DNA from: Betaproteobacteria bacterium
GTDB lineage: Bacteria > Bdellovibrionota_B > Oligoflexia > Silvanigrellales > Silvanigrellaceae
Assembly (NCBI GenBank): GCA_016868315.1
Contig: VGHE01000011.1
Span: 1 to 64,000, forward strand
Reading direction: 5' to 3'
Length of the DNA: 64,000 bases
In this document: positions 1-64,000 of the stretch, piece by piece
Position numbering within the stretch: the first letter of the stretch is position 1
Layout: every line of letters begins with the position of its first letter
Program-made: the position numbers and the translations under genes
The notes under the pieces: model-generated
What the model saw: the letters and a program-made list of their open reading frames with translations, nothing else
Told to the model about the DNA's origin: nothing
The model's database searches: none

Positions 1-812
1 ATCGAATTGCTCAAAGAAGCTTTATCAATTTGACCCGAGTCTCGCTGCGTCTGAAGCGCGGTTGAAAGCAAAATTCCGTTGTTGAACGCAGAAAACGCAA
101 ACTCAGTTTGCTTCAATCCAGCATCAGCGGAGGCATCGACTTTATTCGCAACAAAAAGCGCATCTGCCAAGAACGGCTGGAGAGAGAGAAAGGTTTCGGT
201 TTTGAGTTTGACCAAACGCGCTTCGAGCTCCTTCACCTGATTTTTTGTCTCAGGACGAACGTCAGGAAGCACTCCGTTTTGCGGTTCAAGACCAGCTCGA
301 TTCACGACAGCGGCAAGAGTAAACAGCCCCCGCGCCAAAGAGTTGTTGATGCCAAAGAGCTCAGGACGCAGCGCAAAAGCCTGGGGCACAGGCAGGCGAC
401 CAACGTCCTGCAGGTAGCGCAGCGTTTGAATGTCAAACACAATAATTGCACGCCGCAACGCAAGAATAGCCTCACTGAAGGTCGCAGTATCGATTTTCGT
501 GGCCTTAAGGTCGACAAGGATTTCAAGTCCAGTCTTCACCAAATCAGCTTGTTCTTTGCGATCGGTTTTTTTTGCGGCTGCCTCGATAACGAAGTACTCC
601 AAAGACTCCAAAACAGACGCATCAAGTCCGCGTGAGACCGAGGTGTAGAGAACATCGAGAGTGGAGTTGACAGCGCTCAGGGTGGTCAGAATATTTTGCG
701 CCGCTTTTGGTTTTTCGTCGACCGTTCCGCTAAGCTCTTTCTTAGGAAAAAGGGAACAGGAGACGCAAGTCAACGCAATGAACGTGACCAGCATCATCCG
801 CAATCGGGACAA
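1..812 (-). CDS. Putative lipoprotein, 3' end outside window
   Basis: The reading frame stays open from about 833 down to base 1, so the C-terminus is missing. The N-terminus has an Arg-containing n-region (SRLRMM), a hydrophobic stretch (LVTFIALT) and a Cys in CVSC, which fits a type II (lipoprotein) signal although the lipobox is imperfect. I chose the TTG at 812 because AGGA lies 5 bases upstream; ATG at 797 and GTG at 833 are alternatives. The remaining part is mostly helical with no motif I recognise. Its 5' end overlaps the start proposed for the plus-strand neighbour by about 35 bases, so one of the two starts is probably misplaced. Function unknown. Confidence 0.7.
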   Translation of the reverse strand, partial: MSRLRMMLVTFIALTCVSCSLFPKKELSGTVDEKPKAAQNILTTLSAVNSTLDVLYTSVSRGLDASVLESLEYFVIEAAAKKTDRKEQADLVKTGLEILVDLKATKIDTATFSEAILALRRAIIVFDIQTLRYLQDVGRLPVPQAFALRPELFGINNSLARGLFTLAAVVNRAGLEPQNGVLPDVRPETKNQVKELEARLVKLKTETFLSLQPFLADALFVANKVDASADAGLKQTEFAFSAFNNGILLSTALQTQRDSGQIDKASLSNS

Positions 813-2541
813 GACTGTCCTAGAGTCAGACACGGCCTGTTTCCAAGGCCGCGATACGACACGGCGCACTTTCTCTACCTCCCTGAAATCACTATCGGCG
901 GCTTCGGATCAAACTTATGGGTCAGGGCGGGTTCGTGGATGGTTTTTTCCAAGCATCGCCCCCACGGCAGGGCTGCTAGCCTTCCTCGCATGCTGTTTTT
1001 CCCAATCAGTACGGGCACAAACATCTCAGGGGATTGACCTGAGAATTGAAATCGAGCCGTCTTTGTACTCGAGCACGCTGTGTCAAAAACTTGTCGCTCT
1101 GCACAAAGACCGTAAGCTCGCACCCTGGGGGATGACCTTCGCAAGACCCTCGCACCTGTGCACCTATCCTGGAGTGGTTTCGAAGGCCTACAGTATGAAC
1201 ATGTGGCGTCTTGTGGTGAGCGAATCATTCAATGGCTTGCTCTTCAGCATGTGCCGTTCCGTGCGTCGGTCAGGCGTCTTGCGAGAGGATTGCCCCTGGA
1301 ATGTTAATATAGAAAAGCCGCGCAACTGGCGTGAGAAACTCGTCTCAGACAACTTTCTTTTTCTCGTTATGGCCGGGCTTCAAGAACAACTTCCGATCCG
1401 CGATTTCCATCGACGTGGCGTGAATCTCTCACGCCCTGAGCCGCGCTTGAAGTCGGAGAGGCTCGAGAATCCTCCGCAAATGGTGCGGGGCAGATTGAAT
1501 TTCGATGCGGGCACAGGACGTATGCTGTTCTTTCCGTTGACTCGTCCTGCAGAGCAGAGTGTCTACTCCGATGTTGCGCACTGGTGGTTTCAGACCGAAG
1601 CGCGCACCCAACGCTTCGCCGCATTCGAGGAACTGTTAAGAGAAGAAGGGTATACACCTCTGAAGGAGCTCCCTCTTCCACCGGCCGTGCCAGCGAAGCC
1701 CGAGCCGCCTCCTCCGCTCGCAGCGCCGCGGCATACTCCACCCAAACCACTCGTCAGTGCACCTCTCGACGATCCGCCGCAATCCAAAAAAGCGGAGCCC
1801 GCACAAACGACACTCATTCCAGACTCATTCTGGCCGGGTCTGTGGAGCTCGCGCGCAACTCTCGCAGGTCTGCCCGTCTCCGAGGAAATGAGCGCGCGCC
1901 TTTCATCGAATCTGACCGTCCAATTCGATGCGCGCCATCCACTGTGGGAGTTCCTTTCAACAGGTCTTGCAGTGGCGTACCAACAAGAGAGCGAACGCGC
2001 TGACCTGCGCGTAAACACATCACTGACCGGACAAACACAATCGGCGCTGGGAACACGCAAAACTCTTCGAGTTGCCGGACAACTGAACACGTTCTTTGCT
2101 TGTGGTGCATCTATTTGTCGGCTGGGCGCAAACGCTGGACTTATGCAGTTGAAGTCAACCTGGGAATTTGATCGCGAGCGCACAACTTTGAAGGTCTGGA
2201 CGCCAGAGGGTTCGGGCGACTTTGTTGAGCCTTGGTTCGAAATAGAACCCTCAGAAGGGCAGGGAGGCGGTCCGGCTGGGATGCTCTCATTTGTCAGTCA
2301 TCGTCTTGGAGACGCGCAACTCACGAGTCTTTCGGCAGAGGGCGGTTGGATTTGGAGGCCTGAATCGAGCCTCTGGGATTTGGGTCTCGTTAAGGTGACT
2401 GGCTGGCAAACACTTCTTGGGTACAAAGGCGGAATCATCAAAAAATCGGGCGAGCCCCAAGCCGACGAACTGGGAACAGAGCTGCTTGTGAACACATTTT
2501 GGTTCGGTATCAGAGCACATCTAGACGAAGTGCTGGACTGA
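778..2541 (+). CDS. Secreted or membrane-anchored protein of unknown function
   Basis: About 587 residues from ATG 778. A hydrophobic segment about 55 residues in, ending SVRA before a Gln, looks like a signal peptide or anchor. No in-frame ATG, GTG or TTG lies closer to it, so the long N-terminal lead is real or the start is unusual. A proline-rich linker occurs around residues 310-335 (counting from 778). The C-terminal 200 residues are rich in alternating polar and aromatic residues, possibly beta structure. It diverges from the lipoprotein gene to its left and ends 8 bases before a minus-strand tRNA. No family recognised. The stop is certain; the start is not. Confidence 0.75.
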   Translation: MNVTSIIRNRDKTVLESDTACFQGRDTTRRTFSTSLKSLSAASDQTYGSGRVRGWFFPSIAPTAGLLAFLACCFSQSVRAQTSQGIDLRIEIEPSLYSSTLCQKLVALHKDRKLAPWGMTFARPSHLCTYPGVVSKAYSMNMWRLVVSESFNGLLFSMCRSVRRSGVLREDCPWNVNIEKPRNWREKLVSDNFLFLVMAGLQEQLPIRDFHRRGVNLSRPEPRLKSERLENPPQMVRGRLNFDAGTGRMLFFPLTRPAEQSVYSDVAHWWFQTEARTQRFAAFEELLREEGYTPLKELPLPPAVPAKPEPPPPLAAPRHTPPKPLVSAPLDDPPQSKKAEPAQTTLIPDSFWPGLWSSRATLAGLPVSEEMSARLSSNLTVQFDARHPLWEFLSTGLAVAYQQESERADLRVNTSLTGQTQSALGTRKTLRVAGQLNTFFACGASICRLGANAGLMQLKSTWEFDRERTTLKVWTPEGSGDFVEPWFEIEPSEGQGGGPAGMLSFVSHRLGDAQLTSLSAEGGWIWRPESSLWDLGLVKVTGWQTLLGYKGGIIKKSGEPQADELGTELLVNTFWFGIRAHLDEVLD

Positions 2542-2549
2542 AGGGCGAG

Positions 2550-2626
2550 TGGTGACAGGAGGCGGAATTGAACCGCCGACCTGAGGATTATGAGACCTCC
2601 GCTCTAACCATCTGAGCTACCCTGCC
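2550..2626 (-). tRNA. tRNA with CAU anticodon (Met, or Ile2)
   Basis: The minus strand folds as a complete cloverleaf. The acceptor stem is GGCAGGG paired with TCCTGTC using two G-T pairs. The D arm contains TAGCTCAG, the anticodon loop is CTCATAA (anticodon CAT), the T arm is GGCGG-TTCAATT-CCGCC, the discriminator is A and CCA is encoded. Elongator Met and lysidine-modified Ile2 tRNAs share this anticodon, and sequence alone does not separate them here. The A38-side base pair of the anticodon stem (T31-T39) is mismatched. Confidence 0.95.
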
Positions 2627-2640
2627 ACACGCAGAATGCG

Positions 2641-2670
2641 GCAATAGCCCGAGGCTGAGGGGTTCGTCAA
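2641..2670 (-). promoter_or_regulatory. Probable promoter of the CAU tRNA
   Basis: On the minus strand TTGACG (2670-2665) is followed after 18 bases by TATTGC (2646-2641), which ends 15 bases before the tRNA 5' end. The tRNA-Val gene has the same layout (TTGACT, 18 bases, weak -10), which strengthens both calls. The -10 box is poor. An 8-bp inverted repeat (CTGAGGGG 2655-2662 / CCCCTCAG 2687-2694) overlaps the -35 area; it has no T-run and could be an operator or chance. Confidence 0.45.
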
Positions 2671-2724
2671 GCAGGATGAGCCTCCGCCCCTCAGTGCGCA
2701 GCGGAACAGCTCAAATCACTGAAA

Positions 2725-5433
2725 TCACTCAGCCGCCGCAGACTCCGACTTGGCTGTCTTCTTGACGACCTTGGCCTTTGTGGTTGGCTTTTTAGCTCGG
2801 GTCTTTGGTTTTTCGTCTTCTCCGAGCAATTTCTTGCGCGATTCGAACTTGAATTCAAAGTTACCGTTGGACTTCAGGTGGAGGCTAGCCGCAAATGGCC
2901 GACCCTTTTTCGATTTGAAATCGGTGATAGGAGGGGTCATGCCCGTGATTACGAAAGACTTGAATTCGTCCCGCGAAACCACATGCCCGCACAGGGTTTT
3001 GGGCATACGTGCCATCAATTTCTTTGGCTTTTTGGCAGCGGTTTTGCGCGCTGTTGTTGGAGTCTTTGTCGATTTTTTGCGTGTGGGCTTTTTATTGGCT
3101 TGAGCTTCCTCGCTGCCTACCGCGGGCTCACCTTGCACACCAAATTCACACATATAAGCATTTTCAGTTTCAATCAGGCGGCCAGGCAGAGCCAAGAAGG
3201 TTTCCGGGAGACTTTCCTCATGCAGCACTTTAACTTCCGCACCCGGCAGCGCCTCCATGGGCTGACCATTTTCATCAGAAAACACCACACCCTTTTCCGT
3301 GACCGTGAGAAAACTCGAATAGGAAGTTCCACTCAAGGTTGAGAATTCTACTGGCCCCACTGTTTTATGGCTAAGAATGTCATGAATCAGGCTACGATCC
3401 ATATACCGCTGATTCTTTTCCTTCCAGATAATAAAATTGCAATCATCCTTCTGGTTGCATTTATAGCCCCAGAAAGACTCATAGACAGTGCCTTTCTTAC
3501 ATGCCGGACAAGAGCCCAAAGCCGGTTCCGTAGCGTAGAGCGCTTCGTAATCGAAGCTCCGAGTCTTCTCGACAATTTCTCGGGTGTAATCGGCCATCTC
3601 TTTCATGAAGTCACGGCGGCTCTTTGCGCCACGCTCCATTTGCTTCAAAGAGAATTCCATTTCACCAGTGAGTTCAACACTCGCAAGACCATCTACAGGC
3701 ACACGATTCAGCACGTCGAGCAGACGCATACCTTTCGAGGTGGCGCGCAGAGCCTTGCCACTGCGAGCAACGTACTCTTTACCGATCAGGTTTTCGATGA
3801 TGTCGGCGCGTGTCGCAGGCGTACCAATGCCCTTATCTTGGAGCGCATCAGCGAGATTCTCATCTTCCACCGTGCGGCCACAGTGCTCCATGAGGCTGAG
3901 CAATTTCGCTTCACTCAACCGTGGCGGCGGCTTTGTTGCGGCCTCTTGGGATTGAAGTTCTTCGGTCTTGACCGCAACAGTCGCTTGAGGATTCTTAGCA
4001 TCGAGTTTCGGCAAGCTCGATTCGTCTTCAGTGTCTTTGCCATAAACTTCACGCCAACCCTGCTCTTGGAGGTCAGATACGCGAGTTCTGAAGTGCTGGC
4101 TGGAAATTTTTGTGATGCGCTCAACTTTTGCCCAAACAGCCGGTGGCATGAATGCGGCAAGAAAACGCTTAGAGACGAGATCGAAAATACGCTGATCATC
4201 GCCTTCAAGGGCAGACGCCGGAACCTCGCCCGTAGGAATGATAGCAAAGTGGTCAGAGATTCCTTTGTTGTTGAAGACGCGATCTTTGTTTAAAAGTCCA
4301 CGACTCAAAATCCGCCGACTCACGCCCGCGACGTCGAGCTTTGAATCGCCATATTTTTTTAGAATACCGAGCACATTTTCAACATAATCTTCGGGAAGAT
4401 TTTTGGAATCCGTACGCGGATAGGTCAGGATCTTGTGTTTTTCATAGAGACGCTGAGCCGCTTGCAGCGTGCGACTCGCGGGCATGCCAAAGCGACGGTT
4501 GGCCTCACGTTGCAACGTTGTAAGGTCGAACATTTGCGGTGCAATTTCCTTGGATTCCTTGCGTATTTCAGAGGCTGTTGCCACTGACTTGTTCGCATTC
4601 AATTCTGCGAGAATTTTTTCGAGCTGCTGCTTCGAGAAAATACGATCTTCTTTTTCACGAATGGCTGCATCTTCTTCATCGGCCACGGCCTTCTTGAAAT
4701 TAGGATCGAACCACTGCCCCGAGTACTCGTGCGTGTCGGTTGAAAAGCGACCTTCAATTGTCCAAAAGGGCTCTGGGCGATGCTTCAATATTTCATTTTC
4801 GCGCCTCACAATGAGCGCAAGGGTAGGGGTTTGGACTCGACCCACACTCCAGCTCACGCCCTTTTGTGCTTTGGGCTTGAGGCGACGCGTGACCGCTCGG
4901 GTCGCATTCATACCAATCAACCAATCGCTTTCGGCGCGGCAACGTGCGGCGTCGCCAAGGTGGTCGAAATCTTTGCCTTCACGCAGCGACTTAAACTCTT
5001 TGCGGATGGCATCGTGGGTCATGCTCTGGAGCCACAACCGTCGCATGGGCTTCTTCACACCGGAGTAGTCGTAGAGCTCACGGAAAATGAGTTCACCTTC
5101 ACGCCCGGCATCGCATGCATTAATGAGGCCAACAACAGCCGCTTTGTTCGCCAGAGTTTTGATGACGTCGAGACGCTCCTTCTGGCCGTCCTTGGGTTTG
5201 TATTCAAAGCGATCGGGGAGAATTGGAAGATCCTGCAGAAGCCATCTTTTGTACTTGGGGTCGAGATCCTCTGGAGAAAGCAATTCAACCAGGTGGCCGA
5301 CGGCCCAGGTCATATAGTATGAGTCACTCTCGTAGTAATCGGACTTCTTCTCAAAGCCGCCGATAGCCTTGGCAATATCACCAGCAACGCTGGGTTTCTC
5401 TGTGATGACAAGCCACTTACCGCTTCCGCTCAT
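2725..5433 (-). CDS. topB: DNA topoisomerase III (type IA)
   Basis: 902 residues. It relaxes and decatenates DNA by nicking one strand through a tyrosine. The N-terminal Toprim domain begins with ITEKPSVA, typical of TopB, and has the acidic DAGREGE motif at about 108-114. The active-site Tyr is about residue 338 in TYPRTDS. After the core come a Cys4 zinc finger (CPAC...CNQKDDC), a Lys/Thr/Pro-rich low-complexity stretch, a topoisomerase C-terminal repeat-like segment (GRPFAASLHL) and a basic tail. It is longer than typical 600-750 residue TopB proteins because of this tail. ATG overlaps the stop of the upstream lipoprotein gene (ATGA), placing it last in a three-gene operon. Confidence 0.93.
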   Translation of the reverse strand: MSGSGKWLVITEKPSVAGDIAKAIGGFEKKSDYYESDSYYMTWAVGHLVELLSPEDLDPKYKRWLLQDLPILPDRFEYKPKDGQKERLDVIKTLANKAAVVGLINACDAGREGELIFRELYDYSGVKKPMRRLWLQSMTHDAIRKEFKSLREGKDFDHLGDAARCRAESDWLIGMNATRAVTRRLKPKAQKGVSWSVGRVQTPTLALIVRRENEILKHRPEPFWTIEGRFSTDTHEYSGQWFDPNFKKAVADEEDAAIREKEDRIFSKQQLEKILAELNANKSVATASEIRKESKEIAPQMFDLTTLQREANRRFGMPASRTLQAAQRLYEKHKILTYPRTDSKNLPEDYVENVLGILKKYGDSKLDVAGVSRRILSRGLLNKDRVFNNKGISDHFAIIPTGEVPASALEGDDQRIFDLVSKRFLAAFMPPAVWAKVERITKISSQHFRTRVSDLQEQGWREVYGKDTEDESSLPKLDAKNPQATVAVKTEELQSQEAATKPPPRLSEAKLLSLMEHCGRTVEDENLADALQDKGIGTPATRADIIENLIGKEYVARSGKALRATSKGMRLLDVLNRVPVDGLASVELTGEMEFSLKQMERGAKSRRDFMKEMADYTREIVEKTRSFDYEALYATEPALGSCPACKKGTVYESFWGYKCNQKDDCNFIIWKEKNQRYMDRSLIHDILSHKTVGPVEFSTLSGTSYSSFLTVTEKGVVFSDENGQPMEALPGAEVKVLHEESLPETFLALPGRLIETENAYMCEFGVQGEPAVGSEEAQANKKPTRKKSTKTPTTARKTAAKKPKKLMARMPKTLCGHVVSRDEFKSFVITGMTPPITDFKSKKGRPFAASLHLKSNGNFEFKFESRKKLLGEDEKPKTRAKKPTTKAKVVKKTAKSESAAAE

Positions 5434-6098
5434 TCGTTCGTTCCTTTTTGAGAGCTGTTGCTCATGCGTGCCCGGAGAATCTCGGCCACGGGCTGAACCT
5501 CGGCCTGACCGCTGAGTTTAAGAGAGTCCACCACCAAGGCAAGGACGTCGTCAAAACCGTCTAGATTGAGCCGCAGCAAGACGTATACGCTATAGCTTGT
5601 GCGAGAGCCATTGGGTGATGGCTTGCGCAACAGCTCCCAATAGACATCCTTGAGCTCCAGCTCAGGACATGAATCACTTTTGCCGAGCTGCTCGAGAGCG
5701 GCATCTATGGCCTTCTGACCTTCCGGGCTCAATGGATTCTTTTTCCGCTCTTCCGACTTTTTGGCAGTTTCATTTTTTTTGTTGGCCTCCACCCACTCAC
5801 CCACCGCAGAATCGACTTCTGTGCGCATGCGCGCTGCCAGAATCGGGCAGTGTGCGGCCAGTGCTGAGGATTGGGTTTGGCGTATTCCGAGATCAAGCCT
5901 TTGAATTTCGCTCTTCTCATAGGTGAACCATTTTTCGGAGCGCGGCTCAACTTCATTCAGTTGAGTCACCCACTTGGGTCGCCCACGTTCACTGCGCTCG
6001 AGAACAACTGCCTCGGGCGGCGCCTCGGTGGTCACACAACCTAGACTCGCTACGAGCAGGAGGATGGAACACACTCCTGTGAGAGACTTCAACCACAT
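5430..6098 (-). CDS. Lipoprotein of unknown function
   Basis: 222 residues from the ATG at 6098, which shares one base with the upstream stop (TGATG) and has AAGGAAG about 10 bases upstream; longer in-frame extensions would run into the neighbour. The N-terminus MWLKSL plus a hydrophobic stretch ends in VASLGC, a clear lipobox. The mature part has a charged Lys/Glu-rich helix around 115-135 and a beta-rich C-terminal section. The segment DLGIRQTQSSALAAHC could be a small conserved core, but I cannot name the family. It sits between a phosphatase gene and topB and is coupled to both; no functional link is evident. Confidence 0.85.
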   Translation of the reverse strand: MWLKSLTGVCSILLLVASLGCVTTEAPPEAVVLERSERGRPKWVTQLNEVEPRSEKWFTYEKSEIQRLDLGIRQTQSSALAAHCPILAARMRTEVDSAVGEWVEANKKNETAKKSEERKKNPLSPEGQKAIDAALEQLGKSDSCPELELKDVYWELLRKPSPNGSRTSYSVYVLLRLNLDGFDDVLALVVDSLKLSGQAEVQPVAEILRARMSNSSQKGTNE

Positions 6099-6922
6099 CA
6101 AACACCACTTCCTTTCAGAATCTCGAGCACATCCTCGACCGCCTGAGGTCTGCCTTTTAGATCCAATGCATAGGCAACACTGCTTCCGCGTTCGAGCTTC
6201 GCCGTTGTGGGGGAGCGATTCCATGCGTGAATAGCAAACCCAGCCTCGGGAAGAATCACATGGAACGGTGCCACATCCCAAATTTCAACCTTTGGATCGA
6301 CGAACGCACGCACCGAACCATTGAGCAGCATGTAATAACCCAATGCATCGGGGTATGTCCTCGCCTTGATGGACTCTGTATAGAATTTGGGCACGAGCTG
6401 CCCAACATTCTCCATTGCGAAGCGATAGGGATCGGCTGTCGCCACAAGCTCGATGGCATCTTGTCCGATGCGTTCCGAACGTACGTAAGGAATGTTGTTG
6501 ATCCAAACCCCACACCCACGCTCGGCGCTCATCACAATTCCCATTTCAGGCAGTGCGGCGAACCCGATATGGGGAACACCGTTCTTCAAAACAGCAATCA
6601 AAGACGAATAGAACGGCACGCCGTGCACAAAACTAAACGTGCCGTCGATGGGATCGAGTATCCAGGTCCATTGGTTCTCTCCACCTGCGTGCGCTGCGGG
6701 CTGCTCTCCCCCTTCCTCCTCACCCACGATGTGGTGATCGGGAAACGCTGCTTGGATCATTGAGCGCAGTTCTTTTTCGATGGCGAGATCGGCCTCTGTG
6801 ACCCAGGTTTTGTCGCCCTTGCGCAGCCGACCGACGGGTTTTCGGCTGAACTCCAGGCACAGGGCAACGGAACGCTGCATACACTGGCGAGCAAATTCAT
6901 ACACTTGTGTGTGGCTGGACAT
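6098..6922 (-). CDS. Inositol-monophosphatase family phosphatase, possibly histidinol-phosphatase
   Basis: 274 residues. Mg2+-dependent phosphomonoesterase fold. The metal-binding motifs are all present: GEEEGG near residue 67, DPIDGT at about 90-95 and IWDVAP at about 214-219. ATG 6922 has GGAAG 6 bases upstream. The family includes inositol phosphatases, CysQ and the HisN-type histidinol-phosphatase. Because hisF and hisH lie 2 kb away, a HisN role is possible, but substrate cannot be read from the sequence and the gene is cotranscribed with an unrelated lipoprotein and topB. The family call is firm, the substrate is inference. Confidence 0.9.
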   Translation of the reverse strand: MSSHTQVYEFARQCMQRSVALCLEFSRKPVGRLRKGDKTWVTEADLAIEKELRSMIQAAFPDHHIVGEEEGGEQPAAHAGGENQWTWILDPIDGTFSFVHGVPFYSSLIAVLKNGVPHIGFAALPEMGIVMSAERGCGVWINNIPYVRSERIGQDAIELVATADPYRFAMENVGQLVPKFYTESIKARTYPDALGYYMLLNGSVRAFVDPKVEIWDVAPFHVILPEAGFAIHAWNRSPTTAKLERGSSVAYALDLKGRPQAVEDVLEILKGSGV

Positions 6923-6998
6923 CACCGACTTCCCCTATTAGGTTCCCGAACCAACTTGCATGAACTTACAGACTGTCTGCAACCCCGGGAAGTCCAAC

Positions 6999-7544
6999 AT
7001 GGATCTGACACTGCCCCTAGAGAGCCTCCGGTACCTGCAAACAAATCAGGCATTTCTTGGAAGAGAGTTTCTCACCTGGATTTGGTACTACACAGAATCT
7101 GGCAAACACGAAATCAACCTAGGTGAACTTGGCATCTACAAGCTCTACGTCGACGACAGGCTTGTCCTGAGCTCCAGCTCAGGTTCGGCTCACGAACAGG
7201 CTCTGCGCGGCGGTACGCCTGCCTACGCTGCCGAAGCGCTGGTCGCACTTCAGTCCGGCAAGCTTGTGCAAGAGGCAAAATTCATTTTGCAAGACAACGA
7301 ACGCCAATGGATGTGGTCGATGCGTGCCGACGATCTTTCGCTGCGTGGTGTGCGCCTTCCGAGCATGCAAGCCCCCGACGCATCCACACACATGCAGGCA
7401 AGAATTGCGAATACGCAATTGCTGGTCGATGTCGTCGAGACACTCTTCAAACAGTACCTCGAACTCAGGCTGTCAGAAAAATTCACCCAGGAATTGCAAC
7501 GCATTCAAGATTGGATGCAAAGTAAGCATGCCAATTTGGGCTGA
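6999..7544 (+). CDS. RdgC-like domain protein
   Basis: 181 residues from ATG 6999 (GGGAAG about 7 bases upstream); ATG 6960 is an in-frame alternative. The N-terminal segment AFLGREFLTWIWY matches a motif I associate with deltaproteobacterial proteins annotated as recombination-associated RdgC. The rest has matching features: a short strand-rich middle, a GKLVQEAKFIL strand and a long C-terminal helix with LFKQYLELRLSEKF. It is shorter than enterobacterial RdgC (about 300 residues). No signal peptide, so it is cytoplasmic. It diverges from the phosphatase operon. The family assignment rests on memory of the motif and needs a profile search. Confidence 0.6.
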   Translation: MDLTLPLESLRYLQTNQAFLGREFLTWIWYYTESGKHEINLGELGIYKLYVDDRLVLSSSSGSAHEQALRGGTPAYAAEALVALQSGKLVQEAKFILQDNERQWMWSMRADDLSLRGVRLPSMQAPDASTHMQARIANTQLLVDVVETLFKQYLELRLSEKFTQELQRIQDWMQSKHANLG

Positions 7545-7575
7545 CACCCTTATTACTCCCGCATCAGGAGTGTGC

Positions 7576-8856
7576 ATGAAACTGGGCATCTCTCTGTTCA
7601 CTCGTCTCTTCGTAACGCTGTTGTTTTTGGCCAGCGTAGCTGTCACTTTCACCTCCGAAGCAACTGCATATCCGGTTGTGCTCAACTCAAATCAGGTGTC
7701 CAGGTTGCACGGCATTGCGCGCAATCAGCTCATCGCTTTGCGCGCCCACGAACAATCCGGAAAAAGAGTTGCACTGCAGATAGACGAGGTCGAAGACGAC
7801 GCAGCGCTGGTTTTGCGCGAACCTTATGAAACACGCAAACTCCGCAGCAGCCTGCCGCACCCCAAGCGCTCAGATCCCTTTTCAGGCCGACTCCAGTCCG
7901 TGCATCGACTTGTGCTTGACGATCGCGACTTCGCAACCTGCAACGATGAATGCGTAAAACGGCTTCCAGAGACCGTGAAAACTGTATGCGGCACACCCGA
8001 CTCAGCCATTCTTTTAAAGATCACACTGGCCGACACCCAAAAACATGCATTCATCGCTGATTGTGGCATGCAAATGAGCGTGTTCCCAACACGCGAAATA
8101 AAATTCGATACAGCCACTCAGAAAATCAGCACACCGTATTATGAGTACAGTTATCAGTCCGAAAAAAACGTGTTCTTCAACTCAATCAAGAGCACAAAAG
8201 GAACCGCGCCAATTCTCTCAAGCAGTGAGCTGAAGGCATATCTGAAGCCTAAATACCTCTTCAACATGAAGTTCAAAGACGACGATCTCGTTTCTCAGAT
8301 AACAAGTTTGTCAAAAGGTTCACAAAGCCTCAGTCTTGAGGTTGCAGTGGCTCTCAACATTCTAGCCATGAAAATCAACAATCAGATCTGTTGTGATGTT
8401 TCGTTTTTTGAGGACTCACTTTATTTCCCCGTTGTTCTTGATCTTCCCTTCAACGGCGATTCTTTTGCCAAAGGCAGCGGCGTGTTTTTTGGGTTTCAAT
8501 CCGATCCTGGGTCTAAGACTCAACCCGAGTTTGTACCCGCAACCTCGCCCGAAGCGAGTGATGCAATCGTAATTCAACAACAAAAAGAACTTGTGGTCAT
8601 TGGAATGAGAAATCCCAACCGCAAATCAGCCGAACTCGTCCGGCCACAGGTTGTTACTGTTAAAGACATGGAAAAATTAAAGTTCATGCCTGTTCGCAGT
8701 GGCACAGGCATCTTCTACGACATTCAGAATGCAAAACAGGGATTCCAGCATTTCAACGTCTGGATGTATTTTGGTGCGGAACAAGACAAAGCCAAACTCA
8801 TTGACTATGCCCAGCACGGCCCAAGGGTGAGCGTGGAAAGCGTAACAATCCGCTGA
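7576..8856 (+). CDS. Exported protein of unknown function
   Basis: 426 residues from ATG 7576, preceded by CAGGAG at 6 bases. The signal peptide has n-region MKLGISLFTR, a hydrophobic core and a likely cut after SEATA. The mature protein contains six or more cysteines, including CNDEC and an adjacent CC pair near residue 275, suggesting disulfides. No repeats or catalytic motif recognised. It follows the RdgC-like gene after 31 bases and ends convergently with hisF, 25 bases away. Function unknown. Confidence 0.82.
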   Translation: MKLGISLFTRLFVTLLFLASVAVTFTSEATAYPVVLNSNQVSRLHGIARNQLIALRAHEQSGKRVALQIDEVEDDAALVLREPYETRKLRSSLPHPKRSDPFSGRLQSVHRLVLDDRDFATCNDECVKRLPETVKTVCGTPDSAILLKITLADTQKHAFIADCGMQMSVFPTREIKFDTATQKISTPYYEYSYQSEKNVFFNSIKSTKGTAPILSSSELKAYLKPKYLFNMKFKDDDLVSQITSLSKGSQSLSLEVAVALNILAMKINNQICCDVSFFEDSLYFPVVLDLPFNGDSFAKGSGVFFGFQSDPGSKTQPEFVPATSPEASDAIVIQQQKELVVIGMRNPNRKSAELVRPQVVTVKDMEKLKFMPVRSGTGIFYDIQNAKQGFQHFNVWMYFGAEQDKAKLIDYAQHGPRVSVESVTIR

Positions 8857-8881
8857 GAATTGGCATACACATTGAACAACG

Positions 8882-9649
8882 CTACCAATCGAGTCGAACC
8901 GCAATTCCTGCGCGTGTGCACTCCTCTTTGAGCTTCTGCACGGAAGTCTCGCCCGAGTGCACGATGCTTGCCACAAGTGCCGCATCAGCTCCTTCCACGA
9001 AGGCCTCGACCAGATGCTTTGCCTCTCCCGCACCACCCGACATTATAACCGGCACACGCACCTGAGCTTTAACTAACCTCAAAAGATTAAGATCGTAGCC
9101 ACTGCGCTTGCCATCTTGATCGATGCTGTTAATGCACAGCTCGCCCACGCCGAGCGGCAATGCAAATTCGAGCCAACGCAACATATCCCACTCCGTTGCT
9201 AATCGGCCACCGTTGATAAAAAGGCGGTAGCCGCTCGGACAGCTCGCATCACTTTGAACATCAAGACTCAGCACTACAGCCTGCACACCAAAATGAGAGG
9301 AAATCTCGGTTATCAGTTCTGGCTTACGCGGTGCAATGGAGTTAAGGGACACCTTCTCTGCGCCGCTCCCGATACAATGTGAGGCATCTGAGAAATCACG
9401 AATTCCGCCTCCAATACAGATAGGCACAAAACTCTTGGCAGCAATTTTCTCGATGACTGCAAAGTCCGGAGCCCGTTTCTCTACGCTCGCTGTTATGTCA
9501 TAAATAACAATCTCATCAGCTCCATTCTGGCTATAAAACTCGGAAAGATGTACCGGACAACCAACGTCGATGTTGTTCTTAAACTCAACGCCTTTGGTGA
9601 CTCTGCCATCACGGATATCGAGGCATGGTATGATTCTCTTCTTGAGCAT
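8882..9649 (-). CDS. hisF: Imidazole glycerol phosphate synthase cyclase subunit
   Basis: 255 residues, a (beta/alpha)8 barrel that closes the imidazole ring and releases AICAR and IGP using ammonia from HisH. The catalytic acids stand at the canonical places, Asp11 (PCLDI) and Asp130 (LSLDV); phosphate-binding loops (CIGGGI, MSGGAG) and the SIDQDGKRSGYD segment are present. The start ATG 9649 shares one base with the hisH stop (TGATG), fixing it 6 residues inside the longest frame. It is the last gene of rlmM-hisH-hisF. No other his genes except a possible phosphatase are in the window. Confidence 0.95.
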   Translation of the reverse strand: MLKKRIIPCLDIRDGRVTKGVEFKNNIDVGCPVHLSEFYSQNGADEIVIYDITASVEKRAPDFAVIEKIAAKSFVPICIGGGIRDFSDASHCIGSGAEKVSLNSIAPRKPELITEISSHFGVQAVVLSLDVQSDASCPSGYRLFINGGRLATEWDMLRWLEFALPLGVGELCINSIDQDGKRSGYDLNLLRLVKAQVRVPVIMSGGAGEAKHLVEAFVEGADAALVASIVHSGETSVQKLKEECTRAGIAVRLDW

Positions 9650-10299
9650 CAGACGTCCTCCCAACACAGAAAATTTTCAATCAACCGCAAACCAATTCGC
9701 CCACTCTTCTCAATGTGGCACTGCGCACCCCAAATATTTTTAGATGCAACAAGAGCACAGAAATCCTGTCCGCCGTAACTTGATACACCCAAAATATGGC
9801 TTGATTTTTTTTCGTCTTTTTCCACAAAAGCTGCGTAGGAATGAACAAAATAAAAGTTTGCATCCGCAGCAATTGAAACCGTTGCAGCCTCTTGTGAAGG
9901 ATGCTCTCGAGACCACGCAACAGAGTTCCAACCCATATGGGGGATGGGGTCGTCACATTGAAATTTCTCAACCTTGAAAGGCAGCAAACCGAGGCACACA
10001 GTGTCGCCTTCTTCCGACCACTCACCAAGAACCTGCATGCCCACACAGATTCCAAGCAACGGACGACCACTGTGCGCAAAACCCTGAAGGGCTTCGACCA
10101 AATCACGCCTCTTCAATTCAGCCATGGCCTGCTGTGCAGAACCCACACCCGGAAAAATGAGCCGCTCCACGTGCTTCAGGGCATTTGCATCTGAAACCTC
10201 AATGGGATCAATTTTCAGAGCCTCGATTGCCCTTCTTACAGAACCAAAATTACCAGCACCGTAATTGAGGATGCCCACTTTCATTTCCGTATTTTTCAC
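9649..10299 (-). CDS. hisH: Imidazole glycerol phosphate synthase glutaminase subunit
   Basis: 216 residues from GTG 10299, chosen for GGAG 9 bases upstream; ATG 10284 is an alternative that removes five residues. It hydrolyses glutamine and channels ammonia to HisF. The nucleophile is Cys85 in LLGICVGMQ, and the His195/Glu197 pair completes the triad. The usual HPE tripeptide reads HIE (GAQCHIEKS), an uncommon replacement that keeps both catalytic residues. It overlaps hisF by one base, so 1:1 synthesis is likely. A role in a second pathway such as sugar amidation is possible for stand-alone hisHF pairs, but no partner amidotransferase gene is present. Confidence 0.94.
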   Translation of the reverse strand: MKNTEMKVGILNYGAGNFGSVRRAIEALKIDPIEVSDANALKHVERLIFPGVGSAQQAMAELKRRDLVEALQGFAHSGRPLLGICVGMQVLGEWSEEGDTVCLGLLPFKVEKFQCDDPIPHMGWNSVAWSREHPSQEAATVSIAADANFYFVHSYAAFVEKDEKKSSHILGVSSYGGQDFCALVASKNIWGAQCHIEKSGRIGLRLIENFLCWEDV

Positions 10300-10334
10300 T
10301 GGTCACACTCCGTCTCATAAGCGATGCGCAGCCT

Positions 10335-11429
10335 TCAACCGTGAGGACCGATGTACACGGTAATTTCCTCACGGTCATGATAGAGATGCTTCATGAGCAA
10401 GCGATATGAGCGTCCTGAGTTCTTCAGATGCTCATCGAGCACGGTGCGGATTTCAGAAACCTCGTTCCAGCGTTTCTTCATAGGCAATTTCAGGTTGAAA
10501 ATGAGTCTCCGTGCCGACTGTGCTTGCCACCAATTCAACGCAAGCTCTGCAACGCGTTTGGGCTGTTCAACCATGTCGCAGACCATCCAATCGACCGGAC
10601 GCGGCGGGGAAAATTTAAAGCCATCGACCTTGAGATGTTCGACCAGTCCGGTCTCCATCAGGCGCTCATCCATTGCTCCATTGTCCACCGCCATGGTGCG
10701 GATACCCCGGCGAACAAACTGATACGTCCAACCACCCGGGCACGCTCCAAGATCCACTGCGCGACGCGACGGTGACAATGCAGCGGCTCGCTCGTCTTCA
10801 TTCAAGAAGGTGAGGAAAGCCTCTTCGAGCTTCAGGGTAGAACGACTTGGCGCATCGGCTGGAAATTTTAACCGCACAATTCCACGTGGCCAGGGGCTTC
10901 CCAAACGCATTATTGAGACGCCGAGATAGACCCGCTGATAGTTCAAAAAAAAGACGTGCAAACACTGGGCGTCCGTGTCTGGACTGACAAATTCATCGTC
11001 CCAAAAGCGAGTGTTGATGCCCAATTTAACGAGTGCAGCGTGCAAGGGCTTGCTGAATGATCGACAAAATGCAGAAAGCTCACGACCCGCATCTGAGTCA
11101 GGCGATTCCACCAACAATGCAATTGGTTTGAGCTTGCCAGGAGCTTCCTTTACAAACTTCACCAAAGGAGTCACGCGATCGTCCTCGGGCACTTCAATCT
11201 GGCGGCCGAGCAGACAGAAAACACTCCGTGCGAAGATCAAACTCTTCCACTCAAATGCTTCAAAGCAACGCGCATTTACAGGTTCATGAAAATGAAAAAC
11301 ACAAAAACCTGAATCGGGTTGTGTTTGGGGGTAGCCTGAGAATCCGAACTGAGCAGCACGCTCGCTGAGTTCGGCAGCACATTCTTTTTCAAATCCGGGA
11401 CGACAGGTCGCCAACACGCCGCTGAACAT
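10335..11429 (-). CDS. rlmM: 23S rRNA C2498 2'-O-ribose methyltransferase
   Basis: 364 residues, close to the 366 of the E. coli enzyme. An N-terminal THUMP-like half precedes a Rossmann methyltransferase half with AVDLGACPGGWTYQ (SAM site), the conserved AVDNGAMD and DWMVCDMVEQP segments, and a C-terminal LKLPMKKRW catalytic-lysine region. RlmM modifies C2498 near the peptidyl-transferase centre. ATG 11429 has AAGGAA 7 bases upstream. It heads the unit with hisH and hisF (35-base gap), an unusual partnership with no obvious logic. Confidence 0.95.
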   Translation of the reverse strand: MFSGVLATCRPGFEKECAAELSERAAQFGFSGYPQTQPDSGFCVFHFHEPVNARCFEAFEWKSLIFARSVFCLLGRQIEVPEDDRVTPLVKFVKEAPGKLKPIALLVESPDSDAGRELSAFCRSFSKPLHAALVKLGINTRFWDDEFVSPDTDAQCLHVFFLNYQRVYLGVSIMRLGSPWPRGIVRLKFPADAPSRSTLKLEEAFLTFLNEDERAAALSPSRRAVDLGACPGGWTYQFVRRGIRTMAVDNGAMDERLMETGLVEHLKVDGFKFSPPRPVDWMVCDMVEQPKRVAELALNWWQAQSARRLIFNLKLPMKKRWNEVSEIRTVLDEHLKNSGRSYRLLMKHLYHDREEITVYIGPHG

Positions 11430-11467
11430 TCAGGTTCCTTCCACACATGTCAAAAGATTGACGCTCC

Positions 11468-11520
11468 GGGGGCAAAAGTCACAAAATTCTCGTCGGTTGC
11501 ACACTCAAAAGGGGGCAAAA
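11468..11520 (+). repeat. Direct repeat GGGGGCAAAA, two copies
   Basis: GGGGGCAAAA occurs at 11468-11477 and 11511-11520, 43 bases apart (about four helical turns), in the non-coding region upstream of the ParA gene. Each copy is followed by (A/T)-containing TC-rich sequence. Spacing by whole turns could place two protein copies on one DNA face. Two copies of a 10-mer are suggestive only. Confidence 0.35.
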
Positions 11521-11544
11521 TCTGCCGTTCTGGGGCACACTAGC

Positions 11545-11564
11545 AATGCGATTGTATTCGCATT
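11545..11564 (+). promoter_or_regulatory. Perfect palindrome upstream of parA-like gene, candidate operator or centromere-like site
   Basis: AATGCGA (11545-11551), six bases, TCGCATT (11558-11564) form a perfect 7-bp inverted repeat ending 27 bases before the ATG of the ParA gene. The position fits an autoregulatory operator or a binding site for the partner protein. It does not resemble the classical parS sequence. No T-run follows, so it is not a terminator. Confidence 0.45.
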
Positions 11565-11591
11565 TCAAGCACCCTGTTGAAGGAGTCTGCC

Positions 11592-12578
11592 ATGGCAAAA
11601 GCCTCCAAACCCTCTCGCTCAGGCGCAAGCACCCGAAAGCCGGCGGCAAGCGCTAAATCCGCAACCACGGGAATCAAGCTGAAACCCGTAGAAGCCCCCA
11701 AACCATCACGAATTATTGCGATTTGCAATCAAAAAGGTGGGTGCGGCAAAACAACCTCAGTCATCAACATCGCTGCCAGCTTGGCTGCTATGGGACAAAG
11801 GGTGCTTATCATCGACCTCGATTCCCAGTGCAATGCAACCCAAGGTCTCGGTTTGCAGATGAACGACGTTGAAGAAAGCATTAGCGATGTGCTGCTCGAC
11901 CCTAAGTCTTTCACACTGGCCGACGTGATTCTCGAGAGCCCCTACGCCAACCTGCACGTGGCACCCGGCTCCATCGAACTTTCAGAGTACGAGAGTCGTG
12001 CAGCCAGCGAGATTGGTCGGGAGAACCGGCTGAAGAAGGCCATTGCGCAGGTGCGCGAGCACTATGACTACGTTCTTATCGACACACCACCTTCGCTGGG
12101 CTTGCTTTCTGTTAATGCACTCAACGCAGCAACAGAAGTACAGATCGCGATGCAGTCTCATCCTTTTGCTCTCGATGGGCTGCACCTGTTGCTTGAAACC
12201 ATTGAGCTCGTGCAGCAGGAGCTCAATCCGGAATTGAAGATCTCCGGAGTGCTAGTCACCATGTTTGACCCACGCACAAAGATCTCCCGCGAAATTGTCG
12301 ATGCCGTTTGCGCCATTCCAACGCTGAAAGGCCGGGTTCACAAGACTGTGGTGCGTCAGAATGTAAAGCTCACTGAAGCTTCAAAGCTGCGTAAGCCAGT
12401 GATGTACTACGACTACGAATGCACAGGTGCAGAGGACTACCTGCAGCTCAGCAAAGAAATCGCAGCACAGGTGAAGACATCGACCAAAGTTACCGCACCG
12501 GCCAAAAAGGCTGCCGCTAAAGCACCAACAAGCAACAAATCCAGTTCGAAATCTTCTGCCCGTTCAACTCGCGCCTAA
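11592..12578 (+). CDS. ParA-family partition/positioning ATPase
   Basis: 328 residues from ATG 11592 with AAGGAG 6 bases upstream. The deviant Walker A KGGCGKTT (about 48-55), the IIDLDSQ Walker A' region and LIDTPPSLG Walker B identify a ParA/Soj-type ATPase that dimerises with ATP and binds DNA non-specifically. Oddities: a 38-residue Ser/Ala/Lys/Pro-rich basic lead before the fold and a 35-residue Ala/Lys/Ser-rich basic tail. The next gene, 14 bases on, is not ParB. Chromosomal parA normally sits with parB, so this may be an orphan ParA that positions a cargo other than the chromosome. ATPase call firm, cargo unknown. Confidence 0.92.
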   Translation: MAKASKPSRSGASTRKPAASAKSATTGIKLKPVEAPKPSRIIAICNQKGGCGKTTSVINIAASLAAMGQRVLIIDLDSQCNATQGLGLQMNDVEESISDVLLDPKSFTLADVILESPYANLHVAPGSIELSEYESRAASEIGRENRLKKAIAQVREHYDYVLIDTPPSLGLLSVNALNAATEVQIAMQSHPFALDGLHLLLETIELVQQELNPELKISGVLVTMFDPRTKISREIVDAVCAIPTLKGRVHKTVVRQNVKLTEASKLRKPVMYYDYECTGAEDYLQLSKEIAAQVKTSTKVTAPAKKAAAKAPTSNKSSSKSSARSTRA

Positions 12579-12592
12579 GGAGACCACTGCTC

Positions 12593-13681
12593 ATGAATAA
12601 ACCCAAGAAACCTTTGCGTGGACTTTTTGCCAGCACCGAGGCTCCACTCAGTACTCCAAGCAAGACACCTATTCCGATTCCCATGCCCAAGAAGGATGCC
12701 CCCAAAGCGCCAGGCAAGAGCAAACTTCCTCCCGAGCGCATGATTCCACCACCACGCATCAAGCCTCAGCCACCGACCTTGATGATGGATGCTCCGCAGA
12801 CCCCATCCGTGGAAGAAAAAGTGACTGCTCTTCCGGTCGATGAAATTGCAGTGGCTCCGGTAGAGATCGAGGTGATGCCAGCACCTGTTGCACTCGAAAA
12901 CCCAACCATGGTTCGAGCTCCTTCTGGCGAAGGCAACCGCATCATGGCTATCCAATACAACTTCGAGGCCATGAAGAGCATCCGTGAGGGTTGGCAAGAG
13001 TCGGACTACGTCCAGTTCCTCAAACGACTCGACACCCTTCAAACCGAAGCCTTCCTTTTGCGCGGCAAACTCCTGGCTGAAGCCAAAATGCGCTTTTTCG
13101 AGACCAACAAACTCGGCTGGGCAGCCTTCTGCGATACTGAACTAGGAATGAACTACACGACTGCCAACCAGTACATTCGGGTGGCGGCGGAGTTTGATGT
13201 GACGTCACATCAACGCCCCGACTTCGGATTTGAACACTTCAAAGCTCTGCTCCCGCTCACTCAAGAAGAGCGCACAGTCCTTCTTGAACAATCGGAGAGC
13301 TGGAGTGTGAAGGCCATTCGCAACAAGGTGCGCGAGATTGTTGTTGCAAAAGCGCCGCTCAGCTCAAATCAAAGCGCCAAAGAGACCTCCCGCCGAGCCA
13401 TGCGGTTCATCCGCGCCCTGCAATCGACCAAAACCGATGCAGCCGACTTCAACGAGGCATTCCAGTCTCTCAACCCGGCACTGCGTATGCAGGTCGCTGC
13501 AACCTGCCACAGCGCGTCGGCGCATTTGCTCAAGCTCGCACGCTTGCTGAACGACGAGCCTGAAATCGAAATTACGGGGCGCTTGCCGCACACCCGTGCC
13601 GGAGCAGTTGCCACGGCCGAAGGATTTGCAACAATGCAGGAGATTCTTCCTGTGACAGGAAATGCCGATCACTCCAACTAA
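12593..13681 (+). CDS. Proline-rich ParA-partner candidate with DUF3102-like helical core
   Basis: 362 residues. It starts with a basic peptide (MNKPKKPLRGLFAS) that recalls the ParA-activating N-terminus of ParB proteins. About 100 residues rich in Pro/Lys/Ala follow, likely disordered. A helical core at about 120-205 holds LLAEAKMRFFE, GWAAFC and TTANQYIRVAAEF, similar in pattern to DUF3102 proteins and to winged-helix-like DNA binders. A second helical part runs to the end. There is no ParB nuclease/CTP domain. SD AAGGAG lies about 13 bases before ATG. Placement directly after parA suggests it is the cargo adaptor or ATPase activator; this is inference. Confidence 0.82.
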   Translation: MNKPKKPLRGLFASTEAPLSTPSKTPIPIPMPKKDAPKAPGKSKLPPERMIPPPRIKPQPPTLMMDAPQTPSVEEKVTALPVDEIAVAPVEIEVMPAPVALENPTMVRAPSGEGNRIMAIQYNFEAMKSIREGWQESDYVQFLKRLDTLQTEAFLLRGKLLAEAKMRFFETNKLGWAAFCDTELGMNYTTANQYIRVAAEFDVTSHQRPDFGFEHFKALLPLTQEERTVLLEQSESWSVKAIRNKVREIVVAKAPLSSNQSAKETSRRAMRFIRALQSTKTDAADFNEAFQSLNPALRMQVAATCHSASAHLLKLARLLNDEPEIEITGRLPHTRAGAVATAEGFATMQEILPVTGNADHSN

Positions 13682-13698
13682 CGACAAGGAATAGAAAT

Positions 13699-14808
13699 AT
13701 GCCGGGCTCCCTTTCGCCACTCCGTGTGAAGAGAACCGGCACTGCACTCTCTCCCTGGCTCCGTGCAGCACTCCTCATCTCAGCGACCTGCGCGGTCAGC
13801 CCCATCTCCGGTGCAACAGAACTCAAATCGACAGCCGGAAACAAAACGCAGTGCCGAAGTCTTGGACTTTTCAACTCATCTGCCAAGTCTGCACAATCTC
13901 AAGAAGCAATCATCACAGCCGTTCTCGACAAGTTCGAGCGTGCATTTTCGCAAAATGATGCTGATCTGTTCGCAGATGTCGCGAGTGATTCACTTCAAAA
14001 AAAGAAAGATGATTACAAAGCTATCTTCAATGGCACTGTCCTCGAATACGGCCTCAAGAAAGTGAAGCTACAAAGAAGCAGTCTCTGGGAAATAAAAATC
14101 GAAGGGGAGCCGCAACCCGGACAGACGGCCACTTGCGGTGACGTGGGAATTCAACCCGTCTTCGGTCCAACAGAACAATTCGCTGCGTTGTACTCGGTGT
14201 TTGCGGCAGATCAACAGACAAGAATCTTGGTGATTTTTGCTCGCACTCCGCAGGATGCCAAAAAGGTAGGTGGCCTAGGACTCGTTCTATTGCAGGTTCA
14301 GCGTTGGACCTATAATGGCCGCTCTCCTGAAGCAATTCTCTCAGAAGGGCTGCGGAGCGACGGAGCCGGTGAAAGTTTAATCGGATATCTGTTGTCGGAG
14401 GCATCTGCTCGAATTCTCGAGAGCAATCCTTACATGATTCTTCCTCTCCAACAGCGCGCGCGTGAGCAAACACAACGTCTGAGTGAGAAGGCGCTCGCAC
14501 TCCAGGCCATCGCACTTCGCCAGGTGCAATCCGAGCCAATTTGGAAACCAGAACGCTTTGCGACCATTTTTAAAGATGGTGAGTTGGCTGTTGGGGTCAA
14601 AGTGAGGATGACTCAGGAGATCGCACTGAACGACCAATTGAAGAAGTGCAAGGCTCTCGGGAAGCAACTTTTCTCAACCAACTCTGCCTGGCGCAAGTCT
14701 TTCTCGGGCTTTGAATGCCTTCCTTATGGCGCAAACGAAGAAATCGCGTCATTCCCCAAGGGAGGAAGCCAGTACTTCCCCTGGACTCTCCTCGACAGCA
14801 ACAAATGA
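13699..14808 (+). CDS. Exported protein of unknown function
   Basis: 369 residues, ATG with AAGGAA 8 bases upstream. N-terminal basic region (PLRVKRTG), hydrophobic stretch and a probable signal cut near SGATE. The mature protein has four cysteines and a helical C-terminal half (QQRAREQTQRLSEKALALQ). It starts 17 bases after the ParA-partner gene and may be cotranscribed with it, making a three-gene unit, but nothing in it points to a shared function. It converges with a TPR lipoprotein gene. A weak hairpin AGATTCT-AA-AGAATCT straddles its stop. Confidence 0.8.
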   Translation: MPGSLSPLRVKRTGTALSPWLRAALLISATCAVSPISGATELKSTAGNKTQCRSLGLFNSSAKSAQSQEAIITAVLDKFERAFSQNDADLFADVASDSLQKKKDDYKAIFNGTVLEYGLKKVKLQRSSLWEIKIEGEPQPGQTATCGDVGIQPVFGPTEQFAALYSVFAADQQTRILVIFARTPQDAKKVGGLGLVLLQVQRWTYNGRSPEAILSEGLRSDGAGESLIGYLLSEASARILESNPYMILPLQQRAREQTQRLSEKALALQAIALRQVQSEPIWKPERFATIFKDGELAVGVKVRMTQEIALNDQLKKCKALGKQLFSTNSAWRKSFSGFECLPYGANEEIASFPKGGSQYFPWTLLDSNK

Positions 14809-14834
14809 GATTCTAAAGAATCTGGGCTTGCGAT

Positions 14835-15803
14835 TCAGCGTTCACTTTTCACGTCAGCAGTCGCAAGTCCATAAGCACTCTCTTCCTCACGCCGCACATT
14901 CACAAATGCAGCATCGGCAAATGCTCTGAGCTCTTGGGAAGCCTTGGGGTGATCCATCACAATCCTGAAGTGACGCTTTGCGTCTTTGAAACTGCGGTTT
15001 CCATAGAGATAGACGAGACCGAGATTATAATGAGCAAGCATATCGTTTTTGTCGCGCGCGATTATTTTTTTATACGCATCGATTGCAGCAGAGTATTTTC
15101 TTGCATTATAAGCGGTTTCAGCAGCCATATGACCTATGCGCGAGTTGCCCGGATCGAGCTGTTCAGCTTGCCGGAATAATTCCAGAGCCTCGAGATGCGC
15201 ACCGCGTCTGAGAGCGAGGAGGCCAAGGTTACAACGCGCTGTGACTGAAGTTCCCGGAAATTGAGCCGCCTCACTCAAAAGTGACCGAGCCTTACTTTCA
15301 TCACCCAGCATGAGCGAAGCGAGCCCGAGCAACAACTGCACTTCGGCAGCCATCGAAGTCCGCTTGCGTGCACTCTTGGAGTAGCGCAGGTACCCCTCCA
15401 CCATTTCGGGCTGACCGGTGGTAAGAGCTTCGACCGACAAAATACGCAACGACTCCGCATCGGCCGTCGCCATGTTTTTCACATTGGCACGCGCCTGATC
15501 CGCCTTCTTTCGAAGCGATCGGGTCATGGTCAGAGGCAAGTAGATTTCCTTATCGAGAGCATTCTTTAGCGATGACTCGTCCGAGTTTTCATCGAGCGAG
15601 CGCATGATAACATCGGTTTGGTCGAGCTCGCGGTCGTAGGTCATCCGAGAGAAAGCAACATCCTGCAGACCAACAGGTTCGGTCTGCGTAGTGGTGCACG
15701 CCGCTGCTGCTCCGAGAACCGAGACGATAAGGGCTTTGCGCAGGGAAGCATCCACCCGGCGGAAAAGTCCTCTGTTCGTGTTTGAACTGCATTGGGTTTT
15801 CAT
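14835..15803 (-). CDS. TPR lipoprotein
   Basis: 322 residues from ATG 15803 (GGAG 5-6 bases upstream), 21 residues inside the longest frame. A basic n-region and hydrophobic segment end at LGAAAAC, a lipobox. From about residue 150 tetratricopeptide repeats follow: LGLLALRRGAHLEALELF, AAETAYNARKYSAAIDAY and YNLGLVYLYGNRSFKDAKRHF. TPR lipoproteins such as PilF/PilW act as scaffolds for envelope machines; similarity here is to the repeat only, and no pilus genes are nearby. The 230 bases upstream up to tcdA hold both divergent leaders and show nothing else clear. Confidence 0.87.
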   Translation of the reverse strand: MKTQCSSNTNRGLFRRVDASLRKALIVSVLGAAAACTTTQTEPVGLQDVAFSRMTYDRELDQTDVIMRSLDENSDESSLKNALDKEIYLPLTMTRSLRKKADQARANVKNMATADAESLRILSVEALTTGQPEMVEGYLRYSKSARKRTSMAAEVQLLLGLASLMLGDESKARSLLSEAAQFPGTSVTARCNLGLLALRRGAHLEALELFRQAEQLDPGNSRIGHMAAETAYNARKYSAAIDAYKKIIARDKNDMLAHYNLGLVYLYGNRSFKDAKRHFRIVMDHPKASQELRAFADAAFVNVRREEESAYGLATADVKSER

Positions 15804-16035
15804 AAAGTCTCCAATCGCGACGCAGCGAGCGACATCCCAAAGGATGGCTCGGACACCCCACAGCAATTCAAATGCCAGGATAAAGCCTCAGAAATAATTG
15901 AAGAAAAATCAAAGACAGACAAGCAAGTTGTCGAAACACAGCACAACTGCAGAATCTTTGTTCAGTCGGAAATCGTTGAGTCAACCCGAGGAATCAGCTA
16001 TGCGCGACCCATGAAGTCCACCGTGGAGGGTTGTC

Positions 16036-16920
16036 ATGGCATTCAAGAATCATCGCTTCAGCCGACTTGAGCTGTTGGTCGGCCGCGAAGGTCTCGGACG
16101 TTTTAGAAGCAAACACGTGGCCGTCTTCGGTGTGGGTGGTGTAGGGAGCTTTGCTGCTGAGGGAATGGCGCGCGCTGCTGTCGGTAAAATCTCGCTCATC
16201 GACCACGATGAAGTCTGTGTCACAAACGTAAACCGACAACTGCATGCGTTCACGGACACTGTGGGCGAGAAAAAAGTTGCCCTCATGGCAGAACGCATTC
16301 GACGCATCAATCCTTTGCTCGAGGTCTTTGCCTTCCCCGAGCATCATCACCCAGACAAGGGTAACCAAATGCTTGAGGCGGCTGAGAGCGCGGCCGGTGC
16401 ACCTGTTGACCTGGTTCTCGACTGCATCGATACGCTGGCACCCAAGGTCGATTTGATTGAGCGCTGTGTGAGGGCAGGAATTCCAGTCATCAGCAGCATG
16501 GGAGCAGCGAGTCGCCTTGATCCCTCTCTTATTACAGTTGCCGATATCTCTGAAACCAAGGTGGATCCGTTCGCCAAGCAGGTGCGCACGAAGCTGCGCG
16601 AACGTGGCATCAATACCGGTGTCACGGCTATTTTCAGCACAGAAATGCCACTTGACCCAGAGCAAGCTGTTCCGGGCACAGAGTGGCACTGCATTTGTCC
16701 GACAATTGAGAAGCAGTTTGGCGCCTGCCAGCACAAGCGGGTCATGCTTGGAACCATCTCATACATGCCCGCGATGTTCGGGCTCTGGATGGTGAGTGCT
16801 GCGACACGGCACTGGCTCGAAGGTATCGACCTGAGCAAGCGCGACACATTCGAGCACACGCCTACCTTCGAGGAACTCCAACGCGCTATGTCGCTCGCTC
16901 AGAGTCCTGCTGGTTCTTAA
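16036..16920 (+). CDS. tcdA: tRNA threonylcarbamoyladenosine dehydratase
   Basis: 294 residues. An E1-like (ThiF/MoeB fold) enzyme that uses ATP to cyclise t6A37 to ct6A in ANN-decoding tRNAs. The start RFSRLELLVGREGL is the family signature; the nucleotide site VFGVGGVGSFAAEGMAR is at about 30-46, the IDHDEVCVTNVNRQ segment follows, and DCIDTLAPKVDLI matches TcdA rather than MoeB. The zinc-binding CxxC pairs of MoeB are absent, as expected. GGAGGG lies 6 bases before ATG. Monocistronic. Confidence 0.94.
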   Translation: MAFKNHRFSRLELLVGREGLGRFRSKHVAVFGVGGVGSFAAEGMARAAVGKISLIDHDEVCVTNVNRQLHAFTDTVGEKKVALMAERIRRINPLLEVFAFPEHHHPDKGNQMLEAAESAAGAPVDLVLDCIDTLAPKVDLIERCVRAGIPVISSMGAASRLDPSLITVADISETKVDPFAKQVRTKLRERGINTGVTAIFSTEMPLDPEQAVPGTEWHCICPTIEKQFGACQHKRVMLGTISYMPAMFGLWMVSAATRHWLEGIDLSKRDTFEHTPTFEELQRAMSLAQSPAGS

Positions 16921-16967
16921 AAGTCCAGCGTCGCTCCTCGGGAAAAACGAAAACCATAAAAATGAGG

Positions 16968-17270
16968 TCAGAACTTCAGACCAGCCTCAGCCCGTGAATA
17001 GCGAGGACGATTGCCGTCGAATTCGCGCGGGCGAGCCTCATTCACAGTCAGTGGTCGCCCCATGAACTGTTTGCCATTGAGAATCTGCGCAGCTCGCACA
17101 GCCTCATCATCCGAACCCATCTCCACAAAGGCGAACCCCTTGCTCCGACCCGTTTCACGATCGATCACGACCCGTGCTCTGGTCACGGTGCCGTGCTCGC
17201 TGAAGAAATTGAACAGATCGTTTTCTGTGCTGCTGAACGGCAAATTACCGACGTACAACTTGCGACCCAT
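16968..17270 (-). CDS. Small RRM-type RNA-binding protein
   Basis: About 100 residues forming one RNA-recognition motif. RNP2 is LYVGNL at residues 4-9 and RNP1 is KGFAFVEM near 44-51, both with the aromatic residues that stack on RNA. A short Arg/Pro-rich tail (RPREFDGNRPRYSR) follows. ATG 17270 follows GAGGAGG at 6 bases; the frame extends upstream but without a better signal. Such proteins are common in deltaproteobacteria and cyanobacteria (Rbp family), where they act in RNA stability or stress. Monocistronic. Confidence 0.93.
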   Translation of the reverse strand: MGRKLYVGNLPFSSTENDLFNFFSEHGTVTRARVVIDRETGRSKGFAFVEMGSDDEAVRAAQILNGKQFMGRPLTVNEARPREFDGNRPRYSRAEAGLKF

Positions 17271-17427
17271 GAATCGACCTCCTCGAATCCGCCTGTGACA
17301 GTTCTGCCAAACCACGTAAGCTCCAAATGCCCACGCCGACAGGTGCCGCGGATAGTCGCACAGAACTTTTTTTGAGTAATTCGGATATTGGTATGATGAA
17401 GGCAGGATTGGAGGAAACTCTTACCAA

Positions 17428-18042
17428 TCAATCAACGATGTCTTCGCTGAGCTTCTTGCGAATATCCGTGACGAGACTGCGTACCATTTCCGCCAAATCA
17501 CCTTCAGGAGCGTTCCTCACCGTTTCTCCGATCGGAGCCTTCGCCGGAAGGGTGTCAGATAATTGACGCATGCTCTTAGAAATCGCAATGGAGCGACGAA
17601 TTGCGATGTGGAAGGCATCAAGCTCAAACGGCTTACGCACAACATCCACAACCACAACGTGGGGGAATTGATCGACTGTGGCAGCACCATCAGCGTTGTC
17701 GCCTTCAGTGAGCACAACCGGAACTTGTCGATGATTTGCTGCAACTTTCTTCAAGAAGTCTGCGTTGCTCTTCTTGGCAGGAGCAGCGTCGGCGATGATG
17801 ACTTGAAATTGTCTTTGCTTCAGATGAGCGAGAGCCTCGGCCACACTCCGTGCTGCGTGAACATGGGAAAAATAGCGGTTCAAATGGATCTTAACGAAAC
17901 GCAGAACCTCATCTGACTCGTCCACGACAAGAACGTTGCTGTCACGGTCATAGACCTTCGTTGGTGGTCGACTCATCGGCGGAATGGATTGAAACCCGCC
18001 CCCCCGAGAACCTGGATCCATGTGTTGACGAACAGAAAACAT
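17428..18042 (-). CDS. Single-domain response-regulator protein
   Basis: 204 residues from ATG 18042, which overlaps the upstream stop (TGATG) behind GGAGAG. A receiver domain at about 35-150 keeps the acidic pocket (VVDESDE), the phosphoacceptor Asp in IIADAAP, the switch Thr in VVLTEGD and the Lys in RKPFE, so it should be phosphorylatable. A Pro/Gly-rich lead precedes it and a 50-residue helical tail follows; there is no DNA-binding or enzymatic output domain. It ends a five-gene overlapping operon of exported proteins. It may relay a cytoplasmic signal to that machine, but no histidine kinase is in the window. Confidence 0.88.
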   Translation of the reverse strand: MFSVRQHMDPGSRGGGFQSIPPMSRPPTKVYDRDSNVLVVDESDEVLRFVKIHLNRYFSHVHAARSVAEALAHLKQRQFQVIIADAAPAKKSNADFLKKVAANHRQVPVVLTEGDNADGAATVDQFPHVVVVDVVRKPFELDAFHIAIRRSIAISKSMRQLSDTLPAKAPIGETVRNAPEGDLAEMVRSLVTDIRKKLSEDIVD

Positions 18043-19148
18043 CACTTCTCTCCACCCATTGCTCGCGTCAGCCGCTCTGCCTGCAACCTCAACGGATCAC
18101 GCAAGTCTGAACCCGACAAATAGTCGAACCCAAATTGCCGAGCCTGTTCCTGGCGCCCAGAAAGCAATGCCAACTCTCCGAAAAGAATCAGCCACGCTCG
18201 TTCCAGAGGCCAATCTTGGCGTCCAGCAGAAATCACTTTGGTCGCCTCATCAGCATCACGCCGACGAATCAGACACTGAGCCCAGTTATACGATACAGCA
18301 ACTTGCCGCGATTTCTTCAAATACAATTGCTCTAGAATCTCACAGCCTTGCGTCAAATTATTTTCACCGAACGAAACGAAGGCAGACTCCAACAGCAAAG
18401 CACTGTCGTTGGGAAATTCATTGAGTCCCATGCGCACAGCCGCGCGCGCCTCTTCAACACGCTCGGATATGCGTAAACACTTCGAGCGCAAAGCCCACAA
18501 TGCCCGTCTGGTCTCAACCGGCTCCCATTGCGACGCGGCAGTGCTCAGCTGAGCGCAGAGAGCTGTTGCACCGACATCAAGATAGAGGCCAGAGAAGACG
18601 AGTGCATCTTCACTGTTGCTCCCCTTCTCCGAGAGACTCTCTTGAATTTTCCAAGCGGACTCCGGATGTCCAAGGCGCACAAACGCAACTGCGCGTGCAC
18701 GGCCGATCTCTCTGCAACGTGGAGATGGGCTCGAGGTGCTGTTTGCGCATTCATTCCACTCTGCTTGCGTTTCCAAGAGCAGATCATTCCATCGCTCCGA
18801 ACGCACCAAAAACTCAAATGCAGGAAGCTCCTGTGCGGCCGGCTTCAAAGAAGCACCCTCTGCAACACCGGTGCTCTGCGCTGCACCCAAACCCAAGGCT
18901 TGAGGTGCACTCACGATTTCCTTGAAACGTTCTGCATGCACCACAGCAGGAAATGAGTAGGATTTTTTGACCTGAGCTGCCCGCTCTGCGGAACTCAGCG
19001 CTGTGCCTGACTCTAAAACAACTCCCGAATCGGTCGGTTTTCTCGGAGACGAAACACATCCGACAAAGCAAGAGATACCCATGGTAACGAAAGAATTGCG
19101 AAGTAGTTTGGAACAGCCGTACATCTGCATTGACCCGCGTGAACTCAT
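18042..19148 (-). CDS. TPR-like lipoprotein
   Basis: About 368 residues; ATG 19148 overlaps the upstream stop (TGATG), with GTG 19151 as an equal alternative (GGGAGG upstream). The signal region ends SCFVGC, a lipobox. A flexible 90-residue stretch leads into degenerate TPR-like helical pairs (EEARAAVRMGLNEFPNDSALLLESAFV, GCEILEQLYLKKSRQVAVSYNWAQCL) spanning most of the protein. Operon position between the large TPR protein and the receiver protein suggests it anchors a complex to the outer membrane. Function unknown. Confidence 0.85.
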   Translation of the reverse strand: MSSRGSMQMYGCSKLLRNSFVTMGISCFVGCVSSPRKPTDSGVVLESGTALSSAERAAQVKKSYSFPAVVHAERFKEIVSAPQALGLGAAQSTGVAEGASLKPAAQELPAFEFLVRSERWNDLLLETQAEWNECANSTSSPSPRCREIGRARAVAFVRLGHPESAWKIQESLSEKGSNSEDALVFSGLYLDVGATALCAQLSTAASQWEPVETRRALWALRSKCLRISERVEEARAAVRMGLNEFPNDSALLLESAFVSFGENNLTQGCEILEQLYLKKSRQVAVSYNWAQCLIRRRDADEATKVISAGRQDWPLERAWLILFGELALLSGRQEQARQFGFDYLSGSDLRDPLRLQAERLTRAMGGEK

Positions 19149-22100
19149 CACCGCGATACCTCCCGCTTGACCGAGAGAACATTGGGGCTCTCGAGAACAG
19201 CAAAGCCAGCCTCGGGCGACACCGCCGGCAAGCGCGGTGCGCTCAGTGCCCCACGCCTGAATTCATCTCCCTGCAATTGTACCAGCCGATAAACCGAGCT
19301 GAGCTCCGCAGACGATGCAGCACTCACACGTGCCAGTCCAGACAAAACCCGCGCGTTGAGATCAACAAAGCGCGCTGAGATGTCCCGAGAGCAACTCTTG
19401 TTTTCTGAACCTGAGAGATTGGGTTGCTTTGCGAGCACCGCACAGCCCTTCATTAGGCTCCCGAACAGCTGACCGAGGCGAACTGCGTTCTCCCTAAATT
19501 CCGTAACAGATTGACCAGCAACTAAGCGCTCTGCATCTCTCTCAATTTCACCGCGCCAGAAACTGAACGCCGACCGCGCCACTGAGATCGCATGCAAAGG
19601 CAAAACACCACGCATGGCTGACTCGGTTAACGGCGCTGTGCGACCCGAAATAAAGCCAAGTAAGCGCGCTTCAATTCCGGACGCTGAGAGCTTCCTTGCA
19701 CGGGTTCGTGCATAGAGTTCAACCATCGGAGCAAAGCTCAGAACAGAATTGCTGATGGTCGAGAGTTCCTTGCGTTGCTCAACAGCAAGCGCGGTCAAGC
19801 CATCACTCAAGAGTTCTGCCTTGTCGAAAGCCTCTTCGTGCAGGGCGGCAACGCTCCAATCAAGAACGCTGCGGTATGCAATCGCGCTCTGGCCAGTGCT
19901 CTCACCAACCTTTAAGAGCAAAGCCTTGACCTGCAAAGTCTCCTGCCAAAGCTTCAGTTCTGCAAAAATATTACCAGCACGAACGAGATCTGATGCGGAG
20001 AGCAACAATAGCTCCGGCCGAGCAGATGCGATGGCCAACTCAGACGAGCTCACCCACACGCTGCCGGCAGCAACGAACCGGCCCTGTGCTGCATAGACAA
20101 TTCCTAACCAACGCAGCGTATGAAATTTATCTTGTTCCGAATGTGCAGCGCTCAGCACAATAGACCTAGAGGTCTCGAGGCATTGTTTTTCAAAACCGGA
20201 AGAGCAGAATGCCTTAGCAGACAAGTAAACAAGGTCGCGGCCAAATTCCGAATCACGACCCATCCTTTCACCCGCATCGCGAAGTCGCTCAGCAGCAACA
20301 AGCAAACGACCTTCTTGCTTAAGGCGAGCAGCATCACCGAGCACGTATGCAGCCAAAGAAGCTTCCAAATGCCGCCGAGAGGAATCACTTACTCCAAGAA
20401 TACTGGCAGCGTCGCGATGCATCAGCCACGACAATTTTTCCAGCCCACTGCGGTCAGACTGAAGCGAAAGAAGCCTCACTGCAGCCGAAAAGAAGGCTAA
20501 GCGCTCCATCTGGGACGACTCACCGCGATCGCTGTATGATGCATACAACCGCGTGAGCAATTCCTCGCTGTTTGCGAGAAAACTGAACTCGATTGAGTCG
20601 TTGAGTGCATCGAGTGCGATGCGGCGAACTTCAGGTGCACCAGCTGAAAATGCAAGTGTATCGAGCACCTCGGCTAAATATCTTTTCCACGCCTGTAAGT
20701 CCTTCGTGTTCTCTTTCCAAACGAGCTGATACATTTCCAGCCGAGCTGTGCGGATCTCTTCCATGTCAGTCTTCGACAGTCGACACTCGCTCAGAAGCGC
20801 AAAAATCTTTTCACTAAAAACGACGTGCTGGGCAGTAGAAAGAACCCGATGCGCAACTTTAAGGGTCGCTGTAGACTTGCAAAATTCAACATTCTCGCGC
20901 GCAATTGCATCAGAAACTCTGAAAAACTGAAGTGCCTTGGTCGAGGACATCTTCCCTGATGACTGTGCGGCGCGGAAGGAAATGACATCCTTCGCCCATG
21001 CGACCACCCTGTCGCTGCGGCGCTGATCGCGTTTGGGATCCCTAGACAGTGTGCGTGCAAATTGACCATTCACTTGAAGCGCAAGCACTCCGCGCTCCTT
21101 GAAATCAATCTGGCGCTCGATCAACCCTTGCTTTTCGGCTGCATCGGCCGCTGCAGAATAGAAATCGTCGGCAGCAGATGTTCCTGCAAGCGATGGCTCA
21201 AGGACGTCACTCCAGCGCATCGCCAAGTTATCGTTGTCCCGCTGAAGTAAATATCGAATAGATTTGGAGAGCCCCGCGGCAACCCAAGGAGTCTGTGCCG
21301 CCAAGCGCTGCCAGTGGGAAGCAGGAAGGGGCGCATCAACCTCGCTCAGGGCAACGCCCAACATTGTTGCGAGATCAGCTGCAAGCAATGGATTGACGGA
21401 AAGTGTGTCTGAGCCTGGATCGCGTGTGAACTGGGTCAGATGCGCCAGGACATCGGCATAGCGTGTCAACCGAAAAGCAACCCAGGCAGACCGAAGGTCG
21501 AGGTACACACCTTGTGGAGCCTTTCCCTTTGATTTGCTTCCATAGCATTCACGTGCAAGTCCATAAAGTTCGGCTGCATTCGAGAACTCTCGCTGCTGAA
21601 ATGAAACATCTGCAGCAACAACCTTTGCCAGACATGCCGCTGTGGTCGACGCCAAGCGCGCTTGACCCGACATGGCCACGATCTTCGCGCTCATCCGAAT
21701 GGCCTGATCGAATGCGCCGGAGACGAGCAAATCGGCAGTGAACATCACAGCAACTTCCAATGCCTGCTCTGATGCTGGTGATATCTGTTGAGCCAAAAGG
21801 GTAGCGCGCTGCAACGCATTGCGGCGCTCTTGCCCAGCGGAACGAGCCGAAATAAACAGGGCAGCCTTCAATGCGGAATCATCCGCAGGTCCCGAATATG
21901 CAAGAGCAGACAATTTCTTTCTCAGATCTGAACTCATCTCAGATTCGCGGCGGGATAACTCGTCGAGAAGGGAATCCTGTGCTGACAAGCGACGCGATAG
22001 CTCACTTGCATTCTTCTTTGCCATCTCCTCTGCCCAAACATCGTAGTTATCTCGGAGCAGGGATAAGGACAGATCGCGTGCCGATTGCGACTCAAGCTCA

Positions 22101-22231
22101 ACAACTTTGCGCGCGCTGCCCTGTGCGAAGGCAGCTCCTCCAGCCAACGTCGATCCGACTGCAACAAAGACTGGTACGAGATAGGCAATGCGTAAAAGAG
22201 CTCGCGGGAGGGCAAATCTCAAGCAGTTCAC
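19148..22231 (-). CDS. Large exported helical-repeat (TPR-like) protein
   Basis: 1027 residues from GTG 22231. The GTG overlaps the upstream stop (GTGA) and has GGAGGG 8 bases before it, better than the TTG 15 bases further up. Signal peptide with cut after GGAAFA. The mature chain is almost wholly alpha-helical, with many paired helices rich in Ala/Leu and the look of degenerate TPR (SNAAELYGLARECYG, GIVYAAQGRFVAAGSVW, ERLRDAGERMG). Few cysteines. Size, export and repeats suggest a periplasmic scaffold, formally comparable to GltD/AgmU of the Myxococcus gliding machine; that comparison is by architecture only. Confidence 0.85.
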   Translation of the reverse strand: MNCLRFALPRALLRIAYLVPVFVAVGSTLAGGAAFAQGSARKVVELESQSARDLSLSLLRDNYDVWAEEMAKKNASELSRRLSAQDSLLDELSRRESEMSSDLRKKLSALAYSGPADDSALKAALFISARSAGQERRNALQRATLLAQQISPASEQALEVAVMFTADLLVSGAFDQAIRMSAKIVAMSGQARLASTTAACLAKVVAADVSFQQREFSNAAELYGLARECYGSKSKGKAPQGVYLDLRSAWVAFRLTRYADVLAHLTQFTRDPGSDTLSVNPLLAADLATMLGVALSEVDAPLPASHWQRLAAQTPWVAAGLSKSIRYLLQRDNDNLAMRWSDVLEPSLAGTSAADDFYSAAADAAEKQGLIERQIDFKERGVLALQVNGQFARTLSRDPKRDQRRSDRVVAWAKDVISFRAAQSSGKMSSTKALQFFRVSDAIARENVEFCKSTATLKVAHRVLSTAQHVVFSEKIFALLSECRLSKTDMEEIRTARLEMYQLVWKENTKDLQAWKRYLAEVLDTLAFSAGAPEVRRIALDALNDSIEFSFLANSEELLTRLYASYSDRGESSQMERLAFFSAAVRLLSLQSDRSGLEKLSWLMHRDAASILGVSDSSRRHLEASLAAYVLGDAARLKQEGRLLVAAERLRDAGERMGRDSEFGRDLVYLSAKAFCSSGFEKQCLETSRSIVLSAAHSEQDKFHTLRWLGIVYAAQGRFVAAGSVWVSSSELAIASARPELLLLSASDLVRAGNIFAELKLWQETLQVKALLLKVGESTGQSAIAYRSVLDWSVAALHEEAFDKAELLSDGLTALAVEQRKELSTISNSVLSFAPMVELYARTRARKLSASGIEARLLGFISGRTAPLTESAMRGVLPLHAISVARSAFSFWRGEIERDAERLVAGQSVTEFRENAVRLGQLFGSLMKGCAVLAKQPNLSGSENKSCSRDISARFVDLNARVLSGLARVSAASSAELSSVYRLVQLQGDEFRRGALSAPRLPAVSPEAGFAVLESPNVLSVKREVSR

Positions 22232-24171
22232 TGCGCAACCCTCCAATCTAGATTCTCACTCCGCAACCTGCGCAGCAGCTCAAGACGTGCTCTGGTTGCA
22301 CGCGCAGACTCACGCTCTTGTGCGACATCGTCTCTGAGCGAAGCCTCGGCGAGACTCACTTTCAATTCAATTTCCCTGGATTTCGCAATGAGATTCGAAT
22401 CAATCGCAACTATCGTCCGCATCAGAGCAGGCCTCAATTCAGTGGCCGAAGAACGCATGATGCTCGAAATTTCTGAGCTCAGCTTCCCAAGCTCGGTCTG
22501 CAGCGGATTGAGCTCTTTAACAATCCGCTCACCAACTGCCTTGCGTGCAGCCATACTGCGGTAGCTCTCCGATTCAATTCTATTCACAAGTGCATCCGCG
22601 TCATCGAGGAAAAGAATCATGGCGTTCAAAAACGCTGCATCAGTCGGTTTGTTGCTCTCGCCCATGAGTGTCCGGAAGTCTTTTAGCGACTTCTTTACCT
22701 GTGCATTTAGCCGAATGAGCGCTCTGAAGTCCTTCTGCACATTTGGCTGAAGGACAACTGTCATCTTAAAGAATTCAAGCAATAGCTCGCGCTTCTGATT
22801 TTCGAGTTCCTTCATCTCGGCTCGTACATTACTAATATTGCGGGAATCCGAGGCATCTAATGAGCTCACTAAATAGTAACTTGCAAGCAGTGCATGTGCC
22901 CTTCTCATTCGCTTCTCAATATCGGTCATGCGACTCTGGACTGTTTGCACAGCTTGAAGGTCGCGCTCGAAAAGGCTGTCATTAAAAGCTGCAGCTAATG
23001 GCGAGGGCAGCAAGACCATGCGTTGCTCGAGAGCCTCAAGATTTTCCCAAGCCCACTCAAACCGCTTGTCTTCTCTGAGCTGCGAAAAAGCTCGCGCAAG
23101 AACGGCTGTCACTTCATAGAGCACGAGTCGCGAACGAACAAAAGCAAGCTCTTGGTCTGCCTCAACCTGCATGGTTTGGGGTGATGAGTTTGCTATCCAG
23201 TGCTCCATCAGCATCTGCAGGGCTCCTTGCCGCATCAGCAGCTCAACCCCAGAAGTCATTCCAGAAATTAGATTTATGATTGCCTTCCACTCTTTATTAC
23301 CGGAATCGTAACGTCGCACGAGTTGATCAAGGCGATAGAAGTCGAAAATTTCCGGCTCTCGTCGTTCAAATATTTTTGCAACGCTTGAGAGCTCTTCTCG
23401 TTCCTGTTCAAGCTGCCAACTGCGATACTTTAACTCTCGAAGCACTGCCTCAGGGGTAGCTTTCATCGCTTCGCTTCCATCCTGACGCTTTCGTCCAAGA
23501 GCCTGCTCGAGTCTTTGCCCGACCTCGGCAAAAATCTCTTCGCCTCGATGCATTTCAGCTGCGTTCGCGAACAAATATTGCCTTTTTTGTGAATCCTTCT
23601 CTGCCAGGAGATCAACGACAGATTCAAAGATTGCGAGGCGCCTCATGACCCATTCGAGCCCATTTCGATTCGCATCGTCTCGCGCATCTTTCAGAATTCG
23701 CTTTGCAATCGAGGCATCTCCCAAACTTGCGGCAGAGCCAGCAAGAACAAGGGCATCCTGCCAAGACAGAGGCTGAGGCTGCGCCTTCAGATTCTCTATA
23801 GCAATCAGAAGTCGAGTGGTCTCAAGTGGTGATAACTTCTCCTGCAGTATCACTGCCAGGTATTCCAAACATTTCTTTTTTTCACCCAGCTGAAATTTTT
23901 GGCGCAGCGCACATTCCACAGCGCCAATAGAAGTCGAATTGAATTTGCTCGCGCCTAACGACGACTTTATTCCAACGGGTGATTGCTGCATTGACATAAA
24001 ATGCTGAATGCGTGATCGTGACTCGACCCAGAGTGAAGGATCAGCAGAAAAGGCAGTCGATGCAAAAGCAAGGCTCGTAAAAATCAGGGAGGAGCAGACA
24101 ACCGGCCTGTGAGCAGACGCCGCTGTCACTGCGATGATGTGCCAGATTTTCCCTACGGCCGCGAAGATCAC
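22228..24171 (-). CDS. Exported all-helical protein of unknown function
   Basis: 647 residues from GTG 24171, which overlaps the upstream stop (GTGA) and follows GGAG at 5 bases. The N-terminus carries a long hydrophobic segment ending AFASTAFSA, a signal peptide with an extended n-region. The rest is strongly helical and charged with coiled-coil-like stretches (about 430-490 and 560-645: AEMKELENQKRELLLEF, ARATRARLELLRRLRSE). Two cysteines near 88 and 100 may pair. No family recognised. It is coupled on both sides and overlaps the TPR gene by 4 bases. Confidence 0.83.
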   Translation of the reverse strand: MIFAAVGKIWHIIAVTAASAHRPVVCSSLIFTSLAFASTAFSADPSLWVESRSRIQHFMSMQQSPVGIKSSLGASKFNSTSIGAVECALRQKFQLGEKKKCLEYLAVILQEKLSPLETTRLLIAIENLKAQPQPLSWQDALVLAGSAASLGDASIAKRILKDARDDANRNGLEWVMRRLAIFESVVDLLAEKDSQKRQYLFANAAEMHRGEEIFAEVGQRLEQALGRKRQDGSEAMKATPEAVLRELKYRSWQLEQEREELSSVAKIFERREPEIFDFYRLDQLVRRYDSGNKEWKAIINLISGMTSGVELLMRQGALQMLMEHWIANSSPQTMQVEADQELAFVRSRLVLYEVTAVLARAFSQLREDKRFEWAWENLEALEQRMVLLPSPLAAAFNDSLFERDLQAVQTVQSRMTDIEKRMRRAHALLASYYLVSSLDASDSRNISNVRAEMKELENQKRELLLEFFKMTVVLQPNVQKDFRALIRLNAQVKKSLKDFRTLMGESNKPTDAAFLNAMILFLDDADALVNRIESESYRSMAARKAVGERIVKELNPLQTELGKLSSEISSIMRSSATELRPALMRTIVAIDSNLIAKSREIELKVSLAEASLRDDVAQERESARATRARLELLRRLRSENLDWRVAQ

Positions 24172-24857
24172 AGTTTCTCCAAAACTTTCCTGTTTTGTTG
24201 GGATGTCTCAGCTGAGACTTCCTTTCCAAATTTTAGTCTCAAACCATCGGCGCCATTCTCTAATTCAACTCGTTGCAGCTGCCGCGCACCCGCCTCGGCA
24301 TTCACCTCAATGGCAAGCGTTTTCTCCAGGGTCTGCCATGCTGCAGTTGCAGAATTGGAAATGCGTTCGTCCATAGGGGCAGCCAGGAATTGAACACGCA
24401 TTAGATATGTGCCCTCTGGCAAACGCCCCAGAAAAAGCGGCAGAGGACTTTTTGGCGCAACAATCAGGGCGCTCTGTGTGTAGGAAAATGGTCTACCATC
24501 GATCGAAAGACGAACGTGGCTGACAGCCACACTCCGTGTTGCGGACGCTTGTTCAATAGCGTCTGCAAGTTTCATCTCGAGCTTATATTCAACCGACTTC
24601 TCATTAATCTTTCCGAGAAGCTGTGCTTGTGATTCTGCAATACGCTGTTCAATTTCCCGGATGCGACTCTCGAGTGCTGCAGCACGACTCGACAATTTCT
24701 TTATTTCAGCTGGTGTTTCATCAACACTGCCTTCGACGACAAGATCATTAGCCAATGCCGACGCACTGAGCATCAACCCGATAAAGCACAGCAATAAGCG
24801 AACGGATTTACGTGTAACATCAACCGCACGCCCCAGGGGGAATTGTGTCCGTTTCAT
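24168..24857 (-). CDS. Exported coiled-coil protein with beta C-domain
   Basis: 229 residues. Signal peptide with cut after ASALA. A coiled coil at about 50-85 (LSSRAAALESRIREIEQRIAESQAQL) leads to a small beta domain that includes VRLSIDGRPFSYTQ, LPLFLGRLPEGTYLMRVQF and a C-terminal strand region. The latter pattern looks like a domain that presents a surface hairpin and may bind a partner. First gene of the overlapping five-gene set; 89 bases separate it from dus upstream. Function unknown. Confidence 0.84.
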   Translation of the reverse strand: MKRTQFPLGRAVDVTRKSVRLLLCFIGLMLSASALANDLVVEGSVDETPAEIKKLSSRAAALESRIREIEQRIAESQAQLLGKINEKSVEYKLEMKLADAIEQASATRSVAVSHVRLSIDGRPFSYTQSALIVAPKSPLPLFLGRLPEGTYLMRVQFLAAPMDERISNSATAAWQTLEKTLAIEVNAEAGARQLQRVELENGADGLRLKFGKEVSAETSQQNRKVLEKL

Positions 24858-24890
24858 TGTTCTCTGCCCAATTTGAAAGATTGGCTGTTC

Positions 24891-24918
24891 CTGACAGGAT
24901 CGTTACATGCACTGACAG
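24891..24918 (-). promoter_or_regulatory. Two direct repeats upstream of the five-gene envelope operon
   Basis: CTGACAG occurs at 24891-24897 and 24912-24918, 21 bases apart (two helical turns), in the 89-base gap between dus and the first operon gene. On the coding strand they read CTGTCAG. I see no convincing -35/-10 pair beside them. They could bind a regulator that lets this operon be controlled separately from the upstream genes; low certainty. Confidence 0.3.
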
Positions 24919-24946
24919 AACTGCAACGAGCAGAGATTGCCCAACG

Positions 24947-26071
24947 CTAGAGGAATTTGACCCGCTGGTAGGATGGATTTTCGAAGCGACGCCCAAAGTC
25001 CTCAATGGAATCGCGCAGCTCCGCACAGCTCTTGGCCTTTGTGCACATCTTCCAAAAAGAGTGTCCGAACTGATACCACCGCGAGCCCGTTGCTGCAAAA
25101 AATCTAAACTTTTCAAGCACATATTCCTCCTTGGGGAAGAACTGCTGCATCAGGACCAGGAGCTTGAGGCAAGCGTTGATATACTCGCGCCCTTCTTCCT
25201 CAGGCGTCCACGGACACTTTTCATGCTCTCGTCCGAAGGGTGCCACTGTGTTCCCCGTGAGCTCAGCAATCTGCCACATGATCCAGGGGCGAGCTGTCGC
25301 GGCGCGTGCGATCATAGCACCATCAGCTGAAAATTCCGTGAGCATACGCAAAGCGTCATGCGCCGTTTGGATGTCTCCGTTGGCTACAACTGGTATTTTT
25401 CGCACACGGGCGACTTCTCTTACCAAATCCCAATTCGCTACACCTTTGTGTTGCTGAGCGCGCGGACGCGGGTGAATAGTGAGCCAGTCAGCTCCGGCCG
25501 ACTCCAAAGCGGCAGTGAATTGCAGAAGGTAGTCGAGCTGCTCACTTTCGCCCGCACTACCGCGTAGCTTAACACTCACAGGTTTATCGGAACTGCGCTT
25601 CGTCCACTCCACAACCTGCGCTGCATAGCCGGGATCACCCATGAGCCGAACGCCCCAGTTGTGCTTCAGCGTATGTGAAACCGGACATCCCATATTGATG
25701 TCAAACCCCCAGGGGTTGGTCTGCGCGAGCTTCTTCACGCTGGGGGCAATGTATTGCTCCTCATTGCCAAGCAACTGTGGAACAAAGAAAGCCTCCTCGG
25801 GAGCGGTTTTGAGTTCATTGGTTGTTTCGAGTTTTTCATCGGGTATGCGACGTGTAGAAAGCATCTCGGTGAAGCGCAGTGGATTTAGACCAACGGGCGT
25901 GTACGAACGCACAAGTTCGCGAAAAGCAACGTTGCTCAGACCCACCATGGGTGCCACCATGAAGGGAAATTCAAGTCCTAGAATTGACAAGCGTGTGCGC
26001 GGCAGAGGAATGACCTTGCCCGATTCAGCGTGTGAACCTGACTGTACGTCAGTGGGAGACGGAATACTCAT
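24947..26071 (-). CDS. dus: tRNA-dihydrouridine synthase
   Basis: 374 residues from ATG 26071, 13 bases after the Omp85 stop. A flavin-dependent TIM barrel that reduces uridines in tRNA. Present are APMVGLSNVAFR (FMN phosphate side), DINMGCPVSHTLKHNWG with the catalytic Cys, and NGDI plus GAMIARAA of the phosphate site. The usual HGRTR motif reads HPRPR, a noticeable variation at a residue pair near the flavin and substrate. It is longer than typical Dus proteins (310-350) with a C-terminal helical domain. Which Dus subtype it is I cannot say. Confidence 0.92.
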   Translation of the reverse strand: MSIPSPTDVQSGSHAESGKVIPLPRTRLSILGLEFPFMVAPMVGLSNVAFRELVRSYTPVGLNPLRFTEMLSTRRIPDEKLETTNELKTAPEEAFFVPQLLGNEEQYIAPSVKKLAQTNPWGFDINMGCPVSHTLKHNWGVRLMGDPGYAAQVVEWTKRSSDKPVSVKLRGSAGESEQLDYLLQFTAALESAGADWLTIHPRPRAQQHKGVANWDLVREVARVRKIPVVANGDIQTAHDALRMLTEFSADGAMIARAATARPWIMWQIAELTGNTVAPFGREHEKCPWTPEEEGREYINACLKLLVLMQQFFPKEEYVLEKFRFFAATGSRWYQFGHSFWKMCTKAKSCAELRDSIEDFGRRFENPSYQRVKFL

Positions 26072-26084
26072 GTGTTGCGCCCGC

Positions 26085-29000
26085 TTAAAAATTGGCACCA
26101 ATTCCGATATGGTATGCGCCGGGCAGGGGGAATAACCCAAAAAGCCTGGAAGCGGAATACCTTCTCACACATGTGGGTGCCTGCTGAAAGGCATCTGCAA
26201 CGGAGGGATCAACACACTGACCTCCCTTGATATTTTCGCTCGGCTCGGAGAGCGGAAAACCAACATCAAAATTGAGAGACGCAAAGGTTGAAATGATGTA
26301 ACGGACGCCCAAGCCAGTCGAAACATAGGCATTCTCAGCATATTGCTTAAAGAACGAGAGCCCATCCACGCTCACTGGCGTATCACCAAGAACCTTTGCT
26401 GACTTAAGTGCGCAGGTATCCTGCGAACCCGGGTCAAGATCGGTTCCACTGTCACTCAGGCTGGCCTGCAGAGAATTCAGCTCAGAGCCTGTGAAGAAGG
26501 CGGCTCCTGAATCCAGAAACGCTGCAAATCCCAGGTTGTTCGCCAGCCATGGGGAACGCACACGCAGCTCACTCTTTGCATAGAGAACGTTTGTTGCCCC
26601 GATTGGACGCAACGTGGGCTCACATTTCAGACTCGGATTCTGCTGCGGGGGCTGAAAATTTAACCACAGCAGTGGCCCTGGAGTCACAGCACTGCTTGCC
26701 TCGGGAAATCCTCGAACCAGAGAACGTCCGGCGAGGGTTGCTCGCCTCGAGCTTGGCGCAGTGAGTGCCTTTTGCTGATTGTTAACAACATCAGAGATTC
26801 GAACGCCACCCGCATTTACCGCACCAGAAACCCGCTTCCAGAGCGGAAAGAAATATCCCAAATCTGCCGTATAGCGATCGTATTGTACATCTGAATAAAG
26901 TCCGAATCGTGCGTGGCTTGAGGTCAAATCGACTGTCCCACCACGGGTCGGCCATTCGACGTTGTTGCGAGAATCGACCGACAAACCAAGCACAAACTCA
27001 CGAATTTTAATTGTTGGTCGCTCCAACGCCTCAAGGGGCTGCAACGATGAACCCAATGCCTTTGACCATTCATGAGCAATCTTGAATTGAAAAGCCCACG
27101 TCCGTTTGAAAATTGAGGGACGCCATGCAAGACCAGTTTCGGACGTTTCAAAATACCTGTCTGCGAGCGATTGAGCAGAGACCTCAACACCTGTCAAAAG
27201 GTTCCAATCGAAAGGAAAGACAACTCCTCCCAGTCTTAGCATAGGCTCTGCCAACCCGAGGGTGAGTTTCCGGCCTAAAATTCTTTGATTTGAAAGCACA
27301 GAGCTCTGCAACTTTTCCTGACTCACCGAGAACGTTGACGTGAATCGCAGACCGTCTTTGGTCAAATTGTTCTTCGCATAGTCGACGCTAAAACGATAAC
27401 CATTACGCGTCCCGTAAGACGGACTAAGCCCGAGTGTATAGCTCTTTTTCGCCTGGGTGCGGATAACGACATCAAGGACTGAGTTTCTTCGCTCGAGGCT
27501 TTCCGATGAGAGCGGTTCAATCAAAATACTCTCGAAAAGATCATGCTTCAGCAAACGCAATCGCGCTGCTTCAAGATTTTCGGGCGTGAACAGGTCACCA
27601 GGGCGCAACCCGCTCTCAGAAACAATTCTCTCTTGTTTTCCAAAAACATCACCGTCTGCAAAGATGTTTCCGATTCGAACCAATGGGCCAGGTTCAATAT
27701 CGAGGACGACCTTGATCGACTTCACATCTGAAGCAACAGACAGACTCTTCGATTCAACCCGCGAAGTCGCATAGGCATAGCCGGCATTCATGAGCTCAAG
27801 CTGCGCCTCGTCTTCAATCAGCTTGAGTTGTCCCGCATTGACGGGTTGTCCTGGCTGAATAATTTTTTCTTCAAACTCGCTCGACAACACGAATCCACGC
27901 GGCTTTCCAAGAATGGTCAGCTCCCGCAAGATGGATCGTGGACCAAGGTTGGTTTCAAAAACAAGCTTCACCGAGCGCGAATCAGCAGAGTAGACAACCA
28001 CAGGGTCTGCAACTCTTGCGTCTGCATAGCCCTCGTCGAGAAGCAGAGTCACAAGTCGTTCCTTGTATCGCGGAAGAGCATCCTCGACGAAGGGGACTGC
28101 ACCTTGAAAAATTCCGGGCTGTAATTCGAGGCGTTCCAGGGCATCCTTCTTCGTAACGGGTAGCTCACCAATGAATTGGGTTTCACTGATAACAACGACC
28201 GGTCCACTTTGAATATAAAACCGAACAACCGAGTCGCCATTGGGATCGGTCACCCGAGTCGGCCCGGTGACAAGTGCTGACGCATAACCCATGCGTACAA
28301 AAATTTTCCGCACTTCTCCCTTGAGCTCATCCTCGGACACAGAGAGAACGTCATAGGGGGAAATGCTCTCCCGAAACTCTGAGAGAACGTCGGAGACAAC
28401 CCCTGACTGTCGATTCACAACTTCGACCCGAGTCTTTGGGCCTCTCTCGTAGAGGATCCTCACAACTGCAGTCTCTTTGTCGGAAGAATAAATGATCTGG
28501 TTCAGAAAAAGCTCAGAGCTCAAGAAACCATCCACCAACAACCGTGCCTTCTGCCTGTCCAGAATTTCGTTGATAACGGCACGGTCACACAGAGAACCGA
28601 GCTCAATGGGTGTTGAAAAGTAGTCGAATAAACCTTCATCAGGCTCAACTCGAACTTCTGCAACGCGACACGGTCTGTCTAACGAAACAGGGAATACAAC
28701 CTTTAACTCATTGGACAGCGTGCTCATGACCTCAGGTCGGCCAACAGTTGCTTTCAAATATCCACGCTCAACCATCTTGAGACGAATACTCTCGCGGTCG
28801 CGTTCGCTCTCCTCAACAACGAAGGGCGACCCTACACGAAGCCGCATATTAGACCGTGCCTGCTGAGTTTGTGCAGCCGTGAGTCCTCGAAAGGCAATCT
28901 CACCGATACGAGGCAGCTTGCGTGCAGTCACTTTATATACGGTTCGATTCTCTCTAAGATGCCTATCCACTGTGATGTGATTGAGGTTTGCTCGCTGGTA

Positions 29001-29252
29001 GAGAATCTGAATAAGAGCATGGCTCAATTCATCACTATCCCTGGACTTCAGCTCACTCAAAAGCTCATTTCCAGGATCCCAAGCCTTGCCGTCAACCTCG
29101 AAAGAAAACTCAACCTCAGCTTTCGATGATGCATTCCGCGCTGGCTCAGCAAGAGCAGACATCGAGGACAACGACACAGAAAGCCATATGAGAGCAAGAA
29201 TTCGAGCTAGATATGACATGAACAACAAGCCAGCGGATCTCGAAAGTCTCAA
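26085..29252 (-). CDS. Omp85-family outer-membrane protein (TamA/BamA-like) with long POTRA region
   Basis: 1055 residues from TTG 29252, preceded by GGAGG at a good distance; an ATG 11 codons in lacks a Shine-Dalgarno. Signal peptide, then about 600 residues of periplasmic POTRA-like modules (recurring GxxxFxG...G..y patterns, e.g. RIGEIAFRGL, ILRELTILGKPRG, RIGNIFADGD), then a C-terminal beta barrel. The barrel carries the diagnostic RSLVRGFPE motif and ends in aromatic GIGANF. BamA has five POTRA and about 800 residues, TamA three and about 580. Linkage to tamB suggests a TamA role, assembling or inserting outer-membrane components. It follows tamB after 2 bases. Confidence 0.92.
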   Translation of the reverse strand: MRLSRSAGLLFMSYLARILALIWLSVSLSSMSALAEPARNASSKAEVEFSFEVDGKAWDPGNELLSELKSRDSDELSHALIQILYQRANLNHITVDRHLRENRTVYKVTARKLPRIGEIAFRGLTAAQTQQARSNMRLRVGSPFVVEESERDRESIRLKMVERGYLKATVGRPEVMSTLSNELKVVFPVSLDRPCRVAEVRVEPDEGLFDYFSTPIELGSLCDRAVINEILDRQKARLLVDGFLSSELFLNQIIYSSDKETAVVRILYERGPKTRVEVVNRQSGVVSDVLSEFRESISPYDVLSVSEDELKGEVRKIFVRMGYASALVTGPTRVTDPNGDSVVRFYIQSGPVVVISETQFIGELPVTKKDALERLELQPGIFQGAVPFVEDALPRYKERLVTLLLDEGYADARVADPVVVYSADSRSVKLVFETNLGPRSILRELTILGKPRGFVLSSEFEEKIIQPGQPVNAGQLKLIEDEAQLELMNAGYAYATSRVESKSLSVASDVKSIKVVLDIEPGPLVRIGNIFADGDVFGKQERIVSESGLRPGDLFTPENLEAARLRLLKHDLFESILIEPLSSESLERRNSVLDVVIRTQAKKSYTLGLSPSYGTRNGYRFSVDYAKNNLTKDGLRFTSTFSVSQEKLQSSVLSNQRILGRKLTLGLAEPMLRLGGVVFPFDWNLLTGVEVSAQSLADRYFETSETGLAWRPSIFKRTWAFQFKIAHEWSKALGSSLQPLEALERPTIKIREFVLGLSVDSRNNVEWPTRGGTVDLTSSHARFGLYSDVQYDRYTADLGYFFPLWKRVSGAVNAGGVRISDVVNNQQKALTAPSSRRATLAGRSLVRGFPEASSAVTPGPLLWLNFQPPQQNPSLKCEPTLRPIGATNVLYAKSELRVRSPWLANNLGFAAFLDSGAAFFTGSELNSLQASLSDSGTDLDPGSQDTCALKSAKVLGDTPVSVDGLSFFKQYAENAYVSTGLGVRYIISTFASLNFDVGFPLSEPSENIKGGQCVDPSVADAFQQAPTCVRRYSASRLFGLFPLPGAYHIGIGANF

Positions 29253-29254
29253 GT

Positions 29255-32200
29255 TTACTTTCCTCCGAACTGGAATCTGAAACCACCCTTCAGCTCGGAG
29301 TAGGTTCCAATCTGCGACGAACGGCGGTCGAAACCACCGAGAACATTCACGCTCTCGTTGATAATGAGTTCGCCCGTCAGGGATTGGCTATTGGGCTCGA
29401 AATCAAGACCAAGATTAAACTTTTCACCTAGGTCGCGGCTGACGCGTGCACGTAAGCTGCTCTGGCCTGATTCAACAATGGGTTGAAGCTCGAACCGATC
29501 CACAAAACCGCGGGTGATTCGCGAAACAGCTTGGCTCAAAGGATCATCAAAGAAACCAACCACACCGTTGGCCAGCGCTTGAGTCACCGCTGTTTGTGTT
29601 GTCTCTCCAGGTCCGCGGTTTGTAGAGATCATGCGAATCAAGGTCGGTCGAGACAGGGGCATACCATCGGGTCCAGTTGAGGGGTCACTCCAGATATTGA
29701 GCCTCGGTCTCGACAAGGGTCCCTCGGCACCAACAAAAACACTGTAGCGTTCTATTTTTGCAACCATTTGCGCATCAAGTCTGGGCTCAATGCGCGTGAG
29801 GTTGTCGAAGCTTGCATCGGCGCGTGTCACTTCGAAGCGTGTCTTGAGTAGACTCAGTTGCCCGTTGTCGAGTCGGATTTGTCCTGAAACGAGTGGATCG
29901 ACATCGGTTCCGGCGACCCTCAGCGCCGCCGAAACGCGACCACGTATGCAAGATGTTTGCAGAGTAAAACTATTATCAGCCTCAATACCGATGTTCATTG
30001 CCGTCAAAGGCTTAGTTGGTGAGGAAATTGAGGCATCTGCAGTCCCGGCTGAGCCCGTGCGCCACAATTCCTGACAGGTCGCATCGCGGTAGGCACGACC
30101 CTTTGTCAGTCGGAGATCGCCGCTCAGAAGATAAGGACGATCCTGTCCCGAGAGCTCAAGTTGACCATCCAGGTTTGTTTCGACTGTTTCAAAAAAGTTC
30201 TGAGGCCATCTGAACTGAGCGCCTTTCATATTTGCACGCAGCGCCACAGATGGCATCTGGTCGCCCATGGGACGTTCGGCGTTTGGCTGCAAGTCGATTG
30301 TACCCACGAGATCCAACTGACCGTTGCCTTTAGATGCTGTGAGTGCAGGTATCTCGACGGTTGACCCGCGCAAAATCATCCTGCCATTCATGGCGTTGAG
30401 TGGGGGACTAAAGTACTTTCCTGCAAGAAAGACGTTGTCCAAACGAGCTTCACCACTCAACTGCGTTTCCTCTGAGTCAACGCTCAATTGGCCGCGAAGG
30501 TTCACACTTCCGCTCGACTGCGACACCAAATTCGAGAAATTAGTGGCCAAGGCCGCATCGAGTTGACCGTCGAAAGAGGCAGCTACAGCGGTATCGACAA
30601 GCGAGTATGAACCGCTCAAACGCATCTGCCCGGTGGAACCTTTCACAAACAAAGGTGCCATCGAAACCGTGCCTCGACTGAGCTGGAGCAAGGTCGGGTC
30701 GTTCATCAGAAAACCTTCACTGCCAAACTGAACCCGCATTTTGCTCACTTGCCCACGACCGGAAAGATTTCCTAGCGCAGATCGCCAATTCTTGAGGAAA
30801 GTTTTAAGTCCTCCCCCCTCTGCTGTGAGCTCGGCGCTGACCGCACCCGTTGTACGCAGGTCTCCTTTATTGAGCCCCGGTATATACTTGAACAATTCGA
30901 AAGAACGCAGGCCAAGATAAATCTGCGACGACTTCTCGAGTGCATGATCAAATACAACGCGTGCCTGAATCTGATCGAATAGGCCAGACAACACCAGATT
31001 GAGAGATCCTCCGGCATACGAAGAGGCGGCGGCAAAAATGCCTCCGAGCGGACGATCGCCAAAAGTGAGTCCGTCAACACGTCCAGTCAACGACATTTCC
31101 CAATCGCGCCAGCCACCCTGCAAATGTCCTCGCAAATCGAATTTGCCAACAATTGGCATTCCATTTTCAGACGTCCATGCAAACGGAATCGACTGTAGAT
31201 CTGTCCTCATTGCAATCGACTTGTTCGAAACAGAATCAATCTCCAGAATCAACTTCGAGCGCGCCAAACCCGCCGAACTTAAATCTGCTGATTTCGCCTT
31301 ATTGTTGAGATAATCCCCGAGGAACACCTCTTGGCCGTAAATTCGACTTCCGGAACACCAGCCCTGCTGACAGGTTACAGCCGCCTGGAGATCGCGCGCG
31401 TTCAGCGTCGATGAACGTAGGTTCCGGAATCGCATCCGCACATCGATTGCTGAATTGAGGAAATCACTAATATTCCCTCTAATTCTTAAGCGTGTCATTT
31501 GAACATCGCCGCTCACATTTTTGTCGAATCGGTCTGCATCTTGATCGAGTATCGAGAACATCTGCGCAACAGAACCGTCGAATTTGCCATCCAGCTCGAG
31601 CACTTTGCTTTTGAAACCAATGTTTATCTGACTGGCAGTCATATTTGGAGATTCACGCTCATCTTCGAGCCAAGCCTCGAGTCCAAATCCTCTGAATCCC
31701 TTTTTATCAATTTCGATTATTCCCGAGACACGAGGCACAATGAGACTGTAAATCTCTCCGGCGTTTGCCTGTACCTCAGATCTGAAAAGAACAGGTTTAT
31801 CTCGCGATGAGGTAATTGATGCACGCAGATTGAGGCTACCCGACATCTCATGACCGACGAAGTATGAAATAACTTCGGCAGGCAAATTCAGGCCAGTGAA
31901 GCGAAAGTCGTTGGTGGATTTCTTATAATCAATCAGCCCTTTTTGTAGGTCAAATGTAATTGAGGGCTGATTGTATTCATCCAAGCAGAACATATCAGAG
32001 CCTGCGAAGGTCATTGCGTGCGAATCAGTCTCAAGCTGCAAAGCGATCTGACAGTCCGGAAGTTCATACTGGCTTTGCTCGAAGCCGGGCACAGAGAATT
32101 TCGTTGTGCGGATGTCACCCTGAGCGACAAGAACGAATCCACGACCCTTTTCTGGTTGAATTTCTCCGCTCACCTTGAGCAGATTCGAATTCATTGTAAA

Positions 32201-33391
32201 GTTGACAGCCTCTGTTGGGACGGTTAGCCCGCCCATCAATTCCGCAAACGGCATATTTACCATGCGCGCAAAATTGGTATAGGGCATGTTTCCCGTGAGC
32301 GAGTACTCGCCCCACGCTTCGAGTTTTGCACCGGTTGGTGTGATGATGTTTGCATTCTGATAGCTAATTTTTTGATCCGAAAAACTCACGTCCGCTGTCG
32401 CCGAGTAAATATCGTAACCACTCAACTTCAATGCGTTCCAGCTGACCTGACCGTCAACGCGTGGGTAAAAGTGCTTTGAAGTATCGCTATTTTTTCTGTC
32501 TGGCTGAATTCGAACGTTTGCACTGTATCGTCCACCACCCTCAGTTTGGCTCAACTTGAACCAGGGAGCAGCTTCCGATTCACCTGCAACATTGATGCGG
32601 TAATCAGTGAACCGAAGATCAGAGGTCAGGTTTAGAGCTCCCGAAATCTTCCACGAGCCCAAAAGCCCACGGAGTTCGGTGCGCTCAATCACAATATTCT
32701 GTCCTGGAAAAAAGCTCGCGCTGAGTGAAACCCCATCAAGAGGAATGAGATGCTGACACGGGGGCTGAAGAGGGAGACAAAATCTCGATCCTCCGAACTC
32801 GGACAAAAGTGTCAGGCCATCTCGATTGCTGTCTGAATTGAATTTCAAAAACAGCGATTCGATTTTAACAGAAGTTTCGGACTGCAGATCTTCCGAGTTT
32901 TTTATCTTTGCATTTTTCAATTCAAATTGGTTGCCAACCACAAGTCGGAGAGTGTCGAGAATTTCAAAAACATCCGCGAGAGGCTTTGATGGCTCTGCCT
33001 GATCTGATTTGACGTAGGTCTGTAAATGCAGGTCGACTTCAACACCATCGACATGCAAAAAACGTGCGCGAGGAACCCAAGAAAGAACTGGATTCCAAGG
33101 GTCAAAGCCAAGAGTCAGGGTGTCGACATCGAACATATGTTTTGTCGATGACTGTGCGTCGACAATATGGATGTCCTGCACAACAATTTTGGTCTCCAGA
33201 AAATTTACCGAAATTGTTCCTACATCAAAAACAAGCCCGTACTTGCTAAAAAACCGCGAGTTCACTTCACTGCGCATCCAGGCATGGACGTAGGGATTGT
33301 TTAATATCACGAAGGCAATTGTATTTGAAGCCACAACGAGTGTGACAAAGAGGAAGAGCAGACGTCTAACAATACGCCAAGTTCGCTCCAT
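29255..33391 (-). CDS. tamB: TamB/DUF490 family inter-membrane protein
   Basis: 1378 residues, near the usual 1250-1500. One N-terminal transmembrane segment (about 8-30) anchors it in the inner membrane; the rest is a long series of beta strands expected to form the hydrophobic groove typical of AsmA/TamB proteins that move phospholipid or help outer-membrane assembly. The C-terminal TamB domain is clear, with SRDLGEKFNLGLDFEP and FGGFRFQFGGK-like ends. The gene follows an unknown gene after 2 bases and precedes the Omp85 gene directly, an order opposite to enterobacterial tamA-tamB. Confidence 0.93.
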   Translation of the reverse strand: MERTWRIVRRLLFLFVTLVVASNTIAFVILNNPYVHAWMRSEVNSRFFSKYGLVFDVGTISVNFLETKIVVQDIHIVDAQSSTKHMFDVDTLTLGFDPWNPVLSWVPRARFLHVDGVEVDLHLQTYVKSDQAEPSKPLADVFEILDTLRLVVGNQFELKNAKIKNSEDLQSETSVKIESLFLKFNSDSNRDGLTLLSEFGGSRFCLPLQPPCQHLIPLDGVSLSASFFPGQNIVIERTELRGLLGSWKISGALNLTSDLRFTDYRINVAGESEAAPWFKLSQTEGGGRYSANVRIQPDRKNSDTSKHFYPRVDGQVSWNALKLSGYDIYSATADVSFSDQKISYQNANIITPTGAKLEAWGEYSLTGNMPYTNFARMVNMPFAELMGGLTVPTEAVNFTMNSNLLKVSGEIQPEKGRGFVLVAQGDIRTTKFSVPGFEQSQYELPDCQIALQLETDSHAMTFAGSDMFCLDEYNQPSITFDLQKGLIDYKKSTNDFRFTGLNLPAEVISYFVGHEMSGSLNLRASITSSRDKPVLFRSEVQANAGEIYSLIVPRVSGIIEIDKKGFRGFGLEAWLEDERESPNMTASQINIGFKSKVLELDGKFDGSVAQMFSILDQDADRFDKNVSGDVQMTRLRIRGNISDFLNSAIDVRMRFRNLRSSTLNARDLQAAVTCQQGWCSGSRIYGQEVFLGDYLNNKAKSADLSSAGLARSKLILEIDSVSNKSIAMRTDLQSIPFAWTSENGMPIVGKFDLRGHLQGGWRDWEMSLTGRVDGLTFGDRPLGGIFAAASSYAGGSLNLVLSGLFDQIQARVVFDHALEKSSQIYLGLRSFELFKYIPGLNKGDLRTTGAVSAELTAEGGGLKTFLKNWRSALGNLSGRGQVSKMRVQFGSEGFLMNDPTLLQLSRGTVSMAPLFVKGSTGQMRLSGSYSLVDTAVAASFDGQLDAALATNFSNLVSQSSGSVNLRGQLSVDSEETQLSGEARLDNVFLAGKYFSPPLNAMNGRMILRGSTVEIPALTASKGNGQLDLVGTIDLQPNAERPMGDQMPSVALRANMKGAQFRWPQNFFETVETNLDGQLELSGQDRPYLLSGDLRLTKGRAYRDATCQELWRTGSAGTADASISSPTKPLTAMNIGIEADNSFTLQTSCIRGRVSAALRVAGTDVDPLVSGQIRLDNGQLSLLKTRFEVTRADASFDNLTRIEPRLDAQMVAKIERYSVFVGAEGPLSRPRLNIWSDPSTGPDGMPLSRPTLIRMISTNRGPGETTQTAVTQALANGVVGFFDDPLSQAVSRITRGFVDRFELQPIVESGQSSLRARVSRDLGEKFNLGLDFEPNSQSLTGELIINESVNVLGGFDRRSSQIGTYSELKGGFRFQFGGK

Positions 33392-33393
33392 GC

Positions 33394-34233
33394 CTACTTT
33401 CCTTCGCGGTTCGAATGAACCAATTCCGGAAAAAGTCGCTCGAGAATCTCATGTGCACCAGAGCCATCCGGCTTTTCATTGATCATTTTAAGCAACATGA
33501 TTCCAGCAAGGGTTCTTTCGTCGGCTTTGATCATATTCATGCCCACCAGCATGCCAACAAAGGAAACCAGACCAGCGTTGTTCTTGCTGAAGCCAGTCGA
33601 AAGATTGCTCCAGTTCCCATCAAATCCGCAGCGCTCTAGATACTCATTCACCCTGTGCTGCTGCGAGTCATCTGTAGTTTGGGGGATTGCAGCAGGCTTC
33701 GGCTCTGGCAATGCAGCGGACTCCTGCTCTTGCGTTGGAGCTTGCTTTGGCTCTGGCAGTGGGACTCGTTTGAAGAGTGAGAGCTCCAGATCGTCCGGCA
33801 CCTTTTCCATTTCCGGCTGTTGAGCTGGAACTTTGGTTGCTGTGTCCACAACGGATGCTTTGAGGTCATCCGGTAGAGGGGTGAGAGCCGAAGCAAGAGT
33901 TTGAGTACTCATGAGTTCAGCAATGCGCTGCTCTGAGGACCAACGTCCTCGCCTTCTAAAAATCTCCTTGGCCATAGCAAGCGCAGGTGGATGTTTGGGC
34001 GCAATTGCAAGCGCCACTTCAAGGAGTTTCAACGACAGAAGCGGTTGCGCGGTCAGAACCGCTTTCGCACAATTGACGAGGGAGTCAGCCTGTCTTAGCT
34101 CGTTTTTATCGGTTCGACATAAAGCAATGAAACCGGCAAGCAAGTCAATCCGTTGTGGGTTGCTGCTGATTCCAGCGACAATGTGTTCTAGACTTTCCGG
34201 CACCCGAATTTCCCCCCGAAAACATTTTACCAT
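33394..34233 (-). CDS. Unknown protein with TPR-like N-terminus and Pro/Glu-rich linker
   Basis: About 279 residues. ATG 34233 has AGAGAG close upstream; GTG 34203 (with a GGGGGG run 8 bases before) would be 10 residues shorter. No signal peptide. Residues 20-100 form helical pairs with a TPR flavour (SLVNCAKAVLTAQPLLSLKLLEVALAIAPKHP). A linker rich in Pro, Glu and Gln (about 115-195) joins a C-terminal helical domain with GLVSFVGMLVGMNM. It precedes tamB by 2 bases and is probably the first gene of the minus-strand unit. No function recognised. Confidence 0.8.
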   Translation of the reverse strand: MVKCFRGEIRVPESLEHIVAGISSNPQRIDLLAGFIALCRTDKNELRQADSLVNCAKAVLTAQPLLSLKLLEVALAIAPKHPPALAMAKEIFRRRGRWSSEQRIAELMSTQTLASALTPLPDDLKASVVDTATKVPAQQPEMEKVPDDLELSLFKRVPLPEPKQAPTQEQESAALPEPKPAAIPQTTDDSQQHRVNEYLERCGFDGNWSNLSTGFSKNNAGLVSFVGMLVGMNMIKADERTLAGIMLLKMINEKPDGSGAHEILERLFPELVHSNREGK

Positions 34234-34267
34234 TTGCTCTCTGAACAGAGCTGCCCAGTGCCAAATT

Positions 34268-34296
34268 TTGACCTCATGCCGGGGGTTTGTTAGAAG
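34268..34296 (+). promoter_or_regulatory. Probable sigma70 promoter of accD-folC-lptD
   Basis: TTGACC (34268-34273) and TAGAAG (34291-34296) are separated by 17 bases, 27 bases before the accD ATG. The -35 matches consensus at five of six positions, the -10 at four. It lies in the 90-base divergent gap between accD and the tamB-side unit. Confidence 0.55.
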
Positions 34297-34323
34297 ACGC
34301 TGTCCAAAGCGGAGGAAAGTGTC

Positions 34324-35190
34324 ATGGGATGGCTCTCAAGGGAACCTGCTCGCCTTCAGGAATCATCAGAAAAGAAGGCCATCCCGAGTGGTGTCTGGGA
34401 GAAATGCCCCTCTTGCAATGAAATTGTGCTCACCACCGACTTCGAAGAGAACCATCGGGTTTGTCCTAGCTGTGGCTTTCATTCTCGCCTTCCCGGGGAA
34501 GAGCGCGTTGAACTTCTGATTGACCGTGAAACCTTCTACGAATGGGATCACGACCTCTCCAGCACCGATCCCCTCGAATTCAACGATGGCCGCTCGTATA
34601 GCGACCGGCTCAAGGCTCTTTGGAAGAAAACAAAACGATACGACGCCATCATTACAGGTGCGGGGCTGCTTGAAGGTCGCCCTGTTGGACTGGGTGTACT
34701 CGACTTCACATGGATGGGTGGCAGCATGGGAACTGTCGTGGGCGAACGCATTCGGCGCCTGTTCGAACGCGCGCGCAATCATCGGATGCCGGTCATCATG
34801 GTCAGCAGTAGCGGTGGTGCACGCATGCATGAAGGGCTGCTGTCTCTCATGCAAATGGCTAAAACATGCGCAGTCGTGGCGAAACACCGCGATGCTGGCT
34901 TGCCCTTTATTTCGGTGATGTGTGATCCAACAACCGGTGGTGTAGCGGCCAGCTATGCGATGTTGGGCGACATCAACCTCGCCGAACCAAAGGCGACCAT
35001 TGGTTTTGCGGGTCGTCGCGTTATAGAAACCACTATCCGTCAGAAGCTTCCCGACGACTTTCAAACGGCCGAATTTCTTCTCAACCACGGTATGGTTGAC
35101 CGCATTGTGAAGCGGTCTGAAATGAAGGAAGAGATCAATCGAATCCTTGCAGTCTTGTGCGAGCCACGCGATCTCACCCATCCGCAATGA
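34324..35190 (+). CDS. accD: Acetyl-CoA carboxylase carboxyltransferase beta subunit
   Basis: 288 residues. With AccA it moves the carboxyl group from biotin to acetyl-CoA, the first step of fatty-acid synthesis. An N-terminal Cys4 zinc ribbon (C28, C31, C47, C50; CPSC...CPSC) precedes the crotonase-fold transferase with SSSGGARMHEG and the TTGGVAASYAMLGD oxyanion region. GGAGG stands 8 bases before ATG 34324. Its stop overlaps the folC start (ATGA). Length is normal (E. coli 304). Confidence 0.96.
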   Translation: MGWLSREPARLQESSEKKAIPSGVWEKCPSCNEIVLTTDFEENHRVCPSCGFHSRLPGEERVELLIDRETFYEWDHDLSSTDPLEFNDGRSYSDRLKALWKKTKRYDAIITGAGLLEGRPVGLGVLDFTWMGGSMGTVVGERIRRLFERARNHRMPVIMVSSSGGARMHEGLLSLMQMAKTCAVVAKHRDAGLPFISVMCDPTTGGVAASYAMLGDINLAEPKATIGFAGRRVIETTIRQKLPDDFQTAEFLLNHGMVDRIVKRSEMKEEINRILAVLCEPRDLTHPQ

Positions 35191-36455
35191 ATCTCGATTT
35201 GCCCGACCTCTCTTCATTTGAGGCAACTCTCTCGGCGCTTTTCTCGAGGGTGAGAGGCCACATAGAACCGGGCGCGCACCGCATGCAGAAACTCGTCGCC
35301 AACACCACACTCGAGCGTTTGGCCTGCGTGCCCACCATTCTCGTAGCCGGCACTAATGGTAAAGGCACGGTTTGTGCGATTCTGGAGCAATATCTGCGTG
35401 AGTGTGGCCTCCGGACGGCGCTTTACACCTCTCCGCACCTCGTATCGCCAACGGAGCGAATTCGCATGTGTGGTAATCCCATCACCAAAGCTGAATTCCT
35501 TGCATCTGCAAGGACGGTCTTTGAAGCTGCGAAAGTCCGGCTGCCCGATGCAACGTTCTTTGAACTTATGACTGCCTTGGCCTTTGAAGTCATTGATGCC
35601 GCACAGCCCGGGGTTTTTGTGTGTGAAGTGGGTCTAGGGGGCAAACTCGACTCAACCAACGTCCTCAGCCCGCGAGTCTCTGTGCTGACCAGTGTGGGGC
35701 TTGATCACACCGAATGGCTTGGATCCACCGAAACTGAAATTGCATTCGAAAAGAGCTTTGTATCGAGAAGAAACAGAGCTTTCGTGATCGGGGAAGTGAA
35801 CGAAAAAGCGAGGCAAGGTCTTGAGAAAGCATTAGCCATCACGGGAGCGCGGAGTGTCTTTGTAGCTCCTGCATCCGACCCAACGAAGGTTTCAGAAAAT
35901 CTTGCACGAACAGTTCTCGAAGAATTTGCAAAGGACGGTGGAACCAAATTCGATGAATCCAGATTTGAGCAGAGTTGCCACAATGCTTTTTGGCCAGGAC
36001 GCATGGATATTCGGGTTGTCTCGGGCGTGAGAGTCATGCTGGATGCAGCTCACAACACCCACGGAGTCAGATACCTCGTTGAGCAACTCAAGAGCCGCCC
36101 TGCGCTGCGAGAACTGCCTCGCCCTTGGACTCTCGTCTACGCGACCCTGGCAGACAAAGACTGGCGAGATGCGTTGAAACTGCTGCTGCCTGAAATCAAC
36201 GCAGTCCACTTCACTCAAACACAAAGCCCGCGTGCCGTTCCCGTTGAAGAGCTGATACACTGCACTTCAAGTGCACAGCAGCCTACCAACATCCAAGCGC
36301 ACCATTCCTCTGCCGAGGCACTGTCCGAGGGATTGAAATTTGCGCAAAGGAGCAATGGTAGCCTTTTAGTTTTGGGTTCGATCACTCTTTTGGGCGAGGC
36401 CATGGAATTTTTTGAACTACCCGTGTTTCCGGGACAAGGTGTTTCTGCGCCATGA
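35187..36455 (+). CDS. folC: Folylpolyglutamate synthase / dihydrofolate synthase
   Basis: 422 residues from ATG 35187, which overlaps the accD stop by ATGA. Mur-ligase fold: P-loop VAGTNGKGTVC near 55-65, the SPHLVSPTERI segment, CEVGLGGKLDSTNV, and the LDHTEWLG metal/carbamate region typical of FolC. It ligates glutamate to dihydropteroate and folates. Coupled downstream to lptD in an accD-folC-lptD operon; accD-folC pairing is widespread. Confidence 0.95.
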   Translation: MNLDLPDLSSFEATLSALFSRVRGHIEPGAHRMQKLVANTTLERLACVPTILVAGTNGKGTVCAILEQYLRECGLRTALYTSPHLVSPTERIRMCGNPITKAEFLASARTVFEAAKVRLPDATFFELMTALAFEVIDAAQPGVFVCEVGLGGKLDSTNVLSPRVSVLTSVGLDHTEWLGSTETEIAFEKSFVSRRNRAFVIGEVNEKARQGLEKALAITGARSVFVAPASDPTKVSENLARTVLEEFAKDGGTKFDESRFEQSCHNAFWPGRMDIRVVSGVRVMLDAAHNTHGVRYLVEQLKSRPALRELPRPWTLVYATLADKDWRDALKLLLPEINAVHFTQTQSPRAVPVEELIHCTSSAQQPTNIQAHHSSAEALSEGLKFAQRSNGSLLVLGSITLLGEAMEFFELPVFPGQGVSAP

Positions 36456-39436
36456 GAACCAAGCACCGCGTGAAAACACGACTGTTAAAAAATATTCTGG
36501 CGTTCTCGGCTCTTACGCCGTTTTTTGCCGCAAGTCTGTTGGCTCAAGCCCAAGCGCTAAACATCGGAAGCTCAACAGTCTACTACGATGCAGATGAAAT
36601 AAATCTCGACAAAGAGACCGGTTATTTAAAGGCCAAAGGCAATGCCTTTTTTCTGCTCGGCAATATTTTTATCAGCGCTGACCATGTCGAGTACAATCAA
36701 AAGCAACGCATCGTCATTGCCGAAGGCGGAGTTCGAATCGTACGCAGCAAGGAACGCATCACGGCCTCACGTGTCCTCATCAACGAGGAAACCAATGAGG
36801 CACGCATGGATGATGTCGAAATCTACGCGGATCCTGCAGACACAGAAGCTCAGGTCAACGAAGAGGTTCTTGGCTTCTCACGCGCGGAATTAGCATTTGA
36901 ACTGGCACGCCAACAGAGAGCCAATGAAATAAAACAGGAAATGATGCAGCTGCGTACTGCATTTGCAAATGCTCGTTTCGCAGATCAAAAATCGGGAGCA
37001 ACTGAGCGTGCTAAAATGACCCGGCGCTATGCCACATTGCTCGAGCGCCTGGTCAGAACTCAATTTCAACCCAGCGATGTCCTCAGGGAACTCCCCGAGG
37101 ACGTACGAGCACGACTCGAGAACCGCCGAGAAGCTGTCCGCACCTTTTCCACACGCGATCCTGAATTGGCAAAAAAACTTGCTGGGCTTCAGAAGGTCCC
37201 CGGATATTTATCGATGCGCGCGCGAAGAGTATTTCAAAATTCAAACCAAAATCTGGATGTTGAATCTGCCTCTCTGACCACATGCCGCTGCGATCCGGGC
37301 GAGAATCCTGTCTGGGGTCTGAGTGCTGCGCGCGCTCTTGTTGAGCCAAATGAATATATCACTCTCTATGGCAGCACTCTCGAGGTGGATAGCTTTCCAA
37401 TCGTCTACAGCCCCTGGTTCAAAATGCCCATCAAAACCAAGCGGCAATCAGGATTCCTATTACCGTCTTTCTATTTGAGCCGCGCGGGAGACGCTGCATC
37501 CATTCCCTACTATTTAACACTTGGTGATTCTGCAGACTCAACGCTTACACTCACCTATTTCAGCAAAAGGGGTCCACGCGCTGAACTAGAGGTTCGAGCC
37601 GCGCTTTCCGAACAAAGCCAGACCAATCTGCGAGGTGAGATCCTCAACCAAAAGGCGGGAGAGGGTCAACCTGCGCAAAAGCGGTGGGCTTGGTCGGCGC
37701 AAAGCAATTTGCCTATCGAGGAACGAACGACCTTCAAGTTCGATCTGGAAAGGGCAAGCGATCAGCGCTATTTCTCGGACATCACCAAAGAGCCCGGCGC
37801 CGCGCAGGATCTCTTCACACCTCAGCTGGTTGTGAAAAGATTCCTTTGGCAAGAGGCAGCACTCGATCACACGGGTGAGCACTTTGCATTGACTGCGCGC
37901 GTGCAGAAGCCTCAAGATGTATTTCTCACGCGCTCTGAAAACACGACAACACGTATCCCACGCGTTGACTTTACGCTTTATCCGCAGAACCTCGGGGAAA
38001 CAGCCTTATCCCTTGAGGGAAAGGGAAACTACGAGAAAATTGAAGAGCGGGTTGCAACACAGGAGAGTGCAACCAAAGGTCCACGATCCGGAGAACGCAC
38101 CCAATCGCAAGCGCGGCTCGCCTATCCGTTCACGCAGAATCGCTTCCTGAATCTGCGTCTGGGGGGAGATTTCGGTCAAATCAAATACCGCACTCGCGAC
38201 TTCAATGGTGAACTCAATCATCCGGCATTTGATCTTACTTCTGATGTGCCTCTGTTTACCGAGTTTCTCAGTCAACAAAATTCATCGAATGAAAGTCGAT
38301 ATAGACACGTCATTACTCCATTTGCATCGATCCGCTGGATTCCAGTCGTCAACAAATCTTCGAACTATCCAGACATCTACTCGACTTTTTATACCGCGGA
38401 CAACGTTGCGCGGAGTCAGACACTCGAATTTGGTTTTCATACCCACCTCAGCTTCCTAAAGGATGAATTCCAAACACAAGACCGCAATGACACGCAGACC
38501 ACCCGCAGCGGCGGTGAGCTGTCTCCTCCTGGTCGAGTGGCGGTCATTCTTCGGCAACTCGGAGTTCAACCAACTCCCAACAGCACAGAGCCGAACCAAT
38601 ACCTCTATGAATTGACTTTTCAGAGCCGAAACGGTCAGTCGGCGTTTTTGAACTGGGCAAAAGAAGAACTGGATGTCTATGAATTCGAACTCACCGAGCG
38701 CCGCAAAGACCAGAGCACAGAAATCCTGATGCCAAGGCCGTCCTCGTGGCGTCGGGTCAATACTATCTCTGCTCAGCCGATCGGATTCACAGCCAGAACA
38801 AGCTACAACTTTGAGGCCGAGCGCACTGCACGGGAACAAAACCAGAATCTCCAACCCGGGCAAAACCCTGTCAGTGCTGATCCGTGGGGCGACGTCAGTG
38901 GCACTGTATCTCTGTCGAGTTATCCATGGCTGCCTTTGAACCTAAACCTCACACGCATATGGAAGCCTTCCTGGAAGCTTTTTCGTGAACAGATCGCGAC
39001 CCTCGATTACAGCAGTTCAACAGGTGTAAGCATCAATCTCATCCGCTCACAGGTGCTTTCAGAATTGGTCGATGCACAGGGCAACAAAACCTTTCCCGCA
39101 GAAGATTTGTGGGGAGTCGATGCGGCTTATCAGCCAAGAGCCTGGGTCAAAATGCAGGCTCAATACAAAAGGAACATCAAGCCACAACCTGCATTGTCAG
39201 AAGAGCTCGAATACAGCGCATTGCAAAAGATTACATTTTTGGGAATTCAAGACTGCCTCGACATAACCCTGCAGCGCTTCAAAGACCGAGACGTTGCAGA
39301 GCGCATGGCAACCTGGACAATCGGACTCAACCTGAACTTCCTCGGACAACAACGACCGATCGAATCGCTTGGAAAGGTTGTCGACAGAGCTATAAAAAGT
39401 CAGCTCAATAAGGGGCGAAATCTCAACTCACAATGA
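36452..39436 (+). CDS. lptD: LPS-assembly outer-membrane protein
   Basis: 994 residues, starting within the folC stop (ATGA). LptD with LptE inserts LPS into the outer leaflet. Signal peptide with cut near AQAQA; an OstA/LptA-type jellyroll at about 40-130; TTCRCDPGENPVW around 277-289 with two of the cysteines used in LptD disulfides and one near the end (GIQDCLD); then a large barrel. Between jellyroll and the TTC motif a charged helical segment of about 110-120 residues (133-250) is inserted, absent from the usual plan. Its 3' end overlaps murA by 14 bases. Confidence 0.92.
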   Translation: MRTKHRVKTRLLKNILAFSALTPFFAASLLAQAQALNIGSSTVYYDADEINLDKETGYLKAKGNAFFLLGNIFISADHVEYNQKQRIVIAEGGVRIVRSKERITASRVLINEETNEARMDDVEIYADPADTEAQVNEEVLGFSRAELAFELARQQRANEIKQEMMQLRTAFANARFADQKSGATERAKMTRRYATLLERLVRTQFQPSDVLRELPEDVRARLENRREAVRTFSTRDPELAKKLAGLQKVPGYLSMRARRVFQNSNQNLDVESASLTTCRCDPGENPVWGLSAARALVEPNEYITLYGSTLEVDSFPIVYSPWFKMPIKTKRQSGFLLPSFYLSRAGDAASIPYYLTLGDSADSTLTLTYFSKRGPRAELEVRAALSEQSQTNLRGEILNQKAGEGQPAQKRWAWSAQSNLPIEERTTFKFDLERASDQRYFSDITKEPGAAQDLFTPQLVVKRFLWQEAALDHTGEHFALTARVQKPQDVFLTRSENTTTRIPRVDFTLYPQNLGETALSLEGKGNYEKIEERVATQESATKGPRSGERTQSQARLAYPFTQNRFLNLRLGGDFGQIKYRTRDFNGELNHPAFDLTSDVPLFTEFLSQQNSSNESRYRHVITPFASIRWIPVVNKSSNYPDIYSTFYTADNVARSQTLEFGFHTHLSFLKDEFQTQDRNDTQTTRSGGELSPPGRVAVILRQLGVQPTPNSTEPNQYLYELTFQSRNGQSAFLNWAKEELDVYEFELTERRKDQSTEILMPRPSSWRRVNTISAQPIGFTARTSYNFEAERTAREQNQNLQPGQNPVSADPWGDVSGTVSLSSYPWLPLNLNLTRIWKPSWKLFREQIATLDYSSSTGVSINLIRSQVLSELVDAQGNKTFPAEDLWGVDAAYQPRAWVKMQAQYKRNIKPQPALSEELEYSALQKITFLGIQDCLDITLQRFKDRDVAERMATWTIGLNLNFLGQQRPIESLGKVVDRAIKSQLNKGRNLNSQ

Positions 39437-40754
39437 GTTCAACGTCGGCTCCCATAGCTTTCAGCTTTGGAACGAGATGGTCGTACTTGCGCTGTAGCTC
39501 TTGGATGTTTGAGAGACGTGTTTCTCCCTCGGCAACCAGCCCAGCAACAACAAGGCACATGCCTGCACGGATATCTGTTGGGAGTCGGAATTCACCTCCC
39601 CGCAATGCCGTTGGTCCCTGAATGATTGCTGAGTGAACGAAATTTCTATTCTTGAATCGACAGGGAGCTTCACCGAGGCAACATGAGAAAAGAGAGATAT
39701 TTGCACCCATCTGATTGAGGAATGCTGTGTAACCAAGGCGATCCTCAAAAATTGTTTCATGCAGCACGCTGGTGCCTTCGGCTTGTGTAAACAAAACCAT
39801 GAACGGCTGCTGCCAGTCGGTCATGAATCCTGGATGCACTTCAACTTCAATATGTGATGCTTTCAGCCGCCCATTTTTGGGAGCAGACACACAGACACCT
39901 TCGGAATTAACCCGAAACTCAGCACCCATACGTTGGATGTAGTTCAAAAAGCTGTAAACCGGATCGTGAGGCATTTTTTCAATCAAAACATCGCCACCGG
40001 TAGCGAGTGCAGCGACTGCGAACGACACCGCCTGATTGCGGTCTGGCATGACGCGCAACTCACACCCGCGTAGCTTTTCAACACCTTGAATGACGAACGT
40101 CCGGTTGGCATTCACCACGATGTCCGCACCCATCTTCTGCAACATTTTGACAAGTTCGAGGATTTCAGGCTCGATGGCAGCATTCTCAATAATCGTTCTG
40201 CCTTTCGCACGTACCGCGCTGATGATGAGATTCTCTGTGGTCATCACACTCGGAAAAGGCATCACGATGTGCGCGCCGTGGAGACCATCCTCGGCACTCA
40301 TGTGATACTCGCCGCCGTCTATAACAACCGTGGCACCCATGTCTTGCAGACCCTTGATGTGGAAATCCACCGGGCGCTTGCCGATTTTGTCACCACCCAG
40401 CGCTGCAGCGAGAGTGACCTTTTTAAAACGGTGCAGCAGCGGACCCGCAGCCAAAATCGCAATGCGGTTGCGTTCGCAAAGTTGGCGCGAAAGATGATTC
40501 TTGTCGATGGTGCGCGCAGTTAGACGCACGGTCTTTTCATCGAGATATTCAACCTGGCCGCCCAATGCAGCGAAAAGATCTTCAACCATGCGGCGCTCGT
40601 TGACCTCGGGGGCTCCTTTAATCAGCACAGGCTCATCTGTGAGCATGGCTGCCATGATACACTTGGTGACCTGGTTCGAGCTTCCTGCGATCGCAACGCG
40701 TCCACCGGAGAGTTTGGTGCCGCCTTTGATTCGAATGATTGGTTCTTTTTGCAC
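39423..40754 (-). CDS. murA: UDP-N-acetylglucosamine 1-carboxyvinyltransferase, divergent active site
   Basis: 443 residues from GTG 40754 (GAGGAG 9 bases upstream). An EPSP-synthase-like two-domain fold; MurA adds enolpyruvate to UDP-GlcNAc, the first committed peptidoglycan step. Good matches include GPLLHRF, IGKRPVDFHI, TENLIISAV, GFMTDWQQPF and TDIRAGMCLVVAGL. Two catalytic positions differ: the Lys-Asn of GAKN reads Ser-Asn (residue 26), and the loop Cys115 target of fosfomycin is Asp122 (GGDKIG). Asp at the loop occurs in naturally fosfomycin-resistant MurAs; loss of the Lys is unusual. It may be an alternative MurA; a copy elsewhere is not excluded. Confidence 0.88.
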   Translation of the reverse strand: MQKEPIIRIKGGTKLSGGRVAIAGSSNQVTKCIMAAMLTDEPVLIKGAPEVNERRMVEDLFAALGGQVEYLDEKTVRLTARTIDKNHLSRQLCERNRIAILAAGPLLHRFKKVTLAAALGGDKIGKRPVDFHIKGLQDMGATVVIDGGEYHMSAEDGLHGAHIVMPFPSVMTTENLIISAVRAKGRTIIENAAIEPEILELVKMLQKMGADIVVNANRTFVIQGVEKLRGCELRVMPDRNQAVSFAVAALATGGDVLIEKMPHDPVYSFLNYIQRMGAEFRVNSEGVCVSAPKNGRLKASHIEVEVHPGFMTDWQQPFMVLFTQAEGTSVLHETIFEDRLGYTAFLNQMGANISLFSCCLGEAPCRFKNRNFVHSAIIQGPTALRGGEFRLPTDIRAGMCLVVAGLVAEGETRLSNIQELQRKYDHLVPKLKAMGADVELIVS

Positions 40755-40832
40755 GATTTGACTCCTCGCTGCGCCGTATCAGCATAGTGCGAAGGACTGA
40801 AAATGAAAAAGGAAATATTTGACACAAAAAAA

Positions 40833-40909
40833 TGGTGGGTGCTTAGGGACTCGAACCCCAGACCCTCGCCTTGTAAGGGCGACGCTCTAACCAACTGAGC
40901 TAAGCACCC
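40833..40909 (-). tRNA. tRNA-Val (TAC)
   Basis: The minus strand gives a complete cloverleaf: acceptor GGGTGCT with AGCACCC, D arm TAGCTCAGTTGGTTAGAGC, anticodon stem TCGCC/GGCGA with loop CTTACAA (anticodon TAC), T arm TGGGG-TTCGAGT-CCCTA (four of five pairs plus a T-A), discriminator A and encoded CCA. It stands alone between murA and a membrane-protein gene. Confidence 0.97.
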
Positions 40910-40924
40910 TGGGGATAGACTCGA

Positions 40925-40954
40925 CAACTATCCGCAATCGACCTCTCGAGTCAA
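40925..40954 (-). promoter_or_regulatory. Probable promoter of tRNA-Val
   Basis: On the minus strand TTGACT (40954-40949) is followed after 18 bases by TAGTTG (40930-40925), 15 bases before the mature 5' end. The -35 is good, the -10 weak; the layout repeats that of the CAU tRNA promoter in this window. Confidence 0.4.
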
Positions 40955-40962
40955 GCCCGAAA

Positions 40963-41616
40963 TCAGACTTCTGCATGGGCATGTGGATTACGCACGAATA
41001 TCCAGAATAAGGCAAAAAAAGTGAGCAAGATCCCAAGCCCCTCCCAGCCTTGGAGTTCCAAAAACGTCTGGCTGACCACAAGAGCGAGTGCAAAAGCCAA
41101 AATCGATATGAACCAGGTACCCAACAAAACCCAAACGCAACTGAGAAAACGGCTCAAATCCATCAGAAAAAAACGGGCTGAGGGCGACTCTTTGTAGCGC
41201 ATCCGGAAGACCCTAAATTTGGCATGCCAAAAGCGAGCGAAGAGAATGGTTGAGAGTATTTTTCCTGTGGCCAGAAACAACAAAGGCTGAATCAGCTGTT
41301 GCTTGGGGATAACTGCATACGAGACCGCCAGAATAAGCAGTACCATGGTCTCTGCCAGCCCCGCAGCTCGGGCAGCCTCGGTGAGTTGAAGACATAAAAC
41401 AGCGAGAATCAGATTCACGAGAAGAAGTAGAACAACAGCCGAAAAGAGCAAGAGCGCAAACTTCGCAGGATACGCAAAGGCATCTAACAGGTAGCCCAAA
41501 TACCAGGTCTCGAGCAGACACATAGCTGCCAAACTACACAGCAGCAGAGGAACCACGATGAAAATCAAAACCCATGCACGCCGGATCGGATTCACAAAAC
41601 GAGCCAAGAATTCCAT
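40963..41616 (-). CDS. Polytopic inner-membrane protein of unknown function
   Basis: 217 residues with five or six hydrophobic segments (about 13-37, 43-70, 65-80, 90-120, 158-190, 190-210). Basic residues at the extreme N-terminus (ARFVNPIRRAW) and in the central loop (WHAKFRVFRMRYKE) suggest topology with those parts in the cytoplasm. No charged or His motifs in the membrane segments that would mark a transporter or protease. Ends in a His-rich tail (NPHAHAEV). It lies 53 bases upstream of the tRNA-Val gene. No family recognised. Confidence 0.78.
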   Translation of the reverse strand: MEFLARFVNPIRRAWVLIFIVVPLLLCSLAAMCLLETWYLGYLLDAFAYPAKFALLLFSAVVLLLLVNLILAVLCLQLTEAARAAGLAETMVLLILAVSYAVIPKQQLIQPLLFLATGKILSTILFARFWHAKFRVFRMRYKESPSARFFLMDLSRFLSCVWVLLGTWFISILAFALALVVSQTFLELQGWEGLGILLTFFALFWIFVRNPHAHAEV

Positions 41617-41677
41617 ACAGAAAAGACTCCCGTCGCGGATCCCTCATTCAATGGAGAACACGGGTGTAAATTCAATA

Positions 41678-42655
41678 TTACGATTGAACACGAGCTCTCA
41701 AAAGGTGATCGCCCCGCGCCAAAGCCTCTAACAAACGATCCCATGAGCCCCTCCGCAGAACGCGCTCCAGAGATTGCGAACGCTCCGCAGAATGTCTACG
41801 AACCCTCCACCGATAGTCCCTGCTCATATCTTGGCTAAAGGAATCCTCCGAAGAGACATCGTCAAGCAGCGGCTGAGCAGCAATTAAGCACAATCCAGCG
41901 CGCGAATCATCCATGCAAGACAGAAATGACTCGAACCAAGCCAGAGCCTGCGAGTGCTGACCGGTGGGTTTAAGTGCATCCCCCGTGAGACAGAGAACAA
42001 CAAGAGACGTGTCGCATATGCTGAGTTGCTCGAAAGTATGAGCAATTGCAATCATCTGCCCACGTTTGTAAAGCTCTTGCAAACTCCGCCTCGTGAGTAA
42101 CGTGAACACCTCGTTGTTGATCAATTGGTTCAACTCCACGAGCCTTATCCACCAACGCAGTGCCTGCCGTTGCTGTGTTTCGAGAGGAAGCTCGACAAAC
42201 TCCTCAACCCAAGCGGTTTCCTGCCGTGGAGGAAAACCCATCTTTGCGGCCCAATGCATCCAGCCCAGAATCTGAAGCAGAACTTCGGCACGTTCCGCGG
42301 CCAGTGTGAAGGTGCGCTTCTTTGGACGAGCACTCTGAGCTGGCAAATTGAATTCACCGGAAAATTCCTCCGCCAATTCGAGCAGTGGCAGCAGAGCTGC
42401 CGATTGACCCCGCGCGCAAGGACAAAGCATTGCGCCCTGAGCCCCAAGGCCGGTCTTCGTGGAAGCAAATGTCCACCCCTGGCATGGTTTGTCGACAGAT
42501 TTCTGACACGGGAAAAATTGAGGAAGAAGCCGCCCTGGGGCTGCGCTCACGGCACTGTTCAGTACCTCACCCACCGGGAAATAAGCCGTCAAGGCACGTA
42601 ATGCTGCCGCAGTGGCAACCATCCAGCGCTCGGTGTTTGTGTTTTGATCTGACAT
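41678..42655 (-). CDS. Cytoplasmic helical protein of unknown function
   Basis: 325 residues from ATG 42655 (GCAGG with 7-base spacing); the frame runs 80 codons further but with poor composition and no ribosome-binding site. The sequence is helical, rich in Leu/Glu/Arg/Trp, with a cluster of cysteines near 50-80 (KPCQGW, LCPCARG) that could bind a metal. No signal peptide, no membrane segment. It precedes the membrane protein gene by 61 bases. No homologous family recognised. Confidence 0.7.
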   Translation of the reverse strand: MSDQNTNTERWMVATAAALRALTAYFPVGEVLNSAVSAAPGRLLPQFFPCQKSVDKPCQGWTFASTKTGLGAQGAMLCPCARGQSAALLPLLELAEEFSGEFNLPAQSARPKKRTFTLAAERAEVLLQILGWMHWAAKMGFPPRQETAWVEEFVELPLETQQRQALRWWIRLVELNQLINNEVFTLLTRRSLQELYKRGQMIAIAHTFEQLSICDTSLVVLCLTGDALKPTGQHSQALAWFESFLSCMDDSRAGLCLIAAQPLLDDVSSEDSFSQDMSRDYRWRVRRHSAERSQSLERVLRRGSWDRLLEALARGDHLLRARVQS

Positions 42656-42876
42656 TACAACCTGCCTACCTCGGCATTGAATTGACGCAGAAGTGCAATC
42701 CGTCTTTTGTCTGCCTTGCCAGCCCTTGTTACAGTCTCCCTGTGGGTCTTCCAAGTGGAGTCGTTTGCTCGCCCGGGTCACGGTAGGGTAATAACACGGC
42801 ACTGTGGGAGCCAGGCGCACCAAAGTATTTTGTGCCAAGCGCCGATAGTTGCCGTAGATGGTGGTGGAGCATTGGG

Positions 42877-44337
42877 ATGAATGACCTGAAAAACAACTCA
42901 AAAAACCCTCGGGTGCATGAGCGGTGGTCTATTTGTACCAACAGATTCTGGTACTTAGTGGCTGCAGGCGGGCTTTTTATAATGAGCCCTGCCTACACTC
43001 AACCCCAGAATGCTGAAGCCGGGCTTCCCAGGTCCGCTGAAAAGCCAGTGGAAGAGAGCGGAGTTAAGGCTGGCGTTCGTGCCGAAAAGGGCGACGCAGC
43101 CGCTGCCAGCCCGACCGAAACACAAGAGACCTCCGATATCCCGCAGAAAAATAAACTCGATACAGCGACTGTTAACGAACACTCCCCGACGGCAAACGGC
43201 ATTTCGGCGAGTGAAAAGACACAAACATCCGCCACGCGCTCACCCACGCCCGTCGTGCCGATTGTAGCGGGTCCGGAAAAGCCTATTGGCCACAGCTTGA
43301 AAACACCCGAGGCGCAGCGCCGCATTGAAATGATGATGGCGAATGCGCAACAAAAGGTGGGTCCACTGGTTGCAGCACCCGCAGCTGCGAAAGGGACAGC
43401 ACCACTCATCGGCGGGCGCTACGGCTTCTCGGCAAACGGTGAATTCGTTGGCGTTCCCAAAGCACTGGTGAGCCTTGGAAGCTCATCACCGGCCTACGGA
43501 ATTGTTGTGGAGAAACTTCATCACCGCATGACCCTTTTCCGCCTCACAGAAACGGGTTCATACGAAAAAGTGAAAAGCTACCGCGCCATCACCGGCCGCG
43601 ATCCGGGTGACAAACTGTCTCGCGGAGACCTCAGAACACCTGAAGGTATTTACTTCGTGACTGGACGCTTGTCGGATGAGGAGCTTCCACCGAAGTACGG
43701 ACGCATGGCCTATACTCTCGATTATCCAAACATCTACGACAAGCGCCAGCGCAAATCGGGCTACGGAATTTGGATTCACGCGACCGATGACGCCAATCGC
43801 CTCCAGAAACCTTTCGACACTGAAGGCTGTGTTGTCATCAGCAACGAGGACATCTCTGACTTGCAGCAGTACATCGCTGCGTTCGAAGTCCCTGTGGTCA
43901 TCACAAAAGAAATGACCTCGGTCGATGAAACGGAATTGGTTCCAACTCGTAAGAAAGCGTTGGAAATGGTGGAAGCTTGGCGCAAGGCGTGGGAATCGTC
44001 TAGCTTCGAATCCTACATGAGCTACTACTCGAAGAACTTCAGATCACTCGGCAAGAACAAAGACCAGTGGCAGTCCTTTAAGTCACGTCTCAGCGATGAG
44101 CGTGGCACCGACATCCGTGTCAAAATCAGCGAACCGAAAATCGTTGCTTTCGAAGACCAACTGCTGGTTGTTTTCCTTCAAGATTACAGTTCGAAACAGC
44201 ACGCTGATTTTGGAAGAAAGTTCCTTTATCTCCAATGGGAGGGAGATAGGTACAGAATCATTGCAGAGAAGTGGTATCGGACCCCGCGTTCGGAAACCGC
44301 TTTGAGAGCATTGAAAGTTCCTGCGAAGCAATTGTGA
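42877..44337 (+). CDS. Csd6/Pgp2/Bd1075-like L,D-carboxypeptidase (YkuD + NTF2-like)
   Basis: 486 residues from ATG 42877 (GGAG 9 bases upstream). A hydrophobic signal/anchor at about 24-40 leads to a Pro/Ala/Thr-rich linker and then a YkuD catalytic domain with IHATDD (His301) and TEGCVVIS (Cys318). The usual SHGCxR is TEGCVV, the variant seen in Csd6- and YafK-type proteins rather than 3-3 cross-linkers. An NTF2-like domain (about 365-480, from ALEMVEAWRKAW) closes it. This architecture belongs to L,D-carboxypeptidases that trim tetrapeptides to tripeptides and give helical or curved cells in Helicobacter, Campylobacter and Bdellovibrio. Role by homology. Confidence 0.87.
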   Translation: MNDLKNNSKNPRVHERWSICTNRFWYLVAAGGLFIMSPAYTQPQNAEAGLPRSAEKPVEESGVKAGVRAEKGDAAAASPTETQETSDIPQKNKLDTATVNEHSPTANGISASEKTQTSATRSPTPVVPIVAGPEKPIGHSLKTPEAQRRIEMMMANAQQKVGPLVAAPAAAKGTAPLIGGRYGFSANGEFVGVPKALVSLGSSSPAYGIVVEKLHHRMTLFRLTETGSYEKVKSYRAITGRDPGDKLSRGDLRTPEGIYFVTGRLSDEELPPKYGRMAYTLDYPNIYDKRQRKSGYGIWIHATDDANRLQKPFDTEGCVVISNEDISDLQQYIAAFEVPVVITKEMTSVDETELVPTRKKALEMVEAWRKAWESSSFESYMSYYSKNFRSLGKNKDQWQSFKSRLSDERGTDIRVKISEPKIVAFEDQLLVVFLQDYSSKQHADFGRKFLYLQWEGDRYRIIAEKWYRTPRSETALRALKVPAKQL

Positions 44338-44374
44338 GACGTAGCGCCGATCAAGGATGGGAGGTGCGCTGAGA

Positions 44375-45346
44375 ATGCCAACCACATCTCCAAAAAACTC
44401 ACGTGACAAACGCCTCCATGTGGTGTTTTTTACGGATGCATCCAAGACAAAATCAACTTCAATTAGCGTGCGTAATTTAGCACTGCTCGTTGTTGCATTC
44501 GTCTTTTTCTTCTCGGCTGCGGGAGCATCCCTTTACCTATTCAACACAAATCGCAACCTGCTGACCCAGAAAAATGAGTACATCCGCGAACTCAAGTCTG
44601 CGATTGCCGCTTTTGCTGTGACCAACGAAAGAACTCAGGCATCACTGACAAGCGAGACGGATCCGCAAGCAGAGTTGACACGCAAAGTGGCCAAAGAAAT
44701 CGAGGTTCCATCGGATCAAGAAGGCAAACCTTCGGTCGCAGGCGGAGCCAACACCCTGGCGAGTCTGCAGTCGAGCCTTTCGAGCCTGAGCACGGTGAGT
44801 GCGAGCCTGGGTCGCAACGATAAACCCGCCCAACCGCAAGTGAATTTCGCAGACAAGAAGGCGAATTCGGAGAGCGGCACGAACAGCGGCTCGGCAAACT
44901 CGGAAAAAGCACTTCAAGCAAAAAGCCCTGGGGTGGTTCCTGTTCCAGAACAGACACCCAAAAATCCGTTGACAGGTGTGCAGGTCGAGCAGCGCCACAC
45001 GACCGAGTTCAATGGACAGACAACTCTTCACTTTCAGCTCGTGAACACCTCTCGCAACCGCAGCCAGTCTTGGACGGGTCGAGTTTGTGGGGTGGTGGAA
45101 CTCAATGGGGCTGCGCCCCAGCAAAAGCCATCGGCGGCTGGCCTGATTGCTGTTCCAAGTGGTCAACCCGTTCAAAACGCAGAAAACCCTGCTAACTCGT
45201 GTGCCGACGGTGAGTTGGTTCGGTTTTCTCGCCTCAGACCAACCGAACTCGTGGTACCCGCACGTCAAGAAGCCATAAAACGTGTCACCATCTTTTTCGT
45301 GGAGTCCGGAAGCAATCGAATCCTTTCCCAACAGATTGAATTGTAA
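44375..45346 (+). CDS. Bitopic membrane protein of unknown function
   Basis: 323 residues from ATG 44375 (GGAGG 10 bases upstream); ATG 44357 would add six residues. A basic cytoplasmic lead of about 30 residues is followed by one transmembrane helix (about 36-58), a short coiled coil, a low-complexity Ser/Ala/Gln/Asn stretch (about 110-190) and a beta-rich C-terminal domain with two cysteines. It starts 38 bases after the L,D-carboxypeptidase gene and is probably cotranscribed, so a part in the same envelope process is possible. No family recognised. Confidence 0.8.
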   Translation: MPTTSPKNSRDKRLHVVFFTDASKTKSTSISVRNLALLVVAFVFFFSAAGASLYLFNTNRNLLTQKNEYIRELKSAIAAFAVTNERTQASLTSETDPQAELTRKVAKEIEVPSDQEGKPSVAGGANTLASLQSSLSSLSTVSASLGRNDKPAQPQVNFADKKANSESGTNSGSANSEKALQAKSPGVVPVPEQTPKNPLTGVQVEQRHTTEFNGQTTLHFQLVNTSRNRSQSWTGRVCGVVELNGAAPQQKPSAAGLIAVPSGQPVQNAENPANSCADGELVRFSRLRPTELVVPARQEAIKRVTIFFVESGSNRILSQQIEL

Positions 45347-45441
45347 GAAAAAATCCAAATCCCCGAAGAATTTCCCCAAGACACTCATATTAAAATCACT
45401 TCCTACCGATTCTTTTCCTAGACGAGGCGGGAGGTCTGCTC

Positions 45442-46272
45442 ATGAAACAGAGAAACCTGATCTTGGCTTACGTGGCGGGAACGTCGGCGGTTTCCACCCT
45501 GATGGGCGGATTTGTCGCCTGCGGCGCTCAGTCCTACCGCATCTCGGTTCACGGCGAGGCCGGCGAGAAGGTGGATCGTCCAAACACGGGCGCCAGTGGA
45601 GCGAACGTCCCCTCTGGAAGACTCCCTGGGGTGCACAGTGCGAGTGGATGGAAGCGCAGCCTACCCGTGCGTTTCCTCACGAGCGAAGACATCGACCCAA
45701 CCGTCGTTAAGCAACTTCAGACAGCTATGAAGAGTTGGGAACTGGCTGTGGGCAAACCGTTGTTTCAATACGATGGTGGAGAGAAACGCTCCGGTGGCGA
45801 CTTCCGGCAACTCTATGAGCCCCTCAACGATGGCGTCAACGGCAATTACTTTGACAAAAGCTGGTTCAAATCTACAGGCAAATCAAACAGTGTCTTAGCA
45901 ACGACAATTTGGGAAAACAGTCCAAGAGATGCGAGCTCGATTGTCAAGGCCGACATTCGCTACAATTCAGAATTCTACATCTTTGGAAACTCGCTCGAGG
46001 AATTTAGCGAAGGCAAAAGAACTATCGTTGACATGGAAAGTCTTGCGCTCCACGAACTTGGTCATCTTCTTGGTCTAACGCACGTCAATGAAACCGAAGA
46101 CCGTTTCAGCGTGATGAATCCTTCACTCTTCATAGGTGAAGGCATGATCACACGCAGGTTAAGCAAAGGCGACATCACACGAATTCGATCCGTTTATGGT
46201 ATTGGTGATCCAACCCTCGTGCAGACACTCGAAACGGCAGATGAAGCCGACAGCGGCGACAATAAACTTTAA
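45442..46272 (+). CDS. Matrixin-type zinc metalloprotease lipoprotein
   Basis: 276 residues, GGGAGG 7 bases before ATG. The signal region ends GGFVAC (Cys27), a lipobox, so the enzyme is probably outer-membrane anchored. The metzincin zinc site HELGHLLGLTH (His204, His208, His214, catalytic Glu205) is complete, and SVMNPS (Met225) is the Met-turn. No pro-domain cysteine switch or C-terminal repeat is seen. Substrate unknown; predatory and fish- or protist-associated bacteria often export such proteases. Confidence 0.92.
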   Translation: MKQRNLILAYVAGTSAVSTLMGGFVACGAQSYRISVHGEAGEKVDRPNTGASGANVPSGRLPGVHSASGWKRSLPVRFLTSEDIDPTVVKQLQTAMKSWELAVGKPLFQYDGGEKRSGGDFRQLYEPLNDGVNGNYFDKSWFKSTGKSNSVLATTIWENSPRDASSIVKADIRYNSEFYIFGNSLEEFSEGKRTIVDMESLALHELGHLLGLTHVNETEDRFSVMNPSLFIGEGMITRRLSKGDITRIRSVYGIGDPTLVQTLETADEADSGDNKL

Positions 46273-46282
46273 TAGCAGTGCC

Positions 46283-47212
46283 TCACATGTTCCTTCCGAT
46301 TATCCAGGCATGATGTATCAACTCATTCCTGAAATCAGGGGGAATAGTTTTACGAGAAAAATCTGTGATTGAGTATTTTTCGCGCAGGCTCTCAGCAAGC
46401 TTGAAGGTACGCAAGTTGTTTGAGAAGAAAAGCACGCCACTCGTTGAGAGCATCTCGATGCAGCGCTCCACCATCCATACATGGTCTTGCTGAACATCAA
46501 ACACATCCTGCATCTTTTTCGAGTTCGAGAAAGATGGCGGATCAAGAAAAATCAAATCAAACTTTTCGTCACTCCCAGGCCTCTTCAACCACTCACATAC
46601 ATCGGCACGAATGAATCGATGCTCCGACCGCAAAAGGTTGTTTAGGCGAAAGTTATCCTCTGCCCAATCGAGATAGGTCGCACTCATGTCAATCGACGTT
46701 ACGCTTTTCGCACCCCCACCGGCTGCATGGACACTCACTGCTCCGGTATAACAGAAGAGGTTTAAAACTCTCTTGCCTTGTGCATTTTCATGAACCCACC
46801 GACGCGAGATCCGATGGTCTAAAAACAAGCCGGTATCGAGATAATCAGAGAGATTCACAATGAACTTGAACTGCCCTTCACTCACATGGTGAAGAACAGT
46901 CTCCTGAGCCACCTTCTCATATTGAGCTAGACCCTTTTTCCGCTGTCGTTCTTTTACAAAGACATCGGTATCTTCAACCTCAAAAAAGGCCTTCACTGCC
47001 GTGATGACCTCAGCAAAGTGGAGTTCATCTCTCTCAGCGAAGCGCTCGCTAAAGTAGCGGCAGACGACAATTTTACCGTTATAATAATCAACAGTGACCG
47101 CGTACTCAGGTATATCCCGGTCGTAAACACGAAAAGCAGTGCACGGGAATTTCTGCGCCCAGAGACGCAGATGCTTGAAGTTCTTGGTCAGACGATTTGC
47201 AAATGCTGTCAT
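46283..47212 (-). CDS. rlmK: 23S rRNA m7G2069 methyltransferase (RlmK, stand-alone)
   Basis: 309 residues, matching the C-terminal half of the enterobacterial RlmKL fusion throughout: FANRLTKNFKHL at the start, YDRDIPEY, VNLSDYLDTGLFLDHRISRR, the SAM site NLFCYTGAVSVHAA, and the catalytic FLDPPSFSNSKKMQDVFDVQ. It methylates N7 of a 23S G. Only the K part is present; no N-terminal THUMP/RlmL part lies in the window. It ends 10 bases from the convergent protease gene. Confidence 0.93.
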   Translation of the reverse strand: MTAFANRLTKNFKHLRLWAQKFPCTAFRVYDRDIPEYAVTVDYYNGKIVVCRYFSERFAERDELHFAEVITAVKAFFEVEDTDVFVKERQRKKGLAQYEKVAQETVLHHVSEGQFKFIVNLSDYLDTGLFLDHRISRRWVHENAQGKRVLNLFCYTGAVSVHAAGGGAKSVTSIDMSATYLDWAEDNFRLNNLLRSEHRFIRADVCEWLKRPGSDEKFDLIFLDPPSFSNSKKMQDVFDVQQDHVWMVERCIEMLSTSGVLFFSNNLRTFKLAESLREKYSITDFSRKTIPPDFRNELIHHAWIIGRNM

Positions 47213-47239
47213 AGAAGAAAAACGATCTTCCGGAATGAA

Positions 47240-47638
47240 TTAGAAACGATTTCCAGTCGAGTACTCCTCGAACAACGACCAGCAGCGGTTGTCTCGACTG
47301 TAAAACGCGAGCATCACCCGCTCCCGTTCCCAGACCTTATAGACTGCCGAAGAAAATGTGTAGTAGCGCAAATACAGACCCGAGCTCTTGCCCGAGACCA
47401 TGCTATCGGGTGTCGGCATAAAATCGTCAAGATAATAACACTCACCTGGCTCCATGCGCATGAACGGCAGCGTCACCGGATGACTCAACTCCTTGCGACG
47501 CTCAGGCATGCTTGCACAGCCGCCCAGAAGCACAAGCAGCAGAGCGACGAGAACATTCCTCGCCACTGTACATGGGCTCGAAACCTGCTGACCCAAATGG
47601 GCGACAAATCGAGTTGAGTTGTTTACGATGGCTGCCAT
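47240..47638 (-). CDS. Small lipoprotein
   Basis: 132 residues from ATG 47638; weak SD (GGA at 5 bases). A long N-terminal lead of about 30 residues precedes a hydrophobic stretch ending LLGGCAS, a good lipobox. The mature 90 residues include two aromatic clusters (YYLDDF, YLRYYTF) and a Cys. It lies 27 bases upstream of rlmK on the same strand and diverges from another lipoprotein gene. Function unknown. Confidence 0.65.
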   Translation of the reverse strand: MAAIVNNSTRFVAHLGQQVSSPCTVARNVLVALLLVLLGGCASMPERRKELSHPVTLPFMRMEPGECYYLDDFMPTPDSMVSGKSSGLYLRYYTFSSAVYKVWERERVMLAFYSRDNRCWSLFEEYSTGNRF

Positions 47639-47747
47639 AATATCCAGTGTCACGGCATACTCCCTTCGGCGCTCTCCTGCGCTCTTCGGAGGATCCGCGT
47701 GGTGCATGAGGCTTATCGGGGAATCTTTTTCAAAGCAGGACAGCGCA

Positions 47748-49196
47748 ATGACGGCAGATAGGAAATTTGTACCGCAAATTGGGCGATTCTCCGCGAAGGC
47801 ATTACGTGCTTTCAGCGTCTTTCTGGTGTCTGGATTGCTCCTGCCGGGATGCAAATCGACGTCTCAGCCCGCCCTGGTTCAGCGCACTGCCGAGCAGAAG
47901 AATGAACTCAAGGCGATTCTCGGAGTCAAACGACTGGTCGACTGCAAGCTGGTCAACCAAGAGTGGTTTATTCCCGGGGATGTCCAACAGGCAGAGATTG
48001 TGCGCAGCAAATCGTCACTTGCGCTTGTTTATCAAGCCCTCCTGAGAACAGGCCCACGCACCGTTTACCAAAGCCTCACCCCGGGACTTGCCTTCGACGG
48101 GGATGGCGTCAGTGTGGGTCAAAAGAATGCACCCAACGTCAGTGACTTCAAAACAGTCGATGACTCAGCAGGGAACATGTGGACGATCAGCAGATTCAAA
48201 GCTGCAGACACCGAGATTTACAAAGGACTCGTAGAGGTCATTGTCAAGAACAAAAGCTGGCGCACTGTGCTGCCTACCGATGGCAATACCTCAGTTCAGC
48301 AAATCTGGATTACCTTGCCAGCAGGTAATGGTGCTGCAAACATTGTCGTGCGCACCACTCCGGTCGAGGAATCGGAGAACAGCAGCGGAGGCGACGAGAG
48401 CACCTTCCTTTGGTTCCAGGTCGGGAGCGCCGACAACTCTGCTCGACTCATGGGAAGCGTGAAGCTAACAAATACAATCGTTCAGCCCAGTGGGTTTGTC
48501 GCGTTGGAGAAGACAGCCGAGCCTATTGCGGTTGCCATCACACAATCCCGCGGCGACGACGACTCCATCGACAGCCCAACACTGAGCTCCGGTGTGCGTG
48601 TTTCTCTGCACCGCATGTTTTCACAGCAACGTCAGGAAAGAACAATCTTCGAGGGCAAGGGACTAATCTCCAACCTGCATGTTTCAGCGCCGAATGCCTC
48701 AGGCATTCACTTGGCTTGGCTTTTTTCGCCACAGCAGCGCTCTGGTCGGTATTTGCAAACAACCACCCTGAATGTCCGGGTCATTCCGGAGCGCTTCTTT
48801 TCCAAAGCGCATGACCTCGAACGCGAACAGCTCCTCGTAACTGAGTTGAGCTACGAAGGAAACGAGCCAGAAATTCTTTTTACCTTCAATCAGAATCAGA
48901 CCATCCCTGTGCTGAGCTGGTGGGCGAAGCTTGAAAATGAAGTCGCTTTGCTCATCCAGCCACTTTTTTCACAATTCAGAACGGGTTCAACAGGCTCCTT
49001 GAAATCCTCAGATGGGACACATCTTGGATTATCTTTCGCGCCGACCCTTGGAATTCTTCCTCCAAAGAACTTTAACCGTGTGATGGCAGTCAAATCAGCA
49101 CCCACAGCGTCGGAAAAGAATATCGCGGTGTTTTCTAATCGAAGTGAATCAGCTGAACTTCAGACTGAGTCGATGCTTTATCCATGCACTTTCTGA
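47748..49196 (+). CDS. Lipoprotein with beta-rich mature part
   Basis: 482 residues from ATG 47748 (AGGA 8 bases upstream), 43 residues inside the longest frame. Basic n-region, hydrophobic segment and VSGLLLPGC lipobox. The mature protein is strand-rich and acidic, with repeated VxxxxxPxGxxxL patterns and no catalytic motif; it could be a surface or periplasmic beta-propeller-like or adhesin-like protein, but I see no clear blade repeats. Its 3' end precedes the M3 peptidase start by 28 bases. No family recognised. Confidence 0.78.
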   Translation: MTADRKFVPQIGRFSAKALRAFSVFLVSGLLLPGCKSTSQPALVQRTAEQKNELKAILGVKRLVDCKLVNQEWFIPGDVQQAEIVRSKSSLALVYQALLRTGPRTVYQSLTPGLAFDGDGVSVGQKNAPNVSDFKTVDDSAGNMWTISRFKAADTEIYKGLVEVIVKNKSWRTVLPTDGNTSVQQIWITLPAGNGAANIVVRTTPVEESENSSGGDESTFLWFQVGSADNSARLMGSVKLTNTIVQPSGFVALEKTAEPIAVAITQSRGDDDSIDSPTLSSGVRVSLHRMFSQQRQERTIFEGKGLISNLHVSAPNASGIHLAWLFSPQQRSGRYLQTTTLNVRVIPERFFSKAHDLEREQLLVTELSYEGNEPEILFTFNQNQTIPVLSWWAKLENEVALLIQPLFSQFRTGSTGSLKSSDGTHLGLSFAPTLGILPPKNFNRVMAVKSAPTASEKNIAVFSNRSESAELQTESMLYPCTF

Positions 49197-49224
49197 GGGC
49201 GCATTGTTTCAGGTTCAAAAAATA

Positions 49225-50925
49225 ATGCCTTACAGACGCTACCTCAGAGCAGATTTCGATCCTGAGAACGCAACGCATGTGAGCGAGGCTCTTTTGCAGT
49301 TGCGCTCGGCTCCTCCCTTTGACTTTGAGAGTGCCAAAGCCTGGTATGGAACATTCTGCGAAATTTCTGATGCAACGAATGAAATTCAAACCCGACTCGA
49401 CCTCGAAATGTCTCTCAACACGGACAGCAAAGATCTCCCCGAGCGCATCAAACAATTTGAGAGCCACGTGCTTGTGCAACTCATGAATGCGCGAGCACAG
49501 CTTATGGACATCTATCTCCAATCACCCTGGCGTGCCTCAATGCATGCTGATGACCGAGACAAAATCGCAAAAGAACTTTTGCAAAGACGCAAGTACACAT
49601 CACCAAAATTGGCACAGCTTCAGATCGAAGAGAACGCCCTTATCCGTGACTTTAAATCTTTCTCTGCCCATGCAACCTGTTCTTTCTTTGGCCGAAATAC
49701 TTCACTGGGCGTTGTCATAGGTAAGCTCAATGATCCTCGGCCTGAGATTCGCAAAGAAGCCTTTCTTGCCCATTGGAGTAAGATTCGCTCATCACGCGAA
49801 TGGCTCGAAAATCTATTCACAAATCTACTCAAGAACAGAATCAAGCAGGCCGCGGTGGCCGGAGCCGACTCCTACACCACGCTCTGCTTTTCTGACTTAG
49901 GTCGATTCGACTATTCTCCACAGGATTGCAAAACCCTCAGAGACAGCGTTCTCGAAGCTATTGTGCCGCTTGTTTCAGAACTCCACGCCAGGCAACTTAA
50001 GAGTCTCAACTGCAGCGTCCTTCGCCCCTGGGACACCAACGTCTGGCCTAAATTCCTTCCGTCAGAAAATCCTTGCCAGGGTGACCTCGATGCTCTGCTC
50101 GATGCGGGTGGTCGTATCTTTACAAAAATCCATCCGGGATTCGGTCGTTTGTTTGATACTCTGCGTGCAAACAAATTCATTGATATTCACCCACGCAGCA
50201 TGAAGGCGCCCGGAGCTTTCTGCGTTGTCCTACCGGAATCACGGACTCCTTTTGTGTTCGGCAATTTCGCCGGAAACTTCCGCGACGCATTCACCCTTCT
50301 GCACGAATTTGGACATGCTCTGCATGGCTCTGCCGCTCTGCAAATTGAAAATCCGCTTGTGCGCCATCCTGGGTTGGAGTTCTGTGAGGTCGCATCGATG
50401 GGACTCGAATTCCTCGCTCAACCTTTTCTCAACGAATTCTGGCCACGCACAGGTGACGCAAAGAAAGCCTGGGCGCTCCACTGTTTCAACGCTTTACAGT
50501 TCTGGCCCTTCATGGCTCTTTTGGATGAATGGCAACACACCGTTTACGACGAGCGGCTTCTCGATGCGAACGACCGTGCCGCTTTGTGGCGGCAACTCTC
50601 GAGGAAATACAGACCCAATATCGATTGGTCGGAGATAGAAGATTTCGAGGAATTGGGCTGGCTGAGTCGACCCCATCCCATCACTTCGCCCTTCTATTAC
50701 ATTGACTACGGCATCGCGCAGATGGGAGGCGTACAGCTGTGGCTCAACAGCAAGGCAAATTACTTACGTGCAGTGGAAGGGCACATCAGAGGTTTGAGCC
50801 TTGGCTCTCAGCGAACCCTGCCGGAGCTTTTTGCCGCGAGTTCGCTGAACTTTGATTTTTCAAAGGCCTGGCTGGAAAAGCTTGGACGTGTCTTGTTCGA
50901 TGAAATCTCCGCTGCCGAGGCATAA
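49225..50925 (+). CDS. M3-family oligoendopeptidase (PepF-like)
   Basis: 566 residues from ATG 49225; GTG 49144 is an in-frame alternative but overlaps the previous gene, and family members start near RRYLxxDFD. A zinc metallopeptidase that degrades short peptides in the cytoplasm. The site LLHEFGHALHG supplies His360, Glu361 and His364, and Glu388 (FCEVASMGLE) is the third ligand. Downstream Tyr/His residues (SPFYYIDYGIAQ) match the substrate-binding region. No signal peptide. A bidirectional terminator follows. Confidence 0.92.
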   Translation: MPYRRYLRADFDPENATHVSEALLQLRSAPPFDFESAKAWYGTFCEISDATNEIQTRLDLEMSLNTDSKDLPERIKQFESHVLVQLMNARAQLMDIYLQSPWRASMHADDRDKIAKELLQRRKYTSPKLAQLQIEENALIRDFKSFSAHATCSFFGRNTSLGVVIGKLNDPRPEIRKEAFLAHWSKIRSSREWLENLFTNLLKNRIKQAAVAGADSYTTLCFSDLGRFDYSPQDCKTLRDSVLEAIVPLVSELHARQLKSLNCSVLRPWDTNVWPKFLPSENPCQGDLDALLDAGGRIFTKIHPGFGRLFDTLRANKFIDIHPRSMKAPGAFCVVLPESRTPFVFGNFAGNFRDAFTLLHEFGHALHGSAALQIENPLVRHPGLEFCEVASMGLEFLAQPFLNEFWPRTGDAKKAWALHCFNALQFWPFMALLDEWQHTVYDERLLDANDRAALWRQLSRKYRPNIDWSEIEDFEELGWLSRPHPITSPFYYIDYGIAQMGGVQLWLNSKANYLRAVEGHIRGLSLGSQRTLPELFAASSLNFDFSKAWLEKLGRVLFDEISAAEA

Positions 50926-50953
50926 AAAAAGGGAGCCGTAAGGCTCCCTTTTT
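50924..50953. terminator. Bidirectional intrinsic terminator
   Basis: A perfect 7-bp stem GGGAGCC (50931-50937) / GGCTCCC (50942-50948) with a GTAA loop is flanked by seven A before and five T after, so both strands have a T-run. It lies between the M3 peptidase gene (+) and rpsO (-) and ends both. Confidence 0.95.
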
Positions 50954-50970
50954 GGTCACATCCAGCAGAA

Positions 50971-51240
50971 TTACTTGCGGATGTTGAGCGCTGTAATGAG
51001 CTTTGTGTAACGGCCTTCATCAGAGCCACGGAGGTAGTCCAACAGGCAGCGGCGTTGGCTAACGAGCTTCAAAAGACCACGACGACCAGCGAAGTCCTTC
51101 TTGTGGACTTTGAAGTGCTCGGTGAGTGTGTTGATGCGCTCAGTCAGGAGTGCAACTTGCACTTCTGTTGAACCGGTGTCGGTGCCGTGAAGACGAAATT
51201 TAGAAATGATGGCTTCGCGTTGCTGAGCGGTCTGTTGCAT
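50971..51240 (-). CDS. rpsO: 30S ribosomal protein S15
   Basis: 89 residues, the normal size. The sequence carries the S15 hallmarks: [38 protein letters not shown] and [21 protein letters not shown]15 binds 16S helix 22 early in 30S assembly. ATG 51240 follows CAGGAG at 8 bases; the upstream in-frame extension has no start signal. pnp, the usual downstream partner, is absent and a terminator follows immediately. Confidence 0.98.
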
Positions 51241-51396
51241 GTTACTTCTCCTGCCATGCTTATTTGCGGATTCATCCGCGATTTTTTTATGGTCAAAACC
51301 AGACTGGGGACGGCCGACCAAAGCCAGATCCACCATACCAGTCATGACCTCTCCGAAAGGTTGGGCTAGCACCCCATCTAGAGAAAGGCAAGCCAA

Positions 51397-52698
51397 ATGG
51401 AATCCTTGCTGCCACCCGGCTTCGGGCTCGGGGGTCACATCGAAACGACCCTGCGGGGCATATCCCCAGGACAGCTCCATGCAGCGGATTTTCAGGGTAT
51501 CGTTCCAAATTCTGACAATGATTTTATTTTGCGGACACTTATCCTCTCAATGAACGGAGTGGGGGAGACCATTCCCAATCCAGCCGTGGGCTGCATCGCG
51601 CTTAAAAATGATGAAATTATAGGCTTTGGCGCCACGGAAGCCTATGGTGGTCGGCATGCCGAACGGGTCGCGTTTGGCAATCTTAAGGACAACGGCCACT
51701 CCACTGAAAACTCGGCCGTTTATGTCACTCTCGAGCCCTGCTCGCACCATGGCAAGCAGCCACCGTGCTGCGAACTCTTTCAAAATGCGGGAGTCTCTCG
51801 AGTCGTCGTAGCGCTCGGTGACCCCAACCCTCTGGTGAATGGCCGGGGGCTGCGCTACCTCGAAGCTGCAGGCGCTCGAGTGCTCCTCTCTCACGGACAG
51901 TCAGCTGCAGCTGCATCCGCATGGCACTTGCCGTTTCTTGTGCAACAGACGCAGAATCGACCGCTCATTGTGGGAAAGTGGGCTCAAACCCTGGACGGCG
52001 TGGTTGCGGATTCGCACCACAACTCAAAATGGATCACGGGTCCTGAGGCGCGGGCACATGGCCACTGGCTGCGTTTGAAATACGACATCACGGCCGTCGG
52101 GCTGGGAACACTCCTTGCAGACGCTCCGGCACTCACCGCACGTGACTGTTGGCTCCCCAACTCCCGTCAGCCACATGCATGTGTCATCGACCCCTTGGGT
52201 CACAGCATTCCCAGTGACAAACGTTTCCAGGATGCACTGGCGAAGCTCGTTGCCGCAGCTGACAACCGCAAAGTTGCAGTGGTTTGTCCGCGCGAGCACG
52301 TAAAGGAATTGAAGGGGAAACTGCCCGCAGCGGTTTCACTGATTGGTTTTCCGCCTCCGAATGAAGCAGGTAGAATCGGTGAAATGCTCAAAAGCGTTTG
52401 GCAACAAGATGAGACAATCTCTTGGCTCGGACGCATGCCCCAAAGCGTTTACATCGAAGGCGGCTCAACGTTACTTTCGCTCATGATCGAAGCAGAAGCT
52501 CTCGATGCACTCCACGTTTTCATTGCACCCAAGCTGCTCGGTGGAGATGCACACCGCGTAGGCAATGGCACACACAAGTCACCACAACTTTCAATGGCAG
52601 CACATTTTGACATCCTCTCCACGTCTGTCCTTGGCGGTGATATGCTCCTCGAGCTGGTGTCAAAGCCGATCAAAGAATCATTTTTCGTCCGAGGTTGA
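51397..52698 (+). CDS. ribD: Riboflavin biosynthesis deaminase/reductase
   Basis: 433 residues. The N-terminal deaminase has zinc motifs HAER (His87, Glu89) and [11 protein letters not shown] (Cys115, Cys124); the C-terminal reductase contains [12 protein letters not shown] and YIEGGSTLL. Together they convert the pyrimidine intermediate in the second and third steps of riboflavin synthesis. The ATG at 51397 gives about 40 residues before the fold, longer than usual; no better start is seen. Other rib genes are not present. The next gene begins 5 bases after the stop. Confidence 0.94.
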
Positions 52699-52703
52699 GC
52701 GCA

Positions 52704-53786
52704 ATGTCGGAGCTGTCCCAAATATCAGGAACAAATGATTCAGCTGAGTCGGTCACAACACGCTTCAGAACGGACAAACTTACCCCACTGCTGTTGCGTT
52801 TTCTTAACCGACTTAAGCAGACCGGCAAATCAGGGCACACAATATCCGCGTATAGAAACGACCTTTCCATTTTCTGCCAGTTTCTTGTTGCCGAGAAAAT
52901 CGATCCACAGGATTTTCAATCTCATTTTCAGGAGCGGTGGATAGCCTATTTGAGTTCGCGTGGCAGGAAGTCGCAGGCGAGCGTCCGACGCGCACTGATG
53001 AGTGTTCGAACATTTCTGCATTTCCTTGTGAAGGAAAAAATCATCGAGCGCTCACCCATGCTCGAGAGTAAGTCGCCGAGGCAACCCGCGCACGAGTTAT
53101 TGACCGTGCGCCCGGAGCATTACTTTCGCCTTATTCATACGCTGAGCGCGAAAGAAAGAGCTGAGGATCCCAAGGCCATTCGCGACCTGGCTCTCATCCA
53201 GTTGCTCGGAGAATGCGGATTAAAGGCAAGCGAAGTCGCACAAATGCGCTGGTCAGATATTCTGTTCGAAGGAAGTATCAGCGACCCACAAGCAAGCTTG
53301 ACCCTGCGCGTTGCCGGACAAAACGAACGCATCGTCAAAGCGCATGCCGACGTTGCAGCGACTCTCTGGAAACTCAAGGAAGCCAGACAGCAGCTCAATC
53401 TGCCCGCATCACCCCAAGACAAACTGTTTTTCGGATTTCTAAACGTCAGCCGCCGTCTCAAGTCAGACGGTCTGCACCGGCACGGTGTAAAGTTCGTTGT
53501 TTATGAGGTATGTGAAGAGATTCTTGGGATTCCCTACAACTCTGAAAGCCTCCGCAACCATGCCATTCTGCGTTGGCTGGAATTGGGTATCAGCACCCAA
53601 CAGGTTGCACAACTCGCGGGTTACTCTTCATTGAATTCACTCGAACGGTTCAAAATTAAGGCACGTGGCCAGCGTCGTCCGAAGCGTCAGACGAAAAAAC
53701 AAAGCTCATCCGATCAGAAGCAGCCACGCACTGAATCGAAAGCAACCGGCTCCCCCCGCCCTTTGGGAGGAACGTCTAACCCATGA
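52704..53786 (+). CDS. Tyrosine-recombinase fold protein lacking catalytic residues
   Basis: 360 residues from ATG 52704 (GAGG 9 bases upstream). The order is that of XerC/D: SAM-like N-domain (about 25-115, TISAYRNDLSIFCQFL), then the catalytic fold (about 135-320), with a basic Lys/Arg/Ser/Pro tail. Catalytic positions are changed: Arg-I is Lys174 (GLKASE), His-II is Glu281, Arg-II is kept (Arg284), His-III is Tyr307 (AGYSS) and the nucleophile Tyr is Phe316. The codons read cleanly without frameshift, so this is a conserved non-cleaving form. It probably binds DNA but cannot recombine. Coupled to the kinase gene by an ATGA overlap. Confidence 0.9.
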   Translation: MSELSQISGTNDSAESVTTRFRTDKLTPLLLRFLNRLKQTGKSGHTISAYRNDLSIFCQFLVAEKIDPQDFQSHFQERWIAYLSSRGRKSQASVRRALMSVRTFLHFLVKEKIIERSPMLESKSPRQPAHELLTVRPEHYFRLIHTLSAKERAEDPKAIRDLALIQLLGECGLKASEVAQMRWSDILFEGSISDPQASLTLRVAGQNERIVKAHADVAATLWKLKEARQQLNLPASPQDKLFFGFLNVSRRLKSDGLHRHGVKFVVYEVCEEILGIPYNSESLRNHAILRWLELGISTQQVAQLAGYSSLNSLERFKIKARGQRRPKRQTKKQSSSDQKQPRTESKATGSPRPLGGTSNP

Positions 53787-54694
53787 TTCCGAACGTTATT
53801 GGAAGCTGCGAAATCATGGAATTGGTGGGTTCCGGCGGACTCGGAGAAGTCTACCGAGCCATCGACAAAAAGAACGGTCAGACAGTCGCCCTGAAGCGGC
53901 TTCACGACAAATATCAAAACAATCCAAAGCTGCTCGGACTCTTCCATAAAGAAATTCTGATGCACGCGCAGGTATCCCACAAGCACTGCGTGAAATTTAT
54001 TGCTGCAGACCTCACTCCACCGCACGCACACATCGTGACCGAATTCATCGAAGGCATAAACTGCCACTATCTGTTAAAGAAAATCGGCCCGATTCCGCCA
54101 CTTATTGCCTGCTCGATTGTGCTCGACCTGCTGCAAGGGCTCGACCACATTCACTGTCTTGACATGATCCACTCCGACCTCACCCCAGCCAACATCATTC
54201 TTGAGGTGACCGGCCGAACCGTGCTGGCAGACTTCGGGCTCAGTTGCAAACAGGACATTGAAAACTATGAAGGCATGACGGTTGGTACACCAGGATACCA
54301 AGCGCCGGAGCGCCTCACACACGACCCCATGACTCGGGCTGCAGACATTTACAATGCAGGCATTATATTGCACGAGATGTTGATTGGAGACAGGCTATTT
54401 GCCAATGCAGCTCCGAAAGAAGTGCTGGCAGCCATGAAGAATCTTCCCCAACGTTTGCCAAGCACAGGCGACGCGGAGGTGGATGAATATCTCAAGAAAA
54501 TGCTGAAGACCGCTCTGCACATGAATCCGCAGAAGCGCTTCCCCTCTGCGCGGGATTTCATGTTTGCGCTCTACCAAGTCCTGAAAGCATACGACATCCG
54601 GTACACACGCCGCGCGATTCTACAATGGATGATTGACGTAAAGCTCACAACGCTACCACCTGCGGAACCCAAACAAACAATCTATATCCGATGA
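53783..54694 (+). CDS. Hanks-type Ser/Thr protein kinase
   Basis: 303 residues. A single kinase domain: Gly loop GSGGLGEVY at about 16-24, Lys38 (VALKRL), helix-C Glu57, catalytic loop HSDLTPANI (Asp132), DFG 150-152, TPGYQAPE activation loop. The HRD Arg is Ser, as in kinases that do not need activation-loop phosphorylation. No transmembrane or sensor domain, so it is cytoplasmic. The ATGA overlap couples it to the recombinase-like gene before and to the BtuF-like gene after. Substrate unknown; the neighbours are candidates. Confidence 0.94.
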   Translation: MIPNVIGSCEIMELVGSGGLGEVYRAIDKKNGQTVALKRLHDKYQNNPKLLGLFHKEILMHAQVSHKHCVKFIAADLTPPHAHIVTEFIEGINCHYLLKKIGPIPPLIACSIVLDLLQGLDHIHCLDMIHSDLTPANIILEVTGRTVLADFGLSCKQDIENYEGMTVGTPGYQAPERLTHDPMTRAADIYNAGIILHEMLIGDRLFANAAPKEVLAAMKNLPQRLPSTGDAEVDEYLKKMLKTALHMNPQKRFPSARDFMFALYQVLKAYDIRYTRRAILQWMIDVKLTTLPPAEPKQTIYIR

Positions 54695-55488
54695 GCCCTG
54701 CAAATAAACCTTTCCGGATTGTTTCGCTTGTACCAAGCCTGACAGAGACCCTGTGTCACTTTAGACTCGAGTCTGCGCTTGTGGGCTGCACAAGTTTTTG
54801 CGTTGAACCAAAGTCACTGCGCAACACGGTTCCTTCTGTGGGCGGCACGAAAGATGCAGATCTTGAGCGAATAGTTGCACTCAAGCCAACTCATATTGTG
54901 ACTAATCGCGAGGAGAATACCGAGGTTCTTCTTAACTCCCTGCGTGAGAAATCTTCGACGCATGGATTCACACTGATAGAAACGTTCCTTGAATTCCCAG
55001 AAGACAATTTTCAGCTTATCGCTCATCTTGGGCAATGCTTTTCCTTCGAGCTTGAGTCCCAGAAATGGTGCGCAGAACAACGTCAGCGACTCGACACTCT
55101 GCGCACTCTCATGACTGCGAAAAATTCTTTCCGCTTTGCTTATTTCATCTGGATGAAACCCTGGATGTGTGCCGGCCATCAGACCTACATTTCCAGATGC
55201 ATTGAGCTCATTGGTGGACAAAATTTAATCATGACAGGAACCGAACTGAACGAACGCTATCCTGAGCTCAGAGCCACAGATGCACGCCTTCATGAGGCTG
55301 ATTGCCTGTTCTTTTCATCTGAGCCATTCCCCTTTAAGAATCGTCACATCGAAGCTTTTCAACAAGAGGCCGGAAGAAAATTCAAATTTCTTAAGGTCGA
55401 TGGACAGGCACTGAGTTGGTATGGCAGTAGATTTGCAGTCACTCTCACAGAACTGGAGTCGATGCGTGTTCAAATCGAAAAAGTATAG
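54691..55488 (+). CDS. BtuF-like helical-backbone metal receptor, no signal peptide
   Basis: 265 residues, ATGA overlap with the kinase gene. The start RIVSLVPSLTETL, then ALVGCTSFC and ERIVALKPTHIV, is the signature of the BtuF/TroA-like cobalamin- or metal-binding fold with a long backbone helix. BtuF is periplasmic, but this protein has no signal sequence, so it is cytoplasmic or uses another route. No BtuC/D permease genes are adjacent and I see no cobalamin riboswitch. Cytoplasmic members of this family exist in many bacteria; their role is not settled. Confidence 0.88.
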   Translation: MSPANKPFRIVSLVPSLTETLCHFRLESALVGCTSFCVEPKSLRNTVPSVGGTKDADLERIVALKPTHIVTNREENTEVLLNSLREKSSTHGFTLIETFLEFPEDNFQLIAHLGQCFSFELESQKWCAEQRQRLDTLRTLMTAKNSFRFAYFIWMKPWMCAGHQTYISRCIELIGGQNLIMTGTELNERYPELRATDARLHEADCLFFSSEPFPFKNRHIEAFQQEAGRKFKFLKVDGQALSWYGSRFAVTLTELESMRVQIEKV

Positions 55489-56071
55489 TTTCCGATCCAC
55501 TCTTGTCGTAGCAGCCTCAGCCTGCGCTTTGTTCTCGGCTCAAAAAATCGCAGCCCAGAACTCTGCACCTACCGAGGCGTCGGTCTCGTCTGCGCGCGAG
55601 TTGAAGTCAGCCGCTGCAGTTCCAACTTACACAGTTGTCGCTTGCAACGACGGTGATACCTGTCGGCTAAAAAGTGCAGACAACACCCAAATCAAAGTGC
55701 GTCTTGTTGGAATCGATGCACCTGAAATGTCGAAAAAGCGCGGCAAGAAAAAAGGTGAAGGTCAACCTGGGGGCGAGGAAGCAAAAGCATACCTCAATAA
55801 TATGGTTGTCGGAAAAACGGTTTCGCTCCGCTCCTATGGCGTCGACATGTACGGCCGTAACCTCGCAGAGATCATCATCAATAATGAATCTGTTAACATA
55901 AAAATGGTGTCCGATGGATGGGCTGAAGTCTATCGAGGAAAGAAGTCCGGTGGCTTAGATCTTTCCCCCTTCGAAGCGGCCGAGCACGATGCGCGCAAGT
56001 CCAAACGAGGCATCTGGGCGTTGCCGGACTACGAAAGTCCAAAAGACTGGCGAAAAAAGAACAACAACTAA
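55466..56071 (+). CDS. Secreted thermonuclease (SNase family)
   Basis: 201 residues from GTG 55466, inside the end of the previous gene, with GGAG 9 bases upstream; ATG 55421 is less likely since it lacks a signal-like start. The GTG gives a basic n-region (FKSKKYSFR), hydrophobic core and cut near KIAA. Catalytic set of staphylococcal nuclease is complete: Asp64, Arg79 (VRLVGIDAPE), Asp84, Glu87 and Arg131 (DMYGRNLAE). Cleaves DNA and RNA with Ca2+. A Lys/Gly-rich insertion (KKRGKKKGEGQ) lies between the sites. Confidence 0.93.
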   Translation: MFKSKKYSFRSTLVVAASACALFSAQKIAAQNSAPTEASVSSARELKSAAAVPTYTVVACNDGDTCRLKSADNTQIKVRLVGIDAPEMSKKRGKKKGEGQPGGEEAKAYLNNMVVGKTVSLRSYGVDMYGRNLAEIIINNESVNIKMVSDGWAEVYRGKKSGGLDLSPFEAAEHDARKSKRGIWALPDYESPKDWRKKNNN

Positions 56072-56094
56072 TTCCATTTGGGTGCGCTGGAGCA

Positions 56095-58140
56095 TTATTC
56101 AGTCTGCTCTTTTTTACTTTGCGCAAAGAACTCCACCACTGCAGCAGCTACGCTGCGCGGTACTTCGCCACGGCGCACAAGCTCATCTTCACTTGCCTTG
56201 ATAATTCCTTCGACACTCCCAAACTCGAGAAGAAGCTTCTTTCTACGCTTGGGGCCAAGCCCCGGCACTTCGTTGAGAATGCTGCGCAGACTCTTCTTGT
56301 CACGCGTCTTACGATGAAAGCTGATAGCAAAGCGGTGAGCCTCGTTACGAATTTGGGTTACAAGTTGGAACTCGGGCGCTGCTGATGTCAAGAAACGCGT
56401 CTCAGGAACCATATCGGGCAATAATTCGCCCGCCTCATTGCGCTTCGGAATAACAATCCGCTCCGAACTGGCTGTAACCTTCTGAGAACGAAAATTGCGT
56501 TCAGTGCGCGATTTCGCAATTCCATACAATGGCACAGAATCAAGTCCTAGGCTCTTCAAGAGCCACGCCACTTCTCTTACCTGTGGTTCGCCACCATCAA
56601 TGAGCAACACATCCGGCACCTCAAAGCGCCTGTCATTCTTAAAACGGCGACGAATGACTTCACGAAGGCTGGCAAAATCATCCTGTCCGACAACATCTCT
56701 GATGATATATTTACGATAATCCTTTTTCGCTGGCCGCCCATCTCTGAACACAACACCAGAGGCCACAGTGGAGCCTCCCTGAAAAGTAGAGATGTCATAA
56801 CATTCGATCCAAGTGGGTAACTGCGCCAAACCAAGAAATTGCTGCAGCGCTGTGACCCTCTTTTGTACTGATTCGTCGGAACTCAAACTGTCTTTCAGCT
56901 TTCCGCGCGCATTTTCCAGCACCATGGCGCACAAACCATCGAACGCATCAATAAACATTTTCTTTTGCGTACCCTTGAGAGTCTTAATTTCAGCCGGCTT
57001 GGCTCCAACGAAAATCTGGATCTTTTGAGGTGCGAGGTTCTGGCGTTTGGATTTGTCTTGTTCGAGCGCGTTCAAGAGTGCGTTTAGGCTTTCAACTCGC
57101 GCTGCGTTTAAATATTGCATAGCCGACGGAAAAAACAGCGACGGAGGAATCTCATGTTGCGCATAAAATTGCCCAACAACCTGGTGAATGAATTCTGCCT
57201 GAGAGAAAATCTCCTGGCTTTGTGGATCCTCGCTTTCAAACTGCAGTTCTGACAGCTTTTCCAAACCATCGCGGATCAAATGTGCATTTGCCCCAACCAA
57301 CTTTCCGTCGCGGACGATTGCGAAATAAACCGATACACTCTGACTACTCCAGGCAAAATCAACAATATCGGCATCAAAGCCAGGAAGAAGTGTTACGCTC
57401 TGCTGTTGGGAAAGTTTCTCCAAAGCACGCAGTTGATCTCGGAGAAGTGCTGCTTTTTCAAAATTCATTACTTGCGCGGCCGAGTTCATATCCAGTTTGA
57501 TTTTTGCGACGAGCTCAGCCGTCTTTCCAGACAGAAGAGCCACAACGCGCTCGACCAGATCCTTGTAGTGGCCTTGGTCGACCTCGAGCTTACAGGGGGC
57601 AAGGCATTTCTTGATGTGGAAGTAGTTGCAAGGCCGGGTTACGGTTTTGAACACATTAGGGGTGCACTTCACGAGCGGAAAAAATCTCTGAATCACACTG
57701 AGAGTCGACTGAAGCTCGGCCGCATTGGAATAGGGGCCGAAGTAGATTCCGCCATCGTTGCGCCGTTTCCTGGTCTGAAACACCCGGGGCCAAGCATCTT
57801 CAAGGGTCACCTTGAGGTAAGGGTAGGTTTTGTCGTCCCTCAAAAGGATGTTGTAGGGTGGACGGTGGTGCTTAATCAGGTTGTTTTCGAGAAGAAGCGA
57901 CTCATTTTCGTTGTCGACAACAATGAACTCGAAATCATAGATTCGGGCAACTAGAGCCCTGGTTTTGGGCGCGTGCCTGTCTAAGCCGCTAAAATAACTA
58001 CGCAATCTATTTTGAAGATTTTTTGCCTTACCGACATACAAAACTTTCCCGTCGGCGGATTTGTGGATATACACGCCAGGATGAGTTGGAACCTTTGCAA
58101 CCTTTTCCCGCAGAGCGGCCAATCTTTCGTTTGTTGTCAA
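56095..58140 (-). CDS. uvrC: Excinuclease ABC subunit C
   Basis: 681 residues. UvrC makes both incisions in nucleotide-excision repair. GIY-YIG domain at the start (PGVYIHK, KVLYVGKAKNLQNRL), cysteine-bearing CNYFHIKKCLAPC, a UvrB-binding motif in the middle, the RNase H-like 5' nuclease (CYDISTFQGG, DVLLIDGGEPQV) and a C-terminal helix-hairpin-helix pair (LNEVPGLGPKRRKKLL). The start is TTG 58140, supported by homology (first residues TTNERLAAL) though the SD is poor. Convergent with the nuclease gene, 23 bases apart; divergent from the R3H gene, 28 bases. Confidence 0.96.
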   Translation of the reverse strand: MTTNERLAALREKVAKVPTHPGVYIHKSADGKVLYVGKAKNLQNRLRSYFSGLDRHAPKTRALVARIYDFEFIVVDNENESLLLENNLIKHHRPPYNILLRDDKTYPYLKVTLEDAWPRVFQTRKRRNDGGIYFGPYSNAAELQSTLSVIQRFFPLVKCTPNVFKTVTRPCNYFHIKKCLAPCKLEVDQGHYKDLVERVVALLSGKTAELVAKIKLDMNSAAQVMNFEKAALLRDQLRALEKLSQQQSVTLLPGFDADIVDFAWSSQSVSVYFAIVRDGKLVGANAHLIRDGLEKLSELQFESEDPQSQEIFSQAEFIHQVVGQFYAQHEIPPSLFFPSAMQYLNAARVESLNALLNALEQDKSKRQNLAPQKIQIFVGAKPAEIKTLKGTQKKMFIDAFDGLCAMVLENARGKLKDSLSSDESVQKRVTALQQFLGLAQLPTWIECYDISTFQGGSTVASGVVFRDGRPAKKDYRKYIIRDVVGQDDFASLREVIRRRFKNDRRFEVPDVLLIDGGEPQVREVAWLLKSLGLDSVPLYGIAKSRTERNFRSQKVTASSERIVIPKRNEAGELLPDMVPETRFLTSAAPEFQLVTQIRNEAHRFAISFHRKTRDKKSLRSILNEVPGLGPKRRKKLLLEFGSVEGIIKASEDELVRRGEVPRSVAAAVVEFFAQSKKEQTE

Positions 58141-58168
58141 CGCTCCATACCCCTAAGGAGAGACTCTG

Positions 58169-59461
58169 GTGAGTTCAAACTCTCAGCTCCATCTGACCAA
58201 TGACTCATTCCTGTACGCATGCCAATCCGAATTCGCTGCGAGAACTAAAAAAGACGGAACATTCAAATCGCATATTCGCTTTGAAGCTTTTCTCTTGGGC
58301 GATTACAAGCGTCCCGGGCAAGCGACCATGCGTGATTTCTCCGAACTCGTGAACGCAATCACCGCCCACCATGCTCAGGCAACACCTCAGTTCCGCCGCA
58401 ACGAATCCCTGAACCTGGACACCGTCTCATACTTTACCTGCGCCATCGCGACATTATTTGCCGACCTCGAAGAGGCATGCAAGGTCGTATTCGGACTCGG
58501 GCTTCCCATTATTCCCTCTGAGCCTCCTGAATATTCAGCCGAGGCTCCACTGTCGAATGCTCTCATCCAAAAGCGAAACCAATACCTCTCGAACACACGC
58601 ACCGCAGAAGCAACAGCAACGGCATACGAAGCATTTCCACTGAAGGAAGTGACTGTTGCTGAAGAAGCGCTTCAGTCGAGCATCTGGTCGTGCGAAGTTT
58701 GGGACACAATCGCTGATGCAATTCACTCGAAGCTTGGCCAATATGCCGACACTGCAATGGGCTTTGCTTACTGGAAATATCAAGAAACTCACGCCAAAGC
58801 AGAAATCGATTGGCGTGTCCGGCCACCCGTCGGAGAAGCCTATGCGAAGGCCTTCAAACCGATGCAGCGCTCAGCACGTGGTGAGCGTGGCGACCGCGGC
58901 GACCGACATGGTCGCGACGGGCGCGGCGGAGCAAAAGGACCAGGAGCCGATCGTCGTCCTGCGCACGACAAGCCACGTGCAGAGCGAGGCGAACGCACAG
59001 AAAGAGGGGATCGCGGGGAGGTGCGTTCAAGCGAGCACAGACCTCAGCACACCGAGGCGCAAGCTGATCACCGCAGCCGAGGCGTCGCGACACGTGAGGC
59101 TCCACGTGGGGCGCTTGAGAGCGGCGAACGTCAGCACAGAAGACGCGAAAATTTTGCTCCGGAGGGGGGCGACTCACCACGCAGAGAACACCGCCGCGAG
59201 CGAGCCGAACGCCCCTCAGGTCAAGGTTCTGTTCCCACCAGCAGTGAGGCTCAATTGCAGGACGCACTTCAGGAAGTCCAATCCGCAATTGCTGCTTTAA
59301 AGCAAAATCCGGGCAGGGGAGAAGTGGCACTTAAGCCAAACAACAGCTTCATTCGCAGACAGCAACATTCACTTGCGGTGGAGTTGGGATTCGACACCGA
59401 GAGCCGTGGCGAAGGCCGCGAGCGCGGTGTGGTGATTCGCTCACCTGGGCTGCCTGGCTGA
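58169..59461 (+). CDS. RG-rich R3H-domain protein, probable RNA binder
   Basis: 430 residues from GTG 58169, with AAGGAG 9-10 bases before. N-terminal 230 residues are helical and unrecognised. Residues about 235-345 are dominated by Arg, Gly, Asp and Glu (RGERGDRGDRHGRDGRG), disordered and similar to RGG RNA-binding regions. The C-terminal 45 residues form an R3H domain: ALKPNNSF, RRQQH (the RxxxH motif), FDTESRGEG and RGVVI, like the C-terminus of Jag/KhpB. There is no KH domain. It probably binds single-stranded RNA or DNA; partner unknown. Confidence 0.87.
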   Translation: MSSNSQLHLTNDSFLYACQSEFAARTKKDGTFKSHIRFEAFLLGDYKRPGQATMRDFSELVNAITAHHAQATPQFRRNESLNLDTVSYFTCAIATLFADLEEACKVVFGLGLPIIPSEPPEYSAEAPLSNALIQKRNQYLSNTRTAEATATAYEAFPLKEVTVAEEALQSSIWSCEVWDTIADAIHSKLGQYADTAMGFAYWKYQETHAKAEIDWRVRPPVGEAYAKAFKPMQRSARGERGDRGDRHGRDGRGGAKGPGADRRPAHDKPRAERGERTERGDRGEVRSSEHRPQHTEAQADHRSRGVATREAPRGALESGERQHRRRENFAPEGGDSPRREHRRERAERPSGQGSVPTSSEAQLQDALQEVQSAIAALKQNPGRGEVALKPNNSFIRRQQHSLAVELGFDTESRGEGRERGVVIRSPGLPG

Positions 59462-59544
59462 TTTTTAGGCTATCTTTGTCTTGAATTCATGCAGGTGACT
59501 TCAACGCTTGCCGATTTGAACTCGGATCGTCATAAACCAACGCT

Positions 59545-60801
59545 ATGCCGACCCGCATTAATCTCCATCCCCCGACCTCAGAACACTTCACGCTTTGGCG
59601 ACTTCCATGGCAGATGCTTATGGCGTCCGCACCACTTGCCATACTCATATTGGCCTTGCTGCTGATTCCCAGATCCCCATCTGGCTCCACGCCGCTTGAG
59701 CAATTATCGAACACTGAATTTTTCCGAACCCTTCGTGCGCAGTGCCTCTCACTCGAATCATCCGTTTCGGTGCATGAACTTAAAGACAACTTCCTCACCA
59801 ATGAACGCATCAACGACGCAGGACTGCGCCAGATCTTTCAAAGCGCAGGACTCTCACATCTCTTGGCACTGTCGGGCAGCCAGACTGGCCCTGTCTCTGC
59901 GTTCATGTGTCTTTGTGCCGTCGGATTTCTTGTGGCATGCCTTTCTGTGTTTCGACCTTTCGCAGAACAAAAAATTCTAACCACCATTCGTCTCTGTGGG
60001 TTGCTTTTAGAGCTTATTGTTCTGGCTTGCATGGTTGGACTCTTCCAATCAACGGGTGCGCTCAACAAAGTCCTTTCCTCAAAAATCACCTCGCTTTTAA
60101 TACAACCCCTCAAGGTCTCTCGCACAGCACCGGCGATTCGAGGATTTATTGTCGATTCGAGAATCACTCTCACGCTTCCGTGGCTCATTGCATTTGTCTT
60201 GGGTCAAAACCCTGTTCACGACCTATCATTTCTGCTCTCAACTCTGGGAGCACACACAGCTCAACTTGTTTCAATTTCTGTAGCAATCCTGCGCTCAAAC
60301 AAAGACATTGTCCAAAGCGAAAAATCGCAATTCTTGCTCAGTGCCTGCATCAAGTTTGCTGGAACACTCTCACAGTGGATCATCATCACAGCACTCACAA
60401 GTACTCTCATGTGCCTCTTCTGCTTCCAACTCTGGCCCGTAGAGAATGTCTTCGACAAAATTCTTGCCAATTTGGTTGCAGGACCGCTGGTACTTTTTCT
60501 TATCACGCCAGCATCTCTGCTGGTTATTACGTGCATCGCATTGAACTTCGACCTAGGTCTGACAATGGCTAGTTCATGTCTTGAAGTGGGGCTGAGGATG
60601 CTCGTTGTTATCGGTGAATCATTTGCCCGCGAGAGCCCGACGGCAAACCGTCTTGCCACCCCGTTTCTACGCCCGGGAGTCTCGGTAGAGTGGTACATGC
60701 ACCCCTACATCGGATTGCTTCTCCTTGTCGTTTTGCTGGCCGGATCCCTCTCATATATCCATAGGTTTCGCTCAATTAGACTCCGAGCAGGGGTCGCCTA
60801 A
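59545..60801 (+). CDS. ComEC-like competence channel domain protein
   Basis: 418 residues with about eight hydrophobic segments. The periplasmic-facing motif SAGLSHLLALSGSQTG is the ComEC/Rec2 competence-domain signature (GLxHLLAxSG), and the following helices fit that domain. ComEC carries single-stranded DNA across the inner membrane. Neither the N-terminal OB domain nor the C-terminal beta-lactamase-like domain of full ComEC (about 750 residues) is present, so this is a minimal form. SD is not visible. It lies 83 bases after the R3H gene and on the same strand. Confidence 0.85.
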   Translation: MPTRINLHPPTSEHFTLWRLPWQMLMASAPLAILILALLLIPRSPSGSTPLEQLSNTEFFRTLRAQCLSLESSVSVHELKDNFLTNERINDAGLRQIFQSAGLSHLLALSGSQTGPVSAFMCLCAVGFLVACLSVFRPFAEQKILTTIRLCGLLLELIVLACMVGLFQSTGALNKVLSSKITSLLIQPLKVSRTAPAIRGFIVDSRITLTLPWLIAFVLGQNPVHDLSFLLSTLGAHTAQLVSISVAILRSNKDIVQSEKSQFLLSACIKFAGTLSQWIIITALTSTLMCLFCFQLWPVENVFDKILANLVAGPLVLFLITPASLLVITCIALNFDLGLTMASSCLEVGLRMLVVIGESFARESPTANRLATPFLRPGVSVEWYMHPYIGLLLLVVLLAGSLSYIHRFRSIRLRAGVA

Positions 60802-60882
60802 GCGCCTTCGACGCACTGCAATTCTGACTCACAATCTTTCAATTTTTTTGATAAAATTCCGATATGACATAGGGAGGTGTTT

Positions 60883-61182
60883 ATGAAGGCGAAGGTTCTG
60901 AGATTGACGATGGTTTTCGCTTTGTTGTTCACTTCAGCGACGTCATGGAATGCATTTGCGGCTCCCAAGGGAGGTGGCAAAAGCCTTGAGAGTAGCAAAA
61001 CGGTCAAATACAAGAAAAAGACCGAAGTAAACTTCGATGACGCAACGATTGAAGGTTCGGTGAGAACACCCTTTGGTGCGGGTTTGGGCTCTCGTGACCA
61101 AAACTTCAAAAACAACTTCATCAAAATCCGAAAGAACTTCCACGACCAGATGCTGATGAGCTCAGGTGGCAACGCACCATGA
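60883..61182 (+). CDS. Short exported protein
   Basis: 99 residues from ATG 60883, preceded by GGGAGG at 5 bases. Signal peptide with cut after AFA before APKGGG. The mature 73 residues are basic and contain the string TEVNFDDATIEGSVRTP and FIKIRKNFHDQM; I recall similar short EG...P...IRxxF proteins from deltaproteobacterial loci but cannot verify it. No cysteines. It converges with ligA, 19 bases apart. Function unknown. Confidence 0.8.
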   Translation: MKAKVLRLTMVFALLFTSATSWNAFAAPKGGGKSLESSKTVKYKKKTEVNFDDATIEGSVRTPFGAGLGSRDQNFKNNFIKIRKNFHDQMLMSSGGNAP

Positions 61183-61201
61183 TTCGGCTGTAAAAAAAGG
61201 T

Positions 61202-63211
61202 TCATTCAGTCGGAGCCGAGCTCAGCATTGTGTTGAGCTCGGCTTCACTCATGACTGGGATACCAAGCTTCTTGGCCTGAACAAATTTCGACGAACCGGA
61301 TTCCTCGTTGCAAACCAAGTAATGAGTTTTTGATGAAACAGACGAAACGACCTTAGCACCCACGGTTTCGAGTTTTCTGACGTAAATTTCACGGGGCTGC
61401 GAGAGTGCTCCGGTGATGCAAATATTCTTCTCAAATAAAGGATGCCCTGCAAACGAGGCACGTTCTTGGAGGCTCGTATCCTCGACAACGCTAACATGTT
61501 TGAGCAGTTCATCGATCCAGGGCCGCCGCATCTGCAAAGACTCTAAAAAGTCTGCAGTGGACTTTTCGGCCCAACCTTTCTCCTGTGACAACTCGTCAGC
61601 GGTTGCCGCAAGCACTCGATCGAGAGTCGAAAAACGTGCAGCCACCTCGCGGCACTTCACAATCCCACCACGCTTCAATCCCAGCGAGGCCAGAAAAGTT
61701 GCCAGTGGAATTTTTTTCTTGGCCTGTATCGCAGCAACAAGATTCACGGCAGACTTTAGAGCAAAACCCTCGAGCTGAATGACATCCTCTACGCGCAGGG
61801 TAAAAAGATCCGCGGGAGTCTTGAGCAACCCCGTCTCGCGCAGCTTGGTGGTCGTTTTTTCAGACAACCCGATGATTTCAAGCGTCTGCACAAAGTAAAG
61901 AAGGCTTTCCTGATCTTTTGGTGCGCAAGAAATACTCTGCGAGCAATACAAATCAGGACCCGAAGCGGTGAGTAGATATCCGCACGGACAGGTTTGCGGA
62001 AATTGAAATTCCTTCTCAGCCGGCTTTTCCAGGCCAATGATGGAGGGAATAACCTCGCCGCTGCGCGTGATACGCACAAGTGCACCCGGTGCATAGCCAC
62101 CCGTACGAATGAATTCCGCATTGTGCAAAGTTGCATATGATATGACTGCACCCGAGAGTTGCACGGGTTTCACCTGTGCACGGAAGGTCATTTTACCACT
62201 GCGGCCGATGCTCGTTTCAATCTGCAAAATCTCAGTGATAGCGACTTCACTCTCTTGCTTGAAGGCGAGACTACCGCGCGGATGGTGGCTTGTCGCACCA
62301 AGTGCTTCAAAGAGCATCTCATCATTCAGGCGCAAAACGAGACCATCGATTTGGTGATCGCGATTTTGCTTGAATGCAGCGAGTGCGGTCTCTGCAAGCG
62401 CATCCATTTGATGTTGTCCGGAAATGAGTTGAGTTGTTCCCTCTGGCAAGCCTGTGTCGAATCCAAGCCGCTCCATCCACTTCAGTTTTTCGAAGTAGGT
62501 TTTGCCAAGCACTCGTGAAAATTCATCAGCATTCAGCAAAACATGTTCAGCTGTCACATCATTTTGTTTGCAGAAGGCAAGGACATCGTAGGCACGGAAC
62601 CTCAACACATTCAAAACATCGATTGCTTCGTCCACTTCTTTGCGACCGAAAGTTCCCGGAACTGCATTGCGGTAACTGTCGAAGCGTTCAGAGAAGCGTG
62701 GAAACTCACCTGTAGGAAAATACATCTCGCCGCGCACTTCAAAGCGCACCGATCCAATGAGCTCGAATTGAAGGTGCTTAGGTAAGCTCAAAACATGCAT
62801 CACATGTCGCGTCACATCCTCACCCAGTTGGCCATTTCCACGGGTACTGGCGCGAAACAAACGTCCAGAGAAATCATATTCAAGAGAGAGAGCCATGCCA
62901 TCAACTTTGTCGCTCAGCACAAGATCTCGGCCTGCAGCAAAGGTTGCCAGGTCACTCGGCTCATAAGATTTTGCAAGAGAAAGCATCAGCGGGCGATGAA
63001 GAACCTTGGCGGCGCTATCTTTGAGTTTGTAGCCTACAAAACTGAGCGCAGGATGATTCGGATCCAACCTGCGCAGTTGATTTTCGAGTTCATCATAGGC
63101 TTCATCGCTGATCGCAGCTCGACCGAGATAATATAACTCTTTGTATAACAGGATTTGTGAGGCGAGAGACTCAGTTTTAATTTCTTGGGGAACGGGTTGC
63201 TTCGGATTCAT
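61202..63211 (-). CDS. ligA: NAD+-dependent DNA ligase, divergent
   Basis: 669 residues (typical 670). Order is standard: Ia region (YLGRAAISDEAYDEL), nucleotidyltransferase with the adenylated Lys102 in SDKVDG, RGEMYFP, YATLHN and ITRSGEVIP of the OB fold, Cys4 zinc finger (CPCG...CSQSISC), helix-hairpin-helix and BRCT (CITGALSQPREI). The ExKxDG motif has Ser at the Glu position that contacts adenine, and TRGDG reads TRGNG. Domains are complete, so it is likely active. ATG 63211 is the natural start. It is the only ligA in view. Confidence 0.94.
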   Translation of the reverse strand: MNPKQPVPQEIKTESLASQILLYKELYYLGRAAISDEAYDELENQLRRLDPNHPALSFVGYKLKDSAAKVLHRPLMLSLAKSYEPSDLATFAAGRDLVLSDKVDGMALSLEYDFSGRLFRASTRGNGQLGEDVTRHVMHVLSLPKHLQFELIGSVRFEVRGEMYFPTGEFPRFSERFDSYRNAVPGTFGRKEVDEAIDVLNVLRFRAYDVLAFCKQNDVTAEHVLLNADEFSRVLGKTYFEKLKWMERLGFDTGLPEGTTQLISGQHQMDALAETALAAFKQNRDHQIDGLVLRLNDEMLFEALGATSHHPRGSLAFKQESEVAITEILQIETSIGRSGKMTFRAQVKPVQLSGAVISYATLHNAEFIRTGGYAPGALVRITRSGEVIPSIIGLEKPAEKEFQFPQTCPCGYLLTASGPDLYCSQSISCAPKDQESLLYFVQTLEIIGLSEKTTTKLRETGLLKTPADLFTLRVEDVIQLEGFALKSAVNLVAAIQAKKKIPLATFLASLGLKRGGIVKCREVAARFSTLDRVLAATADELSQEKGWAEKSTADFLESLQMRRPWIDELLKHVSVVEDTSLQERASFAGHPLFEKNICITGALSQPREIYVRKLETVGAKVVSSVSSKTHYLVCNEESGSSKFVQAKKLGIPVMSEAELNTMLSSAPTE

Positions 63212-63292
63212 TGCGCGGGTTCACTCCTGGTTGCCCACAGAGTGAACCGATTTGAGCCATACATCAACTGCCGCAGCGCTTGCTGAGCCTGT

Positions 63293-64000
63293 TCAGTTAG
63301 AAGAACCACTGAATTTTTCAGCATTCAGGACAATTCGGCGCTTTCTGCCCGCAAGTCCCAGAGTGCCATGATCCCATCCTGCGTATTTGAGGCGTGCCTT
63401 GGAGCCGTCTTGCACAAAAATCTCAGCTCTTTTGTTGAATTTGATTTCAACCTTTCCAGCGTTGTGCGTGCCGGAATAAATTTTCTTGCCGTCTGCCGTG
63501 ATCTGGATTTCGAGAGGTTCCGACAGAGTTAAAACGGCGGCCGTCGATCCAATCATGGCTACAGCACTGGGAGAGGGCGTCTCTGCGGATGCTTCTTGCT
63601 CCTGTGCTGCTACAACCGCAGCTTCTTCGCCCTCAGCCTCTGTTGCGGCGGCAGGTGCAGCGGTCTTGTTTGCATCGGAGCCTGTGACCTGGGCTGGAGC
63701 CTGAGGCTGAGGCTGTGGTTGAACCTGTGGTTGAACCTGGGGCTGAGCCTGACCGGCTGCGGAAGCGGTAAGATCGCCTGCCTGAGTGTTCGCGGCAACC
63801 TGGCCCATCGGAGGCTGTTGCGCTTCCGGCACAGTGTTATTTTCCACCACACTTGCCGCAGAGTTCTCTTGAGGATCGGATGGGCTCGTGGCCTGAACGC
63901 TTTCACTGGAACGGGAATCGACGTTTGTTGAATCGGTCGCAGGAGTGTCGGGGCGCATGAACACCTGTCCAACAAGCAGCGCAACAACCGAAGCAGCCAC
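63293..64000 (-). CDS. Membrane protein with RodZ-like C-terminus, 5' end outside window
   Basis: At least 235 residues; the frame is open to base 64000, where a GTG might start it but the N-terminus is probably beyond. A hydrophobic segment (SVVALLVGQVFM) near the visible start is followed by a Ser/Thr/Pro/Gln-rich linker with a PQ repeat (PQVQPQ) of about 130 residues. A beta domain of about 75 residues closes it (LSEPLEIQITADGKKIY, GTLGLAGRKRRIVL). One membrane helix, low-complexity linker and a small beta domain is the RodZ plan (HTH would be upstream). Call is tentative. Confidence 0.6.
   Translation of the reverse strand: MAASVVALLVGQVFMRPDTPATDSTNVDSRSSESVQATSPSDPQENSAASVVENNTVPEAQQPPMGQVAANTQAGDLTASAAGQAQPQVQPQVQPQPQPQAPAQVTGSDANKTAAPAAATEAEGEEAAVVAAQEQEASAETPSPSAVAMIGSTAAVLTLSEPLEIQITADGKKIYSGTHNAGKVEIKFNKRAEIFVQDGSKARLKYAGWDHGTLGLAGRKRRIVLNAEKFSGSSN

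Follow-up and report, generated by a model that had tools for sequence, protein, structure and literature searches.

Organization of the nine-gene cluster

The window analyzed here is a 64,000-nt stretch that forms part of a 3.24-Mb draft genome. It contains nine consecutive ORFs on the minus strand (34233-17428), with the dus start placed at 26071. The genes are spaced by gaps of 2, 2, 13, and 89 nt and then overlap by 4, 19, 4, and 4 nt. A sequence-only reading had described this run with the same strand, limits, gaps, and overlaps, and the ORFs, the domains, and the order kept in relatives all confirm it. Because the order is conserved in relatives, it is more than a chance arrangement.

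The first four genes form the tam half. The 5′ gene, g1 (33394..34233; 279 aa), has no apparent signal peptide and no Pfam match, and its product has a TPR-like helical stretch at the N-terminus and a linker. The product of tamB (29255..33391; 1378 aa) matches PF04357 (DUF490; E 8e-25) over residues 1017-1360. Located 2 nt from tamB is the tamA-like gene omp85 (26085..29252; 1055 aa; TIGR03303), which encodes four POTRA stretches (PF07244) and a barrel (PF01103); among the NCBIfam models, it scores best against BamA, below the cut-off. The gene dus (24947..26071) encodes a DusB-like dihydrouridine synthase (PF01207, E 7e-51).

The 89-nt gap (24858..24946, minus strand) forms the seam at which the tam unit meets a module for exported proteins. 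No consensus sigma-70 promoter or terminator was detected in this gap on either strand, and its RNA folds no more strongly than shuffled sequences (z -0.6). A dus-cc gap of about 85-120 nt recurs at the same place in relatives, and a candidate promoter motif shared across these gaps was not convincing.

Downstream of the seam, cc (24168..24857; 229 aa) encodes an exported coiled coil with a predicted beta-sandwich. The structure model places the coiled coil at residues 50-84 and includes the beta-sandwich with low confidence (pLDDT 62), and a search of this model against PDB returned nothing under E 0.001. A match to FcmC (E 0.003) was rejected as coiled coil only. The next gene, hel (22228..24171; 647 aa), encodes an exported helical protein, and tpr (19148..22246; 1032 aa) encodes an exported long TPR solenoid with a hydrophobic, signal-like N-terminus as read by eye. 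None of these three proteins has a Pfam match above threshold. Despite this, the earlier label of tpr as a large TPR protein is right, given that a search with its family profile recovers consensus TPR proteins (E 9e-12) and that its predicted structure is a solenoid made entirely of helices (mean pLDDT 79). In fold searches against PDB, tpr found generic TPR matches only; the Foldseek match to chain 9hmf_K of the C. jejuni motor scaffold (E 3.8e-4, rank 47, TM 0.22) is not specific.

The TPR lipoprotein encoded by lipo (18042..19151; 369 aa) is matched by Pfam TPR models, and Cys32 of its lipobox (FVGC) is invariant in the family alignment. Assignments of hel or lipo as a T3SS chaperone, HpnD, or an AAA protein were discarded, as the matches reflect TPR or coiled-coil background. 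The last gene, rec (17428..18045; 205 aa), encodes a single receiver domain (PF00072) that keeps the Asp at position 86, and the receiver alignment shows that the Asp, acidic pair, Thr, and Lys positions are all kept. The receiver of G004, a genome of the same family, has lost the phospho-acceptor Asp (AIVQAN at the site; L115:13690-14310) and for this reason is probably a pseudo-receiver.

Upstream of the tam unit, the divergent genes accD-folC-lptD (34324..39436, plus strand) form a conserved border. They are kept beside the tam unit in the window's family, such that lptD and tamAB are near neighbors. On the other side, a gene for a small RNA-binding RRM protein (16968..17315, minus strand; PF00076) lies 112 nt downstream of rec. 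It is a conserved neighbor in the family, with 61-84% identity, far above the conservation of the module itself, and probably represents a unit separate from the nine-gene run.

Gene order in the window's family

Among the Silvanigrellaceae-like bacteria, the order is unbroken in two genera and is found with an insertion in a third. Within the genus of the window, G002 has g1-tamB-omp85-dus-cc-hel-tpr-lipo-rec on one contig, with a broken tamB reading frame, and G001 has the order over two contigs, minus the dus-cc part. Seven g5 genomes have tamB-omp85-dus-cc-hel-tpr-lipo without g1 and rec. In G003, two genes are inserted between dus and cc, and tpr-lipo-rec is located on another contig; this genome also has another TamB-like gene, which lies in a different context (L039, G003:C51). 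In the single-contig genome G010, hel is split into ORFs of 672 and 150 aa (L046:11301-13814), and it is intact in the near relative G009; the split represents a frameshift or decay.

The sequence-only reading had named two observations that would speak against it, namely, no order beyond tamB-omp85 in relatives and a strong promoter and terminator at 24858-24946. What we found instead is an order kept at the family level and a gap with no consensus element of either kind. However, the conservation ends with the family, as the two halves are separate elsewhere in the class. In addition, tam operons enlarged by a TPR-type gene at the 5′ end have already been described in Bdellovibrio, Myxococcus, and Bacteriovorax (PMC3983030).

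Two separable units in the class

In Bdellovibrio, bd2492-bd2494-bd2495 (TPR-TamB-TamA) are co-transcribed, and the arrangement is syntenic in Myxococcus and Bacteriovorax; Bd2492 is a TPR protein that binds MglA and RomR (PMC3983030). Based on this synteny, g1 is the positional counterpart of Bd2492/SgmX. The genes g1-tamB-omp85(-dus) probably form an outer-membrane assembly unit of the TamAB type, like the one known from Bdellovibrio. Similar to bd2492-bd2494-bd2495 and to MXAN_5766 SgmX-5765-5764-5763, it has a 5′ gene without a signal peptide, followed by tamB and a multi-POTRA Omp85 gene. Unlike in those operons, g1 is short and is likened to Bd2492 by its position, and the unit continues into dus and the exported module, an arrangement restricted to the window's family. 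In other Oligoflexia families (L050, L051, L052, and L053), a P-loop/AAA ATPase gene precedes tamB. In L051 and L053, a receiver-like/TPR protein is encoded ahead of the ATPase, which is the Myxococcus order (SgmX-ATPase-TamB-TamA). A search for a sequence relationship between g1 and the genes for ATPases or TPR proteins that precede tamB in these families found none.

The tamB and omp85 genes are adjacent in families f2, f3, f4, f8, and f10 and not adjacent in G020 of f6. Outside the window's family, neither dus nor the module follows tamB-omp85 in the regions read. In G027, a gene for a 3603-aa Omp85 protein lies right after tamB (L054:6206-17017); POTRA and barrel domains occupy the first ~930 residues of this protein, and the other about 2670 residues have no Pfam match.

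The module itself was found away from tamB as an SLT-cc-hel-tpr-lipo-rec operon in eight further families (f4, f5, f6, f7, f9, f10, f12, and f13; the f13 copy is truncated by its contig, and in one f7 genome rec is missing from this locus). Most of these genes overlap by a few nucleotides. The transglycosylase gene SLT is the fixed 5′ gene of the module outside the window's family and is not in the window cluster. Downstream, the class module has fixed neighbors that encode a periplasmic-binding-type protein, a 142-aa protein, a NUDIX protein, and a TPR protein (L107:9417-14276 and equivalents). Profile comparisons with hhalign linked each window-family protein to its counterpart in the rest of the class (E values of 1.8e-14 for cc, 8.8e-9 for hel, 4e-34 for tpr, 2.6e-16 for lipo, and 1.4e-28 for rec). 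A wider scan based on the receiver found nine loci in module context, all apparently within the class; the other matches were ordinary receivers. The separate operons across the class, together with the profile links, indicate that the nine-gene cluster is a join of two older units.

These patterns bear on the earlier proposal that all nine genes form one functional unit, in which the TAM-like system either works together with the exported proteins or inserts them. The proposal draws on the contiguous and tightly spaced genes, the order kept in several genera of the window's family, the lack of a consensus terminator or promoter in the gap, and the prediction that lipo is an outer-membrane lipoprotein. 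On the other hand, the module lies elsewhere, with SLT and without tamB, and tamB-omp85 stand alone, in the eight other families. TamB also persists without the exported set, as it was found in three flagella-less, module-less genomes that were searched (G015, G027, and G036), and the G004 set lies in a flagellar operon (see below). Moreover, the exported proteins are not predicted barrels or autotransporters, which are the usual TAM substrates. We consider a single unit very unlikely, and delivery of the exported proteins by TAM is not supported; the best reading of the TAM link is local co-location. In the Silvanigrellaceae-like bacteria, the module has probably moved behind tamB-omp85-dus, where it could share the tam transcript without sharing its function. 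The TAM neighborhood would then be a family-level rearrangement.

Co-distribution with the flagellum

We compared 58 genomes of the phylum, mostly drafts, and scored them by FliF or FlgK as 50 flagellated and eight flagella-less (two each in f11, f3, f8, and f5). One of the latter, G015, has a single FlgK_D1 match below the family cut-off and was assigned to the flagella-less group. Strong tpr orthologs occur in 43/50 flagellated and 0/8 flagella-less genomes (Fisher's test, 3.4e-6 by genome and 1.6e-4 by genus, neither corrected for phylogeny). For cc, the counts are 37/50 and 0/8, with several of the absences located at contig ends. Four f5 genomes (G055, G022, G017, and G024) and G014 have flagellar genes and no module, which shows that the module is not needed for a flagellum. 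As a control, PilT was found in 8/8 flagella-less genomes and in 0/8 g5 genomes. The module is present in seven of these g5 genomes, and the link is therefore not to type IV pili. Both g1 and PilT are missing from the g5 genomes.

In G004, the module is fused to flagellar genes in the order flgM-flgN-flgK-flgL-cc-hel-tpr-lipo-rec, with successive gaps of 27, -4, 16, 15, -4, -49, -4, and 27 nt; flgL and cc are thus 15 nt apart. The base composition of this contig is even. Linkage to flagellar genes is limited to G004, and the window's own genome has flgK and fliF on other contigs. In the flagella-less genomes G015 and G026, SLT is followed by a short exported TPR remnant, rec, and further conserved neighbors, such that the four exported genes were lost in place. 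In G027 and G044, SLT is all that is left of the module. Consequently, SLT and rec can survive without flagella. At the class level, both the conservation of the module and its association with flagella have good support.

A flagellar tie of this sort could also arise from shared lifestyle if the module were a general envelope or peptidoglycan-remodelling complex that acts with SLT under receiver control. Such a complex is suggested by the fixed 5′ position of SLT outside the window's family and by the five flagellated genomes without the module, and flagella-less lineages may share other losses. However, SLT is retained where the exported set has disappeared and does not occur in the window cluster, and the fusion to flgM-flgN-flgK-flgL in G004 also speaks against this explanation. 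We regard it as unlikely.

Relationship to the AglRQS-Glt gliding complex

In Myxococcus, the core complex consists of AglRQS with GltC, GltD, GltE, and GltG, in which GltD is a 1191-aa exported TPR protein, and Bdellovibrio has four core-complex sets (PMC3169522). The class examined here also carries ExbB-ExbD-ExbD-barrel-TPR504-TPR1032-TPR333-FHA/TonB clusters. The best NCBIfam matches of their members are to GltC (1.4e-60) and GltG (2e-35), both below the curated cut-offs, and to OMP_myx_plus (8e-23), above the cut-off. In the window's own genome, a further barrel-hel-tpr-lipo set of Glt-like paralogs is present (L163; G000:C3:135000-154990), as is a lipo/tpr pair (L162; G000:C1).

The tpr family aligned to the 1032-aa protein in the GltD position with an E value of 2.8e-31 over 821 columns (hhalign), compared with about 1e-3 for control TPR families. 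By this profile comparison, tpr is related along its full length to the GltD-like protein. The match of hel to the GltC-like protein is weak (E 3e-11, only 236 columns covered), and lipo, which is GltE-like in position, matched the GltE-like protein (5e-13) less well than a control TPR family (2e-15). The module resembles the Glt core complex of Myxococcus and relatives (GltC, GltD, GltE, and GltG) in having three consecutive exported helical/TPR proteins of similar size and order. It differs in that the ExbB/ExbD motor, GltG, and the OMP_myx_plus barrel are absent, cc and the receiver are present, and the distribution follows flagella. Genes for ExbB, ExbD, FHA, or TonB were found neither in the module of the window nor in those of the class.

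Given this relationship, the module might be a further gliding or force-transmission machine that is linked in trans to an ExbB/ExbD motor of the AglRQS type and serves surface gliding instead of the flagellum. The full-length GltD-like tpr, the positions of hel and lipo, the AglRQS-Glt-like clusters in the same class, and the multiple Bdellovibrio sets are all in line with such a machine. However, the module has no AglRQS, GltG, or outer-membrane barrel of its own, and complete ExbB-ExbD-ExbD-barrel-GltC-GltD-GltE-GltG-like clusters were found in five flagella-less genomes, which keep them without the module. We think that a role in gliding is quite unlikely.

A candidate scaffold of the flagellar motor

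Since the presence of the exported set follows that of the flagellum, its proteins probably form a scaffold that surrounds the flagellar motor. With modest confidence, we favor the interpretation that cc-hel-tpr-lipo-rec encodes a Glt-like periplasmic scaffold that has no motor of its own and serves the flagellar motor. The GltD-like tpr, hel in the GltC position, the predicted outer-membrane lipoprotein lipo in the GltE position, and cc would assemble in the periplasm around this motor as an inner-membrane ring, a collar, or a sheath-base support, and the receiver may tune the scaffold.

Chaban et al. (PMC5758724) noted that the B. bacteriovorus motor has a 12-fold inner-membrane ring with unassigned components and that a flagellar operon of this species encodes a PflA-like TPR protein about 1000 aa in length. 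The scaffold proposed here perhaps forms the PflA-like ring of Bdellovibrio, and the conserved cc-hel-tpr-lipo operon provides named candidates for a 12-fold ring of this type. More tentatively, and with some doubt on our part, the ring around the motor in Oligoflexia, and perhaps in Bdellovibrio, might derive from a duplicate of the Glt gliding scaffold that no longer has an ExbB/ExbD-type motor. If so, one periplasmic scaffold family would serve both linear (AglRQS) and rotary (MotAB) ion-driven motors. The Glt relationship and the flagellar tie make shared scaffold parts of gliding and flagellar motors a testable idea.

Known motor scaffolds, including PflA, FlcA-D, MotC, and MotK, are TPR-rich and, across phyla, share little sequence (PMC13023049, PMC11870540). 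This literature fits the module without proving its role. Similar to PflA/PflB of Campylobacter, FlcA-D of Borrelia, and MotC/MotK of alphaproteobacteria, the module has an exported TPR solenoid tied to flagellar genes. By its description, the PflA-like protein WP_011165745.1 of B. bacteriovorus belongs with these scaffolds. Unlike the Campylobacter, Borrelia, and alphaproteobacterial scaffolds, to which it has no detectable sequence relationship, the module appears to have Glt-like ancestry, and its single operon encodes a receiver together with four exported partners.

Follow-up and report, generated by a model that had tools for sequence, protein, structure and literature searches.

What function, if any, remains to a protein that is built like a Xer recombinase but has lost most of its catalytic residues? 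The question is raised by an open frame of 360 codons, closed by a TGA stop, within the window (the whole 64,000-nucleotide stretch of DNA analysed here; Table 1). An earlier note on this DNA had described the product as a stable, non-catalytic protein with a Xer fold, perhaps an architectural DNA-binding factor or a sensor read by the kinase encoded by the next gene.

Table 1. Coordinates within the window of the Xer-like gene, its main features and its neighbours.
Feature	Position	Strand	Evidence or remark
ribD-like gene, upstream neighbour, separated from the Xer-like start by 5 bases	51397..52698	+	
Catalytically dead Xer-like gene	52704..53786	+	Open frame, Pfam domains, structure model, class-wide orthologs
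N-terminal SAM-like core-binding domain, residues ~23-125, with invariant Arg95-Arg96	52770..53078	+	Pfam, model helices, invariant columns
Lys174 codon, position of catalytic Arg-I (XerD R148)	53223..53225	+	Alignment; Lys in 42/42 members
Ala204 codon, position of catalytic Lys (XerD K172)	53313..53315	+	Alignment; Lys in 3/42 members
Predicted helix 259-274 (putative alphaK equivalent), starting R259-H260-G-V-K263-F	53478..53525	+	Model, family conservation, XerH alphaK (PMC5241119)
Box II, with Glu281 at the His-II position and Arg284 (Arg-II) retained	53544..53555	+	Alignment
Tyr307 codon, position of His-III	53622..53624	+	Alignment
Phe316 codon, position of nucleophile Tyr	53649..53651	+	Alignment
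C-terminal tail, residues 321-360, basic, net charge +9	53664..53783	+	Low-confidence region of the model
Ser/Thr protein kinase gene, with 4-base overlap with the Xer-like stop	53783..54694	+	Neighbour in Silvanigrellales only

Two Pfam domains were matched above their curated cut-offs—Phage_int_SAM_1 (E = 1.4e-11, residues 32–112) and Phage_integrase (E = 1.6e-8). An AlphaFold model, built from a 30-sequence alignment, had a mean pLDDT of 86.6, with residues 23 to ~320 mostly well predicted and the C-terminal tail probably disordered; its best matches in the PDB were XerA, Cre, an integron integrase and XerH, at moderate TM-scores (0.4–0.6). The SAM-like N-domain, the Phage_integrase domain and the fold match together place the protein in the tyrosine recombinase/Phage_integrase superfamily, and the Xer fold is thus borne out. 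Scores against the XerC and XerD models (TIGR02224 and TIGR02225) were 84.8 and 91.6 bits, compared with equivalog cut-offs of 335.15 and 329.6, a criterion that is weak when taken alone because the two Xer proteins with intact catalytic residues in the same genome (G000 C2/C3; L034:5342-6532 and L035:4730-5839) also fall far below these cut-offs. The second-best solved structure matched by the family profile was PDB chain 9i5v_14, a chain of 401 amino acids named RaiA, the first ~280 residues of which are a Xer domain; it is apparently a Xer–RaiA fusion or a misnamed chain.

Catalytic positions were located by alignment with Escherichia coli XerD (a reference sequence that is, by eye, consistent with stretches of 1a0p) and with six local Xer proteins in which the full catalytic set of six is intact. 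From the set R-K-H-R-H/W-Y, only Arg-II is retained (R247, here R284) and the other five residues are replaced: R148 by K174, K172 by A204, H244 by E281, H270 by Y307 and Y279 by F316. The alignment upholds all five residue assignments of the earlier note; the lost catalytic Lys had gone unmentioned. Across 42 distinct members of the family, the Arg-I column is Lys and the Arg-II column Arg without exception, while Lys is found in the catalytic Lys column in only three. The His-II column holds Glu in 40 members, with one Gln and one Ala, the His-III column Leu (31), Tyr (10) or Val (1), and the nucleophile column His (29), Phe (10) or, once each, Tyr, Leu and Val. Judged from these sequences, the active site is dismantled in all 42. 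The member from genome G019 (L049:6233-7117, L085:6980-7867) keeps the Tyr of the nucleophile column and has lost Arg-I, the catalytic Lys, His-II and His-III. The conserved Glu speaks against retained DNA binding at the former pocket, as it might either push phosphate away or form a pair with Lys174 or Arg284, and the pocket may now serve something other than DNA.

The most conserved element of the family lies elsewhere, in the helix spanning residues 259–274, with a mean conservation of 0.67; the box-II helix reaches 0.58 and the nucleophile helix 0.46. This predicted helix opens with an Arg-His-x-x-Lys motif (R259, H260, K263) that is invariant across the family. In XerH, helix alphaK (residues 285–299) is inserted in the major groove, where Lys290 touches a base (PMC5241119). 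On the evidence of the model, the distance to box II and the alignment with local catalytic Xer proteins, we infer that helix 259–274 is the equivalent of alphaK: Arg259 lies 22 residues before Glu281, and the XerH helix starts 24 residues before His309, although the hmmsearch register for this match is four residues off. Arg259 is also Arg in XerD (R220) and is variable among the local catalytic Xer proteins. Most of the other residues common to the family and XerD belong to the framework (T46, Y50, R96, P125, R160, G172 and E177), whereas R95, K174, H260 and K263 are invariant in the family and differ from the aligned XerD residues. Net charge among members ranges from +21 to −8, a spread that counts against a shared DNA-binding role.

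A family profile search recovered the dead Xer in 53 of 58 genomes of the phylum, including 38 of the 39 of good quality; four of the five genomes lacking it are 72–85% complete and one is 90% complete. It is normally present in a single copy per genome, and the relatives that carry it include Fluviispira multicolorata, Spirobacillus cienkowskii, Silvanigrella, Oligoflexus and Pseudobacteriovorax. These names make the order Silvanigrellales of the class Oligoflexia the most likely place of the window. Our only look beyond the phylum, a scan of 84,980 species genomes with an alignment-derived pattern keyed to one short motif, returned 30 loci, with titles fitting Oligoflexia apart from loosely named MAGs; a first scan of the genome collection with a single protein as query gave no matches. 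The matches listed from phage and plasmid collections were ordinary Xer and integrase relatives at 24–31% identity, and no publication on the family was among the literature results listed. When E. coli XerD and six catalytic Xer proteins taken from the genomes that carry the family were included in the tree, the family was monophyletic (support 0.988), which points to a single ancestral loss of catalysis.

Comparison with its nearest relative gave a protein identity of 78%, with pN of 0.155 and pS of 0.86 (synonymous sites being saturated), while the neighbouring ribD, at 62% identity and pN of 0.258 against the same relative, evolves faster. On these sequence comparisons, the Xer-like gene is under long-term purifying selection. 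As pN is far below the saturated pS, and as the substitutions at catalytic positions recur across the class, those substitutions reflect neither chance nor decay. The description of an intact frame encoding a stable non-catalytic protein is thus strongly supported, and for the whole class. The ortholog in genome G007 (L040:6459-7528) appears to be split by a frameshift after ~50 residues in the assembly.

We therefore lean, on balance, towards a Xer-type tyrosine recombinase whose capacity for strand cleavage was lost in the ancestor of the class and which persists as a non-catalytic protein that binds chromosomal DNA, probably in a sequence-specific manner. The C-shaped clamp would still grip a fixed DNA site without cutting it, alphaK would lie in the major groove of the bound DNA, and Lys174 and Arg284 would perhaps hold the backbone. 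The architectural DNA-binding factor that the earlier note had offered as one of its two readings gains support, by inference, from the kept fold, Arg-II and the invariance of the alphaK residues. More tentatively, the dead Xer might have become a class-defining chromosome organiser that, bound at a fixed site, takes over or adds to functions of the terminus and outlasts the loss of XerCD-FtsK. More speculative still, and by analogy, it might mark or organise a chromosome region, for example as a barrier to or unloader of SMC/ScpAB; Smc and ScpA are present in its own genome, and ScpA in 54 of 56 genomes, although the Xer-like gene does not adjoin smc or scpAB.

A regulatory pseudo-subunit of the XerCD-dif system, binding dif or XerC/XerD and tuning synapsis or its timing without cutting, would also account for the kept Xer fold. 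Phage_integrase matches in the own genome number exactly three—the dead Xer and the two proteins with intact residues, which lie on other contigs and bear on the question, posed before, of a canonical pair elsewhere—and this genome encodes FtsK-gamma 2 kb past the window on the same contig. However, FtsK-gamma was not found in seven of the eight genomes of family f5, all seven of which have the dead Xer, nor in either of the two genomes of family f8, where the dead Xer is kept and is the sole Phage_integrase match, with no other tyrosine recombinase detected. These assemblies are incomplete (75–94%), but the pattern of absence recurs within families, which makes it unlikely that the dead Xer is only a XerCD-FtsK accessory. 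Moreover, several members end 0–5 residues past the nucleophile position and therefore lack the C-terminal helix through which XerD contacts its partner (PMC5052618). We consider a pseudo-subunit rather unlikely. A search of 28 genomes with the consensus dif returned hits no more numerous than in a backwards control; two hits immediately 5' of the Xer-like gene, in two g5 genomes, were taken as chance, since the remaining g5 genomes read do not conserve the sequence.

Gene neighbourhood bears on two further readings. The usual order in Silvanigrellales is ribD, Xer-like gene, kinase, BtuF-like gene and nuclease, although some genomes show gaps and rearrangements. Elsewhere in the class (L051, L064, L052 and other loci), the Xer-like gene usually adjoins tadA and is divergent from an NtrY/NtrC-like pair and an rRNA methyltransferase-like gene, the tadA and NtrY/NtrC-like names being read from the sequences rather than from a family search. 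As neighbours vary across the class, no functional partner holds class-wide. Were the protein a transcription regulator, modulated in some lineages by the kinase or other signals, its DNA-binding fold with a conserved alphaK and the divergent NtrY/NtrC-like pair in much of the class would make sense, and there is a precedent in Pseudomonas aeruginosa XerC, which affects pyocin expression in a partly recombinase-independent manner (PMC8609362). Yet the protein has no effector domain and there is no conserved target operon, the neighbours in Silvanigrellales not being those found elsewhere in the class, so we regard this role as unlikely.

Less probable again is a partnership with the downstream Ser/Thr kinase, in which phosphorylation of the tail would switch DNA binding. 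The earlier note had spoken of a fusion in an operon: the two genes do overlap by four bases (ATGA), but the proteins are not fused. The kinase gene, which has an intact kinase domain match, adjoins the Xer-like gene here and in five other genomes, all Silvanigrellales, and the basic tail contains Ser/Thr residues. Against this, the kinase gene is absent from the locus in g5 (Fluviispira, Spirobacillus), the genus with most genomes, where the Xer-like gene is kept, and a search of five g5 genomes gave no close match to the kinase; outside Silvanigrellales, three of six genomes searched (G015, G016 and G020) yielded a kinase homolog, always unlinked. Conserved co-occurrence with a kinase, which would mark a kinase-coupled sensor, was thus not seen, and the sensor proposed earlier finds no support as a general function.

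Continued catalysis by other residues, for instance with Lys174 standing in for Arg-I and with a displaced nucleophile, is highly improbable. Lys can in principle substitute for Arg in phosphate binding, and Tyr267 is nearly invariant, but substitutions have removed the catalytic Lys, the two His residues and the nucleophile alike; we judged Tyr267 improbable as an alternative nucleophile, as it is absent in some members and lies within the predicted alphaK helix. A decaying integrase pseudogene, suggested by the lost catalytic residues, was rejected as next to impossible in view of the intact frame, purifying selection and class-wide, single-copy conservation.

The favoured non-catalytic DNA-binding protein can be set beside several known systems, and a practical corollary is that xerC, xerD or integrase annotations in Oligoflexia can mislead. 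XerC and XerD share its two-domain fold and length and form its closest sequence family; they differ in that five of six catalytic residues are replaced here, in the low model scores and in that the genome already holds two intact Xer proteins. Streptococcal XerD-like proteins (NF002685/PRK02436) are Xer homologs with an altered active site encoded beside scpA/scpB, whereas the protein described here reaches 31.3 bits against a cut-off of 178 and its gene is not adjacent to smc or scpAB. Bacillus subtilis XerD, described as a sequence-specific SMC unloader (Karaboja et al., 2021, as cited in PMC12322038 and PMC8357415), offers a likeness in being a Xer protein that acts in chromosome organisation beyond dimer resolution; that XerD is also an active recombinase, unlike the dead family, for which a role with SMC would be an analogy. 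The domesticated Crypton tyrosine recombinases (yeast Cbf2/Ndc10 and Gcr1, and animal DUF3504 proteins) are likewise retained as host proteins with a recombinase domain in which the catalytic site is not preserved (PMC3212892), although they are eukaryotic and transposon-derived and the likeness lies in the fold class. Non-catalytic tyrosine recombinases thus have eukaryotic precedents, and one active Xer of bacteria also acts outside recombination; a family that is dead throughout a bacterial class and strongly constrained would allow the Xer functions that need no cutting to be cleanly set apart.
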